A stretch of DNA of 64,000 nt, taken from positions 1-64,000 of the forward strand of contig JAAUOP010000008.1 in assembly GCA_012034805.1 (NCBI GenBank), read 5' to 3'. Positions within the stretch are counted from its first letter, which is position 1; each line of letters begins with the position of its first letter. Of the stretch, positions 1 to 64,000 are shown in pieces. Origin of the DNA: Synechococcales cyanobacterium CRU_2_2 (GTDB lineage Bacteria; Cyanobacteriota; Cyanobacteriia; PCC-9006; JAAUQQ01). Below the pieces are notes generated by a model. The model ran no database searches. It was not told the DNA's origin and saw nothing but the letters and a program-made list of their open reading frames with translations. Position numbers and translations under genes: made by a program.

Positions 1-2
1 AG

Positions 3-1369
3 GTGAGCGATGCGGATTTTCTCGAGGCTTTTGGAGCCTTGGGGCGGATCGCCCCTGTTGGCCATGCGTTACCACGGTCACCAATTTGGCGAATACAACT
101 CGCGCCTGGGCGATGGTCGTGGTTTTTGTATGGCCAGGTGCGCGGCATCGACGGCGAACTCTACGACTTTGGCACCAAGGGCTCGGGTACCACCCCCTAC
201 TCGCGGGGGGCGATGGCCGGCTGACACTCAAGGGTGGTGTGCGCGAGGTCTTGGCGGCGGAGGCACTCCATGCCCAGGGTGTACGCACCTCGCGTTGCTT
301 GAGTTTGGTGGAAACGGGTGAACCGCTCTATCGCGGGGATGAACCCTCGCCGACGCGATCGTCGGTGATGGTGCGATTTAACCGCTCTCACATCCGTTTT
401 GGCACCTTCGAGCGGCTGCATTTTTTCAGTCGGGAGGACTTGATTCGCAAGCTGCTCGATCACGTCATTGCCGTTTATTATCCTCATCTGGTCGGGGAGC
501 CCGATGCCGGTCTGCGATTCTATACAGAATTGGTGCGACGGGTGGCAGAGTTGGCGGCCCAGTGGACTTCGGTGGGCTTTTGCCACGCGGTCTTAAATAC
601 CGACAACATGTCGATCACCGGTGAGAGTTTTGACTACGGCCCCTATGCCGTGATTCCGACCTACGACCCCAACTTCACCGCCGCCTATTTTGACCACTAC
701 CGCCGCTATAGCTATGGCAATCAACCGGGTATTTGTCACCTCAACCTACAAATGCTACAGCCAGCTTTGGCAAGGGTGATGCCAGCCCCGGCAATGGCAG
801 AAATTCTCGAGGCCGAGTTTGAGCCGCGCTTTCGGCAAGTTTATCGCCAGCGTATGCTGCGTCGGTTAGGGTTTGATGACACACTCCTGGGGGAAGGACA
901 AGCGCTGGATGATGGATTTGCGAATGACTTGGTGCGATCGACCCTCCAGCTCTTGGCCCGAACTCAAGTGGGCTACAACGAATTTTTCGCGCGGTTGCGC
1001 CAGCGTTTTTCGCCCCGGTGGCGTGACGACATCGCCGCGATTTCTCCAGACTTGCTCCATCCTGAACCTGCCGAGACCCAGGCCAATCCCCCCTCGGAGT
1101 CCGCTGCTGAGGCTGTCGGCAGCGGGCTCGGACAAGTTTCAGGAGCCTTGCCCATAGAGGGCTGGGAGGATTGGCGCGATCGCTACCACCTGGTTTTGCA
1201 GCAGTGCGATTCCGATGCGCTGGAGCAAATTCAGCAGCGCCTCCAGCGTCATAACCCGCTCACGGCACTGCTGCGCCCCGAGATTGAACGGGTCTGGTCT
1301 GCCATTGATCAACAGGACAACTGGGAGCCCTTTAATCAGCTCGTGCAAACCCTACAGCGGTTGGAATAG
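3..1369 (+). CDS. selO: Protein adenylyltransferase SelO/YdiU (UPF0061) family, 5' truncated by window, split over 3 frames
   Basis: Joined frames give ...FLEAFG / [24 protein letters not shown] / [28 protein letters not shown] / [70 protein letters not shown], typical of SelO. Confidence 0.88.
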
Positions 1370-1619
1370 TCCCTCACGCTCCGATTTCCTCTGGGAAAAC
1401 AGGTTCTAACGAATACTTCGGTGGGGGATAGACCCCGCAAAAATTCGTTCTGAATCTGGGCGCTGGAGCCTGTGCGATCGCCGAGCGGGATGCTATCCTT
1501 ACGGTGCAAAGTCGGTGCCTCAATCGCGCTTGAATCTAAGCGTGCCTTGGACTTGCCATTCCCAAAGAATGTGCTAGAACCGAGCCAATTGCATTGGCCA
1601 TTGCAATCTTTGGAGCCCC

Positions 1620-2330
1620 ATGAGCGAGAGTATGAGCGAGACAACGGCATTTTTAGCAGGTACGGCCATTGCCGGTGTTTCGGCTCTGCTGCTTTTGAAG
1701 GGCGGCCTCGGCCTCGGGCAAAGCGCCCCCTATGGCCTTAGAACCAACCCGCCGACTGCCCTCCCGCCAGCGGTCTCGGCCCAGCCGTTGCCCTCCGAGT
1801 CCTCCGGTTGGTCTCAGAGCCAGGATGAACTGTTACGGGCTCAGCTCAAGCAGCAGGAGACCCTGACGACCCAGCTGCGAGCTCAGCTTGAGCAGCAAGA
1901 GGCGGTCACCACCCAGCTGCGCTCTCAGCTTGAGCAGCAGCGCAACCAATCCGATCGCTTTGTGGCCCAGCTGCAGGATCAGCAACGCTCGGTGGATCGT
2001 CTATCGATTCAGCAGGGGATGCCCAATGTGGGCGGGGGTGCAGTGTTGGCCCCCCAGGCGAATCAGAATTCGACGCAGGTTTTGGTGTTGTGGGCGATCG
2101 CCGGATTTTTCTTGCTGGTGGTGGTGGTGGGTGGCGTCTTGCTGCTCGTGGTCGTGGTGTTGGCCAGCCAGTCTTCCCGTCGCCAGCGCCCCAGCCATAA
2201 CTACATTCTCCACAACCAAGCACCGCCGGATCCCTATTATCCGCCGCCGCCCGCACCCCAGCGCCCTCGACACACCACCTATGTGTTGCCCCAGCGCAAT
2301 GTTCGTCGGGTGGATCCCTACGATATCTAG
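1620..2330 (+). CDS. Hypothetical coiled-coil protein with Q/L repeats and C-terminal transmembrane segment
   Basis: ORF with repeated (T/V)TTQLRxQLEQQ units then a strong hydrophobic stretch (VLWAIAGFFLLVVVVGGVLLLVVVVLA). Confidence 0.6.
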   Translation: MSESMSETTAFLAGTAIAGVSALLLLKGGLGLGQSAPYGLRTNPPTALPPAVSAQPLPSESSGWSQSQDELLRAQLKQQETLTTQLRAQLEQQEAVTTQLRSQLEQQRNQSDRFVAQLQDQQRSVDRLSIQQGMPNVGGGAVLAPQANQNSTQVLVLWAIAGFFLLVVVVGGVLLLVVVVLASQSSRRQRPSHNYILHNQAPPDPYYPPPPAPQRPRHTTYVLPQRNVRRVDPYDI

Positions 2331-2464
2331 TCTGCCGGTCTAGTCTGCCGGTCTAACGTGGCCGTCCCATGGACCGGTCTAGTGTGACCGTCAAATTTGC
2401 CGGTCAGATTTATCAGTCGAATTTGCCGGTCAGATTTACTGGTGGAGCTTGTCCATCGGGTTTG

Positions 2465-3037
2465 CTACTTTTTCTTCCAGCTATCCCACTTGTCGCCCGA
2501 AACTGAGTGCCGCCTCAAGGCCCCCCGCCGTCTTGACCGCTTCAACAGATAGAGGGCTGCAAAATAGCTGAGCACACTGAAGCTCACCCCCATCAGAACA
2601 CAGCCTGTGAGCAGGGTGATGGCGAATTCCTTACCGAGGGCCAACACCGCTCCCGAGTTATAGATAATATCCGTGTTGAAGACAATTGTCTCGCGGCCCA
2701 ACACCCAGCAGCCCAGACGAAACGCAAGACTGTAGAGCGGAATGTAGGTCAATGGATTGCTGATCCAGGTGGCTGCCGCCGCCACCACGCGATGACCCCG
2801 CAGTAGAGAGGCGATCGCCACACTCAAAACTACCTGAAGTCCGAAAAACGGCAGGAATCCGGCGAACACGCCGATGGCCAATCCGCGAGCGAGATAGTCA
2901 GGGCTAGAATGCAGCCGTACAAAGCGATAATAGAAATAGCGCAAACGCCTTTCCCAGTCGAGCTTAGGGCGTTGCCGCTGAAGAGGAGCCATGGCGGATT
3001 GATCTGATAATTTAGGGCGAAGGGAAGAGGGCTGCAT
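2465..3037 (-). CDS. DUF2062 domain-containing membrane protein
   Basis: SPDYLARGLAIGVFAGFLPFFGLQVVLSVAIASLLRGHRVVAAAATWISNPLTYIPLYSLAFRLG pattern of DUF2062. Confidence 0.8.
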   Translation of the reverse strand: MQPSSLRPKLSDQSAMAPLQRQRPKLDWERRLRYFYYRFVRLHSSPDYLARGLAIGVFAGFLPFFGLQVVLSVAIASLLRGHRVVAAAATWISNPLTYIPLYSLAFRLGCWVLGRETIVFNTDIIYNSGAVLALGKEFAITLLTGCVLMGVSFSVLSYFAALYLLKRSRRRGALRRHSVSGDKWDSWKKK

Positions 3038-3144
3038 CTGGTGTGCTGAATCAGCGGTTCTACTTTTGAGCTAGGCTCACGACAAGCCTCTCCATTATCT
3101 CGGTGGAGTCGAGGTGTGACAATTTTTCTGATGAATAAACTGCC

Positions 3145-4511
3145 ATGACCGCTACTATTGCTGCGATCGCCACCGCCATTGTTCCCCAGCAGGGCAGCGT
3201 TGGGATTGTTCGCCTGTCTGGCCCAGAGGCCTTTGCCATTGCTCGTCAGCTGTTTACAACACCGGGCAAACAAGCTTGGGAAAGCCACCGCATTCTTTAT
3301 GGTTACGTTCAAGACTCCCAATCTCATCAGACGGTGGATGAGGCGCTGTTGTTGCTGATGCAGGCTCCCCGTTCCTACACGGCGGAGGATGTGGCGGAGT
3401 TTCATTGCCATGGCGGCATGATTGTTGTGCAGCAGGTGCTCCAGCTTTGCATTGGGGCGGGGGCTCGGCTGGCCCAGCCGGGGGAGTTTACGCTGCGGGC
3501 GTTTTTGAATGGCCGGATTGATTTGACCCAGGCCGAAAGCGTCGCAGATTTGGTCAGCGCCCAATCTCCCCAGGCGGCGGCCCTGGCGCTGGTGGGGGTT
3601 CAGGGGAAACTGGCGCTGCCGATTCGGCAATTGCGATCGACCTGTTTAGATATTTTGGCCGAAATCGAAGCGCGGGTGGATTTTGAGGAGGATTTGCCCC
3701 CCTTGATGAAGCGGATGTGCAGCGGCAGCTACGGGCCGTTCTGACCCAGGTCAATCAAATCTTGGCGACGGCGGATCGGGGAGAGCTGCTGCGCGCGGGG
3801 ATTAAAGTCGCGATCGTCGGACGGCCCAATGTGGGCAAGTCGAGTTTGTTGAATGCTTGGAGCCGGTGCGATCGCGCCATTGTCACCGATTTACCCGGCA
3901 CCACCCGAGATCTGGTTGAGTCTCAGCTCGTCGTTGGCGAAATTCCGGTGCAGGTGTTGGACACGGCAGGAATTCGGGAGACGGCAGATCCGGTGGAACG
4001 CTTGGGGGTGGCCAGGTCTCAAGCTGCGGCCCAGGCTGCGGATTTAGTCTTGTTGACCCTCGATGCCACGGTGGGCTGGACAGCGGCGGATCAGGTGATT
4101 TATGAACAGGTGAAGGGGCGATCGCTGCTCGTCATTCTCAACAAGATCGATTTGCTCCCGCCGGGGGTCATGCCACCCAACGTTCCCATTGATGCTCCCG
4201 TGGTCAAAACAGCGGCAGCCCAGAATCAAGGTCTGGAAGCGCTAGAGCAGGCTATCTTGAAACGGGTTCGAGCTGGGTCTCTAGAGGCAGCGAATCTGGA
4301 TCTGGCGATTAATCAACGGCAAGCGGCGGCGCTAACCCAGGCCCAGCTGGCGTTGGAGCAGGTGCAGCGAACGATCGCGGAGCAAATGCCCTTTGATTTT
4401 TGGACGATTGATCTGCGCGGCGCGATTCAGGCGCTGGGGGAAATCACGGGAGAAGGCATGACGGAACCCATGCTAGCGCGTATCTTTAGCCGATTTTGTA
4501 TTGGTAAGTGA
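3145..4511 (+). CDS. mnmE: tRNA uridine-5-carboxymethylaminomethyl(34) synthesis GTPase MnmE (frameshifted in this sequence)
   Basis: N-terminal TrmE domain, GTPase motifs [25 protein letters not shown] and C-terminal FCIGK. Frames join at a C6 run (3697-3702) that needs C7 to read [10 protein letters not shown]. Confidence 0.95.
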
Positions 4512-4551
4512 GCGCTGGGTCCGTGAGCGCTGGGTCCGTGAGCGCTGGGCC
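4508..4551 (+). repeat. 15-bp tandem repeat x3 (gtgagcgctgggtcc) starting on the mnmE stop codon
   Basis: Direct reading. Confidence 0.95.
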
Positions 4552-4554
4552 ATC

Positions 4555-7281
4555 TCAACCGCTGACCCACTGACCAAATTTTTCCTCATCCCGAATCGCC
4601 GCCAAGTCCTCGTCCGTTTTCGCCATCTTGCGGTAGTCGGGATTGAGGGCGATCGCCTGCTCCAAATTCTCCAACGCCAACGCCGACATCCCCTGCAACG
4701 CATAACAACAGGCCTTGTCATACCAAGGCTCATGCTTATCCGGCTTGAGCTCTAGGGCTTGGTCAAAACTGGCGATCGCCTCCTCATAGCGCCCACTCTG
4801 GGCCAGTGCCAACCCCCGACTGTGCCAAGCATCATGGGACTCAGGATTGAGCTCTAGCGCCTTATCAAAACTGCGAATCGACGCCTCAAACTGCCCCAGA
4901 CAGCCCAGAGAGCTCCCGCGATTGTCCCAAGCCGCTGCGTTGTTGGGCTGGAATTCTAGGGCCTTGTTGTAGGCGGCGATCGCCGCTTCGTATTCGCCCA
5001 GGGAGGAGAAGCGATCGCCCAGTTTCCACAGGAATAAGTCTGCGGCAGATTCGGGTTCGCTGGCCAACACAGGGGTTAGGCGCTCTGCGATCGCCTGGGC
5101 CCGCTGCAGCAGCGCCAACGGTTCGTTCGCTGGATCCGGTTCGCCCGTGGCCCCAGACTGGAGCGCAGCACAGTGCTTCGACCCATAAAAAAGCGCCACA
5201 AACTGGGCAAAGCCGTCTAGGGACTCAACGGGCTTTAGGCAAGTCTGCACCGTCCGATCGACGTCGGGCTTGGACAGTCCTAAAGCCTCCTCCAGCAACC
5301 CATAGGGAATTTGACTGCGATCGAATATCAGTGACCCATGGGCGATCGCGGGCTCAAGCTGCTGCAAAAAGCTCCGCATCGATCCCTCGAGCAAGCCATG
5401 CTGCGCGAGCGGAAACTCGGCCATCAGCGCCGTCAAGGGCTCTTGGACAATGCCATCTTGCCGAAAGTAGCGCCCTTCAAGTAGATGTTTGCGCAACTGA
5501 TTCTGGGCGTCGGGATGACGACTCAGCAGCAGGTGATAGAGATATTCGGCTCGACCTCGCTGCCAAATCGGGTCTCGATACTGGTGGGCAGGGGATTGAT
5601 CGGGTCTGACTGCCTCGTTGGAACCCTCTAGAAAATAATCGGCGAGCTGCCCCTGGATCTTCAGGAAGAGCGCTTCATCCGTCTCCAGCAAGGACTGGCG
5701 CAAGGCATTGCGAGCGACATCATCGAGTCGCCAGCAGCCCTGAATTTGCTCAACAAAGTCCTGCTGAATCAACCAATCAAACCCGTTGGATTCCGCCTCG
5801 ACCGCCGCCGCAAAATTAGAGTCTTGAGCCAGGAGCAAATATTCAATTAAATCTTGGTTGAAGCTGCGGCAACAGGCGGCTAAACCCACGATATATCGTT
5901 GGGTAAGACTGAGATGCTGCTGCATCAAATCAGTAAGATTGGCGGGAATGCCAGCGGGAAGGGGGCTTCCGACTGCCGCTGGGGGCGCGATCGCGCCTCG
6001 GTCTCCCTCCGCCGGAGGCATCGCGGGTGAATGGGTCATATAGCGTAAGCCGTAGGGCAGCCCTGCCGTTGCCGCGAGCAACTCCTCGGCGTGGCTGGGG
6101 AGGCCGATGTTTTGGAAGTAGGCTGGGGCTTGATCAAAGGGCTCTAGCTCCTGTTCTTGCAAGAGAGATGACGGCTGGGATGACAGCTGAGGCGAAGCCT
6201 CACCGAGCAGCTGCTGCCAACCTGGGCGATCGCGCAAACGCTGGCGGCTCGACAACACCCATCGCACCCGAGAACCCTGAAGAACCTCCTGGGGCAGCAG
6301 CAGGTGCCAAAGCCAGGTGTCAACGGCCAGGGACGCCTTTTCGTAGGTGTCTAGGATCAAGACCACAGGCTGCCGCCTGGCGCGTTTTTGCAGGGCCTCA
6401 GCAAAGGCTGCCGTCAACACCCGGAGCGGTTGTAGGAGTAGCGTTTGTAGCGGTTGATCGTTCTGGGTGCTGGGGTGTTCCTGCAGCACTCGCAGCACCT
6501 GTTCTTGGGTGATGGCCTGGGCGGCTGCGGCTGCGGTGGACTGCTCCGGTGCCATGTCGAGGGCTGGCTTTAAGCTATAGCTCACGAGCGTTTGGTGGGC
6601 TTTGAGCTGTAGCTCACTGACCGTAGTCTTGCCCTCAATCGGTCGCTCGGCCAGCTCCTGGAGTGTTTTTTCGTAACGCTCATGCATCACCAAAAACTTG
6701 GGCTTGAAAATCCAATTATTTTGCTCAACCAAGGTTTGAAACAGCGTCACCATCAGCTCAATCGGCGTTTCAACCCGTTCAGTTTCGCCAAAGGAGACAA
6801 AGGCAAAGCTGCCCTTGACCCCAACGTTTCGGGTCCCAGGGCCTGGGTTTGCATAGCCCTTGCCCAAGCTGCTCTCGCCTGCATTGCCCTTTTCTAGGCG
6901 TTGGGCCAGGGTTCGTAGCAAGGTGGATTTGCCCACCCCTGCTGGCCCGTAGAGGTGAAAGGCGATCGCCGTATCTTTGCCCATTGCCCTGCCCGCTGAC
7001 CTATCCCTAGCATCCTCCGGGGCGAGGGATGCCTCGAAGCGGTTCAAAAACTGCTCAGCCGAGGCGCGTGGGCTCAGCTTGTGGGGGTGCTTCGGATTGG
7101 GTTCTGGATTGGGTTCTGTATTGGATTTTGTAAAAGCCACCGTTCTTGGAGTAGATCCAGATGAAATAGATTCAGACAAGATGGGTCGAGATGAAATAGA
7201 AGTAGGGGCAGCTGGGATAGGGGCAGCTGGGATAGGGCCAGGTGGAGTAGGTTCAGACGCTGAAAATGCAGAACTGTTCAT
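4555..7281 (-). CDS. P-loop (STAND/AAA-like) NTPase with C-terminal TPR repeats
   Basis: Walker A YGPAGVGKSTLLR, Walker B-like VVLILDTYE, C-terminal TPR units (AAWDNRGSSLGCLGQFEASIRSFDKALELNP...). Confidence 0.8.
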   Translation of the reverse strand: MNSSAFSASEPTPPGPIPAAPIPAAPTSISSRPILSESISSGSTPRTVAFTKSNTEPNPEPNPKHPHKLSPRASAEQFLNRFEASLAPEDARDRSAGRAMGKDTAIAFHLYGPAGVGKSTLLRTLAQRLEKGNAGESSLGKGYANPGPGTRNVGVKGSFAFVSFGETERVETPIELMVTLFQTLVEQNNWIFKPKFLVMHERYEKTLQELAERPIEGKTTVSELQLKAHQTLVSYSLKPALDMAPEQSTAAAAAQAITQEQVLRVLQEHPSTQNDQPLQTLLLQPLRVLTAAFAEALQKRARRQPVVLILDTYEKASLAVDTWLWHLLLPQEVLQGSRVRWVLSSRQRLRDRPGWQQLLGEASPQLSSQPSSLLQEQELEPFDQAPAYFQNIGLPSHAEELLAATAGLPYGLRYMTHSPAMPPAEGDRGAIAPPAAVGSPLPAGIPANLTDLMQQHLSLTQRYIVGLAACCRSFNQDLIEYLLLAQDSNFAAAVEAESNGFDWLIQQDFVEQIQGCWRLDDVARNALRQSLLETDEALFLKIQGQLADYFLEGSNEAVRPDQSPAHQYRDPIWQRGRAEYLYHLLLSRHPDAQNQLRKHLLEGRYFRQDGIVQEPLTALMAEFPLAQHGLLEGSMRSFLQQLEPAIAHGSLIFDRSQIPYGLLEEALGLSKPDVDRTVQTCLKPVESLDGFAQFVALFYGSKHCAALQSGATGEPDPANEPLALLQRAQAIAERLTPVLASEPESAADLFLWKLGDRFSSLGEYEAAIAAYNKALEFQPNNAAAWDNRGSSLGCLGQFEASIRSFDKALELNPESHDAWHSRGLALAQSGRYEEAIASFDQALELKPDKHEPWYDKACCYALQGMSALALENLEQAIALNPDYRKMAKTDEDLAAIRDEEKFGQWVSG

Positions 7282-7357
7282 GGATCAGGCAGAGCACTGG
7301 GAAGCTGTTATAAATTTCCTGAGATCCAGACCCTGATCCGGTGAAAATTACCGAATC

Positions 7358-8473
7358 CTACCGAGCTGTTTTAATCAAGAGTCCCGTACCTACCAACAAA
7401 CCCAAAACAATCGGCAAAAATGCGGACACCATGGGTGTGAGGGTGCCGCGAATGCCTAGGGCACCGGAAATAAACTCCGTTAGGTAGTAGACAAAAATAA
7501 TTAAAACGCTCAGGCCAAATCCGGTGGCCTTGCTGCTGCGCTGGTTGGGCACCACGCCCAAGGAAGCCCCCACAAGCCCAAAGACAATGCAAATAAAGGG
7601 GAAAGAATATTTTTGGGCGATGCGAACTTCTAGCTTTTGGGCTTTTTTGCGATTGCCACCTTGCTCCAGAAGCTGCAAATACTGCTTGGATTCGGCAATG
7701 TTCATCTCCGTCGAGTCGCGGTTGCGCTTGGTCAGATCCAGCGGCGTTCTTGGGATATTGAGCTGGTGCTGCTCAAAGGTGACGATGTTGCGGTAGGAGC
7801 CGTTGGCGGAGACTAAGTAGATCGAGCCGTCAAAGAAGTCCCAGGTATTTTCTTTTAAGTTCCACACGGCCGAGTCCGCCGTCAGAATTTGGCTGACTTC
7901 ACCGCGCGAAAAATCCAAAATTGTCAGTTTTTTCATCCGCTCACCGTCGTAGCGCTCGGCGTAGAACAGACGCTTCATGACGTTGGCCTTGCTACCATCG
8001 GGCTGCTGGACGCGCTCGTATTGCTCGTAAAGAATATTTTTGTCTTTGAACTGGGGGCGATCGCCCTCCAAGGCCATTTTCAGCGTGGTATTGGCCTGGG
8101 CCGTGGCCGCCGGGACGATCGCCTCATTAAACACAAAGGTCAGCCCGGTGACCAAGACGCTGAGAATCAATGCCGGAACCACAAACCGATAGGCGCTGAT
8201 GCCGCAGCTGCGTAGAGCGGTCAATTCGCTGTCGCTAGATAATCGGCTGTAGGCCATCAGCGTTGCCAGCAAAATTGACATGGGGAAGGCCAAGACAATA
8301 AACGAAGGCATTTTGAGCACAAATACCTCCAGGGCAATCCCCAGGGGCAGCCCCGATTCCGTCACCTTGCGAACCAGGTCGAAGACCACGCCAATGGAGA
8401 GGGCCACTGCGGTGAAAATACCAACCCCAAACAAAAACGGCCCCAGCAGCTGCCCCAAAATGTAGCGATCCAT
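7358..8473 (-). CDS. LptF/LptG family permease (YjgP/YjgQ)
   Basis: MDRYILGQLLGPFLFGVGIFTAVALS..., RLSSDSELTALRSCGISAYRFVVPAL, C-terminal membrane helices; next to lptB and lptA. Confidence 0.9.
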   Translation of the reverse strand: MDRYILGQLLGPFLFGVGIFTAVALSIGVVFDLVRKVTESGLPLGIALEVFVLKMPSFIVLAFPMSILLATLMAYSRLSSDSELTALRSCGISAYRFVVPALILSVLVTGLTFVFNEAIVPAATAQANTTLKMALEGDRPQFKDKNILYEQYERVQQPDGSKANVMKRLFYAERYDGERMKKLTILDFSRGEVSQILTADSAVWNLKENTWDFFDGSIYLVSANGSYRNIVTFEQHQLNIPRTPLDLTKRNRDSTEMNIAESKQYLQLLEQGGNRKKAQKLEVRIAQKYSFPFICIVFGLVGASLGVVPNQRSSKATGFGLSVLIIFVYYLTEFISGALGIRGTLTPMVSAFLPIVLGLLVGTGLLIKTAR

Positions 8474-8629
8474 GATGGGGATCCAGCAAAACAGCGATCG
8501 AAAAGAAGCCGCTGGGGTCTTAGATGGGCTTAAGCAGGGGTTGATGGATGCCATGGGGACTGGGGGGTGCAAACAGCAGGAATGGAGCGGGGGGCGATCG
8601 CCCAGGGCTTGGGCTTGGGGTATGGAGTC

Positions 8630-9358
8630 TTAAGACTGAAAATGCTCTCCCAGATAGTACTGACGAACGAGCGGGTTGCCATAGAGCTCTTCTGGGCTCC
8701 CTGCCGCCAAAATCTCCCCATCGCGCAAAATGTAGGCGCGATCGGTAATGCTCAGGGTCTCTCGCACGTTGTGGTCTGTAATGAGAATACCAATCTGTTT
8801 GCGGCGCAGTTGTTCAATAATGCCCTGGATCTCGGCCACGGAGATCGGATCGATCCCTGCAAAAGGTTCGTCCAAAAGCAAAAACTTAGGGCCATCTCGG
8901 CCAGAGGCGAGGGCTCGGGCAATCTCGGTGCGTCGGCGCTCGCCGCCAGAAACCTGAATGCCGAGGGTGCGGGCAACTTTTTGCAAACGAAACTCGCCCA
9001 CCAGTTCGTGGAGCCGTTGTTCGCGCCGGTGGCTGGGCAGCTCGCTGTGCTGGAGCACCAGCCTGAGGTTGTCTTCCACGGTGAGGTGGCGGAAAATACT
9101 CGGTTCTTGGGCTAGGTAGCCAATCCCCAGACGGGCGCGGTGGGTCATGGAGAGCTGGGTCACATCGGTGTTGTCGAGCCAGACTCTGCCGCGATCGGGC
9201 TTTTCGATCCCTGTTGCCATGTAGAACGTCGTCGTTTTACCCGCACCATTGGGGCCGAGGAGGCCAATGATTTCGCCCTGGGCCACAGACAGATTCACCC
9301 GTCGAACGATGGGCTTTTTGCCGTAGCTTTTTTGGACGTTTTCTAACAGGATTTTCAC
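8630..9358 (-). CDS. lptB: LPS export ABC transporter ATP-binding protein LptB (GTG start assumed)
   Basis: GLLGPNGAGKTTTFYMATGIEKPDRGRVWLDNTDVT, SGGERRRTEIARAL, FLLLDEPFAGIDPISV, ITDHNVRETLSITDRAYIL. Confidence 0.93.
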   Translation of the reverse strand: MKILLENVQKSYGKKPIVRRVNLSVAQGEIIGLLGPNGAGKTTTFYMATGIEKPDRGRVWLDNTDVTQLSMTHRARLGIGYLAQEPSIFRHLTVEDNLRLVLQHSELPSHRREQRLHELVGEFRLQKVARTLGIQVSGGERRRTEIARALASGRDGPKFLLLDEPFAGIDPISVAEIQGIIEQLRRKQIGILITDHNVRETLSITDRAYILRDGEILAAGSPEELYGNPLVRQYYLGEHFQS

Positions 9359-9481
9359 AGGACTACCGTAGGGGTCACTAAAGCCAGGTTCCAGCCACAC
9401 GATGCCGTAACCTGTGGATTGGGGGCGGCGGCAAAGACTATGCATTGCACCCAGATAGTGGGGCACAGGGTCGTGAGAACA

Positions 9482-9946
9482 CTAGGGCGAAACGGGGCCG
9501 GGGTTGGAATCGATGATGGTGTAGACCGATCGCACCTGCTGGGACTCCTTCGGCAAAGCCACAAACCGCCCCTCATCGATCAAATACGTGACCACTTCGC
9601 CGCTGATACTATTGGAGCCCGACTGCTTCACGAGCACGTTACCGGTCATCACGATGCGGCGCTCTTGGCTGAAGTATTGGGCCTGGGTCGAGGTAGCCGT
9701 AATTTGACGGGCAGGGTAGTTAATCCGCACGTTACCTCTGGCTGTGACCACGCCGGTTTTGGCGTTGGCTTCCTGGACATCGGCGTCTAGGGTAAGGGCC
9801 TGGGGAGAACCGGTTTGGGCCTGGGCACGACCCGCAGCACCCCCCTGGAGCGTGGGCGTGACGACGCTCACCCAGACCGCTGCGATGCCTGCGGTCAGGA
9901 GAAGCCGCTGACCTGAATTTGCCCAACGCCGTAATGAATTCGCCAT
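9482..9946 (-). CDS. lptA: LptA/OstA family protein
   Basis: Signal peptide then LDADVQEANAKTGVVTARGNVRINYPARQITATSTQAQYFSQERRIVMTGNVLVKQSGSNSISGEVVTYLIDEG. Confidence 0.85.
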   Translation of the reverse strand: MANSLRRWANSGQRLLLTAGIAAVWVSVVTPTLQGGAAGRAQAQTGSPQALTLDADVQEANAKTGVVTARGNVRINYPARQITATSTQAQYFSQERRIVMTGNVLVKQSGSNSISGEVVTYLIDEGRFVALPKESQQVRSVYTIIDSNPGPVSP

Positions 9947-10061
9947 GGTTCCTCTGTGAAACACTGATAAAACGCTGCTCGATAAATGCGTTCATAGATG
10001 CATTTAGAGACAAGACCCTTGATTAAGCGCCTCTCAATCAAGCGCTTGTCATACCTACCCA

Positions 10062-10229
10062 ATGGAGTTGCAGCTCAACACCCTCTCTCCCGAGAGAGCC
10101 CCTGAATCCTGCTCCTCGGCTCTAGATACCGATAAGGAATACGACTCTGCTGCCTTGGTTAAGGTTGCCACCGCTTTCGACATCTTAGCCCAAGGGCGAA
10201 ACCCGTTAGATCGTGGCCACGGAGCGTAA
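10062..10229 (+). CDS. Possible small ORF (55 aa) MELQLNTLSPERAPESCSSALDTDKEYDSAALVKVATAFDILAQGRNPLDRGHGA
   Basis: Uninterrupted ATG-TAA ORF in the lptA-DUF309 intergenic region; below the supplied ORF-track cutoff. Confidence 0.3.
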   Translation: MELQLNTLSPERAPESCSSALDTDKEYDSAALVKVATAFDILAQGRNPLDRGHGA

Positions 10230-10256
10230 TACGTCTAAACAGACACACAAGAGGTT

Positions 10257-10302
10257 GCTCATTGCCCAGTTACTCATTGCCCAGTTACTCATTGCCCAGT
10301 TA
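10257..10302 (+). repeat. 15-bp tandem repeat x3 (attgcccagttactc)
   Basis: Direct reading. Confidence 0.95.
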
Positions 10303-10373
10303 TCTTTCCCATTTTGGGTTTGCAGCGTCGAACCTCCTCAAAGACTGGGGTTGTTCTCTCTTCGGGCGTTGGG

Positions 10374-10805
10374 TCAAGATTCCGCAACTTTCCGAATTTT
10401 GGGCAGGGGGAGCGTCCCTGAGAGGGCGGGCTTCTCCGTTGGGTCGGTGCTCACAAGACCGATGACGGCGGCGGCAGACTGCGCTACGGCGGGTTTTCCG
10501 TCAGCGTACAGTCGGGCTAGGATGGCTTGGGCTTGCTCGCACACTTGGGCGACATCGATGCCTTCATACTCTGGAAGATAGGGCCGCAGCCGTCCGGTGC
10601 CTTCACCCAGTAGCGTCGTTGCCCCTTGCCAATTGAGATTGCTGAGGTGGTAGAGCGCGACGGCGATTTGCAGCAGTCCTTGGTAGAAGGTGCGATCGTC
10701 GAGGGTTTCCATCCAAATCGCTTCGAAGGTGTCGTGGCAGGCGTAGAATTCGCGGTTGTTAAACTGATCGGCTCCGAGCCAGAAGTTGGGGTGGAGGGGG
10801 GTCAT
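10374..10805 (-). CDS. DUF309 domain-containing protein
   Basis: FNNREFYACHDTFEAIWMETLDDRTFYQGLLQIAVALYHLSNLNWQGATTLLGEGTGRLRPYLPEY. Confidence 0.9.
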   Translation of the reverse strand: MTPLHPNFWLGADQFNNREFYACHDTFEAIWMETLDDRTFYQGLLQIAVALYHLSNLNWQGATTLLGEGTGRLRPYLPEYEGIDVAQVCEQAQAILARLYADGKPAVAQSAAAVIGLVSTDPTEKPALSGTLPLPKIRKVAES

Positions 10806-10810
10806 CAGAA

Positions 10811-11184
10811 AAATGGGGGTAGAAACCCCGTGCTTCTAGCACGGCTTTGCAGGGACTTGCGGTACAATCGAACTGGTCGTTGACCCACCCGTGACGATGG
10901 ATCAGACAGCCTATACGAGCGAAGTTCAGCGGAGTGCTGACGGCGCAGACAAATCGGTAGACCGGGAAAAGCGCGAAGGGCAATGGTGAATTATCCCTGA
11001 GTGACGCAATCGAATAGAAATCTAAGATTTCGACCCATAAGAACCGCAGGGCTTGCGGGGATAGTCTGTGGAGCGAACGTAAGACCATAAAACTCCTTGA
11101 GAGTGGAGGCAGTTGCGATGAAGCAGAAAGCTCTAAGAAGTGATTCTTGGAATCACCGTGGCTTCAGCTCGGTGAGGATGTCAA
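10811..11184 (+). mobile_element. IS200/IS605-type non-autonomous remnant (tnpB-deleted, palindromic left and right ends)
   Basis: Left hairpin CCGTGC-TTCTA-GCACGG (10828-10844). Right end has GTGATTC-TTG-GAATCAC (11140-11156) overlapping CACCG...CGGTG (11154-11174), then GGATGTCAA. Text 'gaacgtaagacc...gtggaggcagttgcgatgaagcagaaag...' resembles tnpB 3'-end sequence. No tnpA/tnpB ORF. Confidence 0.6.
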
Positions 11185-11213
11185 GGGAGTGGTCGGGGAG
11201 GTGCGCCCCTCAC

Positions 11214-12470
11214 CTAGCGTGTGATAGCGGCTTGCAGCTGGGACTGGAGTGACCTCGTGGGATCTATTGTTAGACCGGAGGTGGGTAACTGGGGGCCGAT
11301 GCCAGGGCTGACATTTGCCGTGACATTTACCAAGGGCCACAGCAGCCAACGGCTGCCGGGGGGGAGTTGAGCGAGGCTGTCGGGGTTTTGAGTGAGCCAA
11401 ATGATCGGCTGGCGGGGGCGTTCTGCCCTGATCTCCTCACCCGGTTCAACGGCTGCTAGGGTTTCCAAAATTCGCCGCTCGCCGTTGACCAGGCCGGAGG
11501 CGGCGGTCCAGAGTCGCACCCGTTCGTGATAGCGGCTGGCATAGCGATAGAGCGAGGCCAGGGCCGTGACGGCTTGCTCGAAGCTGTTGATTTGGCCCGG
11601 CCCGATGGGGATGGCGATCGCGGGCTCTAGGGGTGCAATCGTTCCCCAGTCTGTCCCACTGTCGATCGCCAGCACGACCTCCTGGCCTGCCTGCAACATC
11701 TCGAGCTCGCGGACCCGCAACTCGCCATAGCGGGCGCTGGTCCGCCAATGCACCATTCGAATCGGGTCGCCCCAGCGATAGGGCCGCAGGGCGCGGGTGA
11801 GCCCTTCGGTGGCGGCTTGAGAGCGCTGGAGCTTTTGGAGATTCGGGTTTTGTTCTGAGCCGAGGGCGTCGATCAAGGGGCAGCGATCGAGCGGAAATAT
11901 CTGCGGATAGACCACGGCCTTCGCCTGAGCCGGAAACGATCGCCGGTACCAAAACAGCCCCAGCGGAGCTGCACTGCGCAACAGCACTGAGTCCCAGCGA
12001 TATACTCCACGAACCTGGGCGCGGCGGTGGTAGCTCAGGGTGTGGTCTTGATGGGGGGGGATGAGGGCGATCGCGGTAATCTCACTGCCCTTGAGGGCTT
12101 CGGGGAGCAGATCCTGAATTTGCATCAGGCTCTTCGCTTGGCGGGTGGGATTACTGAGGGTAAGGTCGAGGCGCAGGTCTTGGCCCAAGCTAACCGGAGC
12201 GAGGGGCCGACGTGCTAGGCGAAGTCCCTGGAGGCTGCGGCGGGTGAGGTAGAGGGCGATCGCCAACAAAGCGACGCTGATGCCGCTCATGACGTAAAGC
12301 CAGCCCGCCATGGTGTTACTGGCTGCCAAAAAGAAAAACAGCGCCATGCCCCCCAGCAGCCATCCCTTGTAATCGGGGTTGACCCAGCGGGTTTCCAGCC
12401 AGTCGGTGAAGCGCTGGTGCCAAGGGCCTGAATGGCGACGACCGGAAGGGGGAAGACCGGAGCGACGCAT
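11214..12470 (-). CDS. DUF58 domain-containing protein
   Basis: PLGLFWYRRSFPAQAKAVVYPQIF..., LRPYRWGDPIRMVHWRTSARYGELRVRELE; upstream ORF extension overlaps the dnaJ-like gene, so MRRSG start preferred. Confidence 0.88.
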   Translation of the reverse strand: MRRSGLPPSGRRHSGPWHQRFTDWLETRWVNPDYKGWLLGGMALFFFLAASNTMAGWLYVMSGISVALLAIALYLTRRSLQGLRLARRPLAPVSLGQDLRLDLTLSNPTRQAKSLMQIQDLLPEALKGSEITAIALIPPHQDHTLSYHRRAQVRGVYRWDSVLLRSAAPLGLFWYRRSFPAQAKAVVYPQIFPLDRCPLIDALGSEQNPNLQKLQRSQAATEGLTRALRPYRWGDPIRMVHWRTSARYGELRVRELEMLQAGQEVVLAIDSGTDWGTIAPLEPAIAIPIGPGQINSFEQAVTALASLYRYASRYHERVRLWTAASGLVNGERRILETLAAVEPGEEIRAERPRQPIIWLTQNPDSLAQLPPGSRWLLWPLVNVTANVSPGIGPQLPTSGLTIDPTRSLQSQLQAAITR

Positions 12471-12532
12471 AAAAATGCGCCCCAAAATGCTCTTAAAGAC
12501 GCCCTTAAAAGTACGTTTTAATTTGACCCCTT

Positions 12533-13090
12533 TCACCGCAATTGCTCCAAACGCGCCAGCTCTTGCCCAATGGCCTCCGTCAACCCGAGGCGCGGTGGCA
12601 AAAGACGCAGTGCTTTTTTGAGATAGATACGGGCTTTGTCGGACTGGTTCTGGATGATCAGGTGACGCGCCCAGTGTTGATAGGTAATCGCCTGCCACTG
12701 GCGGACTTCGCTGTCTTCGGGCAGGCGCTGGGCGAGGCCTTCGATCAGGGCGATCGCCCGAGGAAATCGCTGTTTTTGTAAAAGAACTTGCAGCTTCTGA
12801 TAAATATCTTGCTTGAACTGTTGCTCGATCTCGGTTTGGGCCACTTGGGCCGCAGAGTAAGTCAGCTCATTCTGAACACCAGCCAAGTCTGCAACCACCG
12901 CTGGGGACACATGCTTGCTCAGCATGTCATAGGCCGTGGCAATGCGGACAAAACGCGCCTGGGCCGCCTGGTCACCGGGGTTGGCATCGGGGTGATACTG
13001 CCGCGCCAGCCGACGATAGGACGCTTTGATGTCTTCATAGGAAGACCCCTCGCGCAATCCTAAAATGCGGTAGCAGTCGGGCAGTTTCAT
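12533..13090 (-). CDS. J domain-containing (DnaJ-like) protein
   Basis: DCYRILGLREGSSYEDIKASYRRLARQYHPDANPGD (HPD motif). Confidence 0.92.
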   Translation of the reverse strand: MKLPDCYRILGLREGSSYEDIKASYRRLARQYHPDANPGDQAAQARFVRIATAYDMLSKHVSPAVVADLAGVQNELTYSAAQVAQTEIEQQFKQDIYQKLQVLLQKQRFPRAIALIEGLAQRLPEDSEVRQWQAITYQHWARHLIIQNQSDKARIYLKKALRLLPPRLGLTEAIGQELARLEQLR

Positions 13091-13181
13091 GGGACGCGTC
13101 AGAACGGATTCATAACATGATAGGGGCACCGCACCGCAATGCCCCTAGAGAATCCTCCCTACGGTGGGGTTAGGCTTCTGC

Positions 13182-13775
13182 TTAGGCTTCTTCAATGACG
13201 CGATCGATCAAGCCATACTCCTTCGCTTCAGCGGCGGAGAGATAGTAATCGCGATCGGTGTCTTTCTCGATTTTCTCGATGAGCTGATTACTGCGCTGGG
13301 CCAAAATTTCATTGAGCTTGTGTTTGATGCGAATAATCTCATTCGCCTCGATCTCAATGTCCGTCGCCTGCCGCCGCCCGGTGCCACCCAGGGGCTGGTG
13401 GATCATGATGCGCGCATGGGGCAAGGCCAATCGCTTGCCAGGAGCCCCCGCTGCCAGCAGAAACGCACCCATGGATGCCGCCAAACCGACGCAAATGGTG
13501 ACCACGGGCGACTTAATGTATTGGATCGTGTCGTAGATCGCCATGCCTGCGGTGACGGAGCCGCCAGGAGAATTGATGTAGAGGTTGATCGGCTTGGAAT
13601 TGTCCTCGGAGTCGAGGTAGAGCATCACCGCCACAATATTGTTGGCCAGGGAGTCGGTGACTTCTTGGCCCAAGAAGATAATTCGCTCTTGGCTAAGACG
13701 GGTGTAGATGTCAATCCAGCGCTCGTAGGGACTGCCGGGGAGACGATAGGGTACGCTGGGCACACCAATGGGCAT
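13182..13775 (-). CDS. clpP: ATP-dependent Clp protease proteolytic subunit ClpP
   Basis: [33 protein letters not shown] (catalytic Ser), [10 protein letters not shown]. Confidence 0.96.
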
Positions 13776-13851
13776 AATAAAAATTCTCTCGGTAAGGGGA
13801 TGGTTGAAGCGAGACCAAGTTGAAGCGAGTCTAAAACGTGGCGGGTTGATG

Positions 13852-14547
13852 CTAGCCGATACCTGCGCCGATGGGGGCGACGGGAAGCTCCTTGGTGCTC
13901 GAGAGGACGCGATCGATCACGCCATATTCCACCGCCTTGTCCGGGGTGAGGTAGAAGGTGCGATCGGTATCTTTGACCAACTTCTCGACGGTCTGGCCCG
14001 TATTTTTCGAGAGGATCTCCATCATCGTCAGCTTGTTGTCGAGCACTTCCTTGGCCCGAATTTGAATATCTGTCGCCTGGCCTCGTCCAGCACCCGTGCG
14101 CGGCTGACTGAGGACAATGGTCGAGTTGGGCAAACTGGCGCGGCAGCCCTTGGTTCCTGCCGACAAAATAATTGCCGCTGTGCCCATGGCCTGACCAATG
14201 CAGATGGTGTGCACAGGAGGCTTGATGTAGCTAAGGGTGTCACAGATGGCGAAGGCCTCGGTTTCATAGCCGATCGCCGCGCCGTCGTACCAGGAGGTAC
14301 CGGTGGAATTGATGTAAAAGAAAATCGGTTTGTCCGGACTGTCAAACTGCAAGTACAAAAGCTGTGCGATGATCAGCTCCGTCACGTCCACACCCACCCG
14401 ACGTTTGGTGTCGTCATCCGAAAATAGGGGCAGGCCCAGATAGACGATGCGCTCCTTGAGCAGCAGCGACGGTAGATCTGGAGGCGGGGTACGGTAGTAA
14501 GCTTCCCCGTAGGAAGCTGCTTGGACAGCTTGAATCGGTCCACTCAT
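13852..14547 (-). CDS. clpR: ClpP-like subunit ClpR (catalytic Ser/His replaced)
   Basis: ClpP fold, but [16 protein letters not shown] lacks the Ser and [11 protein letters not shown] lacks the His of ClpP; adjacent to clpP as in cyanobacteria. Confidence 0.9.
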
Positions 14548-14786
14548 ATTGGGATCTTGCCTTGGCATTGCGCGTTACCTCTAACATATTAGCGTTCAGC
14601 TACGCGACACGGCGCTGAAAAACGGACGATGACCGCACTCCCGGTTTCAAGTTTTGGGGCAGTTTTAGCCATTGGGCTCAAATGGGCTCAGATGGGCTCA
14701 CGATGAGCTCAAATTATTTTTCTGTCGGCGGCCATTTTGTACGTAGTAATATCTGATACAACCCCCCCCATCCTAGAGGAGCGAAG

Positions 14787-16088
14787 GTGCAGATGCAGGT
14801 TGACTTGAACGTTACGCTGAGTGACCCCCAGGTTGCCCTGGCCCAGTCCAGTAGTCAGCGTCAGATGGCGATCGCGATCGCGGCTCTGGCGGGCTCAAGG
14901 ACGGGGCGCTCCGCTCCGCTGAATTTGTGTTTGATCTTGGATCAAAGTGGCTCCATGGGGGGAGCGCCGATGGAGACGGTCAAACAGGCGGCCCTGCGGC
15001 TGCTGGAGAAGCTGTCTGTGGGCGATCGCCTCTCGGTGATCAGTTTTGACCATCAGGCACGTATTTTGATCCCCAATCAGGTGGTCGCAAATCCGGCGAC
15101 GCTGAGGCCTGCGATCGCCCAACTGGCGGCGGCGGGGGGCACGGCGATCGACGAGGGTCTGCGCCTGGGGATCGAAGAGTTTTCGAAGGGCAAGGGCGAG
15201 GCGGTTTCCCAGGGGATGTTGCTGACCGATGGCGAAAACGAGCATGGCAGCAACGAGCGTTGTCTCAAGTTTGCCAAACTGGCGGCGGACTACGGTCTGA
15301 CGATTAATACCCTAGGCTTTGGCGACCACTGGAATCAGGATGTCTTGGAGCAAATTGCGGATGCGGGCGGCGGCTCGCTGACGCACATCGAGCGCTCGGA
15401 GGACGTCTTGGGCGAGTTTAGCAAGCTGTTTGAGCGCATCCAAACCGTAGGGCTAACCAATGCGCATTTGGTGCTGGAGTTGAGTGATAAAGTCGCCCTG
15501 GCAAAACTCAAGCCAGTGGCCCAGGTGAGCCCAGACGTGATTGAGCTAGAGCCGCTGAGCGGGGCTCAGGCTAATCAGCTGGAAGTGCGATTGGGCGACC
15601 TAATGGTGGACTTGCCGCGCCAGATTTTGGTGAATCTCTATGTGCAGCAGCTACCCGAGGGCACCCACACCATCGGGACGCTGCGGGTGCGCTATGACGA
15701 CCCGAGTACGGGGGAAACCCAATTGCTTTCGGAGCCGGTGGCGGTGACGGTGACGACGGTGCAGGATCACCAGCCTCAAACTGACGCGGGGGTGCAGCAG
15801 CAGGTGCTGGCCTTGGCGAAGTATCGGCAAACGCAAATTGCGGAGCAAAAGCTGCAAACGGGCGATCGCACCGGCGCGGCTACGATGCTGCAAACGGCGG
15901 CTCAAACCGCCTTGCAAATGGGCGACCAGCGGGCTGCAACGGTGCTACAGGAAAATGCGACGCGGTTGCAGTCGGGGGAAGAGTTGTCGGAGAGCGATCG
16001 CAAAAAGACTCGCATGGCCTCCAAAACCATGCTGCAGCCTTTGCCCGAGACACAGCCCTTGCCGGGGGAGGGCAATCGTTCGGAATGA
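14787..16088 (+). CDS. von Willebrand factor type A domain protein
   Basis: MIDAS motif LCLILDQSGSMGG with downstream GGTAIDEGL and LLTDGEN. Confidence 0.9.
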   Translation: MQMQVDLNVTLSDPQVALAQSSSQRQMAIAIAALAGSRTGRSAPLNLCLILDQSGSMGGAPMETVKQAALRLLEKLSVGDRLSVISFDHQARILIPNQVVANPATLRPAIAQLAAAGGTAIDEGLRLGIEEFSKGKGEAVSQGMLLTDGENEHGSNERCLKFAKLAADYGLTINTLGFGDHWNQDVLEQIADAGGGSLTHIERSEDVLGEFSKLFERIQTVGLTNAHLVLELSDKVALAKLKPVAQVSPDVIELEPLSGAQANQLEVRLGDLMVDLPRQILVNLYVQQLPEGTHTIGTLRVRYDDPSTGETQLLSEPVAVTVTTVQDHQPQTDAGVQQQVLALAKYRQTQIAEQKLQTGDRTGAATMLQTAAQTALQMGDQRAATVLQENATRLQSGEELSESDRKKTRMASKTMLQPLPETQPLPGEGNRSE

Positions 16089-16135
16089 GAAAGTAAGTGA
16101 GAAAATACGATGGATGGGCTCCAAGCTTCGGCATG

Positions 16136-16200
16136 AAGACACCGGGTGTTGGCAAAAGGCTGGGTTGGCAACCTAGGGGTTGAAAAACACCCGGTGTCTG
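16136..16200 (+). repeat. Long stem-loop: agacaccgggtgtt ... aacacccggtgtct
   Basis: Exact 14-bp inverted repeat flanking a ~36-nt loop. Confidence 0.85.
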
Positions 16201-16614
16201 GGTATCAGGAGGTTACGGATTGGAATTGTGGCGCTAAGGGAGATGGCGATCGCTACAATTTTCAGATCCATTTTGCCCAGACGGTGTTCCATCCAGCTCA
16301 ATCTCGCAATCCGACGACGCCACAAACGCCCCAGTTGTCCCAAAGGCCTTGACCAAAGGGAACCCATTCGCCTTAAGGATACCAGCCCCAAATAAGAACA
16401 GCCGTAGTAGGAATAAAAGACCAGCAGCCATCCAACGCCTCACCCTTGAAGACGACTCGCCTACAAAATCCTAGTTGAAACCCTAGAGACTATCCGTACA
16501 ACCAGCCAGTCGGACGACCACGAATCCTACGGATCCAGCGGCCTTCTCCAAGGCGGCACCGTTCCAGAATCATTTAGGATGAGTGCGCGAATAACACACG
16601 AGTAGAACAACACC

Positions 16615-17886
16615 TTGGCGATCGCATTTCCTCAGGTCATCATCATCGGAGGCGGAGCAGCGGGATTTTTCGGGGCGATCGCCGCTGCCGAGACCAACCC
16701 CAACCTCCGCGTCATCCTGCTCGAAGCAGGCCCCGAGGTGCTGACCAAGGTGCGCATTTCCGGCGGCGGTCGTTGCAATGTCACCCATGCCTGCTTTGAT
16801 CCTGCAGCATTGGTACAGCATTATCCACGCGGCAGCCGCGCCCTGATCAGCCCCTTCAGCCGCTTCCAGCCCGGAGACACTATTGCTTGGTTTGAAGACC
16901 GAGGCGTCTCGCTCAAAACCGAAGCCGACGGACGTCTGTTTCCCGTCACCGATGATTCCGCAACTATTGTCCACTGTTTGCAAAAAGCAGCCCAGCAAGC
17001 AGGCGTCGAGATACGTACCCGCTGCCCCGTCATCCAAGTTCGGAATTTACCAGTTCAGAATTTACCCGGTCGGGAACTGAGCGAATTTGAACTCACCCTC
17101 AAAAACGGCCTAGCCCTGCGCTGCGATCGCCTCCTGCTTGCCAGCGGCAGCAGCCCCCTGGGGCACCGCATCGCCACCCACCTGGGCCACACCATCGCCC
17201 CGATCGCGCCCTCTCTGTTCACCTTCAACATCGCCGACTCCGCCCTCAAAACGCTTGCTGGCGTTTCCGTACCCAATGCCCAGCTCAAACTGCTTGCCAA
17301 CGGCATCAAATTCAACCAATCCGGCCCCCTGCTGATCACCCACTGGGGCCTGAGCGGCCCTGCGGTGCTCAAGCTGTCGGCCTGGGCCGCGCGGGAGCTG
17401 AAGCATTGCAACTATCGCGCCCAACTCTGGGTGAATTGGTTGCCGGAGTTGAGTGGGGAACAGGTGCGCGATCGCCTCACCGCAGGACGCTCTCAAGCTC
17501 CCCGCAAACAGCTTTCTAACCATCGCCCGCTGCCCTTGCCCCAGCGTCTCTGGGACTACCTCCTGGCCCACACCGCCATCGACCCTGCCACCCGCTGGAG
17601 CGAACTTTCCAAATCCGCGCTCCATCGTCTCAGCCAAGCCATTCACCAGGGTGAATATGCCATCACTGGCAAAGGGGTGTTCAAAGACGAGTTTGTAACC
17701 TGTGGTGGCATAAATCTTAACGAGGTCAACTTCAAGACCCTCGAAAGCCGAATCGCCCCTGGGCTCTACTTTGCAGGGGAAGTTCTCGATATTGATGGGG
17801 TCACCGGTGGCTTTAATTTCCAGAATGCTTGGACGACGAGTTATCTGGCTGGGCAATCTATGGCGAAGGGATTATTGAATGCTTAG
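16615..17886 (+). CDS. NAD(P)/FAD-dependent oxidoreductase (HI0933/YhiN/BaiN family)
   Basis: IIIGGGAAGFFGAIAAAE, VRISGGGRCNVTHAC, CGGINLNEVNFKTLESRIAPGLYFAGEVLDIDGVTGGFNFQNAWTTSYLAG. Confidence 0.93.
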   Translation: MAIAFPQVIIIGGGAAGFFGAIAAAETNPNLRVILLEAGPEVLTKVRISGGGRCNVTHACFDPAALVQHYPRGSRALISPFSRFQPGDTIAWFEDRGVSLKTEADGRLFPVTDDSATIVHCLQKAAQQAGVEIRTRCPVIQVRNLPVQNLPGRELSEFELTLKNGLALRCDRLLLASGSSPLGHRIATHLGHTIAPIAPSLFTFNIADSALKTLAGVSVPNAQLKLLANGIKFNQSGPLLITHWGLSGPAVLKLSAWAARELKHCNYRAQLWVNWLPELSGEQVRDRLTAGRSQAPRKQLSNHRPLPLPQRLWDYLLAHTAIDPATRWSELSKSALHRLSQAIHQGEYAITGKGVFKDEFVTCGGINLNEVNFKTLESRIAPGLYFAGEVLDIDGVTGGFNFQNAWTTSYLAGQSMAKGLLNA

Positions 17887-18081
17887 GCCTCACGGTGCGG
17901 CTTAGCGGATAGATAGGGGGCTTTAACCCCTGTCGCTCGGTTCTGCACGTCCCCTCGTCGTGTTGTGGGGAGGACAGTAAAACTGCGTCAGTCACGATGC
18001 GTCAGCCCACGATGTGTCAGCGATTTAGCCCCCGTTATCCAGCTCCCGTCACCCAGCAACAGGCATACGGACTCGTCTACC

Positions 18082-20015
18082 ATGGCAACTTCTACCACAG
18101 CATCACCCCGTCTGGCTCCAGGGATGCGGCTGCGCCAACGCTATCTCATTCGTGAGGTACAGCAGCGCGATCGCTACGCCTGTACCTACCTTGCGCTTGA
18201 TCAAGAGCGATTCAATCGTCCCTGTGTCGTGACCGAATTTCCGTTGCAGTCGGCCAATCGTGTCGCACAAGAAAAATTACTGGAGCGGTTTCGCCAAGCC
18301 GCCTATCCGCTGTTTCAGCTGAACCATCCGCAATTGCCCCATTTCTTTGGGGCCTTTCGTCAGCGTCAAAGCCTGTTTCTCGCGCACAACCATGCCCAGG
18401 GGGTATCCTATCGAGAATTGCTGAATGTGCGGCAAAAGCAGGGTAAGGCTTTAACGGAGCCTGAGGTCGTTCACTTGCTGATGCATCTATTGCCCGTGTT
18501 GAGTGAGCTTCACCAGCTGGAGATTATCCACGGCAAGATTTCGCCAGACTGTATTCTGTTGCCGGTCAAACCGCCTCGATCTGTGGATGCGCTGTATAGG
18601 GTTCTTCAGCATGAAGCTCCGCATTTGGTCGGGCTGGGGGCTGTGGAATATTTGGGCCAAACCCTGGCGATGCTGCAAGACGGACGTAATGCAGGACATT
18701 GGTCCCCTGGGCAACCGGGTTATGCCTCACCTGAACAGTTGCAAACGGGTAAGCTTTCGCCCAGTAGTGATCTCTATGCCCTAGCGGTGACGACGTTGGT
18801 GCTATTGACGGGACGTCCCCGCAAGACTTGCTCGATAGCCACACCTTAACCTGGAGCTGGCAGGCCCATGTCACGCTGAGCCCATCCTTCGAAGTTGTCT
18901 TGCAGAAAATGTTGGCTTGGCAACCGGGCGATCGCTATCCCACCGCTCAAGCGGCCCTAGAAGAGGTGCGGGTTGCGTTCCACAAAATGAGCTTGCACAC
19001 GGTTTTTTCGCGCAGTCAGGATTCGACAAGTCAGGTTGCGGCTGGATTGCCGACGGCGCTGCAACGGCCCACGATCGATTCGCGATCGCCCAAGTCACCC
19101 AGCCGAGCGACGGGCTTTGCCAAGCTCCGCCAGAGTGCTTCTCGCCCCCGGCACAGAGTATCTGGATCCCGGTCATCCCAGGCCTTCCGCCATCACGCGT
19201 CAGTTGCTCACGCACTATCTCATTCCCCATCCGTTCATCACCCCCAGGATCCCCAAATGCCATTCCATCTCCATTCGTCTGATCCCCTCGGATCTAGCGG
19301 TCGCCCAGAAACAACCAGTCGTCTCGAAATGGCCGTTGTGATTGGACTGAGCCTGGGCGCGTTGGCGATCGCGACCGTATTGACCACCGCGAGCTTTGCC
19401 CCCGTGGATGCGCTTTCCTCGGGGCGAACCACTTGGCTCCAGCAAATTGTCGTGCCGAGGCAGTCAACACCTAACCCAGAGACTTCGAACGCTGCGTCAA
19501 AACGCTGGCAATTGCCTCGACTGGCTTGGCGACGGGGCGGATTCCAGGCCAGATCCTCAGCAGAAAAGCTCGATTTTGCCCAGCCGATGATTGTCACCCC
19601 AGCGAATCCGGTCAGGGAGGCCGATCGCCCCGTTGAGGATCAAATGGAGGATCAAGTTGATCGCAAGGCCGAACTCCAAGCACTCCAATCGGGCCTGGAA
19701 GACATCCCCGTGCCGATTTATTTCAGCCCCGGCCAACCCGCCCAAACGGTCTCAGGGACGCTCTACGAATTGCGGCATCAAAGCTATTTGGTCGTGGGCG
19801 AGGCAGGCCAAAAATTGATGGTACAACTGGATGCGGTGGATGCGGAACTGAGTATCCTCGATGCCTACAAGCGTCCGCTGGCGTTGGATGCGGAGCTGAC
19901 CCAACATTGGCAGGGGGAATTGCCGGGGGGCGATCGCTACTATATCCGCATCATCGGCAAGGGCGAATATCGGCTGCATGTGCAGCTCCAAGCCCCCGAG
20001 GATCTTGCGGAATAA
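18082..20015 (+). CDS. Serine/threonine-kinase-like protein, predicted pseudokinase, with C-terminal pre-peptidase-like domain (frameshifted)
   Basis: Kinase fold (VLSELHQLEIIHGKISPDCILL ... GQPGYASPEQLQTGKLSPSSDLYALAVTTLVLLTGRP); C4 run at 18817-18820 needs C5 to continue PPQDLLDSHTLTW. Confidence 0.78.
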
Positions 20016-20063
20016 TCTCTACGATGAGACGCCCTAAACAACGCTCAGGAAGTTCTTGAAAGG

Positions 20064-21302
20064 TTAGTCAGTGAAATGCTGATCGGCGATTCCCCTTGGT
20101 CGGTATTTCGATCGCATGAGACTTGCCGTTTTTCGGTCATATCGAAATTGATCGATAGTGCCTTCCTTGATTTTCTCGATCGCCGCTTCAATCGCTTCCA
20201 GTGGCACAAGGAACCACTCTTGCGGCTTCACAGGTGCGCCGAAGCGATCGATCAGTTCCAAATCCAATCTGGCGCTGCCAAAAAACTTCTGAAGTATTGC
20301 TTCAAGTCCCCTCTGATTGATATTTGCAAGCTTGAACGTGGCAATGATTTCGACTTCTGCCAGCAAGTAGGTCGGGTCTTTCTTGGCCTTGGAAATCCGA
20401 CTTTTAATATCGCCGCTCGTCACACCGATCTTGTGAATAACAGACCGATGCTTCGCAATAAAGGGATGTTCTGATTTACTTCTGAGCACGTAGATATAGC
20501 CGCTGGGTAAGTCGTCCGCTGCTTCAGTACCCAAAAAAAGTGGGCCGAAATCTGGGGTGGTAATGCGGCGGCTTGCCTTGTCTTTATTTAAGGCCCGTTG
20601 GAGCGATCGCATCAACAGGTCGCTTTCGGTAGCATTGTCATACACCACCCTGAGTCTGCAATCTTGGCGGCCATGGTCACCGATAAACAGCTCGCCCATT
20701 TCAGCAACCAGAACCTTGTGCCCATCCAGAATGAACATATCACCTGGATTAACTGCTGCATTGTCTTGATATTTCAGCGTTTTCCGTAAGCCTGTCTCTA
20801 GATCGTTTTGAACGCTTGCAAACAGGGGTTTGAATTGCTTGAAGTCCTCACAGGGATCGCGTTGTGCAATCTCTTCAGCAGCCTTGATTTCGCTGCGCGA
20901 TCGCACATACTGAAGCTGAGTGATATCGTCTTCTGAGGCGGCTTCGAGGTCGAGGGAAGCCAGGAGGTCTTCATCTGTCAGGTCTTCCTCTAGAGCAAAG
21001 CTGGTCTCACTTTCAGCATCTAGCAGTCCCCGCAAATCTAGCGACCGTAGGACTTCGCGGCATTCTTCAGACTCCCGCAGGCGCTCCAGCCTTAAAGCAT
21101 AGATCCGCTCGAAGATATCGAGATTTTCCCCATGCTGGGGCAATCTACCCTGTTCTTCTACAAAGCGTTCGATTTCTTCAAAGCCTGCGATGATGCGCTC
21201 TTCTTTAGCAGAAAGCACTTTAGACTTGACGGGTGCTGTGTCTAGACCCAAGTCACCGAGTAAAGCCAGATCTGCATCCGTCGTTTGCTTTTGTTTAGGC
21301 AT
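20064..21302 (-). CDS. GIY-YIG nuclease family protein (T5orf172/Mug113-like C-terminal domain)
   Basis: GYIYVLRSKSEHPFIAKHRSVIHKIGVTSGDIKSRISKAKKDPTYLLAEVEIIATF...; overlaps upstream helicase by 8 nt. Confidence 0.82.
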   Translation of the reverse strand: MPKQKQTTDADLALLGDLGLDTAPVKSKVLSAKEERIIAGFEEIERFVEEQGRLPQHGENLDIFERIYALRLERLRESEECREVLRSLDLRGLLDAESETSFALEEDLTDEDLLASLDLEAASEDDITQLQYVRSRSEIKAAEEIAQRDPCEDFKQFKPLFASVQNDLETGLRKTLKYQDNAAVNPGDMFILDGHKVLVAEMGELFIGDHGRQDCRLRVVYDNATESDLLMRSLQRALNKDKASRRITTPDFGPLFLGTEAADDLPSGYIYVLRSKSEHPFIAKHRSVIHKIGVTSGDIKSRISKAKKDPTYLLAEVEIIATFKLANINQRGLEAILQKFFGSARLDLELIDRFGAPVKPQEWFLVPLEAIEAAIEKIKEGTIDQFRYDRKTASLMRSKYRPRGIADQHFTD

Positions 21303-23382
21303 TACTGTCTTCCTTCACCTTTCGTTGTAAGAACGCAATGCCTTCGGCCATGCGTTTTTCCCAGGGGTCGGCTGCGGTGATTGAAGGCAGCCGACCTTTC
21401 TCATTTTTGAATCGTATGGCTCTTTTGGCGAGTTCTCGGGCTTCTTCCAGGGTGAGGGTTATTCGCTTGGCTGCAATCACGGCTGCGACCTGCTTGAGCC
21501 GTTCTTCGCTCATGGACTTAGAGAGGATGGCATAGGCTTCGCCAAAGGGATTGATGTGATCGATCAGGTCAATATCGAGTTCTGTGACCGAGAGGGCGAA
21601 CTGTCGCACCCCGTCGATCAGGGCGGTGTTTGGAGCGGCTTCCTCTCCCGCATCTCTGGTCTGATAGCTTCCCCCTAGTTCAGCTGCTTTCTTTGCCTGT
21701 TGGACGACGTTGAGGGCGGCGATCGCATGTTGCCTCACGGCTTCTTTATCGTCCTGCTCTAAATCCGGGAATTTCTCTTTGACGATTTTGCCCATTCGGA
21801 CTTGGGTCAGTTCCTCGGGGACTAATTCTTCATCGAATAGACCGCGTTCGATCGTCGGTTTGTCCTGCACAAAAGCGGTCACGAGGTCGGTCAGGTCTTC
21901 GCGGCAAATCCGGGCGGCTTCAGGGGTTTTCGGTTCGGGTAGTCCTTTGATTTCCAGTTGTATTTGCCCTGTCTCGGGATTGACGCCGACGTTACATTGA
22001 CCGGGTTGATAGCCGCCTTCACCGTAGTCAAAACCTGGTGTGGGTTGATTATCGGCGCGTTTGGGCTTGAACTCGAAGCGCGGGGCGAGGACTTGCTCCA
22101 TTAAGAGGCTGGCCGCGATCGCCTTCAGCGTATCATTCACCGCTTCGGTCACGGCGGCTTCACTGGCATCGGGTTCGGCGATGAGGTTGGTGAAGCGGGC
22201 GCGGGTTTTGCCAGGTGCATCACGGGTGGCGCGGCCAATAATTTGGATGATCTCAGTCAGACTGGAACGGTAGCCAATGGTGAGGGCATGTTCGCACCAG
22301 ATCCAGTCAAAGCCTTCCTTGGCCATGCCGAGGGCAATGATAATGTCAACGTGATCGCGGTTGTACTTCTGGCTGGGGTCTTTGAGGGCATTGGCCACTT
22401 TATCGCGCTTGCTCGGATCGTCATCTACCAGGTCGGCAATTTTGAGGACTCGGCCATCGGTGGTTTGGACTCGTTGAAACCCTGTCTCTGGATCAATGCC
22501 TTGCCATTCGCCCAGTTCGTCGATGATATGTTCGACTTCGCGGATTTTGTCCTTAGTGCTTTCGCGGGAGTTGACGTTGGGGATGTGCAGGATGGTTTTC
22601 TCGTTGGGGTTGAGCACCTGCATGATTTCATCGGTGTAGCTGCCGGAGTAGAAGTAGTAGCCGAGGTCGAGTTGCTTCAGGTACTGATAGCCGTTGAGTT
22701 GTTCGTAGTAGGTGTAGGTGACGGTATCAAAGCGGGATTCGTCGTCGGGATGGAGGACGGCTTCGGCATCGCCGCGAAAGTAGGAGCCGGTCATGGCGAC
22801 GATGTGGGTTTTGTCACGGGTCATCAGTTGGCGGATGTGGTCGCCCAGCTTGTTATCGGGGTTGGCGGACACATGGTGGAATTCGTCGATCGCGAGCAAG
22901 CGATCGTCAAAAACGTCAATGCCAAACTGATCTACAGCAAAGCGGAAGGTGGCATGGGTGCAGACTAAGACTTTGGCATTACTGTCTAGGAAGGTTTTGA
23001 CAGCATTGACTTTGCCGCTATTTTCACTGCCACCGTCGCCGCCGGGGGCATCGCAGAGATTCCATTTGGGTTCGACGTGCCAGTCGGTCCAGAAGCCATA
23101 TTGGCTCAGGGGTTCGTTATGGAAGCTGGAGCCGATCGATTTTTCGGGGACGACGATAATGGCTTGTTTGAGTCCCTGATTCTCTAGCTTATCGAGGGCG
23201 ATGAACATCAGGGCGCGACTTTTGCCGGAGGCGGGGGGCGATTTGATCAGCAGGTATTGTTCGCCGCGCTTTTGGTAGGCAAGCTCTTGCATGGGGCGCA
23301 TCCCCAGGGCGTTGGGCTGTGTGGAGGTGCCTGCTTGGGCATAGGTGACGGAGACGGCGGGGATGGCGGTTGGAGGACGCAT
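21295..23382 (-). CDS. DEAD/DEAH (type III restriction-like, SF2) helicase
   Basis: Motif I LIKSPPASGKSRA, motif II AIDEFHHV, motif III AMTGSY, motif VI QIIGRATR. Confidence 0.92.
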   Translation of the reverse strand: MRPPTAIPAVSVTYAQAGTSTQPNALGMRPMQELAYQKRGEQYLLIKSPPASGKSRALMFIALDKLENQGLKQAIIVVPEKSIGSSFHNEPLSQYGFWTDWHVEPKWNLCDAPGGDGGSENSGKVNAVKTFLDSNAKVLVCTHATFRFAVDQFGIDVFDDRLLAIDEFHHVSANPDNKLGDHIRQLMTRDKTHIVAMTGSYFRGDAEAVLHPDDESRFDTVTYTYYEQLNGYQYLKQLDLGYYFYSGSYTDEIMQVLNPNEKTILHIPNVNSRESTKDKIREVEHIIDELGEWQGIDPETGFQRVQTTDGRVLKIADLVDDDPSKRDKVANALKDPSQKYNRDHVDIIIALGMAKEGFDWIWCEHALTIGYRSSLTEIIQIIGRATRDAPGKTRARFTNLIAEPDASEAAVTEAVNDTLKAIAASLLMEQVLAPRFEFKPKRADNQPTPGFDYGEGGYQPGQCNVGVNPETGQIQLEIKGLPEPKTPEAARICREDLTDLVTAFVQDKPTIERGLFDEELVPEELTQVRMGKIVKEKFPDLEQDDKEAVRQHAIAALNVVQQAKKAAELGGSYQTRDAGEEAAPNTALIDGVRQFALSVTELDIDLIDHINPFGEAYAILSKSMSEERLKQVAAVIAAKRITLTLEEARELAKRAIRFKNEKGRLPSITAADPWEKRMAEGIAFLQRKVKEDSNA

Positions 23383-23453
23383 AGATTGAAAGCTATTTGG
23401 CTGAATACGTATGTAATGGCGATCTAGATCGATTTATAGTGGATGTCGCGAGG

Positions 23454-23792
23454 CTATCCTTCAGGGGGGACTACTTTTTTTAATTCTAAAATCAAGGTGG
23501 GTAAGCTGTTGACTGCGGTATCCCACACCACGTCTAGATCAATCTCATCATATTCATGGACAAGCCGATTTCTCATCCCGCTAATTGCAATCCAGGGAAT
23601 AGCCGTTAGGGTTTGTCGAGTTATTTTAGAGACTCGTTTTGAAGCTTCGCCGATGACTAAAAGCCGATGGATTACAGCGTCTTGAAGTTGCAGGTTCGTC
23701 GCTAATTCGTTTTGCGATCGCCCCTGAAGATAATCAGCCACGATTTGGGCAGATTGCAACATATCAAGCAGAGATTGAAGATCGCGTTCCAT
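23454..23792 (-). CDS. hepT: HepT-like HEPN ribonuclease toxin (DUF86)
   Basis: HEPN motif GMRNRLVHEYDEIDLDVVW (RxxxxH); overlaps mntA. Confidence 0.9.
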   Translation of the reverse strand: MERDLQSLLDMLQSAQIVADYLQGRSQNELATNLQLQDAVIHRLLVIGEASKRVSKITRQTLTAIPWIAISGMRNRLVHEYDEIDLDVVWDTAVNSLPTLILELKKVVPPEG

Positions 23793-24093
23793 AAATCACC
23801 TGAGTAGAGGAGAGAATTGCTTCTCGCCGCAAGTAGTTACGGCTCGTTTCAATGCCTTTGCGCGTCACTAAGTCGACATCTCGCTGAAACAGTATTTTTA
23901 ATTCGTCTTCCATGTAGGTTAAATCAAAAAAGGTGGGGTGAGCATCTGGGTGAAATTGCACCATGACATCAATGTCGCTGTCGGGACGGAAGTCGTCGCG
24001 CAGAACTGATCCAAAGAGAGCGAGTTCTGTGATCTGCCATTTTTGACAAAATTCAGCAATTTGATTCATGGGAAGCTCGATCGCAGTTTTCAT
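23764..24093 (-). CDS. mntA: MntA-type minimal nucleotidyltransferase antitoxin
   Basis: ALFGSVLRDDFRPDSDIDVMVQF (GSx10DxD nucleotidyltransferase motif) directly upstream of hepT. Confidence 0.9.
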   Translation of the reverse strand: MKTAIELPMNQIAEFCQKWQITELALFGSVLRDDFRPDSDIDVMVQFHPDAHPTFFDLTYMEDELKILFQRDVDLVTRKGIETSRNYLRREAILSSTQVIYGTRSSISA

Positions 24094-24320
24094 GGTTTAC
24101 CTCTTTTAGGTTTACGTTGGGCGGGCTGCTTGGGCGGGGAACTGGTCATTTTTGCGTATAGCTCAAAGAGTTTTTCGAGGCGTTCGGTGTCGCCCTTGAC
24201 ACACTTGAGGTGAAGCGGCGATCGATGTAGATGCGATCGAGGATTTCGTCGTTGCGATCGCGTAGCGTTGCCTTTGAGCAAATCGTGAGCTTCTCGCACT
24301 AACGGAAATTCTCGGTGTCT
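24090..24320 (-). pseudogene. Truncated C-terminal remnant of a second MmeI-like methyltransferase
   Basis: EFPLVREAHD...RNDEILDRIYIDRRF (shifted) ...DTERLEKLFELYAKMTSSPPKQPAQRKPKRGKP matches the intact copy's EFPLVREAHDRNDEILERIYIGRRFKNDTDRLEKLFDLYTKMTSQAAPPKKSAKGKTKGSKP. Stop TGA overlaps mntA ATG (ATGA). Confidence 0.85.
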
Positions 24321-24430
24321 CCAAGTACGGCAAAGCTAGCAACTGATGTAGATGTACTGTGATGAGTTAGATAGTGCGCGTTTTCTGAGAGGCGTCAAAC
24401 GATCTAGCCATCGGCTTTTAACCGATTTCC

Positions 24431-24487
24431 CGCGCGTTTAAACGCGCGCGCGCGTTTCTTGAAACAAGTCGCGCGTTTAAACGCGCG
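24431..24487. repeat. Two copies of perfect 18-bp palindrome CGCGCGTTTAAACGCGCG (24431-24448 and 24470-24487)
   Basis: Direct reading; the second begins next to the corrected stop codon of the AlbA-domain gene. Confidence 0.95.
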
Positions 24488-24488
24488 A

Positions 24489-26136
24489 TTATAGGATCGT
24501 ATAATAAGTTCCCTTAGATTGTCCATGGGAAATAAGCTGTTCCGCTGCAAGCATATGTTGTAATAAACGTCCGGCCTGATCTCGGCTGAGTCGGCATAAA
24601 TCCATAACGTCCTTGCGCTTGATTCGACCATGTTTCTGAATGTACTGGACGACCATTTGTTCTTGCTGTATTCGATCGAAGCCAACTTGGCGAATATAGT
24701 CAGCACTTTGTCCTAACTGGCGATAGATACTGGCACTGAGGGTGTAGGTGCGGCCTTTTTTTGATCCCTTGTGGTTCGACTAATCCCGTTTCGACTAATC
24801 GTTCCAAAATAGAACGAGCCACAGATTCATTTTTCTGGATGACCTGAGCCACTGTCGCAATATCAATGCGACGTTCGGTACGTAGGTGTGACAGTGCAAT
24901 CAGCGCATCTAGGGAAATCGAGCGGCCAGTTCGGTTTTCTTCTTCGACAATCATTTTGAAGAAGGGGATGTCGGCTTGGGTGGAACTGATGATCACTTGA
25001 ACAGTCGTGGCGTTGCTGCTGGAGTAGTCGGGGCCAGGGCGACCATAGCGGAGTACACCTTGAAAAATGAGGTCTACTCCGCGTCCGGTACGTTCGGCGA
25101 TACCAATTCGCTTGACCGCATCGGCTAGGGTGGGATTTCGTGGTTTTGGTTCGACGACGAGGAGGTTTTCGAGGGTGACGCCTTCTACAAAACCGCCGGG
25201 ATTACTGACAGAAAGGGTGTCGTTTTGCAGGCGCACAAATACAGTGCCTAACTGGGCATAGTCGCGGTGAACCAACGCATTAACAAGAGCTTCCCGAAAG
25301 GCGCGCTGATCGTAAGTAGGAATAGGCACTCGAAAAAGGCCCCACTGTAGTTCTTCTTCTTCGACCCGGACCTCAAACTGCTCCATCAGACGTTCAAAGG
25401 TACGGAGTAAGGGGGTGTGATAGAAGTCGTTGGTACGAACTTGGGTATTGTCGAGGACTTGGAAAGCAACTTCATGAGTGGGAATGTGGGTACGGATGGC
25501 GCTTTCTTTACCGATCATCAGTAATCCGGTTAAGGTCGGGGTTTTGATACCGTTGATCGTGCTGACAAGTCCGAGTGCGCCATCGAGTTCATCATCTTCT
25601 AGGTTTAAGAGTGAGGGATCACCCTTGTATGACTCGATCATGCGTCGTAGGCGTTCGCGCTCGATCGGGTCAAGGTCAGTCGAGGTGGCTGCGGAGATGG
25701 GGATGGCGGAGTAGTCGAGGAGGCCAAGGTCGGATTGGCGGCTGGGAAATTCGTGGGGGTAGAAGGGAACGCACTGGGGCGTGCCATCGGCTTGGAGACG
25801 GCGGCGCTGAAGGAGTCCGTCGGAAGTGGCGACTAGGCGAGAGGATTTGGGGACTTCGATCGTGGCGATGTTGTGCCCTTGTTCGTGGATAACGGTGGCG
25901 CGGAAACTTATGGGAGGGTTAGTACGGTTGGCGATGAAGGCGGAAAGCTGAGCGGTGCTTTGGTGTTTGGGATGGAGTCCTGTGATCGTGCCATCATCTT
26001 CGACGCCAAGGTAAAGGGTGCCGCCGTCTGTGTTGGTCAGACAAACTATGGCCGCAACGAGGTCAGCATCGGGGAGGCAATCGCGATCGCTTTTAAATTC
26101 TACGGTGAGCGATTCTTGTTGAGGGATGGTTCGCAT
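24489..26136 (-). CDS. Schlafen AlbA_2 domain / HATPase_c_4 ATP-binding protein with C-terminal winged helix (frameshifted near C-terminus)
   Basis: ESLTVEFKSDRDCLPDADLVAAIVCLTNTDGGTLYLGVEDDGTITGL and REALVNALVHRDYAQLGTVFVRLQNDTLSVSNPGGF. Removing one A from the A7 run (plus T7 24756-24762) continues IKKGRTYTLSASIYRQLGQSADYIRQVGFDRIQQEQMVVQYIQKHGRIKRKDVMDLCRLSRDQAGRLLQHMLAAEQLISHGQSKGTYYTIL*. Confidence 0.88.
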
Positions 26137-26193
26137 GGTGAGGTGGTTGGGACTGGAGGTGAGATTGATTTTTGGATATTGGTAGCAGCTTCG

Positions 26194-28997
26194 CTATGGC
26201 TTCGATCCTTTTGTTTTGCCTTTGGCAGATTTCTTGGGTGGGGCGGCTTGGCTGGTCATCTTGGTGTAGAGGTCGAAGAGTTTTTCGAGGCGATCGGTGT
26301 CGTTTTTGAAGCGGCGGCCAATGTAGATGCGCTCTAGAATTTCGTCGTTGCGATCGTGGGCTTCCCTGACTAGCGGAAACTCGCTGTCCATGCGATCGGG
26401 GGCGTACATATCGGCGATCGTGGCGGGGAAATAATGCTCTCTTGCTAACAAAATATCTTCGGCACAGCCGGTGAGGTCGGCTTTGTTGCGATCGGTGAGG
26501 GTGGGGACGGGGAAGGTGTTCCAGCCGAGGGTGTTGGAGTAGCGAAAGTCGGTTTTGAGCTTGCCGCAGACGGTGGCGATCCAGACGAGGTGGAGGCGGG
26601 AGGCGATCAGGGCCATGTTCCAGAGCGGGGCATCGTAGAGGGCAAAGGCGAGGTTAGTTACTGTGGATTGGGCATCAAGTAACCCGACTGGAAGATAATT
26701 TCGACTTTCAGATGAAACGCAGGGCATGGAGATAGTTTGCACCCTGCCAATATTCATTTCGCGCATTTGGTGGGAACGTGTCGCCATATCATTCGCGCTT
26801 TTATCACGACTGGCTAGCCGCATTTTCCGTACCCCTTCAATTCGCTGTCGGATTGGGTCGATGGCTAATGTTTCATCCAAATCTTCATCATCAATCCACA
26901 GGCAATAGCGAGATAGTCCTCGAATAAATTCGGCTGAACCATAAATCCGTCGAATGAACCTGTCACGCTGCTCTTTAGTAAGTTCAAGAGCATTTACCTC
27001 ATCAGTAGACAGAAGTAAGTTTCCACCGTCAACAGGTTTGTTACCAAAGCTCATTTCAACAAGAGCACCTAACGGTTTCGTCGCTTTTTCAACAATGACA
27101 TTAGACCCAGTAACTAAATAGGCATTAATATTTTCAGCTTCCTTTGCAACTGTCTCACCATTATCATCAATCGAAAATAACTGTCGAACTTTACCAGCTT
27201 GATTAGAAATTCCAACGATCGCCACCGTCACCCCAGCGTTATGACTCGCTAGATTCGCCCATTTGAAGCTGGTGTGTGCAAAGGCGATTTCATGCCCACT
27301 GTCAAAAATCAACGGCCAAAGAATTGGCACCTGTTGCCCCTGGCAAATCGAATTCGTCGAGACAAACGCCGCCGCTGATGTCGTTTGCGTTCCATAATCC
27401 GCCGCCTTCATAAACCAACCCGCCACATAATCCAGCGACTTCCAGGTTTTCGTTCGGCTGCCAAAGATCAGCTTGAGATCATCCTTTTGCTCTGTCGATT
27501 GCCAAGTCGATCCCAAATACGGCGGATTCCCGCAAATATAAGTCTCTCCTCCCTCATTCACAAAATCAATCTCCGTCTGATCCAGCGGCGTACTAAACAA
27601 ATCCTCCGCCACCAGCTTTACGCCCGTTCCCGTCGGTGGACACAAACTCAACCAATCCAACCGCAGCGCATTCCCACAGGTAATCCAGTTATCCCGCTCC
27701 AACGGCAAAAACAACAGCCGCGCCTCCTGCTGCCCCAGATACCGCACATCACACTGAAACTTCGCAATCACCAACGCCAACCGCGCAATCTCCGCCGAAA
27801 AATGCCGCAATTCAATCCCCCGAAAATTCGTCAGCGGCACCACCGTGCGCAAATTGCTCTCCCCCCGCCGCCGATTAATCTCCGCCTCGATCGCCCGCAG
27901 CTCTCGATAAGCAATCACCAAAAATTCCCCGACCCACAAGCCGGATCGAACACCCGAATCCGCGCCAACCGATTTCGCAAATTCAACAGCTTCCGCGCAT
28001 TGTCTCCCGCCGCCTCTAACTGACCGCGCAACTCATCCAAAAACAGCGGATTCAACACCTTGAGGATATTAGGCACACTCGTATAGTGCATCCCCAGCGC
28101 TCCCCGCTCCTCCTCATCCGCCACCGCCTGAATCATCGAGCCGAAAATATCGGGGTTAATCTGCTTCCAATCGAGATTGCCGACGTGGAGCAGGTACGAT
28201 CGGGCAATCTTACTAAAACGCGGCACCGCCACACTGCCATCCGCACTCGCCGAAAACAACCCCCCATTCACATAGGGAAACCCATCCGCCCAATTCTTCA
28301 CCCCCACCCGTTCCTCAGGCCGCGTACACATCGATCGAAACAACTCCGCCAACACCTCATGGGTGTTCGAGCCATCGCTCATCTGCTGCACCGTCGCCGT
28401 AAACAACCCCTCCCCCTGAAAAATATTTGTATCCTCCGCAAAAAAGCAGAAAATCAACCGCGCCATAAAATGATTCAGATCCTCCCGCCGATCGGCCCCA
28501 TCCCAACCCGGATTATCCTTCAATAGCTCCACATACAGCCGATTCAACCGCCCCGTCGCCTTAATATCAAACGCATTCTCCCGAATCTGCTTAACCGTCG
28601 TAATCCCCGCCAGCGCCAAGAAAAACCCAAAATGGTCATGGAAATCCGGGTACTTGCAGGCGATCGCCTCCCCATCCACCAAATTCTCCGCCTCCAACCA
28701 CTCCCCATCCGTCGCCAGAATAAACTTCGCCTTCTGTTTCGTCGTCGCCCCACTCTCGCGCAACGCCGTCAGCGTGGCAGTCACCTCCCCTTCCGCGCAA
28801 ACCTTCAAATGGATATTGTTACGCTGGAGCAAACCACCCAGGTCAGACTTATTAGAGCTGTTGCGCTGGCTCTTGAGCTTCTTGATCGTCGTCAGTTTAT
28901 TGCCAAAAGCTTCGAGGAAGTCAAAGGGAAAAGCCTCCGAGTCAAAGGGCGCGCCCGCGAGCCGAGAGACGGCTTCTTCGATTTCGACTGCATTCAT
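26194..28997 (-). CDS. MmeI-like class I SAM-dependent DNA methyltransferase (frameshifted)
   Basis: VFDPACGSGNF(L)VIAYREL motif I and CGNPPYLGS catalytic motif IV with long C-terminal TRD-like region. A5 run at 27920-27924 needs A6 to fuse the two ORFs. Confidence 0.9.
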
Positions 28998-29246
28998 TTC
29001 TGCACCATCAGTAGCTTAGAGGCTTGACTATTGCTTCTTGGGGCAATTTGCAAATCTTACCCTGATTTTTCGATTGTGGAGGTTGCGATGGTCTCCGACC
29101 GGGCTTTGCCCATCGCAGCGCTTTGGGATATGGGTGGCACAATAGAGAGCAGCGGCCTACCCACAAGATGGGCTTGCCCTGCGTCATCCTTGTCCCGAAT
29201 GTTTGCCCCGAATGTTTGCCCCGGATGTTCGTCCCGGATTTTGCCC

Positions 29247-30871
29247 ATGCTCCGTCTGTCTGAAGTGAAATTGCCGCTGAACCACCCAGAGGAGGCGATC
29301 GCCACCGCCATCTACAGAAAACTACGCATTGAGCCCAAAGACCTAACCCGGTACAGCATCTTTAAGCGCAGCTACGACGCCCGCAAACGCGAGAATATCC
29401 AGCTGGTCTACATTCTAGATGTAGAGACATCTCAGGAAAAACAGCTCCTCCAACGCTTCAAGAAAAACCCTCAGATTCGGCCCACCCCCGACACCACCTA
29501 TCGACTCGTGACGCGGGCACCAGCGGGACTGTCGGAGCGACCGATCGTGATTGGCAATGGCCCCTGCGGCATGTTTGCAGGATTGTTGTTGGCACAAATG
29601 GGATTTCGCCCCATTATTTTGGAGCGAGGCAAGGCGGTGCATGAGCGATCGGTCGATACCTTTGGCTTTTGGAGCAAGGGCAAATTTAACCCCGAGTCTA
29701 ACGCCCAGTTTGGCGAAGGCGGCGCTGGAACGTTTTCCGATGGCAAGCTCTATAGCCGCATCAAAGACAACGACCATCGCGGCCGCAAGGCGCTGCAAGA
29801 GTTGGTCAATGCCGGGGCCGCTGACGAAATTCTCTACATCAATAAGCCACATATTGGCACCTATCGACTGGTCAAAATTGTTGAGCAAATTCGCAATACG
29901 ATCCAGTCTCTCGGGGGTGAAATCCGCTTTCAGAGCCGAGTGGAAGACCTTGACATCCAAGACGGGCAAGTGGAAGGGATCAGGCTCGTCGATGGAGAAT
30001 ACCTGGCCAGCCGCCATGTGATTTTGGCGGTGGGCCACAGCGCTCGGGATACGTTTGAAATGCTTCACCAACGCGGCGTTTATCTGGAACCCAAGCCCTT
30101 TTCGATTGGTTTTCGCGTTGAGCATCCCCAGGCGACCATTGACCAATGCCGTTTTGGCGAAAATGCGGGGCATCCGGTGCTCGGCGCAGCGGACTACAAG
30201 TTGGTGTACCATTGCACAGGTGCACAGACCCAGGGGCGATCGGTCTACAGTTTTGTATGTGTCCAGGGGGACAGGTGGTTGCTGCTGCATCTGAAGCCGG
30301 ACGTGTCGTCACCAACGGCATGAGCCAGTACGAGCGTAGCGGCAAAAATGCCAACAGCGGCATCGTCGTCGATATTTCGCCCGAGGACTATCCGCCAGGG
30401 CCTCTCGGTGGCATTGAGTTGCAACGCCAATGGGAGTCGAAAGCCTTTGAGCTGGGGGGCGGTACCTACGAGGCTCCGGGACAACTGGTCGGTGATTTTC
30501 TGGCGGGGCGACCTTCGACGGCGTTCGGTGGTGTGAAACCGACCTATCGCCCTGGGATCAAGTTGGGTGATTTGTCGGATTGCTTGCCGGATTATGCGAT
30601 CGCCGCCATCCGCGAAGCCATTCCCGAGTTCGAACAGCAACTCCCCGGCTTTGCCAGGGCTGATGCGATTCTCACTGGCGTCGAAACCCGCACCTCGTCG
30701 CCGATTCGCATCAAGCGCGGTGCAGACTCCCAAAGCTTAAACACGAAAGGATTGTACCCAGCGGGCGAGGGGGCGGGCTATGCCGGTGGCATTCTGTCAG
30801 CGGCGGTGGATGGCATTCGAGTGGCGGAGGCACTGGCACTGAGCTTGGTGGGCCGGGCTGAGGGGGGCTGA
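29247..30871 (+). CDS. FAD-dependent oxidoreductase/dehydrogenase (COG2509-like; frameshifted)
   Basis: IVIGNGPCGMFAGLLLAQMGFRPIILERGK, GEGGAGTFSDGKLYSRI, PAGEGAGYAGGILSAAVDGIRVAEAL. T4 run at 30251-30254 needs T5 to join (SVYSFCMCPGGQVVAAASE). Confidence 0.92.
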
Positions 30872-30901
30872 GGGCCGGAGTGGGAGGAGGAGCGATCGCC
30901 A

Positions 30902-31150
30902 TCAACAGTAAAAGTGACTTCGATTCAAAACCGCCTCGCCATGGTTGGGTACCCAAGCGATCCATGTATCTGGGGACTCCTGGCAAAGCAGTTGAGCTTC
31001 GTCACAGGCAGATTCGCTGGGTAGATGAAGCAACTTCACCCAGGCATCCCGATTGTAGGTGATTCGACAGGTGGGATTCCAGCCTGTGGCGATCGCCTCC
31101 TCTAGGGGCGAGCTGGGCGAAGCAACCGGATAGACGGCTTGCAGGGACAT
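30902..31150 (-). CDS. Hypothetical small protein
   Basis: ORF MSLQAVYPVASPSSPLEEAIATGWNPTCRITYNRDAWVKLLHLPSESACDEAQLLCQESPDTWIAWVPNHGEAVLNRSHFYC. Confidence 0.55.
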   Translation of the reverse strand: MSLQAVYPVASPSSPLEEAIATGWNPTCRITYNRDAWVKLLHLPSESACDEAQLLCQESPDTWIAWVPNHGEAVLNRSHFYC

Positions 31151-31234
31151 AACGACTCCTCCGCATAAATGGCACATTCACGGGTATGCCGACGAATACG
31201 CACCCTTCAGCCGACATCCAGAGCCAAAGGAGCA

Positions 31235-31276
31235 GAAACATTTTGCAAGAAACATTTTGCAAGAAACATTTTGCAA
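31235..31276 (+). repeat. 14-bp tandem repeat x3 (gaaacattttgcaa)
   Basis: Direct reading. Confidence 0.95.
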
Positions 31277-31356
31277 ATATTTTCTGTATTCATTCTGACA
31301 AAATGCTAAGCCAATCGTCCGATTTTTATCTTTAAGTTAACAAACGCTCACAAAGC

Positions 31357-33246
31357 TCAAATATCCAATACGATCGCCCCCTTCGGATAGGCAATACAAG
31401 TCAGAACATAGCCCTGAGCCTGCTCCTCGGCGGTCAGTGCACTTGGATCATCCTCGTAGGTCACCTCGCCCTGGAGCAAGCGGTGCTTGCAAGTGCCGCA
31501 GCTCCCAGCTTGACAACTGCTTTCAATGGGAATTCCGGCGGACTGGGCGATCGCCAACACCGTTTGGCGGCTGTCACTTTGCACCGTTTTCTCAAACCGC
31601 ACCACCACGGGCTCGCCTGCGGGCGCGACCTCGGCTGGAGCCGCGATCGGAGCCGCGATCGCCTCGTCCTCAAACACCACACCGGGCTTTGGCGTCGCGC
31701 CAAACTGCTCCATCAACAGTTGCCGAAGCAGCGGTTTCAGGTCTTCGCAGGGCACCCCCTTGATTGCCTTCTCGCCCAGCTTGGCATCCTGGCCCACCTG
31801 GCCCCCCAGGAAAATATCCACCGCTTCCACGGTCTTGCCATTCTTGCGGGCCTTGGTGCCCATAAACCCAATTTCTGCCACCTGGGGCTGGCCGCAGGAA
31901 TTGGGACAGCCCGTCCAATGCATCCGCACCGATTGGGGCAAGTCTAGCTCGGCTTCGACTTCGCGGGCGAGGGCGATCGCCCGCTGTTTGGTTTCGATAA
32001 TCGCAAAATTGCAAAACTTCGCTCCGGTGCAAGAGACCACCGAGCGCAGTAGTGGCCCTGGTTCCACCGGAAACGCTTGCAGCAGGGGCTCCTGCACCAG
32101 CCCCTCCAGCCGAGAGTCGGGCACCCCGACCAAAATGATATTTTGCTCAACGGTCAGCCGAATCTCCCCATTGCCATAGACCTCTGCCAAGCGTGCGCAC
32201 TCAAACATCTGCTCTGCTCCCAGCCGACCGGCGGGAACCAGCAAGCCCACGTAGTTTAGGCCCGGTTGCTTTTGTTTGTGGATGCCAATGTGGTCGCGCT
32301 TGTCCCAGTCCATCTCATCTTCCGGGGCTGCGGGGAGGAGCGATCGACCCAATTTTTCCTCCAGAGCCGCCCGGAATTTGTCCAAGCCCCACTCTTCAAT
32401 CAGCCACCAGAGCCGAGACTGCTGGCGCTTGGCACGGGGGCCATGGTCACGAAAGAGTTCGAGAATCGCGCGGCAGAGCTCTACCACCTCCCCATTGGCT
32501 GGAACCCAGGCATCGAGCGGTAGGGCCGGTTCACAGCGGCTGGCAGAAAAGAAACCGCCCACGACGACATTGAAGCCAAACTCGCCGTCCTTCTGGCCAT
32601 TTCTAAAGGCCGGGACAAAGGCAATGTCATTAATTTCAGCGTGAATAGAATTATCTCGCCCGCCTTCGATCGCAATATTGAGCTTGCGGGGCAAATTGCT
32701 AAACTCCGGATTGCCCTCACCGCTGTTGGTGATCATGTCTTGGACTTGCTGCACCAGGGCACGGGCATCGAATAACTCATCGGCATCGAGCCCCGCCACG
32801 GGAGATGTGGTGATGTTGCGGACATTATCCATGCCCGACTGGATCGAGGTGAGACCCACCTCGCCCAACCGCCTGAAAATATCCGGGACATCCTCAATCA
32901 AAATGCCCCGGAGCTGAAGATTCTGGCGCGTGGTGATGTCGGCGCTGCCGTCCTCGCCGTAGCGCTGAACAATGCCTGCTAAGACGCGCATTTGCTGGGC
33001 CGACAGCTCACCGCTGGGCAGCCGCAGCCGCAGCATAAACTTACCGGGAGTTTGCGGGCGAAAAAAGACCCCCAACCACTTCAGGCGACTGCGATCGTCT
33101 GCATCAATTGCCTCCCAGCCCGCTTGGGCAAAGTGCTCCAGCTCATGTTTCACTTCCAGACCATCTTTGTCTACCTTGTATTGCTCAAATTTATTGAGCT
33201 TGACTGGCTTGTCCGCAATCTCTGGCACGTTTGCAATTCCTTGCAT
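31357..33246 (-). CDS. nirA: Ferredoxin-nitrite reductase fused to C-terminal [2Fe-2S] ferredoxin domain
   Basis: Siroheme/4Fe-4S motifs CTGAKFCNFAIIETKQRA and TGCPNSCGQ; C-terminal SSCQAGSCGTCKHRLLQGEVTYEDDPSALTAEEQAQGYVLTCIAYP. Confidence 0.94.
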   Translation of the reverse strand: MQGIANVPEIADKPVKLNKFEQYKVDKDGLEVKHELEHFAQAGWEAIDADDRSRLKWLGVFFRPQTPGKFMLRLRLPSGELSAQQMRVLAGIVQRYGEDGSADITTRQNLQLRGILIEDVPDIFRRLGEVGLTSIQSGMDNVRNITTSPVAGLDADELFDARALVQQVQDMITNSGEGNPEFSNLPRKLNIAIEGGRDNSIHAEINDIAFVPAFRNGQKDGEFGFNVVVGGFFSASRCEPALPLDAWVPANGEVVELCRAILELFRDHGPRAKRQQSRLWWLIEEWGLDKFRAALEEKLGRSLLPAAPEDEMDWDKRDHIGIHKQKQPGLNYVGLLVPAGRLGAEQMFECARLAEVYGNGEIRLTVEQNIILVGVPDSRLEGLVQEPLLQAFPVEPGPLLRSVVSCTGAKFCNFAIIETKQRAIALAREVEAELDLPQSVRMHWTGCPNSCGQPQVAEIGFMGTKARKNGKTVEAVDIFLGGQVGQDAKLGEKAIKGVPCEDLKPLLRQLLMEQFGATPKPGVVFEDEAIAAPIAAPAEVAPAGEPVVVRFEKTVQSDSRQTVLAIAQSAGIPIESSCQAGSCGTCKHRLLQGEVTYEDDPSALTAEEQAQGYVLTCIAYPKGAIVLDI

Positions 33247-33280
33247 GGTTTCACCCCCAGGGGAAATTGATGCTTTTAGC

Positions 33281-33322
33281 AGCCTAGGAAGATGCTGAAG
33301 CAGACAGGGTAGCTCTCGTTAC
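33281..33322 (-). promoter_or_regulatory. NtcA-activated promoter of nirA (GTAN8TAC - N22 - TAN3T)
   Basis: GTAgctctcgtTAC at 33309-33322; minus-strand TAGGCT at 33286-33281, spacing 22 nt. Confidence 0.8.
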
Positions 33323-33513
33323 AAAATACCAAGCTTGTTGGATAAGTTGCATGGCTCAGATGTCTTAAGCGCATGAGTTGAAGACGATGCTGCGACCGAG
33401 CGCCCCGATCAACCCCCCGTCCTGTGGCAGACTCGGGAGGAAAAGACATTGCACACCCTTCCAACGGCTGGGAGCACCAGTCCCAAAGTTTTATGGCCTG
33501 CCTGGAATTTTCC

Positions 33514-34744
33514 CATGCCCATTCTTCTGAGCTGCGATCGCCCTCCAAAGCCTTGTCAATGGTGATTTCGAGCTGCGCTGGGATGCCGCGAAGCAACTGG
33601 TGCGACTGGGGCCTGCGACCCTGTCACCCCTGCTAGAGCTGCTCCAGGAGGTTGCGGGGGATCCGGAAGATGATTTGCATTGGTTTATTGCCCGCATCCT
33701 CGGGGAGCTGCGGCATCCGCTGGCGGTGGCGGCTCTGGGCCAGTTGATTCAGACCACAAATCAGGCGGAGGTGGCCGCGATCGCAGCCACCTCCCTAGCC
33801 AAATCCGGCGAGCTGGCCCTGCCTGTCCTCAGCCAGTTATTGCACCAGCCCGAGCAGCGGGTGTTGGCGGCTCAGGCCCTGACCAGCTGGGTTTGGTCGT
33901 GGCAGTGCCGCTGTTGATATCGGTAGTTGATGATGACGATCCCCAGGTACGAGCCGTGGCGGTAGAAGGCTTAACGGCCTTTCGAGACCCGCAAATTACG
34001 CCCGTGCTGGCGGCGGCCTTGGGGGATCCGTCGGCAACGGTGCGGCTTGCGGCCTTGCGGGGCCTGGGCAGCCGAGGGCAACAGTTGCCCCAGATTGCGG
34101 CGCTGACCTCGGAGATTGCCCGTCTGCTAGAGGATTTGAATCTAGAGGTGGGGCTACAGGCGGCGATCGCCCTCGGTCGGCTCCAAGCGCTTGGGCCGTT
34201 GGATCGGCTGCTGGATCGGCCCCTGATTCCGTTGGCGCTCAAAATCCAAGTGCTCCGCTCCCTGGCCTGGTGTGAAACCCCGGCAGCCCTGGAAATTTTG
34301 CAGCGGCGGCTGCAGGCGAGCCTCCAGGGCGGCCCCGAGGATCCAGACTGCCATGGCATCAGCTTGGCCTTGATTCAGATCTTGGGGCGCATTGAGCGGT
34401 CTGATTTGCAGGGCACCGCCACTGATAGCTTGTTGGCCGCATTGAGCCTGGGGCAACACCGCTGCTGGAGCCCTGACCAAGCTGCGGCCTGTGCCCTGAG
34501 CCTAGGACAACTGGCTCATTCCCAGGCCTTCGAGCCTCTGGTGCAGCTGTTGGCGAGACCCCTGGCTCCGGTGAGATTCCAGGTGATCGCAGCGCTCAAG
34601 CGGATCGATCCAGACCATGGACGCCAGCGGCTAGAGGCGATGCGGCTGGAGGCGATCGCCACACCCACTGCCCCAGACACGCCCCCCCTGACCGAGGGCA
34701 CTGCCGACGGTATTGCTTTTGCCCTCACCGAATGGCCCGCGTGA
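33514..34744 (+). CDS. HEAT-repeat protein (frameshifted; 5' end uncertain)
   Basis: LQSLVNGDFELRWDAAKQLVRLGPATLSPLLELLQ... and DPQVRAVAVEGLTAFRDPQITPVLAAALGDPSATVRLAALRGLG; frames shift near 33880 and probably near the N-terminus. Confidence 0.8.
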
Positions 34745-34766
34745 GCGTCAGCCTCAGGTCGCCAGC

Positions 34767-36035
34767 CTAAAGTATGTCCTCGTTGAGATAGCGCTGCACC
34801 GCCTGCAAAATCCGCTCAGAATCCACTGGCTTCGACATAAAGTCTGTCGCGCCTACTGCCTTGGCCCGCACCCGATCGACCACGCCATCATTGCCCGTCA
34901 GGATAATAATCGGCGTTTTGCGAAAGGCTGCAACCCGGCGAATCTGGCTACAAATTTCGTAGCCATTGGCCACGGGCATGACCAAATCCAAAAAGATAAC
35001 GCTGGGCTTTTGTTTGATCAAAGTCGATAGCGCCTGAATCGAATCCTGGACGCTCATGCAGCGGTAGCCTGCGGCCCGCAGCGTTTCTTCCATGATGTAG
35101 CAAATTTGGGGGCTGTCATCAATGCAGAAGATCAAGGGCAGATTCGCCATGCTCGTGGACGGAACCTGGTTGGACGCCCCTGCATAGGGACTGTCTAAAT
35201 CGGGTAACTCGTCGAGAACCACGAGCTCCCGCCGCAGATAGGTCAAAAGGCTACGGCCCAGCGTTGGCAATTCGTGACGCATAATCGCCGACAGGTCGCG
35301 AAACGAGAGCTGGCCTTTGAGCAAGCTGCAGAGGGTGTTGTAGGTTTTGGGTGAGGTGACGGCTTCGAGGGCCTTCGCCTCTCGCACCCGAGGCGCGGCG
35401 TTGGGTGAAATCTTGCCCAGCCCCATGGCTTGCCAAGCTTCGAGGGACAGCTGTGCCCGCCCGAGTAATTCGGCGTTGCTCAAAATGGCGATCGGCTCTC
35501 CCACATAGCTCTGGCGCTCTTCCGTAACGCAAATTTCGCGAATCTTGGGGGCCGCCTGGAGGAGGTCAAACAGCACCTCTAAGATCGTGCTCTCGACCAG
35601 CTCCGCTGCCGCCTCTCGGGTGATGTGCTGGCGTTTGATCATCACCGACAGGGCGAGATATTCCCAGTGATCAAAGATTTCCTTTTCCCGCAGTTGGACG
35701 GTGTTGGGAGCCGTGTTGGGTGAAAACTGGCGCAGCGATCGCTGCCAGCGTCGAAAGCGATGCTCTCCCCCGGTTGCCCAAACCAGACGACCTACCCGAA
35801 AATCCAAGCTCCATTCTGGTGCATCGCCCAGGGTCACAAACAGCCGACCGTTGAGCTGGGACTGAATCAGACGGGGCAGGGTTTGGCTCAGCAGCTTGAC
35901 CGAGCATCCCTGGGGAAATTCTTGTCGAGAGACGAAGAGACTGGAATCGGCAGAGAGGGAAGTTTTTCGCGGCGAGTCCCCACGAGAGGCGTTTAGGGAA
36001 GCATTATTTGGGGAAGCATTGATGGAACCATTCAT
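34767..36035 (-). CDS. PatA-like response regulator (PATAN-type N-terminal region plus C-terminal receiver domain)
   Basis: Receiver domain IFCIDDSPQICYIMEETLRAAGYRC...VIFLDLVMPVANGYEICSQIRR...PIIILTGNDG...TDFMSKPV. Confidence 0.85.
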   Translation of the reverse strand: MNGSINASPNNASLNASRGDSPRKTSLSADSSLFVSRQEFPQGCSVKLLSQTLPRLIQSQLNGRLFVTLGDAPEWSLDFRVGRLVWATGGEHRFRRWQRSLRQFSPNTAPNTVQLREKEIFDHWEYLALSVMIKRQHITREAAAELVESTILEVLFDLLQAAPKIREICVTEERQSYVGEPIAILSNAELLGRAQLSLEAWQAMGLGKISPNAAPRVREAKALEAVTSPKTYNTLCSLLKGQLSFRDLSAIMRHELPTLGRSLLTYLRRELVVLDELPDLDSPYAGASNQVPSTSMANLPLIFCIDDSPQICYIMEETLRAAGYRCMSVQDSIQALSTLIKQKPSVIFLDLVMPVANGYEICSQIRRVAAFRKTPIIILTGNDGVVDRVRAKAVGATDFMSKPVDSERILQAVQRYLNEDIL

Positions 36036-36316
36036 GTTTGTGCCACAGACTGGAATCAGGTAAATGCGTGCTGATTCTGACTCGCTGTGAGAAAAACGGC
36101 TGTGAGAAAAGCGCGGTGAGCAGGTGGCAATCTGCAAAATGTGCCTCTCAAACGCGCCTCCCACTGATTCTAGAGTGCCCAGCGGGTTGATTGAATAACA
36201 TTCTGGTGGCGGTTCCTACAGAATGGCGATCGCCCTTTCTGCTAGGAAGAGATGAGCCTTCGATCAAAATCAAAGCATGAGCCAGGCTGGCACTCTCCCC
36301 TATTGATGTATTGTTT

Positions 36317-37270
36317 ATGCGTTTAGAGCAGATTCAGGCGTTTTTGGCGATCGCCGAAACCGGCAGCTTCCAGAAGGCTGCTCGTCAATGCGGCGTCACC
36401 CAGTCCACCATCAGCCGCCAAATTCAGTCGCTTGAATCCGTCGCGGGTCTACCACTGTTCCATCGGGGTGCCCAGGCCAAATTGACCGTGGCCGGAGATC
36501 ACCTGATGCCCCGCGCCCGCAAAATCTGGCATGAGTGGCGGCAGGCGACCGAGGATCTCGATCAGCTGCGGTTGGGCCAGCAGCAGGAGTTGTGTGTGGC
36601 GGCGATCGCCTCTCTCTGCGCCAATTCGTTACCGCCGATCCTCGAAAAATTCCGCCAGGACTACCCCCATACCCAGCTGCGGGTAACCTCCCTGGGGAGC
36701 GATCGCGCCCTCAAGGTTCTGCGCGATGGCCTAGTGGACATTGCCATTGTGATGAACAATCCCTTTCTGCTCAACACCGCAGAATTGTTTGTCAAGCCGC
36801 TATACGAAGAATCGATTCAGGTTTTGATGTCTGCCCAGCACCCGCTTGTCCCCCTGCGGGAAATTCCCTGGGCTGAGATTGCCAAGTTTCCCCAGGTCGT
36901 TTTTAAGGATGGTTATGGGATGCAGCGCTTGGTGCAGGAACAATTTCAGCGGCAGGATCTCAATTTGCAAGTGGCAGTGGAGCTGAATACTCTCGATGCG
37001 TTTCGGGGAGTGGTGCGCCAGGGGAAATCGATCGCGCTGTTGCCCCAGACGGCACTGATCGAGGCCCTAGATGACCCCACGCTGGTGGTGCGTCCCTTGG
37101 CCAAACCCCATGTGAGTCGGCAAGTGGTGCTGGTGACAACCCACGATCGCCTACAAATTCCGCCCATCCACCGCTTTTGTGAGATCACCCAGGAACTATT
37201 GATCAAGCCCAATCTACCCGCTGCCCCTGTGTCGAATCTAGGCCCTTTTTATGAGGTTGTTCCGCGATGA
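36317..37270 (+). CDS. ntcB: LysR-type nitrogen assimilation regulator NtcB
   Basis: MRLEQIQAFLAIAETGSFQKAARQCGVTQSTISRQIQSLE..., VTSLGSDRALKVLRDGLVDIAIVMNN, FKDGYGMQRLVQEQF; nitrate-assimilation neighbourhood. Confidence 0.88.
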   Translation: MRLEQIQAFLAIAETGSFQKAARQCGVTQSTISRQIQSLESVAGLPLFHRGAQAKLTVAGDHLMPRARKIWHEWRQATEDLDQLRLGQQQELCVAAIASLCANSLPPILEKFRQDYPHTQLRVTSLGSDRALKVLRDGLVDIAIVMNNPFLLNTAELFVKPLYEESIQVLMSAQHPLVPLREIPWAEIAKFPQVVFKDGYGMQRLVQEQFQRQDLNLQVAVELNTLDAFRGVVRQGKSIALLPQTALIEALDDPTLVVRPLAKPHVSRQVVLVTTHDRLQIPPIHRFCEITQELLIKPNLPAAPVSNLGPFYEVVPR

Positions 37271-38355
37271 GCGATGCCTTTCGTCGGTTGCTCAAGCAAG
37301 TGGGCAGCGGAACCCACACGAGTAAATCCCTTAGCCGCGAGGCTGCGGAGGAGGCGATGACGCTGATGCTGCGGCAGGAGGCTACTCCGGCTCAGATTGG
37401 GGGATTTATGATTGCCCACCGGATTCGGCGGCCCACGCCGGAGGAGCTGGCGGGGATGTTGGATGCCTATGATGTGCTGGGGCCTCATGTGGAGGCGATC
37501 GCCCATTCCAAGGTCTATGTGTTTTGCTATCCCTACGACGGGCGATCGCGCACGGCCCCCGTTGCGCCGCTGGTAAGTCTGATTCTGGCCGCAGCGGGGG
37601 TCGCCAGCTTATGCCACGGCGGTCGTCGGATGCCCACCAAGTTTGGGGTGCCGCTGGTGGAGCTCTGGCAGCAGTTGGGTGTTGATTGGACCGCGCTGTC
37701 CTTGACGCAGTTGCAGCGGGTGTTTGAGCAGACCCTGTTGGGACTGGTTTATCTGCCCCATCATTTTCCGCTTGCGGAAGGACTGACGGTCTATCGAGAG
37801 GAACTGGGCAAGCGTCCGCCGATGGCTTCGATGGAACTGATCTGGAATCCCTATCGCGGGGCGGCGACACTGGTGTCGGGGTTTGTACATCCACCAACGG
37901 AGGAGCGCTTGCTCGAAACCTTGCAATGGCGTAGACGTGAGGGACAGGGGGCGACTCGGGTGTTGTTTGTGAAAGGCCTGGAGGGGAGCTGTGATCTGCC
38001 GCGCGATCGCACCTGTATTCTCAGCCGCCATCATTTTGAAGCTGGATCCGAAGGCGAACAGACACACTCCGAGCGCCTCTTGCTCCATCCAGCAGAATTT
38101 GGCCAAGGCGGCCCAGAGATCGCCTACACCACCCAGACCGATTGGCAGAACTGGGCCGAACAAACCCTGGCGGGCGAGCTCAATCCGCTATGGTCTGCGG
38201 TGGTGTGGAATGCGGGCTTTTATCTCTGGCAGGCCAATGTCGCAGACGATCTGGCCATGGGCATCGCCCAGGCCCAAGACCTCTTGGTCAGTGGCGCGGC
38301 CCGGAAAGCCCTCCAGATTCTTCGGCAGACCCTGACGCCCGTCGGAACAGCATGA
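37267..38355 (+). CDS. Anthranilate phosphoribosyltransferase family protein
   Basis: TPAQIGGFMIAHRIRRPTPEELAGMLDAYDVLG..., HGGRRMPTKFGVPLVELWQQLGV; 4-nt ATGA overlap with ntcB. Confidence 0.88.
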   Translation: MSDAFRRLLKQVGSGTHTSKSLSREAAEEAMTLMLRQEATPAQIGGFMIAHRIRRPTPEELAGMLDAYDVLGPHVEAIAHSKVYVFCYPYDGRSRTAPVAPLVSLILAAAGVASLCHGGRRMPTKFGVPLVELWQQLGVDWTALSLTQLQRVFEQTLLGLVYLPHHFPLAEGLTVYREELGKRPPMASMELIWNPYRGAATLVSGFVHPPTEERLLETLQWRRREGQGATRVLFVKGLEGSCDLPRDRTCILSRHHFEAGSEGEQTHSERLLLHPAEFGQGGPEIAYTTQTDWQNWAEQTLAGELNPLWSAVVWNAGFYLWQANVADDLAMGIAQAQDLLVSGAARKALQILRQTLTPVGTA

Positions 38356-38981
38356 GGCTCGAAGCCCTAATTTTGGCTGGGGGCAACAGCACCCGCATGG
38401 GTCAGGATAAGGCGCTGTTGAGGCGGTCTCTGTTCCCAGATTCGCAGACGCTGTTGGCGCAGATTTGTCAGGTGGCGATCGCCCAGTGCGATCGCGTCTT
38501 TGTCCTCACCCCCCGCACCGTCCAATATCAATCTCTGTTGCCCCCCGGTTGTGTTTGCTTGCCGGAATCCCGCCCCGCCAGCGCCCCACCACCTGGCCCT
38601 CTCGTGGCCTTTGCCGAGGGTCTGGCCCAGCTGCCCTGCGACTGGGTGTTGCTGTTGGCCTGCGATTTGCCCGCACTGACCGCCCAGACCTTGGGTGAGT
38701 GGCGTGCTCTGCTGCCCCAAGCCCAGCCTGAAACCCTGGCGCTGTTGCCCCGAGGCCCCAAAGGTTGGGAGCCACTGTGCGGATTTTATCGGCGGCGTGC
38801 CCTGATTTCCCTGGAGGAGGCGATCGCCCAGGGCCAGCGTTCCTTTCAAGGTTGGCTCGCCACGGTCGAGGTGGAAGCATTGCCGCTGGAATCCATGGCC
38901 CCCATCCAAAACTGCAACACCCCGGCAGAATGGCAGCGGTTCCAGCACTGGGATGCTCGGGCCTGGGATGCTCGGGCCTGA
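38352..38981 (+). CDS. mobA: Molybdenum cofactor guanylyltransferase
   Basis: ALILAGGNSTRMGQDKALL, LLLACDLPALT, PLCGFYRR; overlaps the preceding gene. Confidence 0.9.
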   Translation: MRLEALILAGGNSTRMGQDKALLRRSLFPDSQTLLAQICQVAIAQCDRVFVLTPRTVQYQSLLPPGCVCLPESRPASAPPPGPLVAFAEGLAQLPCDWVLLLACDLPALTAQTLGEWRALLPQAQPETLALLPRGPKGWEPLCGFYRRRALISLEEAIAQGQRSFQGWLATVEVEALPLESMAPIQNCNTPAEWQRFQHWDARAWDARA

Positions 38982-38983
38982 AA

Positions 38984-39862
38984 TTAATCACCCAGGAGAA
39001 TCTCGACGCGATCGCCCACCGACAACCCCAACACCGCCCTCGCACTGCCCTGATTCACCGCAATTTCTAGCCAGCCATGGCTCCCCCACAGCGCCACAGC
39101 TTCCCCTGGCGGAACTGCCCCGTAGGTTTTGCCTGCTGGAATCAGGCTGCTCCCTATCTGCACCCGTCCATGCATCCCCCGAAACAGCGCTCCCCCTCGG
39201 GAGGTGTACCCCAGTGTGGTGATTCCATTGCCAAAGTGATCGAGATGCTGAACCGTCGCCCAAATCCGCTCTGGGATTGGCTCTCGGACTGGCTTTGATC
39301 CTGACTTTGATCCTGGCTTGGGCTTAAAAACCGGTTCAAAAACCGGTTCAAACTCCAGCGCTGGTAGGGTCAATTGCACGAGTTGGTGCGGCGCGATCGC
39401 CTCCCCCAAAGCCTCCAGCGCCACCCCCTGGGCCAAATGCGCCGCCACCGGCGCAAAAATATCCCGTCCCTGGAAGGTAAAACTGGGCGATCGCTCCCGC
39501 CAATAGCTCCGATCACTGAGGTTGACAACCTTTTGGGCCGGATAGCGCTCTAGCACACCGCCAAACAGGCCATTATCCGGCCCCACTAGCCAGCCTTGAG
39601 AACATTGAATAGCGATCGCCCGCCGCTGACTCCCCACCCCCGGATCCACCACTGCCACATGCACTGTCCCTGGCGGGAAATAGGGCACGCTATTGGCCAA
39701 CTGAAACCGCGCTGCCCAGAGATCTTGGGGTGCGATGCTATGGGTCAGATCCACCAGTTTAACCTGGGGCGCAATGCCCCAGATCACGCCCTTCATAACC
39801 CCCACATAGGCGTCTTGCAGTCCAAAGTCCGTGGTCAGGGTCACCAGGGTGTTTGGCTTCAT
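38984..39862 (-). CDS. SAM hydrolase / SAM-dependent chlorinase-fluorinase family (DUF62) protein
   Basis: TLTTDFGLQDAYVGVMKGVIWGIAP, DLTHSIAPQDLWAARFQL, VVDPGVGSQRRAIAIQ, GPDNGLF, FQGRDIFAPVAAHLA. Confidence 0.93.
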   Translation of the reverse strand: MKPNTLVTLTTDFGLQDAYVGVMKGVIWGIAPQVKLVDLTHSIAPQDLWAARFQLANSVPYFPPGTVHVAVVDPGVGSQRRAIAIQCSQGWLVGPDNGLFGGVLERYPAQKVVNLSDRSYWRERSPSFTFQGRDIFAPVAAHLAQGVALEALGEAIAPHQLVQLTLPALEFEPVFEPVFKPKPGSKSGSKPVREPIPERIWATVQHLDHFGNGITTLGYTSRGGALFRGMHGRVQIGSSLIPAGKTYGAVPPGEAVALWGSHGWLEIAVNQGSARAVLGLSVGDRVEILLGD

Positions 39863-40127
39863 GGGCTGTTGTTCGTTGTTTGTTTGTTTGTTGGCTGTTC
39901 GTTGGTTATTTCGTCGGTTGCTCGTTGGTTGTTCGTTGGTTGCGATTCTACGTTTGTTCTGATTCTACATATTGCGATTTATATTGCGATTTAATGCAAA
40001 ATAATGTTGATTGCAAACGGCAATTTCAACACAGCCCGTTAAGTTTTCTGAGAAGTTCACCGCAATGGGCGGTCCCGAATCCAACACCTTATAAGGTTCA
40101 GACTAGAGTTCAGATTTTATCTCATGC

Positions 40128-40724
40128 TCATTCTTGAGGCCTGAACGAACCCTCCGCTGGGCTGTTCGGCGAGACCTCTGCGCCCAGTGTCGCGATCGCC
40201 CCCGCCAATATCCGAGGCAACCGCCGCATGATCTTGCCTGAAGCGCGATCGATCGCCACCAACGTCACCCGCGCCGTTAGGTGCAGCACCGCGCCATCCG
40301 CACTCCACAGCTCATAGTCCCACACCAGACGAACCCCCCGGTGGGGCTGCATTCGAGCCTTGAGGATGCCCGCACTTCCCATCCGCATGGCCTGTCGGTA
40401 ACGGATTTGCAAATCGACTACTGGTAAATCACAGCCGAGATTCACCAATTCCGAGAACGCAACCCCCGCCTTGGCCAGGGCAATCACTCGCACCTCTTCC
40501 ATCCAGCGGATATAGCTACCGTGCCAAACAATCCCGGCATAGTCCGTATGGTGCGGGTGAACCTGAACCGGGTAATCAAACCAGGGGGAACAGGACAAAT
40601 CGGTCTGAACGGTCGTTGGCAAATCTGTGGCAGGATCTGTCGGAGAATTTGGCAAGAAATTTGGCAAGAAATCTGGCAAGGAATTTGGCAAGGAATCTAT
40701 CTGAGGAGCCTGAGGAGAATGCAT
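40128..40724 (-). CDS. Acyl-CoA thioesterase (4HBT/hotdog family)
   Basis: VHPHHTDYAGIVWHGSYIRWMEEVRVIALAKAG hotdog signature. Confidence 0.88.
   Translation of the reverse strand: MHSPQAPQIDSLPNSLPDFLPNFLPNSPTDPATDLPTTVQTDLSCSPWFDYPVQVHPHHTDYAGIVWHGSYIRWMEEVRVIALAKAGVAFSELVNLGCDLPVVDLQIRYRQAMRMGSAGILKARMQPHRGVRLVWDYELWSADGAVLHLTARVTLVAIDRASGKIMRRLPRILAGAIATLGAEVSPNSPAEGSFRPQE
40651..40698 (+). repeat. 12-bp in-frame tandem repeat x4 (ggcaagaaattt-like) in the thioesterase N-terminal extension
   Basis: Direct reading; encodes LPNSLPDFLPNFLP. Confidence 0.9.
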
Positions 40725-40809
40725 CGGATTGCAAAGGGGCGCAAAACAAAGGGCAAAACTTTCTAAGATGGCTTCAATTCACGTTATTGACTCACGGTAG
40801 GACAAAACG

Positions 40810-41648
40810 ATGATCACAAAAATTCTGCTGGCGGACTCGGGTACCGGAAAATCGGAGGAGATGCTGAAGATGTTGCTCAACCTTGAGCCCATCAAAGCCG
40901 CCAGCATCACCATTTTGAACGTAATCCCCTCCCAGAATAATTCAGATGTGCTGGCTCAAAAGCAGTCCGCAAGTGAAACTCTGGTGCAGACAATGGCAGA
41001 ATCCCTCAAGTTACCCCCCAGCCAAGTGTCAACCCTCATTCGGGAGGGTGACCCCAAAATCGTCGTCTGCCAGGTGGCTGATGAGCTTGATGTGGATCTG
41101 GTCATCATGGGCTCCCGAGGCCTGAGTCGGTTGCAGTCGATTTTGAAAAATTCGGTGAGCCAGTATGTCTTTCAGCTTTCTGGCAAGCCGATGCTGCTGG
41201 TCAAGGACGACATTTTTGTCAAACGGGTGAATCGGGTCATGGTGGCCTTCGACGCTCGGCCTCGGCGGCAAAATGCCTGGACTTGGCCATCTACCTGCTA
41301 CGCGATCTGTCCGGCGGCCAATTGATTCTGGCCCACTCGGGTTCTAAGAAGGCCTTCGACTTGGCTGAAGCCGATCCAGTGCTGGCTCCGGCGATCGCCA
41401 AGGCCAAACAAGCGGGCATCGCCTACCGCTGTTTTAGCAGCACCGCCACCAAGCCCGGCCCCGACATCTGCAGCCTCGCTGAAGAATGCAAAGCTGACTT
41501 GTTAATTTTGGGCTCCCCCGATCGCCGTCCGTCAGTGGCCAAGAGTATGCCGGACTTGGATCGCCTCCTGGGCAGTTCCACCTCAGACTATGTTCGGGTC
41601 AACGCAGCCTGCCCGGTGCTGCTCGCTCGGACAGAGGGCGATCGCTAG
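40810..41648 (+). CDS. Universal stress protein, two UspA domains (frameshifted near 41254)
   Basis: ILLADSGTGKSEEMLKML...VIMGSRGLSRLQSILKNSVSQYV and ...DLLILGSPDRRPSVAKSMPDLDRLLGSSTSDYVRVNAACPVLL. Confidence 0.88.
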
Positions 41649-41877
41649 TCTAGATACTGACTAGTCTAGATACTTAACAAAGCGCCTGACTAAAGCACCT
41701 GGGTAAAGTGCCTGAGTGTCTCAATGCTTGAGTCCTGGGAGCCAAAACAAAATCCAACTGGCCTAGACGCTTACCAGTTGGATTTCGGGAAATCCGGCTT
41801 TGACTCTAGTCTGACCCAAGCCTTAGCTCGCCGATGCGTGTTGCAGATCCCAGGATCTGCGAACACCCGATCCACCC

Positions 41878-41988
41878 TTAGGAACCAGACTGGCGACTCG
41901 CCGTTTGGATATACAAAATGAGCAAAAACACAGTCGGAACCAAAACAAATAGCAAACTCGCAACAAACCCAAGGTCATTAACTTCCAT
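41878..41988 (-). CDS. psbM: Photosystem II reaction center protein PsbM (36 aa)
   Basis: [36 protein letters not shown]; not in the ORF track because of its size. Confidence 0.96.
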
Positions 41989-42118
41989 GAAAGCTTGCCT
42001 CTAGACAAAATCGTTGAAATTTCCCTCAGACTAACATCCCCCTGAGCCCCTCAGGTGTGAAAAGGGGAATGTTTCAAGTTTGCAACATCTCGCCAAAACA
42101 TCCCAGGGCATCGGCCAT

Positions 42119-42421
42119 CTAGCCACCCGGCTTGGTCTTGATACTGACCGGTCCATTCACTAGGGCCTGACAGGCCAAGCGATAATTTTCGGGCTTGCGC
42201 TTGAGCTTGCGTTCCTCAAAGGCCGTCTTGGGCGACAAATTCTCCAGGCCCTCGGTCACCTCCACCAAGCAGGTGGCACATTGGCCATACCCCCCGCAGT
42301 TCGTGAGCTTTCCCATCAGTTTGTAGATATCAACGCCATTTTCTAGCGCCTTGAACCGGAGGTTGGCGCCGTCTGCGGCCACCACCTGCTTGTCCTCATT
42401 TACAAACTTAATCGTGGGCAT
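42119..42421 (-). CDS. [2Fe-2S] ferredoxin-like protein next to psbB
   Basis: [17 protein letters not shown]...RLACQALV cysteine pattern. Confidence 0.9.
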
Positions 42422-42749
42422 CTCACATCCTCAAACTGAACAGACTCAAGCAAAGCAGAAAATCTGCAAACCGCTATGTGGGCTAGGGGCGATCGCCCTC
42501 CCCTGTCTACTCTAGGCCAATGTAACGAAAATTAATAGAACTTCGACCCCCTAGCCCCACCTCTGGAGTGCCAGCGAAATCGCTGAAACCGTCTTGCAAT
42601 CGACCCTCAGACTAGTTACACTCCGTTATACATTTCGACTTTGAGAAATCGTACTCCATAAGTTTCTTTCTCGTTTCTGAGAGGTTTTGCAACCCCAACG
42701 AAATGAGCGAGAGAATTGTAAAAACTCATATCGAGGAGGCGCGTAGTCG

Positions 42750-44270
42750 ATGGGGCTACCTTGGTACCGTGTACATACGGTCGTCCTCAATGACCCAGGA
42801 CGACTGATCTCCGTGCATCTGATGCACACAGCCCTCGTGGCTGGCTGGGCAGGTTCAATGGCACTCTATGAGTTGGCCATTTTTGACCCCAGTGATCCGG
42901 TTCTAAATCCCATGTGGCGTCAGGGCATGTTTGTATTGCCCTTTATGTCTCGCCTGGGTGTAACTGACTCTTGGAACGGCTGGAGCGTCACTGGCGCAAC
43001 GGGCGTGAATCCAGGCTACTGGAGCTTTGAGGGCGTTGCCGCTGCACATATCGTTTTGTCTGGTCTTCTGTTTCTGGCGGCCATTTGGCACTGGGTTTAT
43101 TGGGATCTAGAGCTCTTTACCGATCCTCGGACCGGTGAGTCTGCCCTCGACTTGCCCAAGATGTTCGGCATTCACCTGCTGCTGTCGGGCCTGCTTTGTT
43201 TTGGGTTTGGCGCATTCCATCTCTCGGGCCTCTGGGGGCCAGGGATGTGGGTTTCCGACCCCTACGGCATTACCGGGCATGTTCAGGCGGTGGCCCCTGC
43301 CTGGGGACCAGAGGGGTTCAACCCGTTTAACCCCGGCGGCATTGTGGCGCACCATATTGCGGCGGGCATCGTCGGCATTATTGCCGGTCTGTTCCACCTG
43401 ACGGTGCGTCCCCCAGAGCGCCTCTACCGCGCCCTGCGTATGGGCAACATTGAGACGGTGCTCTCTAGCAGTATCGCAGCTGTGTTCTTTGCGGCTTTTA
43501 TCGTTGCAGGAACCATGTGGTACGGCAACGCTGCGACGCCGATCGAGCTGTTTGGTCCGACCCGTTATCAGTGGGATCAAGGTTACTTCCAACAGGAGAT
43601 GGTTCGTCGCGTCAACCAAGACGTGGCAGCTGGTTCAACGGTAGAAGCAGCTTGGAACAAGATTCCTGAGCGGTTGGCCTTCTACGACTACGTGGGTAAC
43701 AGTCCGGCAAAGGGCGGTTTGTTCCGAACCGGTGCCATGAACAGTGGCGATGGGATTGCTCAATCTTGGCTGGGCCACCCAGTCTTTACGGACAAGGAAG
43801 GTCGCGAGCTATTTGTTCGCCGCCTGCCGAACTTCTTTGAGAACCTGCCGATCGTGCTAACGGACAAAGACGGCATTGTCCGCGCAGACATCCCGTTCCG
43901 TCGTGCCGAGTCTCGCTATTCGTTTGAGGAAACTGGCGTAACAGCCACCTTCTACGGTGGTGCGCTGAATGGTCAGACCTTGACCGATCCTTCTGCGGTG
44001 AAGCGGGCAGCGCGTCGGGCGCAGTTGGGTGAACCCTTTGAGTTCGACACGGAAACGCTCGAATCCGATGGTGTTTTCCGCACGAGTCCTCGTGGCTGGT
44101 TTACCTTTGGTCATGCTTGCTTTGCACTGTTGTTCTTCTTTGGCCACCTCTGGCATGGCTCTCGGACGTTGTTTCGTGATGTCTTTGCCGGTATTGAGGC
44201 TGATTTGGGCGAACAGATCGAGTTTGGCGCGTTCCAGAAATTGGGCGATGCCACGACTCGTAAGGCTTAG
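42750..44270 (+). CDS. psbB: Photosystem II CP47 chlorophyll apoprotein
   Basis: [43 protein letters not shown]... Confidence 0.99.
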
Positions 44271-44465
44271 GCTTGCTTTCAAGGTTCACCTTTGGCTGAG
44301 CCACTGAAGATGATGCGAAGATAGGTTCAGAGAGGAAGGAGACCCTTCCTCTCTTTGTTTGAGGTTCGTTTGAGATTTGATTTTTTTTGACTTGTCCACT
44401 GCCCAGGTTTGCACCCATCGGAGCTGCTAAACTTGAGGCAACAGTAGAGCGGGATATTCACTGCT

Positions 44466-44561
44466 ATGGAAAGCGTCATTTACATTCTGGTTGTGACGGG
44501 TGCGTTGGCGACGATCTTTTTTGCGATCGCCTTCCGCGAGCCCCCCAAGATCGGCAAATAG
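44466..44561 (+). CDS. psbT: Photosystem II protein PsbT (31 aa)
   Basis: MESVIYILVVTGALATIFFAIAFREPPKIGK directly downstream of psbB. Confidence 0.97.
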   Translation: MESVIYILVVTGALATIFFAIAFREPPKIGK

Positions 44562-44632
44562 CGAACTGCTTGATAGGGGAGCACCGTGTTTTGTCTCCCG
44601 AAAGCATTTTTTGCCTCGCATTTGCGTCTCAT

Positions 44633-44683
44633 ATTCAAACACAAAGCCTCCCAGCTTCGGTTCGGAGGTCTTTGTGTTTGAAT
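44633..44683. terminator. Long stem-loop between psbT and nrdR (possible terminator/processing hairpin)
   Basis: ATTCAAACACAAAGcCTCC-loop-GGAGGtCTTTGTGTTTGAAT, ~19 bp stem with one irregularity. Confidence 0.65.
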
Positions 44684-44833
44684 ACTTTGACCTATGCTGT
44701 CTGCAGGGCCAGTGGTCAGAATTCAAGCATTTGGATTGAACGATCTAAATATTAAAAATACTAAAACGCCCCAAATACCGAAACGTTGTCCGATACACAG
44801 CTGTGTTTGCCCAGTTGCATTTTTTCGAGGCCT

Positions 44834-45355
44834 ATGCACTGCACCGTCTGCTCTCACACCGATAGCCGGGTTCTAGAATCTCGCTCCGCTGAGTCGGGAC
44901 GCAGTGTGCGCAGACGCCGGGAGTGCCTGAAGTGCGGCCATCGCTTTACCACCTACGAGCGCATTGAATTTGTCCCGATCACGGTGATCAAACGCAACGG
45001 CGATCGCCAATCCTTCGACAGCTCTAAACTCCTCCAAGGGATTGCCCGAGCCTGCGAGAAAACCAGCGTCTCTCCCCAAGAGCAGCAGCGCATCGTCGCC
45101 GATGTAGCCGCTGACATCCAGCAGCGAACCCTGAGGGAAATTGCTAGCACCGGAATCGGAGACTTGGTACTGCAAGAGTTGCGGCCTCTAAGCGAAGTCG
45201 CTTATGTCCGGTTTGCCTCCGTTTATCGCAAATTCCAGGGCATTCGTGACTTTGTTGAAACCCTTGACCAGTTACGCGAGTCCAGACCTGTCCCCGCAGA
45301 AACCACTGCCCCGACTCCCCAGAGCATCACCTCAACCACCGCCGTGGGTTCATGA
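44834..45355 (+). CDS. nrdR: Transcriptional regulator NrdR
   Basis: [45 protein letters not shown]. Confidence 0.97.
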
Positions 45356-45561
45356 GGCGCTCAATCGACATAAAGATTGGGGATGATACTTTGAGTTTCA
45401 TCCAGTTTTCGTTATGATGGAAAATCTGGAATAAAACTCATCGTGAGGTAGTTCATCTGTGCCGCGAGGCTGGCCGTCGCGCTTGTGCAGAATGTCTAAC
45501 CTCGTTCTCGATGCAAATTTTGTACAGCTTAGACACGGAGACTCCCCAGGAAACCCTTAGC

Positions 45562-46598
45562 ATGGCCAATCAGGAAACCGCCACCGCGGACATCGGTTTT
45601 ACTCTCGACGATTTCGCAGCCCTACTCGACAAGTACGATTACCACTTTAACCCCGGCGATATCGTCGCCGGTACAGTGTTTAGCCTAGAACCTCGCGGTG
45701 CGCTCATCGACATTGGTGCGAAAACAGCGGCTTATATCCCCATCCAGGAAATGTCCATTAACCGAGTGGATGCTCCGGATGAGGTCTTGCAATCCAACGA
45801 AACCCGCGAATTTTTCATTCTCACCGACGAAAATGAAGACGGTCAACTGACACTCTCCATTCGCCGAATTGAATACATGCGTGCCTGGGAACGGGTTCGT
45901 CAGCTCCAGACCGAGGATGCCACCGTTCGTTCTGCGGTATTTGCACCAACCGAGGTGGAGCCTTGGTGCGCATCGAAGGGTTGCGCGGTTTCATTCCCGG
46001 CTCCCACATCAGCACCCGCAAGCCGAAGGAAGACCTGGTTGCAGAAGAGTTGCCGCTCAAGTTTCTGGAAGTGGACGAAGATCGCAACCGTTTGGTCTTG
46101 AGCCATCGGCGGGCCTTGGTCGAGCGCAAGATGAACCGCCTGGAAGTGGGCGAAGTTGTCATTGGTACAGTGCGTGGGATTAAGCCCTACGGTGCCTTCA
46201 TCGACATCGGCGGCGTCAGTGGCCTGCTGCACATCTCCGAGATTTCCCACGATCACATCGAAACGCCCCACAATGTTTTCAATGTGAACGATGAAGTCAA
46301 GGTGATGATCATTGACTTGGATGCCGAGCGGGGGCGTATCTCGCTTTCAACCAAGCAGCTTGAGCCGGAACCCGGTGATATGGTCAAGAATCCTCAGGTT
46401 GTCTATGACAAGGCTGAAGAAATGGCTGAGAAATATCGTGAGCAATTGCGCATGAAGGCCGAGGGGATTGATCCCAATAGTATTCAGCCTGCTGAGGGCT
46501 ATGACGTAGAGCCGGATCAAGAGCTGGATGAGCAGGCAGCTGAACTGTCCGATGATTCGAATGGTGATGATTCGAATGGTGATGATTCGGAAGAGTAA
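45562..46598 (+). CDS. rpsA: 30S ribosomal protein S1 (frameshifted in this sequence)
   Basis: S1 domains FNPGDIVAGTVFSLEPRGALIDIGAKTAAYIP and LEVGEVVIGTVRGIKPYGAFIDIGGVSGLLHISE. One extra A near 45945 restores VFATNRGGALVRIEGLRGFIPGSH. Confidence 0.95.
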
Positions 46599-46773
46599 AT
46601 CGGATCGGATTTCTGGTTTAAAGTGCCGGGTTTGAGAATGACCCTTTGCTCCCGTCCTTGGCCTCATCTGAGACCAAGGATTTTTGTTTGTAAAACTGTT
46701 GGTTGAACCCGATAAAGTTTTTGACCAGGCAAGTTCAATTGGGAATTTGCCTCAAAGATAAAGGAAAACATTC

Positions 46774-47511
46774 ATGGCGACCCTTCGTTGCGGCCCCCGT
46801 CTCTATTCCAATATTGAGGCGGTTTTGTTTGATAAAGACGGTACGTTGGCAGACTCAGCACCTTATCTGATTCAGTTGGGTCAGCATCGTGCCCAGGCGC
46901 TGGAGGCTCAAGCTCCCGGTGTGGAGAGCAGTTTGCTGCGGGCGTTTGGCTTGCAGGGCGGGCAACTTAATCCGGCGGGTTTGTTGGCGGTCGCTTCTCG
47001 GGCGCAAACTCAGACGGCAGCGGCGGCCTTGGTGGCGGCAATGGGGTATGACTGGCATGGGGCGATCGCGATCGCCCAAGCTGCCTTCGAAGCCGCCGAC
47101 ACCCAGATGCCACGCAAGGCTGAATCGACCACGCTGTTTCCTGAGGCTCGACCTTTGCTGGCGCAATTAGCCCAGGCTCAGGTCAAGGTCGGGGTAATTT
47201 CTGCGGACGTGACTGCAAATATTGACGATTTTCTGGGTCACCATGGGCTGACGGAGCAGGTCGCGCTGGTTTGGGGCAATGACTGTCATCCGGCCAAACC
47301 GGATCCGCTGGCGTATGTCGCGGTCTGCGAAATGCTGGGGGTTGCTCCGGCTCAGACGCTGATGTTAGGGGATGCGGCGGGGGATTTGAGTATGGCGACG
47401 GGGGCGGGGGCGGCGGGGGCGATCGGGGTGTTGTGGGGATGGGAGGGGTTGGGGGCGATCGCCGGAGCTGACCTCTTGCTTCACTATTGGCATGAGCTGG
47501 AGGTTGTTTAA
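46774..47511 (+). CDS. HAD family hydrolase
   Basis: AVLFDKDGTLADS, GVISADVT, GDAAGDLSMA. Confidence 0.9.
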   Translation: MATLRCGPRLYSNIEAVLFDKDGTLADSAPYLIQLGQHRAQALEAQAPGVESSLLRAFGLQGGQLNPAGLLAVASRAQTQTAAAALVAAMGYDWHGAIAIAQAAFEAADTQMPRKAESTTLFPEARPLLAQLAQAQVKVGVISADVTANIDDFLGHHGLTEQVALVWGNDCHPAKPDPLAYVAVCEMLGVAPAQTLMLGDAAGDLSMATGAGAAGAIGVLWGWEGLGAIAGADLLLHYWHELEVV

Positions 47512-47561
47512 GCGTAACCGTTCTTGAGATTGTTAACAAAGCCAGCAAGACGCAGTCACTT

Positions 47562-48077
47562 CTAGCCATTTGAGCATTTTGGCTTAGTTGCCGATTCGGA
47601 AATTCTCCCTTGCTGCAAGTCTTGAAGTACGGCCCAAAACAGCCAAATTGAGATGGCTAAACCAATTGTGAAACTGATTGCCAGATCTAGCGGTTTGAAG
47701 AGGTTTTGGTCATAGGCAATCCCATAAACCCAAATGCTGAGCGGCAACATTAAAAATAATCCCGTCCAACTGCCTGGTCTGATTTGTCCCATTTTCCAAC
47801 TCAATCCCAGATGGTCGAGCAATGGATGCGTTACCCCCACCGCAGGTAGAATGCCACTGACGATCGGCAAGTGCCAGCCGATCGCTGCGAGGACAATCGC
47901 AAAGATAAAGATTGGGACATTGTCTAAAAACAGTGCCCGATTGAAGACAACCGCTTGCCAATCGGGTTTGCGCTGTTCATAGTCTGGTAGCCAAGCTTCG
48001 GCGATCGTATGCAGGATCAGGGCGATCGCCACCAGCCATATTGCTAAGTCTTTTAATGCCAAGTCTTTTAATGCCAT
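47562..48077 (-). CDS. Membrane protein, possibly HXXEE-like
   Basis: Multi-helix hydrophobic ORF with LHTIAEAW and HPLLDHLG motifs. Confidence 0.6.
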   Translation of the reverse strand: MALKDLALKDLAIWLVAIALILHTIAEAWLPDYEQRKPDWQAVVFNRALFLDNVPIFIFAIVLAAIGWHLPIVSGILPAVGVTHPLLDHLGLSWKMGQIRPGSWTGLFLMLPLSIWVYGIAYDQNLFKPLDLAISFTIGLAISIWLFWAVLQDLQQGRISESATKPKCSNG

Positions 48078-48099
48078 GATCCTCTACGCTCCTAACATC

Positions 48100-48759
48100 T
48101 TACCCAGTTGCTAATAGCCGTTCTAGCCCGTCCAAGACCATATTTAACCCAAACTCAAACTCATGTAACCCATCGTATCGTCGCTCCATCACCTCGATCG
48201 TTAACCAATGCATATTCGGATATAGCTCCGCCGGAATCAACCCCTCCCCCATCTTGGCCGCCTCCGCATAATCCTCCGGCTCAAACGGAAACTTCAACTC
48301 CTGCATCGTAAACCCATAAATGTGACTATCTATCGCATTCCAAGCATGGTCCGCCATCACCAACGAAAATCCTCCTGCGTGTAAACAGCCCAGGGTCGCA
48401 TCGATATACCGCAACATCATTGGCCCTACATTCACTCGCGACATTAAGGCGATCGCCGCCCAAGGATGCCGCAATAGGACCTCATGGGCCACGATCGCCC
48501 GCCGCCGCATTTCCCCCTGCCAAGCCTTACCGACCTCCGGCACCGCCATTTTCTCTACCACCAACTCCACCATCCCATCAATCAAATCCTCCTTATTGGC
48601 CACGTGGTTGTACAGCGACATCGCCTGCACGCCCAAGCCCTGGGCCACCTTGCGCATCGACAACCCCTCCAATCCCTCCCGATCGGCCAGATCCAACGCC
48701 GATCGCAAAATCCGCGTCCGACTCAACGCCAATGACTGAATATCCTGCCGCTTTGCCAT
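48100..48759 (-). CDS. TetR/AcrR family transcriptional regulator
   Basis: N-terminal HTH RILRSALDLADREGLEGLSMRKVAQGLGVQAMSLYNHVANKEDLIDGM. Confidence 0.92.
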   Translation of the reverse strand: MAKRQDIQSLALSRTRILRSALDLADREGLEGLSMRKVAQGLGVQAMSLYNHVANKEDLIDGMVELVVEKMAVPEVGKAWQGEMRRRAIVAHEVLLRHPWAAIALMSRVNVGPMMLRYIDATLGCLHAGGFSLVMADHAWNAIDSHIYGFTMQELKFPFEPEDYAEAAKMGEGLIPAELYPNMHWLTIEVMERRYDGLHEFEFGLNMVLDGLERLLATG

Positions 48760-48798
48760 TTGTGCTTGCCTCAACCCCATCGCCGTTATCTTGACAAA

Positions 48799-48829
48799 CT
48801 TACAGCGTAAGCTAAACTTACAGTGTAAG
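48799..48829. promoter_or_regulatory. Paired palindromic operator (CTTACAGCGTAAG / CTTACAGTGTAAG), probable TetR site
   Basis: Two 13-bp palindromes, centres 18 bp apart, in the divergent intergenic region between tetR and the MDR gene. Confidence 0.75.
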
Positions 48830-48853
48830 TCTATGCTCTTCAAAGGCGACCCC

Positions 48854-49825
48854 ATGAAAGCGATCGTGCAAACGGTTTATGGCTCACCGGATGTGCTGCA
48901 ATTGGCTGAGGTCAGCCTGCCCAGGGTTCCTGACAATGGCGTACTGGTCAAAGTCCACGCCACCTCCGTCAATGCCGGTGACTGGTACCTGATGCGCGGC
49001 AGTCCCTTTTTTGTGCGCCTGATGTTTGGGGGATTACGCAAACCCAAGATTCCAACGTTGGGCATGGATGTGGCCGGTACCGTGGCAGCTGTTGGCCGAT
49101 CGGTGACACAATTTAAGCCCGGTGATGCGGTCTTTGGAGATACCTCCGAAGCGGGGTTTGGCGGGTTTGCCGAATATGTTTGCGCCCCAGAATCTACCTT
49201 TGTCCATAAGCCCAATCAGATTTCCTTTGCAGCGGCTGGCACTGTTCCCGTTGCGGCTGTAACGGCACTCCAAGGACTGCGCGACTGTGGCCATATTCAA
49301 CCGGGTCAAACGGTTTTAATCAATGGTGCATCTAGCGGGGTTGGCACCTTTGCAGTTCAGCTTGCCAAGGCCTTTGGTGCGGAGGTTCATGCCCTATGTA
49401 GCACCGAAAAAATGCCGATCGTCCGTCAACTCGGTGCGGATCAAGTCATCGATTATAGGCAAACCGATATTACCCAAACGTCAGTTCAATACGATTTGAT
49501 TTTTGATGCCGCTGCCTATCGATCGGTTTTCCACTACTTTTCTATTTTGAAACCCCAGGGCACCTATGTTTTAGTGGGTGGATCGATCGGGCGATTGCTC
49601 CGATTGATGCTGTTTGGTGGTTTGATTTCACGCCTACGCCCCCAAACGATAAAGGTCTTGTCCGTCAAACCGAATCAAGCGGATTTATTGGTTCTCTGTG
49701 ACCTTCTGGCAGCGGGAAAGATTAAACCAGCGATCGATCGCACCTACTCACTCAGCGAAGTTCCGATCGCCATTCGCGAACTTGAACAACGTCAGGTAAC
49801 TGGGAAAATTGCGATCGTAATTTAA
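48854..49825 (+). CDS. NAD(P)-dependent MDR-family alcohol dehydrogenase/quinone oxidoreductase
   Basis: MKAIVQTVYGSPDVLQLAEVSLPRV, VLINGASSGVGTFAVQLAKAFGAEV. Confidence 0.92.
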   Translation: MKAIVQTVYGSPDVLQLAEVSLPRVPDNGVLVKVHATSVNAGDWYLMRGSPFFVRLMFGGLRKPKIPTLGMDVAGTVAAVGRSVTQFKPGDAVFGDTSEAGFGGFAEYVCAPESTFVHKPNQISFAAAGTVPVAAVTALQGLRDCGHIQPGQTVLINGASSGVGTFAVQLAKAFGAEVHALCSTEKMPIVRQLGADQVIDYRQTDITQTSVQYDLIFDAAAYRSVFHYFSILKPQGTYVLVGGSIGRLLRLMLFGGLISRLRPQTIKVLSVKPNQADLLVLCDLLAAGKIKPAIDRTYSLSEVPIAIRELEQRQVTGKIAIVI

Positions 49826-49900
49826 CCAGATCGTGATTTTCAAGAATTTAATTGAAGTTGATGTCTTGAATGTTGGTTTCTGGAAGATTATCTTACTAGC

Positions 49901-50449
49901 CTAACGATTCGCAATGTTCTCGATTGCGCTAAGCGATTCATCACACCAAGCCACCCAATCCTCTTGATAGCGAATTGCTCGTCGGATAATTAGATGCATA
50001 TAGAGATCTTTTAGCTCTAAAGATGCGGCATGGTTGGCAAAATGTTCATCCATTTTTCTCGCCTGTTGCGCCATGTCCGCATGGAGCTTTCGTCGTCGCG
50101 TAATTTCGTGAATGATGATCGTCGGTGATACAAGATGCCCAGCCAATCCCATCACACCCAAATCTTCCCGAATGGCCGTCGGTTCCGTCGGTTGGGTTAA
50201 CCAATCCGTGAGCTCTTGCTGCCCCTGTGACGTGATGGAATAGATTTTCTTATCTAACCGACCGGACTGGGGAATCGCCTGATAGGTGACGTGACCTTGC
50301 TGCTCCAGCTTGGTCAGTTCGCTGTAGATCTGCTGCTGACTGGCTTTCCAAAAACATCCCCCAAATCCCTCCGCAAATTCCTTCGCGATTTCATAGCCAC
50401 TGAGGGGAGTCCGCGACAAAAAAGCCAGGATTGTATGCTTGAGCGCCAT
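49901..50449 (-). CDS. PadR family transcriptional regulator
   Basis: LKHTILAFLSRTPLSGYEIAKEF...QQIYSELTKLEQQGHVTY...GRLDKKIYSITSQGQQELTDWL. Confidence 0.92.
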   Translation of the reverse strand: MALKHTILAFLSRTPLSGYEIAKEFAEGFGGCFWKASQQQIYSELTKLEQQGHVTYQAIPQSGRLDKKIYSITSQGQQELTDWLTQPTEPTAIREDLGVMGLAGHLVSPTIIIHEITRRRKLHADMAQQARKMDEHFANHAASLELKDLYMHLIIRRAIRYQEDWVAWCDESLSAIENIANR

Positions 50450-50532
50450 AGACGGACATGTTAACGGATGGGGACAAAATTTGCTTGACGGAGGTGAGAC
50501 CTTGAGTTTACCTTAATCCTTGTACTCAAAAA

Positions 50533-50558
50533 ATTGAATACAAATAGTAGTATTCAAT
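50533..50558. promoter_or_regulatory. Inverted repeat ATTGAATAC-N8-GTATTCAAT, probable PadR operator
   Basis: Perfect 9-bp arms between the divergent padR and SDR genes. Confidence 0.7.
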
Positions 50559-50570
50559 AAAAGGAATAGT

Positions 50571-51368
50571 ATGCGTAGTCAGCGGCAACAGCAGCTACTG
50601 AGCCAGTATGGGGCTTGGGCGATCGTCACCGGCGCGTCCTCCGGCATTGGCCGTGCGATGGCGTTGCAGTTGGCTGAGGCGGGGTTGCATCTCGTTTTGG
50701 TCGCCCGGAGCCAAGCGGTATTAGAAGCCATGGCTGAGGACTATCGCGATCGCCATGGGATTCAGGTACGGGTGCTGGCCCTAGATTTATCACAGGCGGC
50801 GACTGTTGCCACGGTGGTGGCGCAGACCCAGGATTTGGCGGTTGGATTGTTGATTGCGGCGGCTGGATTTGGTACCTCGGGGGCTTGGCTCAAGTCCCAG
50901 ATCCCTCAAGAATTGGACATGCTACAGGTTAATTGCCGATCGCTGCTGGAATTGACCTGGCACTTCTCCCAGCGATTTGCCCAACAGCGGCGCGGTGGGA
51001 TTGTGCTCCTCAGTTCGATCGTCGCGTTTCAGGGAGTCCCCTATAGCGCCCATTACGCCGCGACTAAGGCCTATGTTCATTCCTTCGCCGAAGCCTTGGC
51101 CGTGGAACTCGCCCCCCTAGGTGTTGATGTGCTAGCAGCAGCTCCAGGCCCAACGGCTACTGGCTTTGCCGATCGGGCCAGGCTGACCATGGGACAGACC
51201 TTAGATGTTGTCACCGTGGCGCAGAGCATTCTCAAGGCACTGGGGCGTCGGTCAACGGTGCTGCCGGGGTGGTTATCAAAGCTGCTTGCCTATGCGCTAT
51301 GGCCGTTGCCACGCTGGGCCAAGGTGCAGGTGATGGGCCGAGTAATGCAAGGGATGACCCAAAATTGA
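50571..51368 (+). CDS. SDR family oxidoreductase
   Basis: IVTGASSGIGRAMALQLAEAG, YSAHYAATKAYVHSFAEALAVEL. Confidence 0.93.
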   Translation: MRSQRQQQLLSQYGAWAIVTGASSGIGRAMALQLAEAGLHLVLVARSQAVLEAMAEDYRDRHGIQVRVLALDLSQAATVATVVAQTQDLAVGLLIAAAGFGTSGAWLKSQIPQELDMLQVNCRSLLELTWHFSQRFAQQRRGGIVLLSSIVAFQGVPYSAHYAATKAYVHSFAEALAVELAPLGVDVLAAAPGPTATGFADRARLTMGQTLDVVTVAQSILKALGRRSTVLPGWLSKLLAYALWPLPRWAKVQVMGRVMQGMTQN

Positions 51369-51390
51369 AGCCTCAAATTCTAGGAGCACC

Positions 51391-52731
51391 ATGACTCAAC
51401 CACAGGACCATCCAACGATTCAATGGTGGCGCACTCGATCGGCCATGCCGCCAGCCATGGCGGTGGCGATTCCCTTAAATGCGGAGTCACTCCGCGAACT
51501 CTGTTTGGCAGCAGGGGCCGATGATGTTGGATTTGTCGAAATCGATCGACCTGAGCTTGCCGATCAGCGAGCGGATATTCTCGCCGCATTTCCTAAAACA
51601 AAAACCTTAATTAGTTTTGTTTGCCGCATGAATCAGGAAAATGTGCGGACACCCCTTCGATCGATCGCCAATACGGAATTTCATGCCAGTGGTGAAGAGA
51701 TCAATCACGTTGGCCGTGCCATTGTGGAACGACTGACGGCCATCGGTATCCGGGCGTTGAATCCCTCGGTGGCATTTCCCCAGGAGATGGATCGTTTTCC
51801 GGGCAAAATCTGGATTGTCTCCTATAAGCCTGTCGCTGTTGCTGCTGGTTTGGGCCATATCGGACTACATCGCAATGTGATTCATCCCAAGTTTGGTAAC
51901 TTTATCTCCTTGGGCGCTGTGTTGATCGAGACAGCCGTTTCTGCCTACGACCAGCCGATTGACTACAATCCTTGTATTGACTGTAAGCTTTGTGTTGTGG
52001 CTTGTCCAGTCGGGGCGATCGGCATGGATGGTCACTTTAATTTTTCAGCTTGCTATACCCATAATTATCGCGAGTTAATGGGTGGATTTACCGATTGGGC
52101 CGAGACGATCGCCGACAGTAAAAATGCCCGTGCCTATCGCGAAATTTAGCGATGCTGAATCAGCTTCGCTATGGCAAAGTCTATCCTTAAAGCGAACTAT
52201 AAGGCCGCCTATTGCATTGCCGCCTGTCCGGCAGGAGAGGATGTGATTGGGGCATTTCTGCACGATCGTCCAGGGTTTGTTCGGGACGTTGTTAAACCAT
52301 TGCAGGACAAGGTAGAAATGCTTTATGTTGTGCCCGGTTCAGATGCCGAAACCTACGCGGCTAAACGCTTTCCACATAAAACTGTCAAGCGCGTTAGCAG
52401 TGCGATTCGCCCCCAATCGATCGCTGGATTTTTGTTTGGCTTACCGTTGCTATTCCAACGCAACCAGTCCCAGGGTTTGAATGCAACCTATCACTTTACC
52501 TTTACAGGATTAGAACCCTGCTTAGCTACGGTTGTAATTCAATCCAAGACGCTACAGGTACAGCAAGGCCATGTGGGGCAAGCCGATCTGCTGGTCACAG
52601 CCGACAGTCATACCTGGTTGGGGCTTCTCCGGCAGGAGCAGCCTATCTTTTGGGCCTTACTCCGACGCAAAATCCGAATCAAAGGTTCGCTGAAACTACT
52701 TCAGGCATTTGGGCGATGTTTCCCAGCTTAA
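51391..52731 (+). CDS. QueG-like double [4Fe-4S] domain protein with C-terminal SCP2-like region (two frameshifts near 52145 and 52187)
   Basis: CIDCKLCVVACPVGAI, continued by SDAESASLWQSLS / KANYKAAYCIAACPAGEDVIG and ATYHFTFTGLEPCLATVVIQSKTLQVQQG. Confidence 0.8.
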
Positions 52732-52795
52732 TTCGCTGACATCGCGATACATGTCACAATGTTATAACCATGCTATATGTGCCACAATTGAATAT

Positions 52796-53173
52796 ATGAA
52801 TTCTGATATCGTAGCCCAAGTTCGAGCCTGTGAAACCCGCCTTTATGCCGCCATGTTGGCCTCTAATGTGGCCGAATTGGATGCGCTGATTGCTGATGAT
52901 TTGCTGTTTGTCGGGCCATCGGGGGACTTAGCGACCAAAGCGATGGATTTGGAGCTGCATCGTACGGGTGTCACACAGTTTCATGAGTTAGTACCCCAGG
53001 ATTTAGACATTCGGATTTGGAGTGAGCAAGGGGCGATCGCAGTGGTCAAAATCTTCCTCCGTGGTACCTATTTGGGCAATGACTTTGCGGGTGATTTCCG
53101 CTATCTACGAGTTTGGCGGAAGGGTGAAATGGGTTGGCAAGTCGTCGGGGGCAGTGTTAGTACGATCGCGTGA
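52796..53173 (+). CDS. NTF2-like / DUF4440 family protein
   Basis: RLYAAMLASNVAELDALIADDLLFVGPSGDLATKAMDLELHRTG... Confidence 0.82.
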   Translation: MNSDIVAQVRACETRLYAAMLASNVAELDALIADDLLFVGPSGDLATKAMDLELHRTGVTQFHELVPQDLDIRIWSEQGAIAVVKIFLRGTYLGNDFAGDFRYLRVWRKGEMGWQVVGGSVSTIA

Positions 53174-53380
53174 ATCACTAACCCTAAAGACATTGCCTAA
53201 AGACTGACCAATTGGGCGATCGCTCATCAAACCAAGTTAGCTAACCCGTCTCATGGTGAATCCCGGCGCGTAAGGTGAGATATTGGCAGCGCAGTTCCAT
53301 CGATAGCGTTTCAGGTTGGGCAAAAACTGCTGGGCGATCGCTCATCAGTGGCCAGTGAGAATTCCTAAGTTTTTGCTCCT

Positions 53381-53803
53381 CTACCCCGCCAAACTCTTCA
53401 GAACCCAGCCGATGACAATTCCGAGACCGACGAACCGGATCATTTGCCAAAAAACTTCGCGAAAGCTATCCCAAGAAAACAGCTGACTTTCGATCGCCAC
53501 CTCAATCTGCTCCAGCTGCTGCTGAATGTCTTTTAGCTCAGCCTGAATCGCCGCAGCCTCCGTTCCTCCTCCAGCGTTGGCCCCAGACGATCCTTCGGCG
53601 CTGGGCGATGCCCAGCGCCCCAGCTGAGCGGCCTCCTCCCGCAGTTCCTCCTGCATCCGCAAATCGCGCCGCACTTGGCTGTAGCGGTCTTTCAGCACTT
53701 CAAACTGCTGTTGCACCTTCGCCAACCCCGCCTCGACCTCAGCCCAATCCTCAGGCTGAGTGGCAGAATGGGCATCGCGGGATTCGCCACTAGACCGGGG
53801 CAT
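53381..53803 (-). CDS. Hypothetical coiled-coil protein with C-terminal membrane anchor
   Basis: Heptad-like region and terminal VFWQMIRFVGLGIVIGWVLKSLAG. Confidence 0.55.
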   Translation of the reverse strand: MPRSSGESRDAHSATQPEDWAEVEAGLAKVQQQFEVLKDRYSQVRRDLRMQEELREEAAQLGRWASPSAEGSSGANAGGGTEAAAIQAELKDIQQQLEQIEVAIESQLFSWDSFREVFWQMIRFVGLGIVIGWVLKSLAG

Positions 53804-53853
53804 AGGTCAAAATAGAAACAGAACCTCCCGAATGTAGCAAGGAATCCGCATTG

Positions 53854-54180
53854 ATGATGACCCCGCACCCGACCCCCAACCCAGTGGATACCGTCACGGG
53901 ACTCAAGAGCCCGCTGCAAGAGCAAGTGGAGCATCTGAGTACCGAGGAACTGGCCCAGGCTCTGGCCGAACGGCTGACCCTTACTGAAGGCAACTGGCAC
54001 AAGCAGAAGGCCAACCGCAGTATCCGCGCCAAAGAACAAGTCAGTGTGGCCTTGGTCTTTCTGCTGCGAGGTCAGCCCCAAGAGGCCCTGCCTCGGCTCC
54101 AGCAGGCGGTGGGCTGGCTCGATCGCTCAATTTCTGCGCTGCCTTGCCCGAGCCATGGCGATCGCATCCCACAGCGATGA
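53854..54180 (+). CDS. Conserved small cyanobacterial-type hypothetical protein
   Basis: ORF ...STEELAQALAERLTLTEGNWHKQKANRSIRAKEQVSVALVFLLRGQPQEALPRLQQAVGWLDRSISALPCPSHG. Confidence 0.6.
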   Translation: MMTPHPTPNPVDTVTGLKSPLQEQVEHLSTEELAQALAERLTLTEGNWHKQKANRSIRAKEQVSVALVFLLRGQPQEALPRLQQAVGWLDRSISALPCPSHGDRIPQR

Positions 54181-54235
54181 CTCAAAATGACAACACCCAG
54201 TAACGACGTAGGGTAGCTGCGGGTCATTCGCAACA

Positions 54236-54320
54236 TCCTGCCCTCATCCCCGGCTCCCCCTCTCCCTGGGGAGCCGGGTTCAAAGTCCCTCTCCCATAAG
54301 GAGAGGGATTGAAGGTGAGG
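54236..54320. repeat. Cyanobacterial interspersed palindromic repeat (CCCCGGCTCCCC..GGGGAGCCGGG / CCCTCTCC..GGAGAGGG)
   Basis: Two nested inverted repeats with the familiar 'ccctcatccccggctccccctctccc...ggagagggattgaaggtgaggg' layout. Confidence 0.7.
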
Positions 54321-54537
54321 GAAATCATTGAGCCACAACGCCCTAATCTGTGCCAGCGGCATCGTCAGTTTATCAACAATAATTGTCAACAATAATTTTT
54401 CATCAACAATTTTCTCGTCAACAATTTAGACACATTCGTCAATCATTCAGCCAGCTTATCTAAACAATTCAGCCACTTTGTCTAGATCTGTTGACAAAGC
54501 TATTATCATATCCTTCTGACATTAGGGTATTTCTGTC

Positions 54538-55194
54538 ATGGCTAAAATCTACGAGTTACATCCTCAGAACCCCCAATCTCGTACGATTGAGCAAGTTGTC
54601 AAGCAATTGCGAAATGGAGCAGTAATGCTCTACCCGACGGATACCGTATATGCGATCGGATGTGATTTGAACTCAAAGTCAGCGATTCAGAAAGTTCGAG
54701 AAATTAAGCAACTCTCCAATGAAAAGCCGCTAACATTCCTGTGCCCTTCGCTATCTAACATTGCCGACTACGCCGTGGTTCATGATTTTGCTTATAAGGC
54801 GATGCGTCGTTTGATCCCTGGGCCTTATACCTTTATCTTGCCTGCGACCAAGTTGGTGCCTAAGCTGGTCATGAGTCCAAAGCGGAAAACCACCGGCATT
54901 CGTGTGCCAGATCAAGCTGTTTGTCAGACCCTGCTTGAGACCCTCGGTAATCCTCTTATTTCTACCTCTGCAAACGTGGCTGACGAAGAGGATGATACAG
55001 AAGTTTTTCTATCTCGTTATGAGTTATTTGATGCTCTAGAAAATCAGGTTGATCTGATTCTGGATCAAGGTGAAGATTGTCAGGCCAGAACCTCAACTAT
55101 GATTGACATGACTGGTTCTGAGCCCCTGATTTTACGCCAAGGATTGGGCTATGAGGCCGTCGCAATGTTCGAGCTTGCAGAGTCGATCGATTAA
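54538..55194 (+). CDS. L-threonylcarbamoyladenylate synthase (Sua5/YciO/YrdC family)
   Basis: GAVMLYPTDTVYAIGCDLNSKSAIQKVREIKQLSNEKPLTFLC...RVPDQAVCQTLLETLGNPLISTSAN. Confidence 0.93.
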   Translation: MAKIYELHPQNPQSRTIEQVVKQLRNGAVMLYPTDTVYAIGCDLNSKSAIQKVREIKQLSNEKPLTFLCPSLSNIADYAVVHDFAYKAMRRLIPGPYTFILPATKLVPKLVMSPKRKTTGIRVPDQAVCQTLLETLGNPLISTSANVADEEDDTEVFLSRYELFDALENQVDLILDQGEDCQARTSTMIDMTGSEPLILRQGLGYEAVAMFELAESID

Positions 55195-55395
55195 GCTGAT
55201 TTCTCCTCCAGGGTTGTTTCATGTTGCCTAGAGACGCGATTAGGTTTTCTTGCGATCGCCCACAAACCCTATCTATCAAGCCTTGACCGTAGAGTTTGGA
55301 ATCGTTTCTAAACGCCCTGTAGCCCTGCTTAAGCGCTTCATCTTCCAGCGCACCCTGTCGGGTTCATTCCGCGTTCAGAACGGACTTCAAACACC

Positions 55396-55773
55396 ATGTC
55401 CAAAAATCCTCAATTGCAATTTTTCCAGGCCGCCTTCGTGATTCTGGCACTGGCCTGCCTCCTCCTTTCACCCCAAGCATCGAGCAGCACCAAGGTTCTC
55501 ATTCCCGCTGCCAGTCGCACCTGTCCCGAGGATCTGCGGGTCGTCCAACTGGAGGCCAACGCCGTTCTCAACCTGCGCGCCAAACCCAATGGTGAAATTC
55601 TCAATCAGCTCGCCCCCGGCCAGGTGGTCTTTGTCGATCGCTACGATCGCACCAGCACCTGGGCCAAAATCGTCCTCAGCGACAGCACCGGTGCCCGCCG
55701 AGAAAACCGTCGAGGCTGGGTTCTGAATCAGTATCTCGTCAACGGCACAGGCTGCCCCAACAGCCTCGGCTGA
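55396..55773 (+). CDS. Signal-peptide SH3-domain protein
   Basis: N-terminal signal sequence; [41 protein letters not shown]. Confidence 0.8.
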
Positions 55774-55889
55774 CCAGACTCACCCCCTACCTAATTTCGA
55801 CAAAATTTCGACAAAATTCTGACAAAATCGATGCCCCGCCACCGTCCTTCGCTATCATCAGGGATGCCAGACTTCAGGAGCCTCGAACC

Positions 55890-56480
55890 GTTTATACTCC
55901 GCCCCTTGCCCGTCTTATCGAGCACCTACAACGTTTACCCGGCATTGGGCCTAAATCTGCCCAGCGGCTAGCGCTCCATATTTTAAATCGCCCAGAGGCT
56001 GAAATCGAGGCCCTAGCCCAGTCTCTGGTGGACGCCAAAAAACAGGTGGGGCAATGCTCTGTTTGTTTTCATCTGTCAGCAGAACCCGTTTGCAATATTT
56101 GTCGGGCTCCTAACCGGGACAATCAGACCATTTGCGTTGTGGCTGACTCCCGTGACGTCATTGCTCTCGAAAAAACCCGCGAGTATCGCGGCAAGTATCA
56201 TGTGCTGGGTGGCTTAATTTCTCCGATGGACGGCATCGGCCCAGAACAGCTCACGATTCAACCGCTGGTGCGGCGGGTGAGCCAGCAGGGCACCGGAGAA
56301 GTTATCTTGGCGATCAGCCCCAGTGTCGAGGGCGAGACAACAACGCTCTATCTGGGACATTTGCTCAAGCCGTTTACCAAGGTGACCCGGATTGCCTTTG
56401 GGTTGCCCATGGGGGGCGACCTCGAATATGCAGACGAAGTCACCCTGGCCCGAGCCCTCGAAGGTCGGCGAGAGTTTTAG
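55890..56480 (+). CDS. recR: Recombination mediator RecR (5' end lacks an in-frame ATG/GTG/TTG start)
   Basis: [32 protein letters not shown]...[66 protein letters not shown]. Confidence 0.93.
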
Positions 56481-57022
56481 GCGAGCTTTTGGCGGACAAA
56501 GGCGACCACTTGACCCAACTGCTTTTTGAGCGCTGCCACTTCGGTTTCGAGGGTTTCGATGCGAGCCTTGAGCGCGGCGACCTCTTCGGTGCCTGCACCG
56601 CTGGTGGCAGTGGGCGTGGCGGCGATCGCCGCCGTCTGAGGCCGCTTGCGAGCCTTCATCATGGCTGACTTAATCGCCAGGATCAGCTCTTCTTTCTCGA
56701 AAGGTTTTTCAATGAACTCAAAATATTCAAAGGGTTCTGGCAGTTTCTCGGTCACCTCTTCCTTGCGACCGGACATCACCACCAGCGGAATCGCCTGGAG
56801 CGAGCTATCCGCTTGAATATTCTGAAAGACTTCCCAACCGTTCATCTTGGGGAGCAAAAAGTCCAGCATGATCAAGGTTGGACGCTCTTCGCGAATCAGA
56901 CGTAGACCTTCTAGACCATCTTTCGCTTCTAAAATTTCAAAGTTCCCTGTCGGGAGCATATCCTGCACCCGCATCCGAATGACCTTGCTGTCATCAATGA
57001 CCAGAATCTTGTGAGATGCCAC
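56477..57022 (-). CDS. Response regulator (receiver domain plus C-terminal coiled coil)
   Basis: [19 protein letters not shown]...[18 protein letters not shown]...EFIEKPF. Confidence 0.92.
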
Positions 57023-57674
57023 GGCTACTTCCTACTTCCTTTATGAGCTGTTTGTGAATGTCTGGCCATTTTGCAGCAGCCCCAAACCAAGGTCAAACAT
57101 TGGGTTAGCACTGGGGCGCAATCCGCAGGGATGGGGCTTTCCTCGCTTTGCAGCGGCTTCAGAAAACGGCGGTGCACAGGGCTCTGCCGCTACGATAGCA
57201 TAGCAATCTTGAGGAGACTATTGTGGCTCAGACTAACGTTCGTTCGGGGAATTTCCATGCTAGAAACGCCCGCTCAATGTAGAAGACCCCTCGACCGAAT
57301 GGCTCCTGACTAGGGCATGAGGCTAGGGTGCGAGATTGGCTTGGCCAAGCTCTGAAGGAGCGCTATCCATTGTTCCCAGAAGATTTCCAGAAGTTGACTT
57401 GGCACCACGGGCTAGCCACGGATCCGAGATAATCTCTGGCTGACACATCGGCGGATGCGTCCCCTACAGTATTCCCTCTCCCAGGGAAATTGACATCGCG
57501 ATCGGCTTGGGGATTTTGTCGAAGATCGGTCTCGTCTCTCCGTCATTCTCTGCGGCTGTGCCCCCATCTTGTTTAATTGGCTTGCATCTTTCAGATCCGG
57601 CTTTACGCTTTAAATCTGGCCTTGAGCAGCCAGATTTTCGGTTCATTTCTCTCATTTTGCGTTGAGCATCGCCC

Positions 57675-58619
57675 ATGTCTGGTTCCCACGCGTCCGGTTC
57701 GCAAATGTCCGATTCCCAAATGTCCGGTTCCCAAGCATTACCAGAGGCGCTGCCTCCCTGGCTCAAACGCCCCATTGGCAAAGCCAGTGAACTGTCCCAG
57801 GTGCAGCAAATTATTAAACAGCGCCAAATCCACACGATTTGCGAAGAGGGCCGCTGTCCGAATCGGGGCGAGTGCTACGCCCAGGGCACAGCGACGTTTC
57901 TGCTCATGGGGCCGATTTGCACCCGCGCCTGCGGCTTTTGTCAGGTGGACAAGGGCCATGCCCCCATGCCTTTGGATCCCCAGGAACCCGAGAAGGTGGC
58001 GGAGTCGGTGGCGCTGCTGGGGTTGCGCTATGTGGTGCTGACGTCGGTTACTCGTGATGACTTGGCGGATCAAGGGGCGGGTTGGTTTGCGCAGACGATG
58101 TTGGCCATTCGTCGCCGTTGCCCGGATACCCAAATTGAGGTGTTGACGCCAGACTTTTGGGGCGGAGAGCAGGATGCAAGCAAGGCAAAGACGGTTCAGG
58201 CCGATCGCATCGCCACCGTTGTGGCCGCAGCGCCCGCCTGCTACAACCACAATCTCGAAACCGTGCGTCGTCTCCAGGGTCGGGTACGCCGGGGGGCAAA
58301 ATACGAGCGATCGCGCCAAGTTCTCACCACCGTCAAACAGCTCAATCCCGATATTCCCACCAAATCCGGCCTCATGCTGGGCCACGGCGAAACCTCTGAG
58401 GAGATTCTCGAAACATTGCGGGATCTTCGCCAGTCGGGCTGCGATCGCCTCACCCTGGGTCAATACATGCGACCATCCCTCGAACATCTCCCTGTCGTGA
58501 AATATTGGACCCCCGAAGAATTTGATCAGTGGGGGGCGATCGCCCGTGAACTAGGCTTTCGCCACGTGCGCTCTGGCCCCCTCGTGCGCAGTTCTTACCA
58601 CGCGGGAGAGTCCGCGTGA
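57675..58619 (+). CDS. lipA: Lipoyl synthase
   Basis: [39 protein letters not shown] (radical SAM and auxiliary cluster cysteines); RSSYHAGE end. Confidence 0.96.
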
Positions 58620-59155
58620 TGGGTGAGTTCCCCGATTTTGAGGCGATTTCACCCCCCCTGGGCGAAACCCTCCTCGGGGTTCCTCCCCCCAGTGACCTGG
58701 GCCTTTGGCGGGGGTGGCCTCTCCCTCCCCATGAAGCAGGGGTAAAACCCCCTAGAAATTACTGAAAAAATTAATAGGGCAAACTTGCGTGCTCCTCCGG
58801 TGGTGGTTGCCCCAGGTCGGGCAAATATGGCCGGTCACTTCGGGGATGTTGCGGACAAAATGAGTGGAGTTGGAGCGATTTCTTTTATTTTGAAAAAAAT
58901 AAAAACAGAAGGCCTATGAAGGTATCACGAAAATAAGTGCTTTAACGGATTAGTTCCGAGAGCGGAAAGACTTATAAATACAGACATGGCCCCCCAGAGG
59001 GGCTGACACCTTCAGGGGATGCGCAAGCGGGCTCCCACCCCTTCGAGCGCTCTGCGGTATGAAACCGGTTTTTCTGCCGAGTTCTATCCGACACCTTTGT
59101 GGGTCTCATAACAATCCCCCTTGTGCCATGGTGTTTTACACCCGAGGAAATCAAT

Positions 59156-59344
59156 ATGGAAGTTGCAGTTGCTGCGATCGCGCTGATTACGCTGTTTTGC
59201 GGAAAAGCCGTCTGTTTAGAAAATTCTTCATCTCGGCCCGGCATGCAAAAAAACCGAGACTTAGATGAAATGCGCGAGTATATGGAATATGTGCTTCTGG
59301 AGGAGCAGCTCTCCCAAGCGACCCTGGGCAAACGCAGAAGATAG
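59156..59344 (+). CDS. Hypothetical small protein (62 aa) with N-terminal hydrophobic segment
   Basis: MEVAVAAIALITLFCGKAVCLENSSSRPGMQKNRDLDEMREYMEYVLLEEQLSQATLGKRRR, preceded by GAGG. Confidence 0.55.
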   Translation: MEVAVAAIALITLFCGKAVCLENSSSRPGMQKNRDLDEMREYMEYVLLEEQLSQATLGKRRR

Positions 59345-59842
59345 GCCAAGGTCGGGGCTGTGCGTCGTTTGTGTAAGAGGTTTATTACAATTCGAACCAG
59401 TTGTGATCGCTTTTCGACCGTTAATTTATTGAACCGTTTATTACCTGAGGTGATGTCTTAACGAATCCAATTTTTATCTCTTGAAACAATGGCTTTTAGG
59501 CTGGGGAGAGGTTCCCAGTAGACGAGCTGGGGAGAGGTCCTCAGCTTTTTTCTTGTCTGCGTCTGGCTCATGACTGGCCCATGACTGGTCAATTACTGTC
59601 GTCCGAGAAATTGTTGTTTTGTATTGATTGTTGTCTCAGCGACTGGAGCGGCTACGTAAAATCCCTCGGTATTTTGCCAGCACCCCAGCGAGTTTTGACA
59701 AAAATTCCGGAATTTCCGCACAATCTCAGAAATTTTACCTAGATGATCTCAAACAGAGGCCTAGGTTCATGGGTATTGCAATTCCAGCGATGATTTTGAT
59801 TATTCTGATTTGCACCAATGGAGTCTTGGGGGATTCGAAGGA

Positions 59843-60627
59843 TTAGATCACAATTTCATCGATCTGAGCCCAGTCCACCGCCAGCCAATTCGAAGCCAGC
59901 GTCACTGCAAAGGCATTTGCACCGCGCCCGCAGCGTTCGGCAAAAGGACAGCGATCGCACAGCCCCGAGCCACTTCCACCTGAGGAAGTGGCTGCCCGTT
60001 CTGGTAGTGGGTTCGCCACCGATCTAGGCGATCGAGGGTTTGCAGTAGCGTGTTGTGAATTTGCTGGTGCTGGGTTGGGCCATAGGGGATGTGCAAGGAC
60101 TGGGCTTTTTCCTGGACAAACCAGTAGGTCATGGAGATTTGCTCGGGCCTGTATTCGCTGGTCTCGGCGAGGGCATAACAATAAAGGCGAGTTTGCCAGT
60201 GCTCCGCGAGCCAGCGGTCGTTTTGTGGGCGGGGATAGGTTTTCCAGTCGATGATTTGGGCGCGATCTGGCTCCGTCAGCAGTAGGTCGTACACCACGCT
60301 AAAGCTGTGGCCTCCCAGGGCGAAGCTCCGGAGGTGCTCGCTAAATCGCTGGGGTTTTGGCTCGGGTGTCTGGGTCGAAAATAAGTCGGGCGCGATCGCC
60401 CCAATGGCCTGTACTGATTCTCGAAAGGCCGGATCACCGGCTAGCAGCGTTTCCACGGGCAGCCCCAGCTGTTGTTGCTGCATGAGCAAATGAAAGCGAT
60501 CGCCCCAGATCAGACCTGCCTGCTGCTCGGGCGAGGGCAACAGTGCACATTGTTCTAACACCATGTACTGGAACTTGCGGGGGCAGGTGTCTAAAAGCGA
60601 AAGTTGTCCTTGGGAAAGACGTAGCAC
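59843..60627 (-). CDS. PD-(D/E)XK nuclease with Cas4/AddB-like Fe-S cysteines (frameshifted near 59962)
   Basis: LDTCPRKFQY at N-terminus, AQIIDWKTYP nuclease motif; restored C-terminus VARGLCDRCPFAERCGRGANAF. Confidence 0.82.
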
Positions 60628-60920
60628 AGGCTGTCTCAGTAGTTTCTTTTGCTTGCCAGCGGGTCATCGGACACAATCTGCGATTTTAGTTGCTAGTCTA
60701 GAGCAACTTCAGTCTAGAGGAACCGATGGAGATCTTTGCGGTTCTGCTTTCGACTCCGACCCTAAGGAACGAGGATTAGATTAGACCATAATCACCACTT
60801 AGCAACCAATTTTCATCCGGCTAATGCCGGTACTGTCCTGCTTCGGAGTGATGTGCTCTGAAACCTAGTAAATTCGTGGATTTTTGCTACGAGATTTTGT
60901 TGATCACTCTTTTAAGTGAT

Positions 60921-60984
60921 AGTGCTTCTAAATGGCAGTGCTTCTAAATGGCAGTGCTTCTAAATGGCAGTGCTTCTAAATGGC
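60921..60984 (+). repeat. 16-bp perfect tandem repeat x4 (agtgcttctaaatggc)
   Basis: Direct reading. Confidence 0.97.
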
Positions 60985-61013
60985 AGTGCCCCCATCACAA
61001 CCCCACAGTCCCC

Positions 61014-61445
61014 ATGACCTCCTTCCCCACACCTGACAGCATCGCCCACCTGGCCCAATCCCCCGCCGCCGACCCCGAAGCGATCGCCCTCCTCAGCCAA
61101 GCCCAAGACTTCGAGACCGCCTTCGACGCCATTCTCGCCGCCCAATTTCCCGATAACCAGCTCTTCGGCGACCCCAGCAACCCCAAACCCTCCCTCTGGA
61201 AACTCTTTCTCAAACGCCTCCAGCAAGAAATCTGCGGCACCGACGACAGCCTGCGCAGCCTCATTCAAGAAACCAAAAAGAACCCCGGCAACGCAACATT
61301 AGTAACCGGAATGATCACCGCAATCGTCAACCTCTCAGGATTTCCATTGCCGATCGACTCCGCGATCGCCACCGCGATCGCCCTCTACCTTCTCCACATC
61401 AGCATCGACGTCTTCTGCGAATGGTCTACTCCCGTAAGGATTTAG
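61014..61445 (+). CDS. Hypothetical protein with hydrophobic C-terminal helix, convergent with the CHAT/STAND gene
   Basis: ORF MTSFPTPDSIAHLAQSPAADPEAIALLSQAQ...GNATLVTGMITAIVNLSGFPLPIDSAIATAIALYLLHISIDVFCEW. Confidence 0.65.
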   Translation: MTSFPTPDSIAHLAQSPAADPEAIALLSQAQDFETAFDAILAAQFPDNQLFGDPSNPKPSLWKLFLKRLQQEICGTDDSLRSLIQETKKNPGNATLVTGMITAIVNLSGFPLPIDSAIATAIALYLLHISIDVFCEWSTPVRI

Positions 61446-61559
61446 GTCAAGGGGGAGGAATGAGGGTAGCAACTTAAGATGGGACAAAATCCTTTTGAAG
61501 ATACCTGAAACATTTATGGGCTGGAAGGCTCTCTGGGTAAGGTGTCCCGACTTAAACTC

Positions 61560-64000
61560 TTACTCTTGGCTGACGTGGGTTAACAACTGCATGACTTCGG
61601 GTTCGCTGATACCTAAAAGGGTGCTGATTTGGGTGGGGAGTTGGGGGGATGGGTTGGCTTGGTAAAGGCGAGAGAGATATCTAAATACCATTGCTAGCGA
61701 ATGATTATCTTGAAATTCCCTGAAGATTGTTAAGGCTTGGAATAGCTGCTGCATAGCCTCTTCAGACTGACCTTCTGCTTTAGCAAGAAGCCCTAATTGC
61801 CCATACGTGCTGGCTTGACTGTAGCGATCGCCGAACTCGATTTTGATTTGGAGCGCTTGTTGGTAATCGGTTCTGGCCTGCTCAAACTCGCGCAACTCCT
61901 GCGCCACCGTCCCCAACTGGTGGTACGTGCTGGCTTTCGCAATTTGTTTCCACTGATTATCGATATCTCTCAATTCATCAAGTGTCGTGAGAGTTTGAGA
62001 ATAAGCAACTCTAGCATTCTCATATTTTTGAAGATTCAAATAGCATTCTGACAAACGATCAAATGCCATGACTATCTCTGCCCCAACACTCCCTGATTTA
62101 AGAGTTATAGGATAGTTTCTCAACACTTCACAAACTGACTGAGCTAGTGGAAGTCGATTATTCGTATCGTTCTGAACCCTGTGATAAAAATCTAGCTTCA
62201 GAAAAATGCCAGGACTCTCCTGCCGCTCTAACGCAATCTGCAATGCATTGTAGAGATTCTCATACTCCAACTTGCAAAACAAAATCCCCATCTGCCGCTG
62301 CTGCGGCTCCTTCGATCCCATCAGCTGGTTGTAAGACCCCGCCAAACCCTCATAGTGATTCTTAAACCCCAATCGCAACGCCTGCTGAAATGCCTCATCC
62401 TGCGCTGCCAATTTCGTCTTGAGAAAATAGGGAAACACCGGCTGAATTGTCAGTAAGTTCGGATTCTCCGCATCCACTGGTGTCAGCAATCCCCAATCGA
62501 TCGCCTCCTGCACCGCTCCATCCAAAGCCTCGATCGACAACTCCGCAAACGCAGCCCCCGCCGCCTGCAATTGCTTCACATAATTCTCTAAATCATTGCG
62601 ATCGATAAACCCACTAAACAAAGCCAAACACAACAAAGCCCCCTGCGCCCCCTCCGACAAATTGCTATGAGAATATTCCACACATTGCACAATGCTCTCC
62701 GTCTTACTCCCCACCCGATCGAGACTCACATCCGCCGCATCCAACCCCCGCAGCACCTCCGCCACCGACTGCCGCCCCAATTCGCCAACACCACCTCCAT
62801 TGCCAACGGATACCCCGCCAACAGCTTCATCAACCGCCCAAACTCTTTATCCTTCAGAATCGCCTCCCGCTTCCCCCCATCCTTCACATGCCGCACCAGC
62901 ACCTTCTGCGCCAAATCCGATCGCGCCTGCCCACTCCAACCCCCGCAACTCATACACATTCTCCCCAGAGGCCGATCGCAACCAATCCTCCCGCCGCCGC
63001 GACCCCAACAGCACCCGCGTCCGCCCACCCGACAACCCCACCAAAAACTCCCGAACCCTTTCCTGCTCCTCAGCATCCAGCGTATTCATAATCGCCAACG
63101 CCTGCCCCGTCACCGACTCCAAATTATCCAGCACCAGTAGCCAATCTTGCGATCGCAACACCTGCACCAACTGCCCCATCTGCGCCGGAATTGATAGCGA
63201 CTGAAACGATCGCAACTCCACCTCACCCAACACATCCCGCGCCACCCCAAACAAAATCTGCGGCAACGTCCAAGCCCGTTGGTCATAGCCAAAATAGCTC
63301 ACCCCCGCCACAAACCCCGTATTCACCCACCAATCCTGCAAATACCGCAGCAGCGTCGTCTTCCCCGTCCCGCCCATGCCATACAGCATCAAAATATTCC
63401 CCTCACGGATCAACCCCTTCTCAATCCGCAAAATCTCCAATCCCGCCCCACAAACCCATACTCCGTCCGGAACTGCTGCCCAAACCGAAACCGCGCCGCC
63501 TTCGCCGTAAAATGCGCCTCCACTTCCTCCGGATACATCCGCCGCAACTTCAAATCCACCGCCTGATTGCGATACACCACAGGCAGCAACCAATCCTCCA
63601 GCTCCACCCGCTGCCCAAAATAAGCCCCCCGCCCCTTCTTCTCATACAGCTCCCGCCGCGCCAACCGCATCGCCCGATCGAACCCTCTTCCCCCCAGCAG
63701 CTCCCGATACAACTCCTCCACCAACAGCTTCGCCGCACTCACCGTCACGCTATAGGCCATCGCCACCACCACCTGCATCCCCGCATCCATCAACCGCGCC
63801 CCCAAACTCGTCTCCCGCCCATCAATCGCATTCGGCTCGGTCCCCCCAGAATTGGTGGCTAGGGGGCCTCCAACCTGCTTCCCCGACTGACAAGCATTCA
63901 ACACACAGGCCAAAATCCCATACTGCTTCAACCGATCGCTCAATTCCTGGGCCGTCACCGCGATCGCCCGCCCCGCCCCATCCCCCTCAAACATCAAAAA
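61560..64000 (-). CDS. CHAT protease - NB-ARC/STAND ATPase - TPR protein (N-terminus beyond window; at least three frameshifts)
   Basis: CHAT Cys motif ILACVLNACQSGKQVGG, SLGARLMDAGMQVVVAMAYSVTVSAAKLLVEELYRELLGG; P-loop MLYGMGGTGKTTLLRYLQDWW, WLLVLDNLE, RTRVLLGSRR; TPR tail ASTYHQLGTVAQELREFEQARTDYQQALQIKIEFGDRYSQASTYGQLGLLAKAEG. Confidence 0.85.

Follow-up and report, generated by a model that had tools for sequence, protein, structure and literature searches.

Do the closely packed minus-strand genes of this cyanobacterial contig form one defence system, and if so, which genes does it need? We addressed this question in a 64,000-nucleotide stretch of Synechococcales cyanobacterium CRU_2_2 (hereafter the window). 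Open reading frames and Pfam matches confirmed a co-directional minus-strand block at 20064-28997 in which, in the direction of transcription, an MmeI-like methyltransferase is followed by an AlbA/HATPase protein, MntA, HepT, an SF2 helicase and a GIY-YIG protein (Table 1). A preliminary description had listed seven minus-strand features here; the block and its families hold, but the methyltransferase lies in two frames, the AlbA gene is frameshifted, and the short ORF overlapping the AlbA C-terminus was rejected as a gene.

Table 1. Features of the island and the evidence for each (positions in the window)
Feature	Position	Strand	Evidence or remark
Acquired island, approximate extent	19988..29244	.	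Absent from same-genus genome G001; lower GC
YeeC-like T5orf172/GIY-YIG predicted nuclease	20064..21302	-	Pfam T5orf172, MUG113
YeeB-like SF2 helicase	21295..23382	-	Pfam DEAD/ResIII; motif conservation
Cargo 2b, HepT-type HEPN RNase toxin, Rx4HxY motif	23454..23792	-	Pfam HepT-like
Cargo 2a, MntA-type nucleotidyltransferase antitoxin, GSx10DxD motif	23764..24093	-	Pfam NTP_transf_2; PADLOC PDC-S09
Degenerate copy of methyltransferase 3′ end	24093..24311	-	tblastn; nhmmer E 1.4e-34; between AlbA and mntA
ORF, not a gene: shifted-frame AlbA C-terminus plus hairpin	24404..24706	-	No Pfam match; overlaps AlbA C-terminus
GC-rich palindrome, terminator- or repeat-like	24431..24488	.	Self-match on opposite strand; directly after AlbA
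Cargo 1, Schlafen/AlbA_2 and HATPase_c_4 protein, winged-helix C-terminus	24490..26136	-	Pfam SLFN_AlbA_2, HATPase_c_4; annotated ORF 24700-26136
Methyltransferase tail, aa ~816-937, conserved block, source of tail copies	26194..26562	-	nhmmer, tblastn, mosaics, identity profile
Methyltransferase specificity region, aa ~496-815	26563..27522	-	Mosaic alignments, identity profile; swapped among close sister loci
DnmA/MmeI-like DNA methyltransferase without nuclease motif	26194..28997	-	Pfam; intact L016 homologue

The block lies in an island of lower GC content than its flanks. Genome comparison showed the flanking genes in a same-genus genome (G001), where they are about 550 bp apart with no island between them. 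Relatives of the helicase were found on 261 plasmid records, including 117 conjugative ones. An intact relative of the trio of methyltransferase, helicase and GIY-YIG genes sits on the 22.8 kb plasmid of Synechococcus elongatus PCC 11801 (NZ_CP143529.1). Based on the low GC, the empty site in G001 and the plasmid records, the island is horizontally acquired. Carriage by phages was rejected, since the helicase relatives gave just two partial phage matches.

A scan of genomes identified at least 550 confirmed helicase relatives and, because these recur with the same neighbours in hundreds of genomes, the block goes beyond a chance association. We surveyed the best 80 of the at least 550 helicase loci, a set of best matches from many phyla and not a random draw. 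The trio of methyltransferase, helicase and GIY-YIG genes is present in all 80 as far as contig ends allow, with the GIY-YIG gene downstream of the helicase in 78 and the methyltransferase upstream in nearly all loci whose contig reaches far enough. Of the four genes whose joint recurrence the preliminary description had proposed to survey, three recur together, and AlbA is variable cargo.

Judged by family, order and direction, this trio is the known DnmA(YeeA)-YeeB-YeeC cluster, for which conserved synteny has been reported (2023 mBio, PMC9973331). DnmA resembles MmeI (Nye et al. 2020, PMC7261158) and, as related in that paper, Morgan et al. placed it among MmeI homologues that lack an endonuclease motif and have yeeB- and yeeC-like neighbours. 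The Bacillus subtilis cluster shares with the window an MmeI-like methyltransferase without nuclease motif, an SF2 helicase and a T5orf172/GIY-YIG protein in the same order and direction, on a low-GC acquired island (PMC7261158, PMC9973331). In the window, unlike in B. subtilis, AlbA, MntA-HepT and a copy of the methyltransferase tail separate the methyltransferase from the helicase. Because of this cargo the window helicase is not at position +1, whereas yeeB is immediately 3′ of dnmA in B. subtilis. The B. subtilis YeeB and YeeC proteins also lack C-terminal stretches present in Vibrio (PMC9973331). A control search matched MmeI_N in B. subtilis genomes, a comparison at the level of this domain with YeeB and YeeC outside it. 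Signature genes of BREX, DISARM, Druantia, Zorya and PbeABCD are absent from the PADLOC results, which offer nothing beyond weak matches of the helicase (to PbeA) and of a shared methyltransferase domain (to DrmMI). The earlier view that the block fits no named type therefore stands for BREX, DISARM, Druantia and Zorya and fails for the three core genes, to which the match with a named system is confined. No other name for the trio appeared in the literature searched, which left most subscription papers out of reach.

The methyltransferase comprises the Pfam domains MmeI_N, MmeI_hel, MmeI_Mtase, MmeI_TRD and MmeI_C, and its translations contain both motif I (DPACGSGNF) and NPPY, as previously noted. 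When homologues were checked by motif spacing, PD-(D/E)XK-like spacing was missing from 57 of 58 N domains, in line with the earlier failure to recognise such a signature in the window protein. The residues Y271, KIG 291-293, R302 and E334 of the GIY-YIG protein are kept in at least 90% of 75 homologues, and the helicase motifs are invariant in nine cyanobacterial homologues. Because the N domains lack this spacing and the GIY-YIG residues are conserved, we favour a split restriction-modification (R-M) system, in which the methyltransferase would provide recognition and methylation, the helicase the motor and the GIY-YIG protein the cutting. This idea had been raised in the preliminary description, and it agrees with the anatomy of the operon and with the Type I-like R-M function earlier suggested for DnmA-YeeB-YeeC (PMC7261158). 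A sequence search matched the N-terminal half of the methyltransferase to the structure of the Type IIL R-M enzyme MmeI (PDB 5hr4, E 5.6e-41); helicase and GIY-YIG protein matched no solved structure by sequence. The window protein shares the helical spacer, methyltransferase, TRD and C domains of MmeI. However, no N-terminal nuclease motif was found in it, and cleavage would have to come from separate proteins. The window protein thus does not unite endonuclease and methyltransferase in a single chain, as Type IIL requires, and its PADLOC label, REase_MTase_IIG, arises through overall similarity only.

In the assembly, a T run at ~27917, immediately past motif I, lacks one base, and this splits the methyltransferase gene into two frames (27915-28997 and 26194-27939). 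The AlbA gene is frameshifted in an A7 run near 24760, and its C-terminus runs on in the other frame to ~24492. An intact methyltransferase homologue of 919 aa is encoded at locus L016 of a relative (G005), and a full-length AlbA homologue of 548 aa at locus L131; among solved structures, AlbA matched 3lmm by sequence. Outside the island, an FAD-dependent protein is split across two frames (FAD-depend_C 1-50, then 48-197), a kinase gene and a HEAT-repeat gene near the island appear split too, and the source assembly consists of 332 contigs. Since genes outside the island also look split, sequence error is the likelier reading of the island frameshifts. For the same reason, and because both frameshifts sit in homopolymers, we did not adopt a pseudogenised methyltransferase as a firm reading.

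The remaining genes of the block occupy a variable interval. Methyltransferase and helicase are both readable in 73 loci; more than 300 bp separate them in 45 of these, and in the other 28 they lie tightly together. Helicase and nuclease are more than 300 bp apart in 1 of 78 loci. A helicase tree of 73 rows requires a minimum of 19 changes in the occupancy of this slot and of 27 in the type of cargo. AlbA and MntA-HepT are exchangeable cargo in a recurrent slot, and only the three core genes are constant; the AlbA accessory and embedded HEPN-MNT pair of the preliminary description are supported in this form. An AlbA with 53% identity to that of the window lies in the slot of loci L049 and L059. 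The start of the cargo and the stop of the methyltransferase share an ATGA-type overlap in about 26 of 41 loci, and 57 cargo ORFs run in the operon direction against 7 in the opposite one, which may be spurious. Cargo genes, called by Pfam on representatives and for the remainder by reading, include RhuM, the YhcG/DUF1016 nuclease, AlbA, MntA-HepT, DarTG, Fic, RelE, a GNAT protein, Uma2 and others. PADLOC flags RhuM, YhcG, DarT and MntA among these as defence or candidate defence proteins. In the window, mntA and hepT overlap by 29 nt, and helicase and GIY-YIG genes by 8 nt (21295-21302), overlaps that the preliminary description had reported correctly. With the motifs RNRLVHEY in HepT and GSVLRDDFRPDSDID in MntA (window translations), the adjacent genes resemble the type VII toxin-antitoxin MntA-HepT in their GSx10DxD and Rx4HxY motifs, their overlap and the antitoxin coming first. 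The pair differs from it in scores of 44.3 and 42.2 bits, below the NCBIfam equivalog cut-off of 60, and in its embedding within an R-M operon.

Cargo within type I R-M operons is established, with DarTG2 located between hsdS and hsdR (PMC12255303) and HEPN, PrrC, RhuM and Doc reported from type I loci (PMC3710099). Such loci (PrrC/EcoPrrI, the RRDM island with DarTG2, RloC/RhuM/Doc) likewise join a modification gene, a motor and a nuclease function to embedded toxin or defence genes, and their cargo families RhuM, DarTG, HEPN and Fic overlap with those found here (PMC12255303, PMC3710099, PMC12707154). In contrast to type I loci, specificity in the window resides within the methyltransferase, the nuclease is a GIY-YIG protein on its own gene, and the slot follows the methyltransferase and contains tail copies. 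The Pfam, PADLOC and NCBIfam matches of the window include no Hsd family (HsdM, HsdS or HsdR). The window operon, although it may function in a Type I-like way, does not belong to Type I. Earlier descriptions of the cargo slot may exist in the subscription literature, which lay outside our search.

Alignments revealed that close sister loci are mosaics: they are homologous up to ~nt 1480 of the methyltransferase, just beyond NPPY, then unalignable through the specificity region, and homologous again over the final ~300 nt of the gene. Where cargo differs, their slots are also unalignable, with homology resuming at the helicase start. Mean pairwise identity among 57 methyltransferases is 0.77 in the catalytic part, 0.45 in the specificity region and 0.82 in the tail. 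Based on the mosaics and this identity profile, we interpret the tail as a conserved block between two swapped modules, although contact with the helicase may instead account for its conservation, and specificity regions of methyltransferases usually vary.

Degenerate copies of this tail lie between successive cargo genes in several cyanobacteria. The window is among them, with a copy between AlbA and mntA (tblastn, nhmmer) that the preliminary description had missed and whose reading frame stops in an ATGA overlapping the mntA start. L018 and L131 contain three copies apiece, and L022, L195, L197, L199 and L200 at least one. Outside cyanobacteria, copies were found only in the verrucomicrobial locus L039, which has two, including one joined to the remnant of a helicase 5′ end, though slots are open in many loci. 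All 12 extra methyltransferase matches obtained with tblastn derive from aa 825-937 of 937, and in the nhmmer matches the copies span ~70-270 nt, their left ends varying (between model positions 121 and 256 in nearly all). The window unit of AlbA, hairpin and tail was found again in L131 at 82% DNA identity, there after DarTG. The copies probably record recombination at the tail that inserted cargo with a tail attached. Some are nearest to the tail of their own genome and the window copy is equidistant, so both import and local duplication are possible. Import from other genomes in every case is unsupported, several copies being nearest to their own genome's tail, and a specificity-switching shufflon was rejected because the copies begin close to where the TRD ends or beyond it, from aa 825 onwards. 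At L194, with three short copies of which two lie upstream of its methyltransferase, the simple picture fails. We found no description of the mosaics or of tail copies separating cargo in the literature searched, subscription papers lying outside it.

Taking these observations together, we consider it probable that the island is a horizontally acquired, Type I-like R-M operon of the DnmA-YeeB-YeeC type, with an exchangeable cargo slot and with the methyltransferase tail acting as a homology block. The MmeI-like methyltransferase would recognise an asymmetric site and methylate it. Together with the SF2 helicase motor it would act on unmethylated foreign DNA, which the separate GIY-YIG protein would cut, as the anatomy of the operon suggests. 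Slot cargo would usually be translationally coupled to the methyltransferase stop, with AlbA-HATPase and MntA-HepT most likely serving as addiction or second-line (abortive) modules comparable to PrrC and DarTG. Homologous recombination in the tail would swap the specificity or the cargo module and could leave tail copies between stacked cargo genes. The core was already known. What merits attention is the slot with its translational coupling and tail copies; the mosaics and the copies seem undescribed. Together, slot and tail block offer a concrete account of how toxin-antitoxin and defence genes could be loaded into R-M operons.

Although the trio is highly conserved and occurs widely, bench tests in print conflict. 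In B. subtilis, deletions of dnmA, yeeB and yeeC produced neither a phage nor a transformation phenotype (PMC9973331, PMC7261158), whereas dnmA and yeeB mutants of Vibrio crassostreae, as cited in PMC9973331, became more sensitive to phage. If restriction depends on, or is backed up by, the variable cargo, this could help to explain the different phage phenotypes. The main rival explanation, which we consider unlikely, is that the core is a non-functional R-M relic, in which only the methyltransferase matters, as an orphan epigenetic methylase, and the island is retained through addiction to its toxin-antitoxin cargo. It draws on the B. subtilis results, including the conclusion that DnmA there is an orphan epigenetic methylase, on the large share of toxin-antitoxin genes in cyanobacterial cargo, on the frameshifts of the window methyltransferase and AlbA, and on the decayed locus L200 with its truncated helicase. 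However, the helicase motifs and the GIY-YIG catalytic residues are conserved across phyla and the trio retains its order, neither of which would be the case in a relic; the Vibrio mutants point the same way, and the window frameshifts look like sequence errors. The frameshifts and the B. subtilis deletions also run against the operon we propose.

How cargo enters the slot allows two further readings. It is possible, although we hold this tentatively, that the tail anchors recombination in a mobile R-M platform whose specificity and cargo modules are exchanged independently, giving rise to integrase-free, integron-like arrays in cyanobacteria in which tail copies could keep cargo translationally coupled. 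The analogy with integron cassette arrays lies in serial co-directional cargo units with repeats between them; here, however, the repeat is the methyltransferase 3′ end, and no integrase or attC was seen. Site-specific integration, whereby an integrase from elsewhere would insert cargo plus tail in integron-like fashion at an attachment site formed by the methyltransferase 3′ end, appears improbable. That the repeat is a gene 3′ end, that cargo and tail units are common to different contexts (the AlbA-hairpin-tail unit in the window and L131) and that cargo in cyanobacterial arrays is co-directional would all suit it, but no integrase was recognised among the cargo, the copies vary in length and left end with no fixed core, and the many open slots outside cyanobacteria hold copies in L039 only.

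The proposal that six genes make up one fixed new defence system with AlbA and HEPN-MNT obligate, to which the close co-directional packing in the window lends itself, is barely credible and was rejected, since cargo varies across the surveyed loci: the slot of L016, the nearest helicase relative of the window, is empty, AlbA and MntA-HepT each occur in slots without the other, and many loci carry different cargo or none. Homologous exchange at the slot of a three-gene R-M operon, the reading we prefer, suggests a search rule for new cargo genes, namely the interval from methyltransferase stop to helicase start. Two cargo families of ~277 and 264 aa, which have no match in Pfam or PADLOC, recur there.

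Two structures in relatives contain pieces related to the methyltransferase end. At locus L039, a helicase 5' remnant (aa 7-84) is joined in one frame to a methyltransferase-tail fragment, upstream of the full helicase, and this fusion is a fossil of a recombination event. Locus L194 carries three repeats of ~100 bp, 96-100% identical and related to the methyltransferase end, two of which lie upstream of the methyltransferase gene; a simple model of recombination at the tail, inserting cargo with a tail copy attached, does not account for them.

Recurrent cargo in the slot between the methyltransferase and helicase genes includes two families of about 277 aa (six members) and 264 aa (five members), neither of which has a Pfam or PADLOC match. 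Elsewhere in the genome that contains the window, an additional, diverged MntA-HepT pair shares 47% and 32% identity with the window pair.

Coordinates of the features discussed
Feature	Location	Remark
Helicase-remnant/tail fusion	L039:2396-2821	
Tail-related repeats	L194, reversed 4906-5174 and 9058-9157	G251:C20, 13000-31000
Cargo, ~277 aa	L047:9171-10004	example
Cargo, ~264 aa	L074:9201-9995	example
Second MntA-HepT pair	L027:4704-5310	G000:C157
Kinase gene	window 17965-20015	outside island
FAD-dependent protein gene	window 29031-30871	outside island
Sulfite/nitrite reductase	window 31357-33246	
HEAT-repeat gene	window 33600-34744	outside island
Tandem repeat	window 60921-60989	
Contig-end frames	window 61560-63997	minus strand

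Beyond the island, the FAD-dependent protein gene is clearly broken over different frames and the kinase and HEAT-repeat genes are probably likewise split, which points to indel errors in this genome assembly. Several reading frames near the contig end, differing in frame and with a strong GC skew (-0.457), read like a single broken protein of candidate CHAT/NTPase/TPR type, a family assigned by eye, and possibly represent another defence-type or signalling gene. A nearby tandem repeat (16-bp unit, 4.3 perfect copies) covers the start of a small ORF. The sulfite/nitrite reductase carries a C-terminal 2Fe-2S ferredoxin domain in a single polypeptide.
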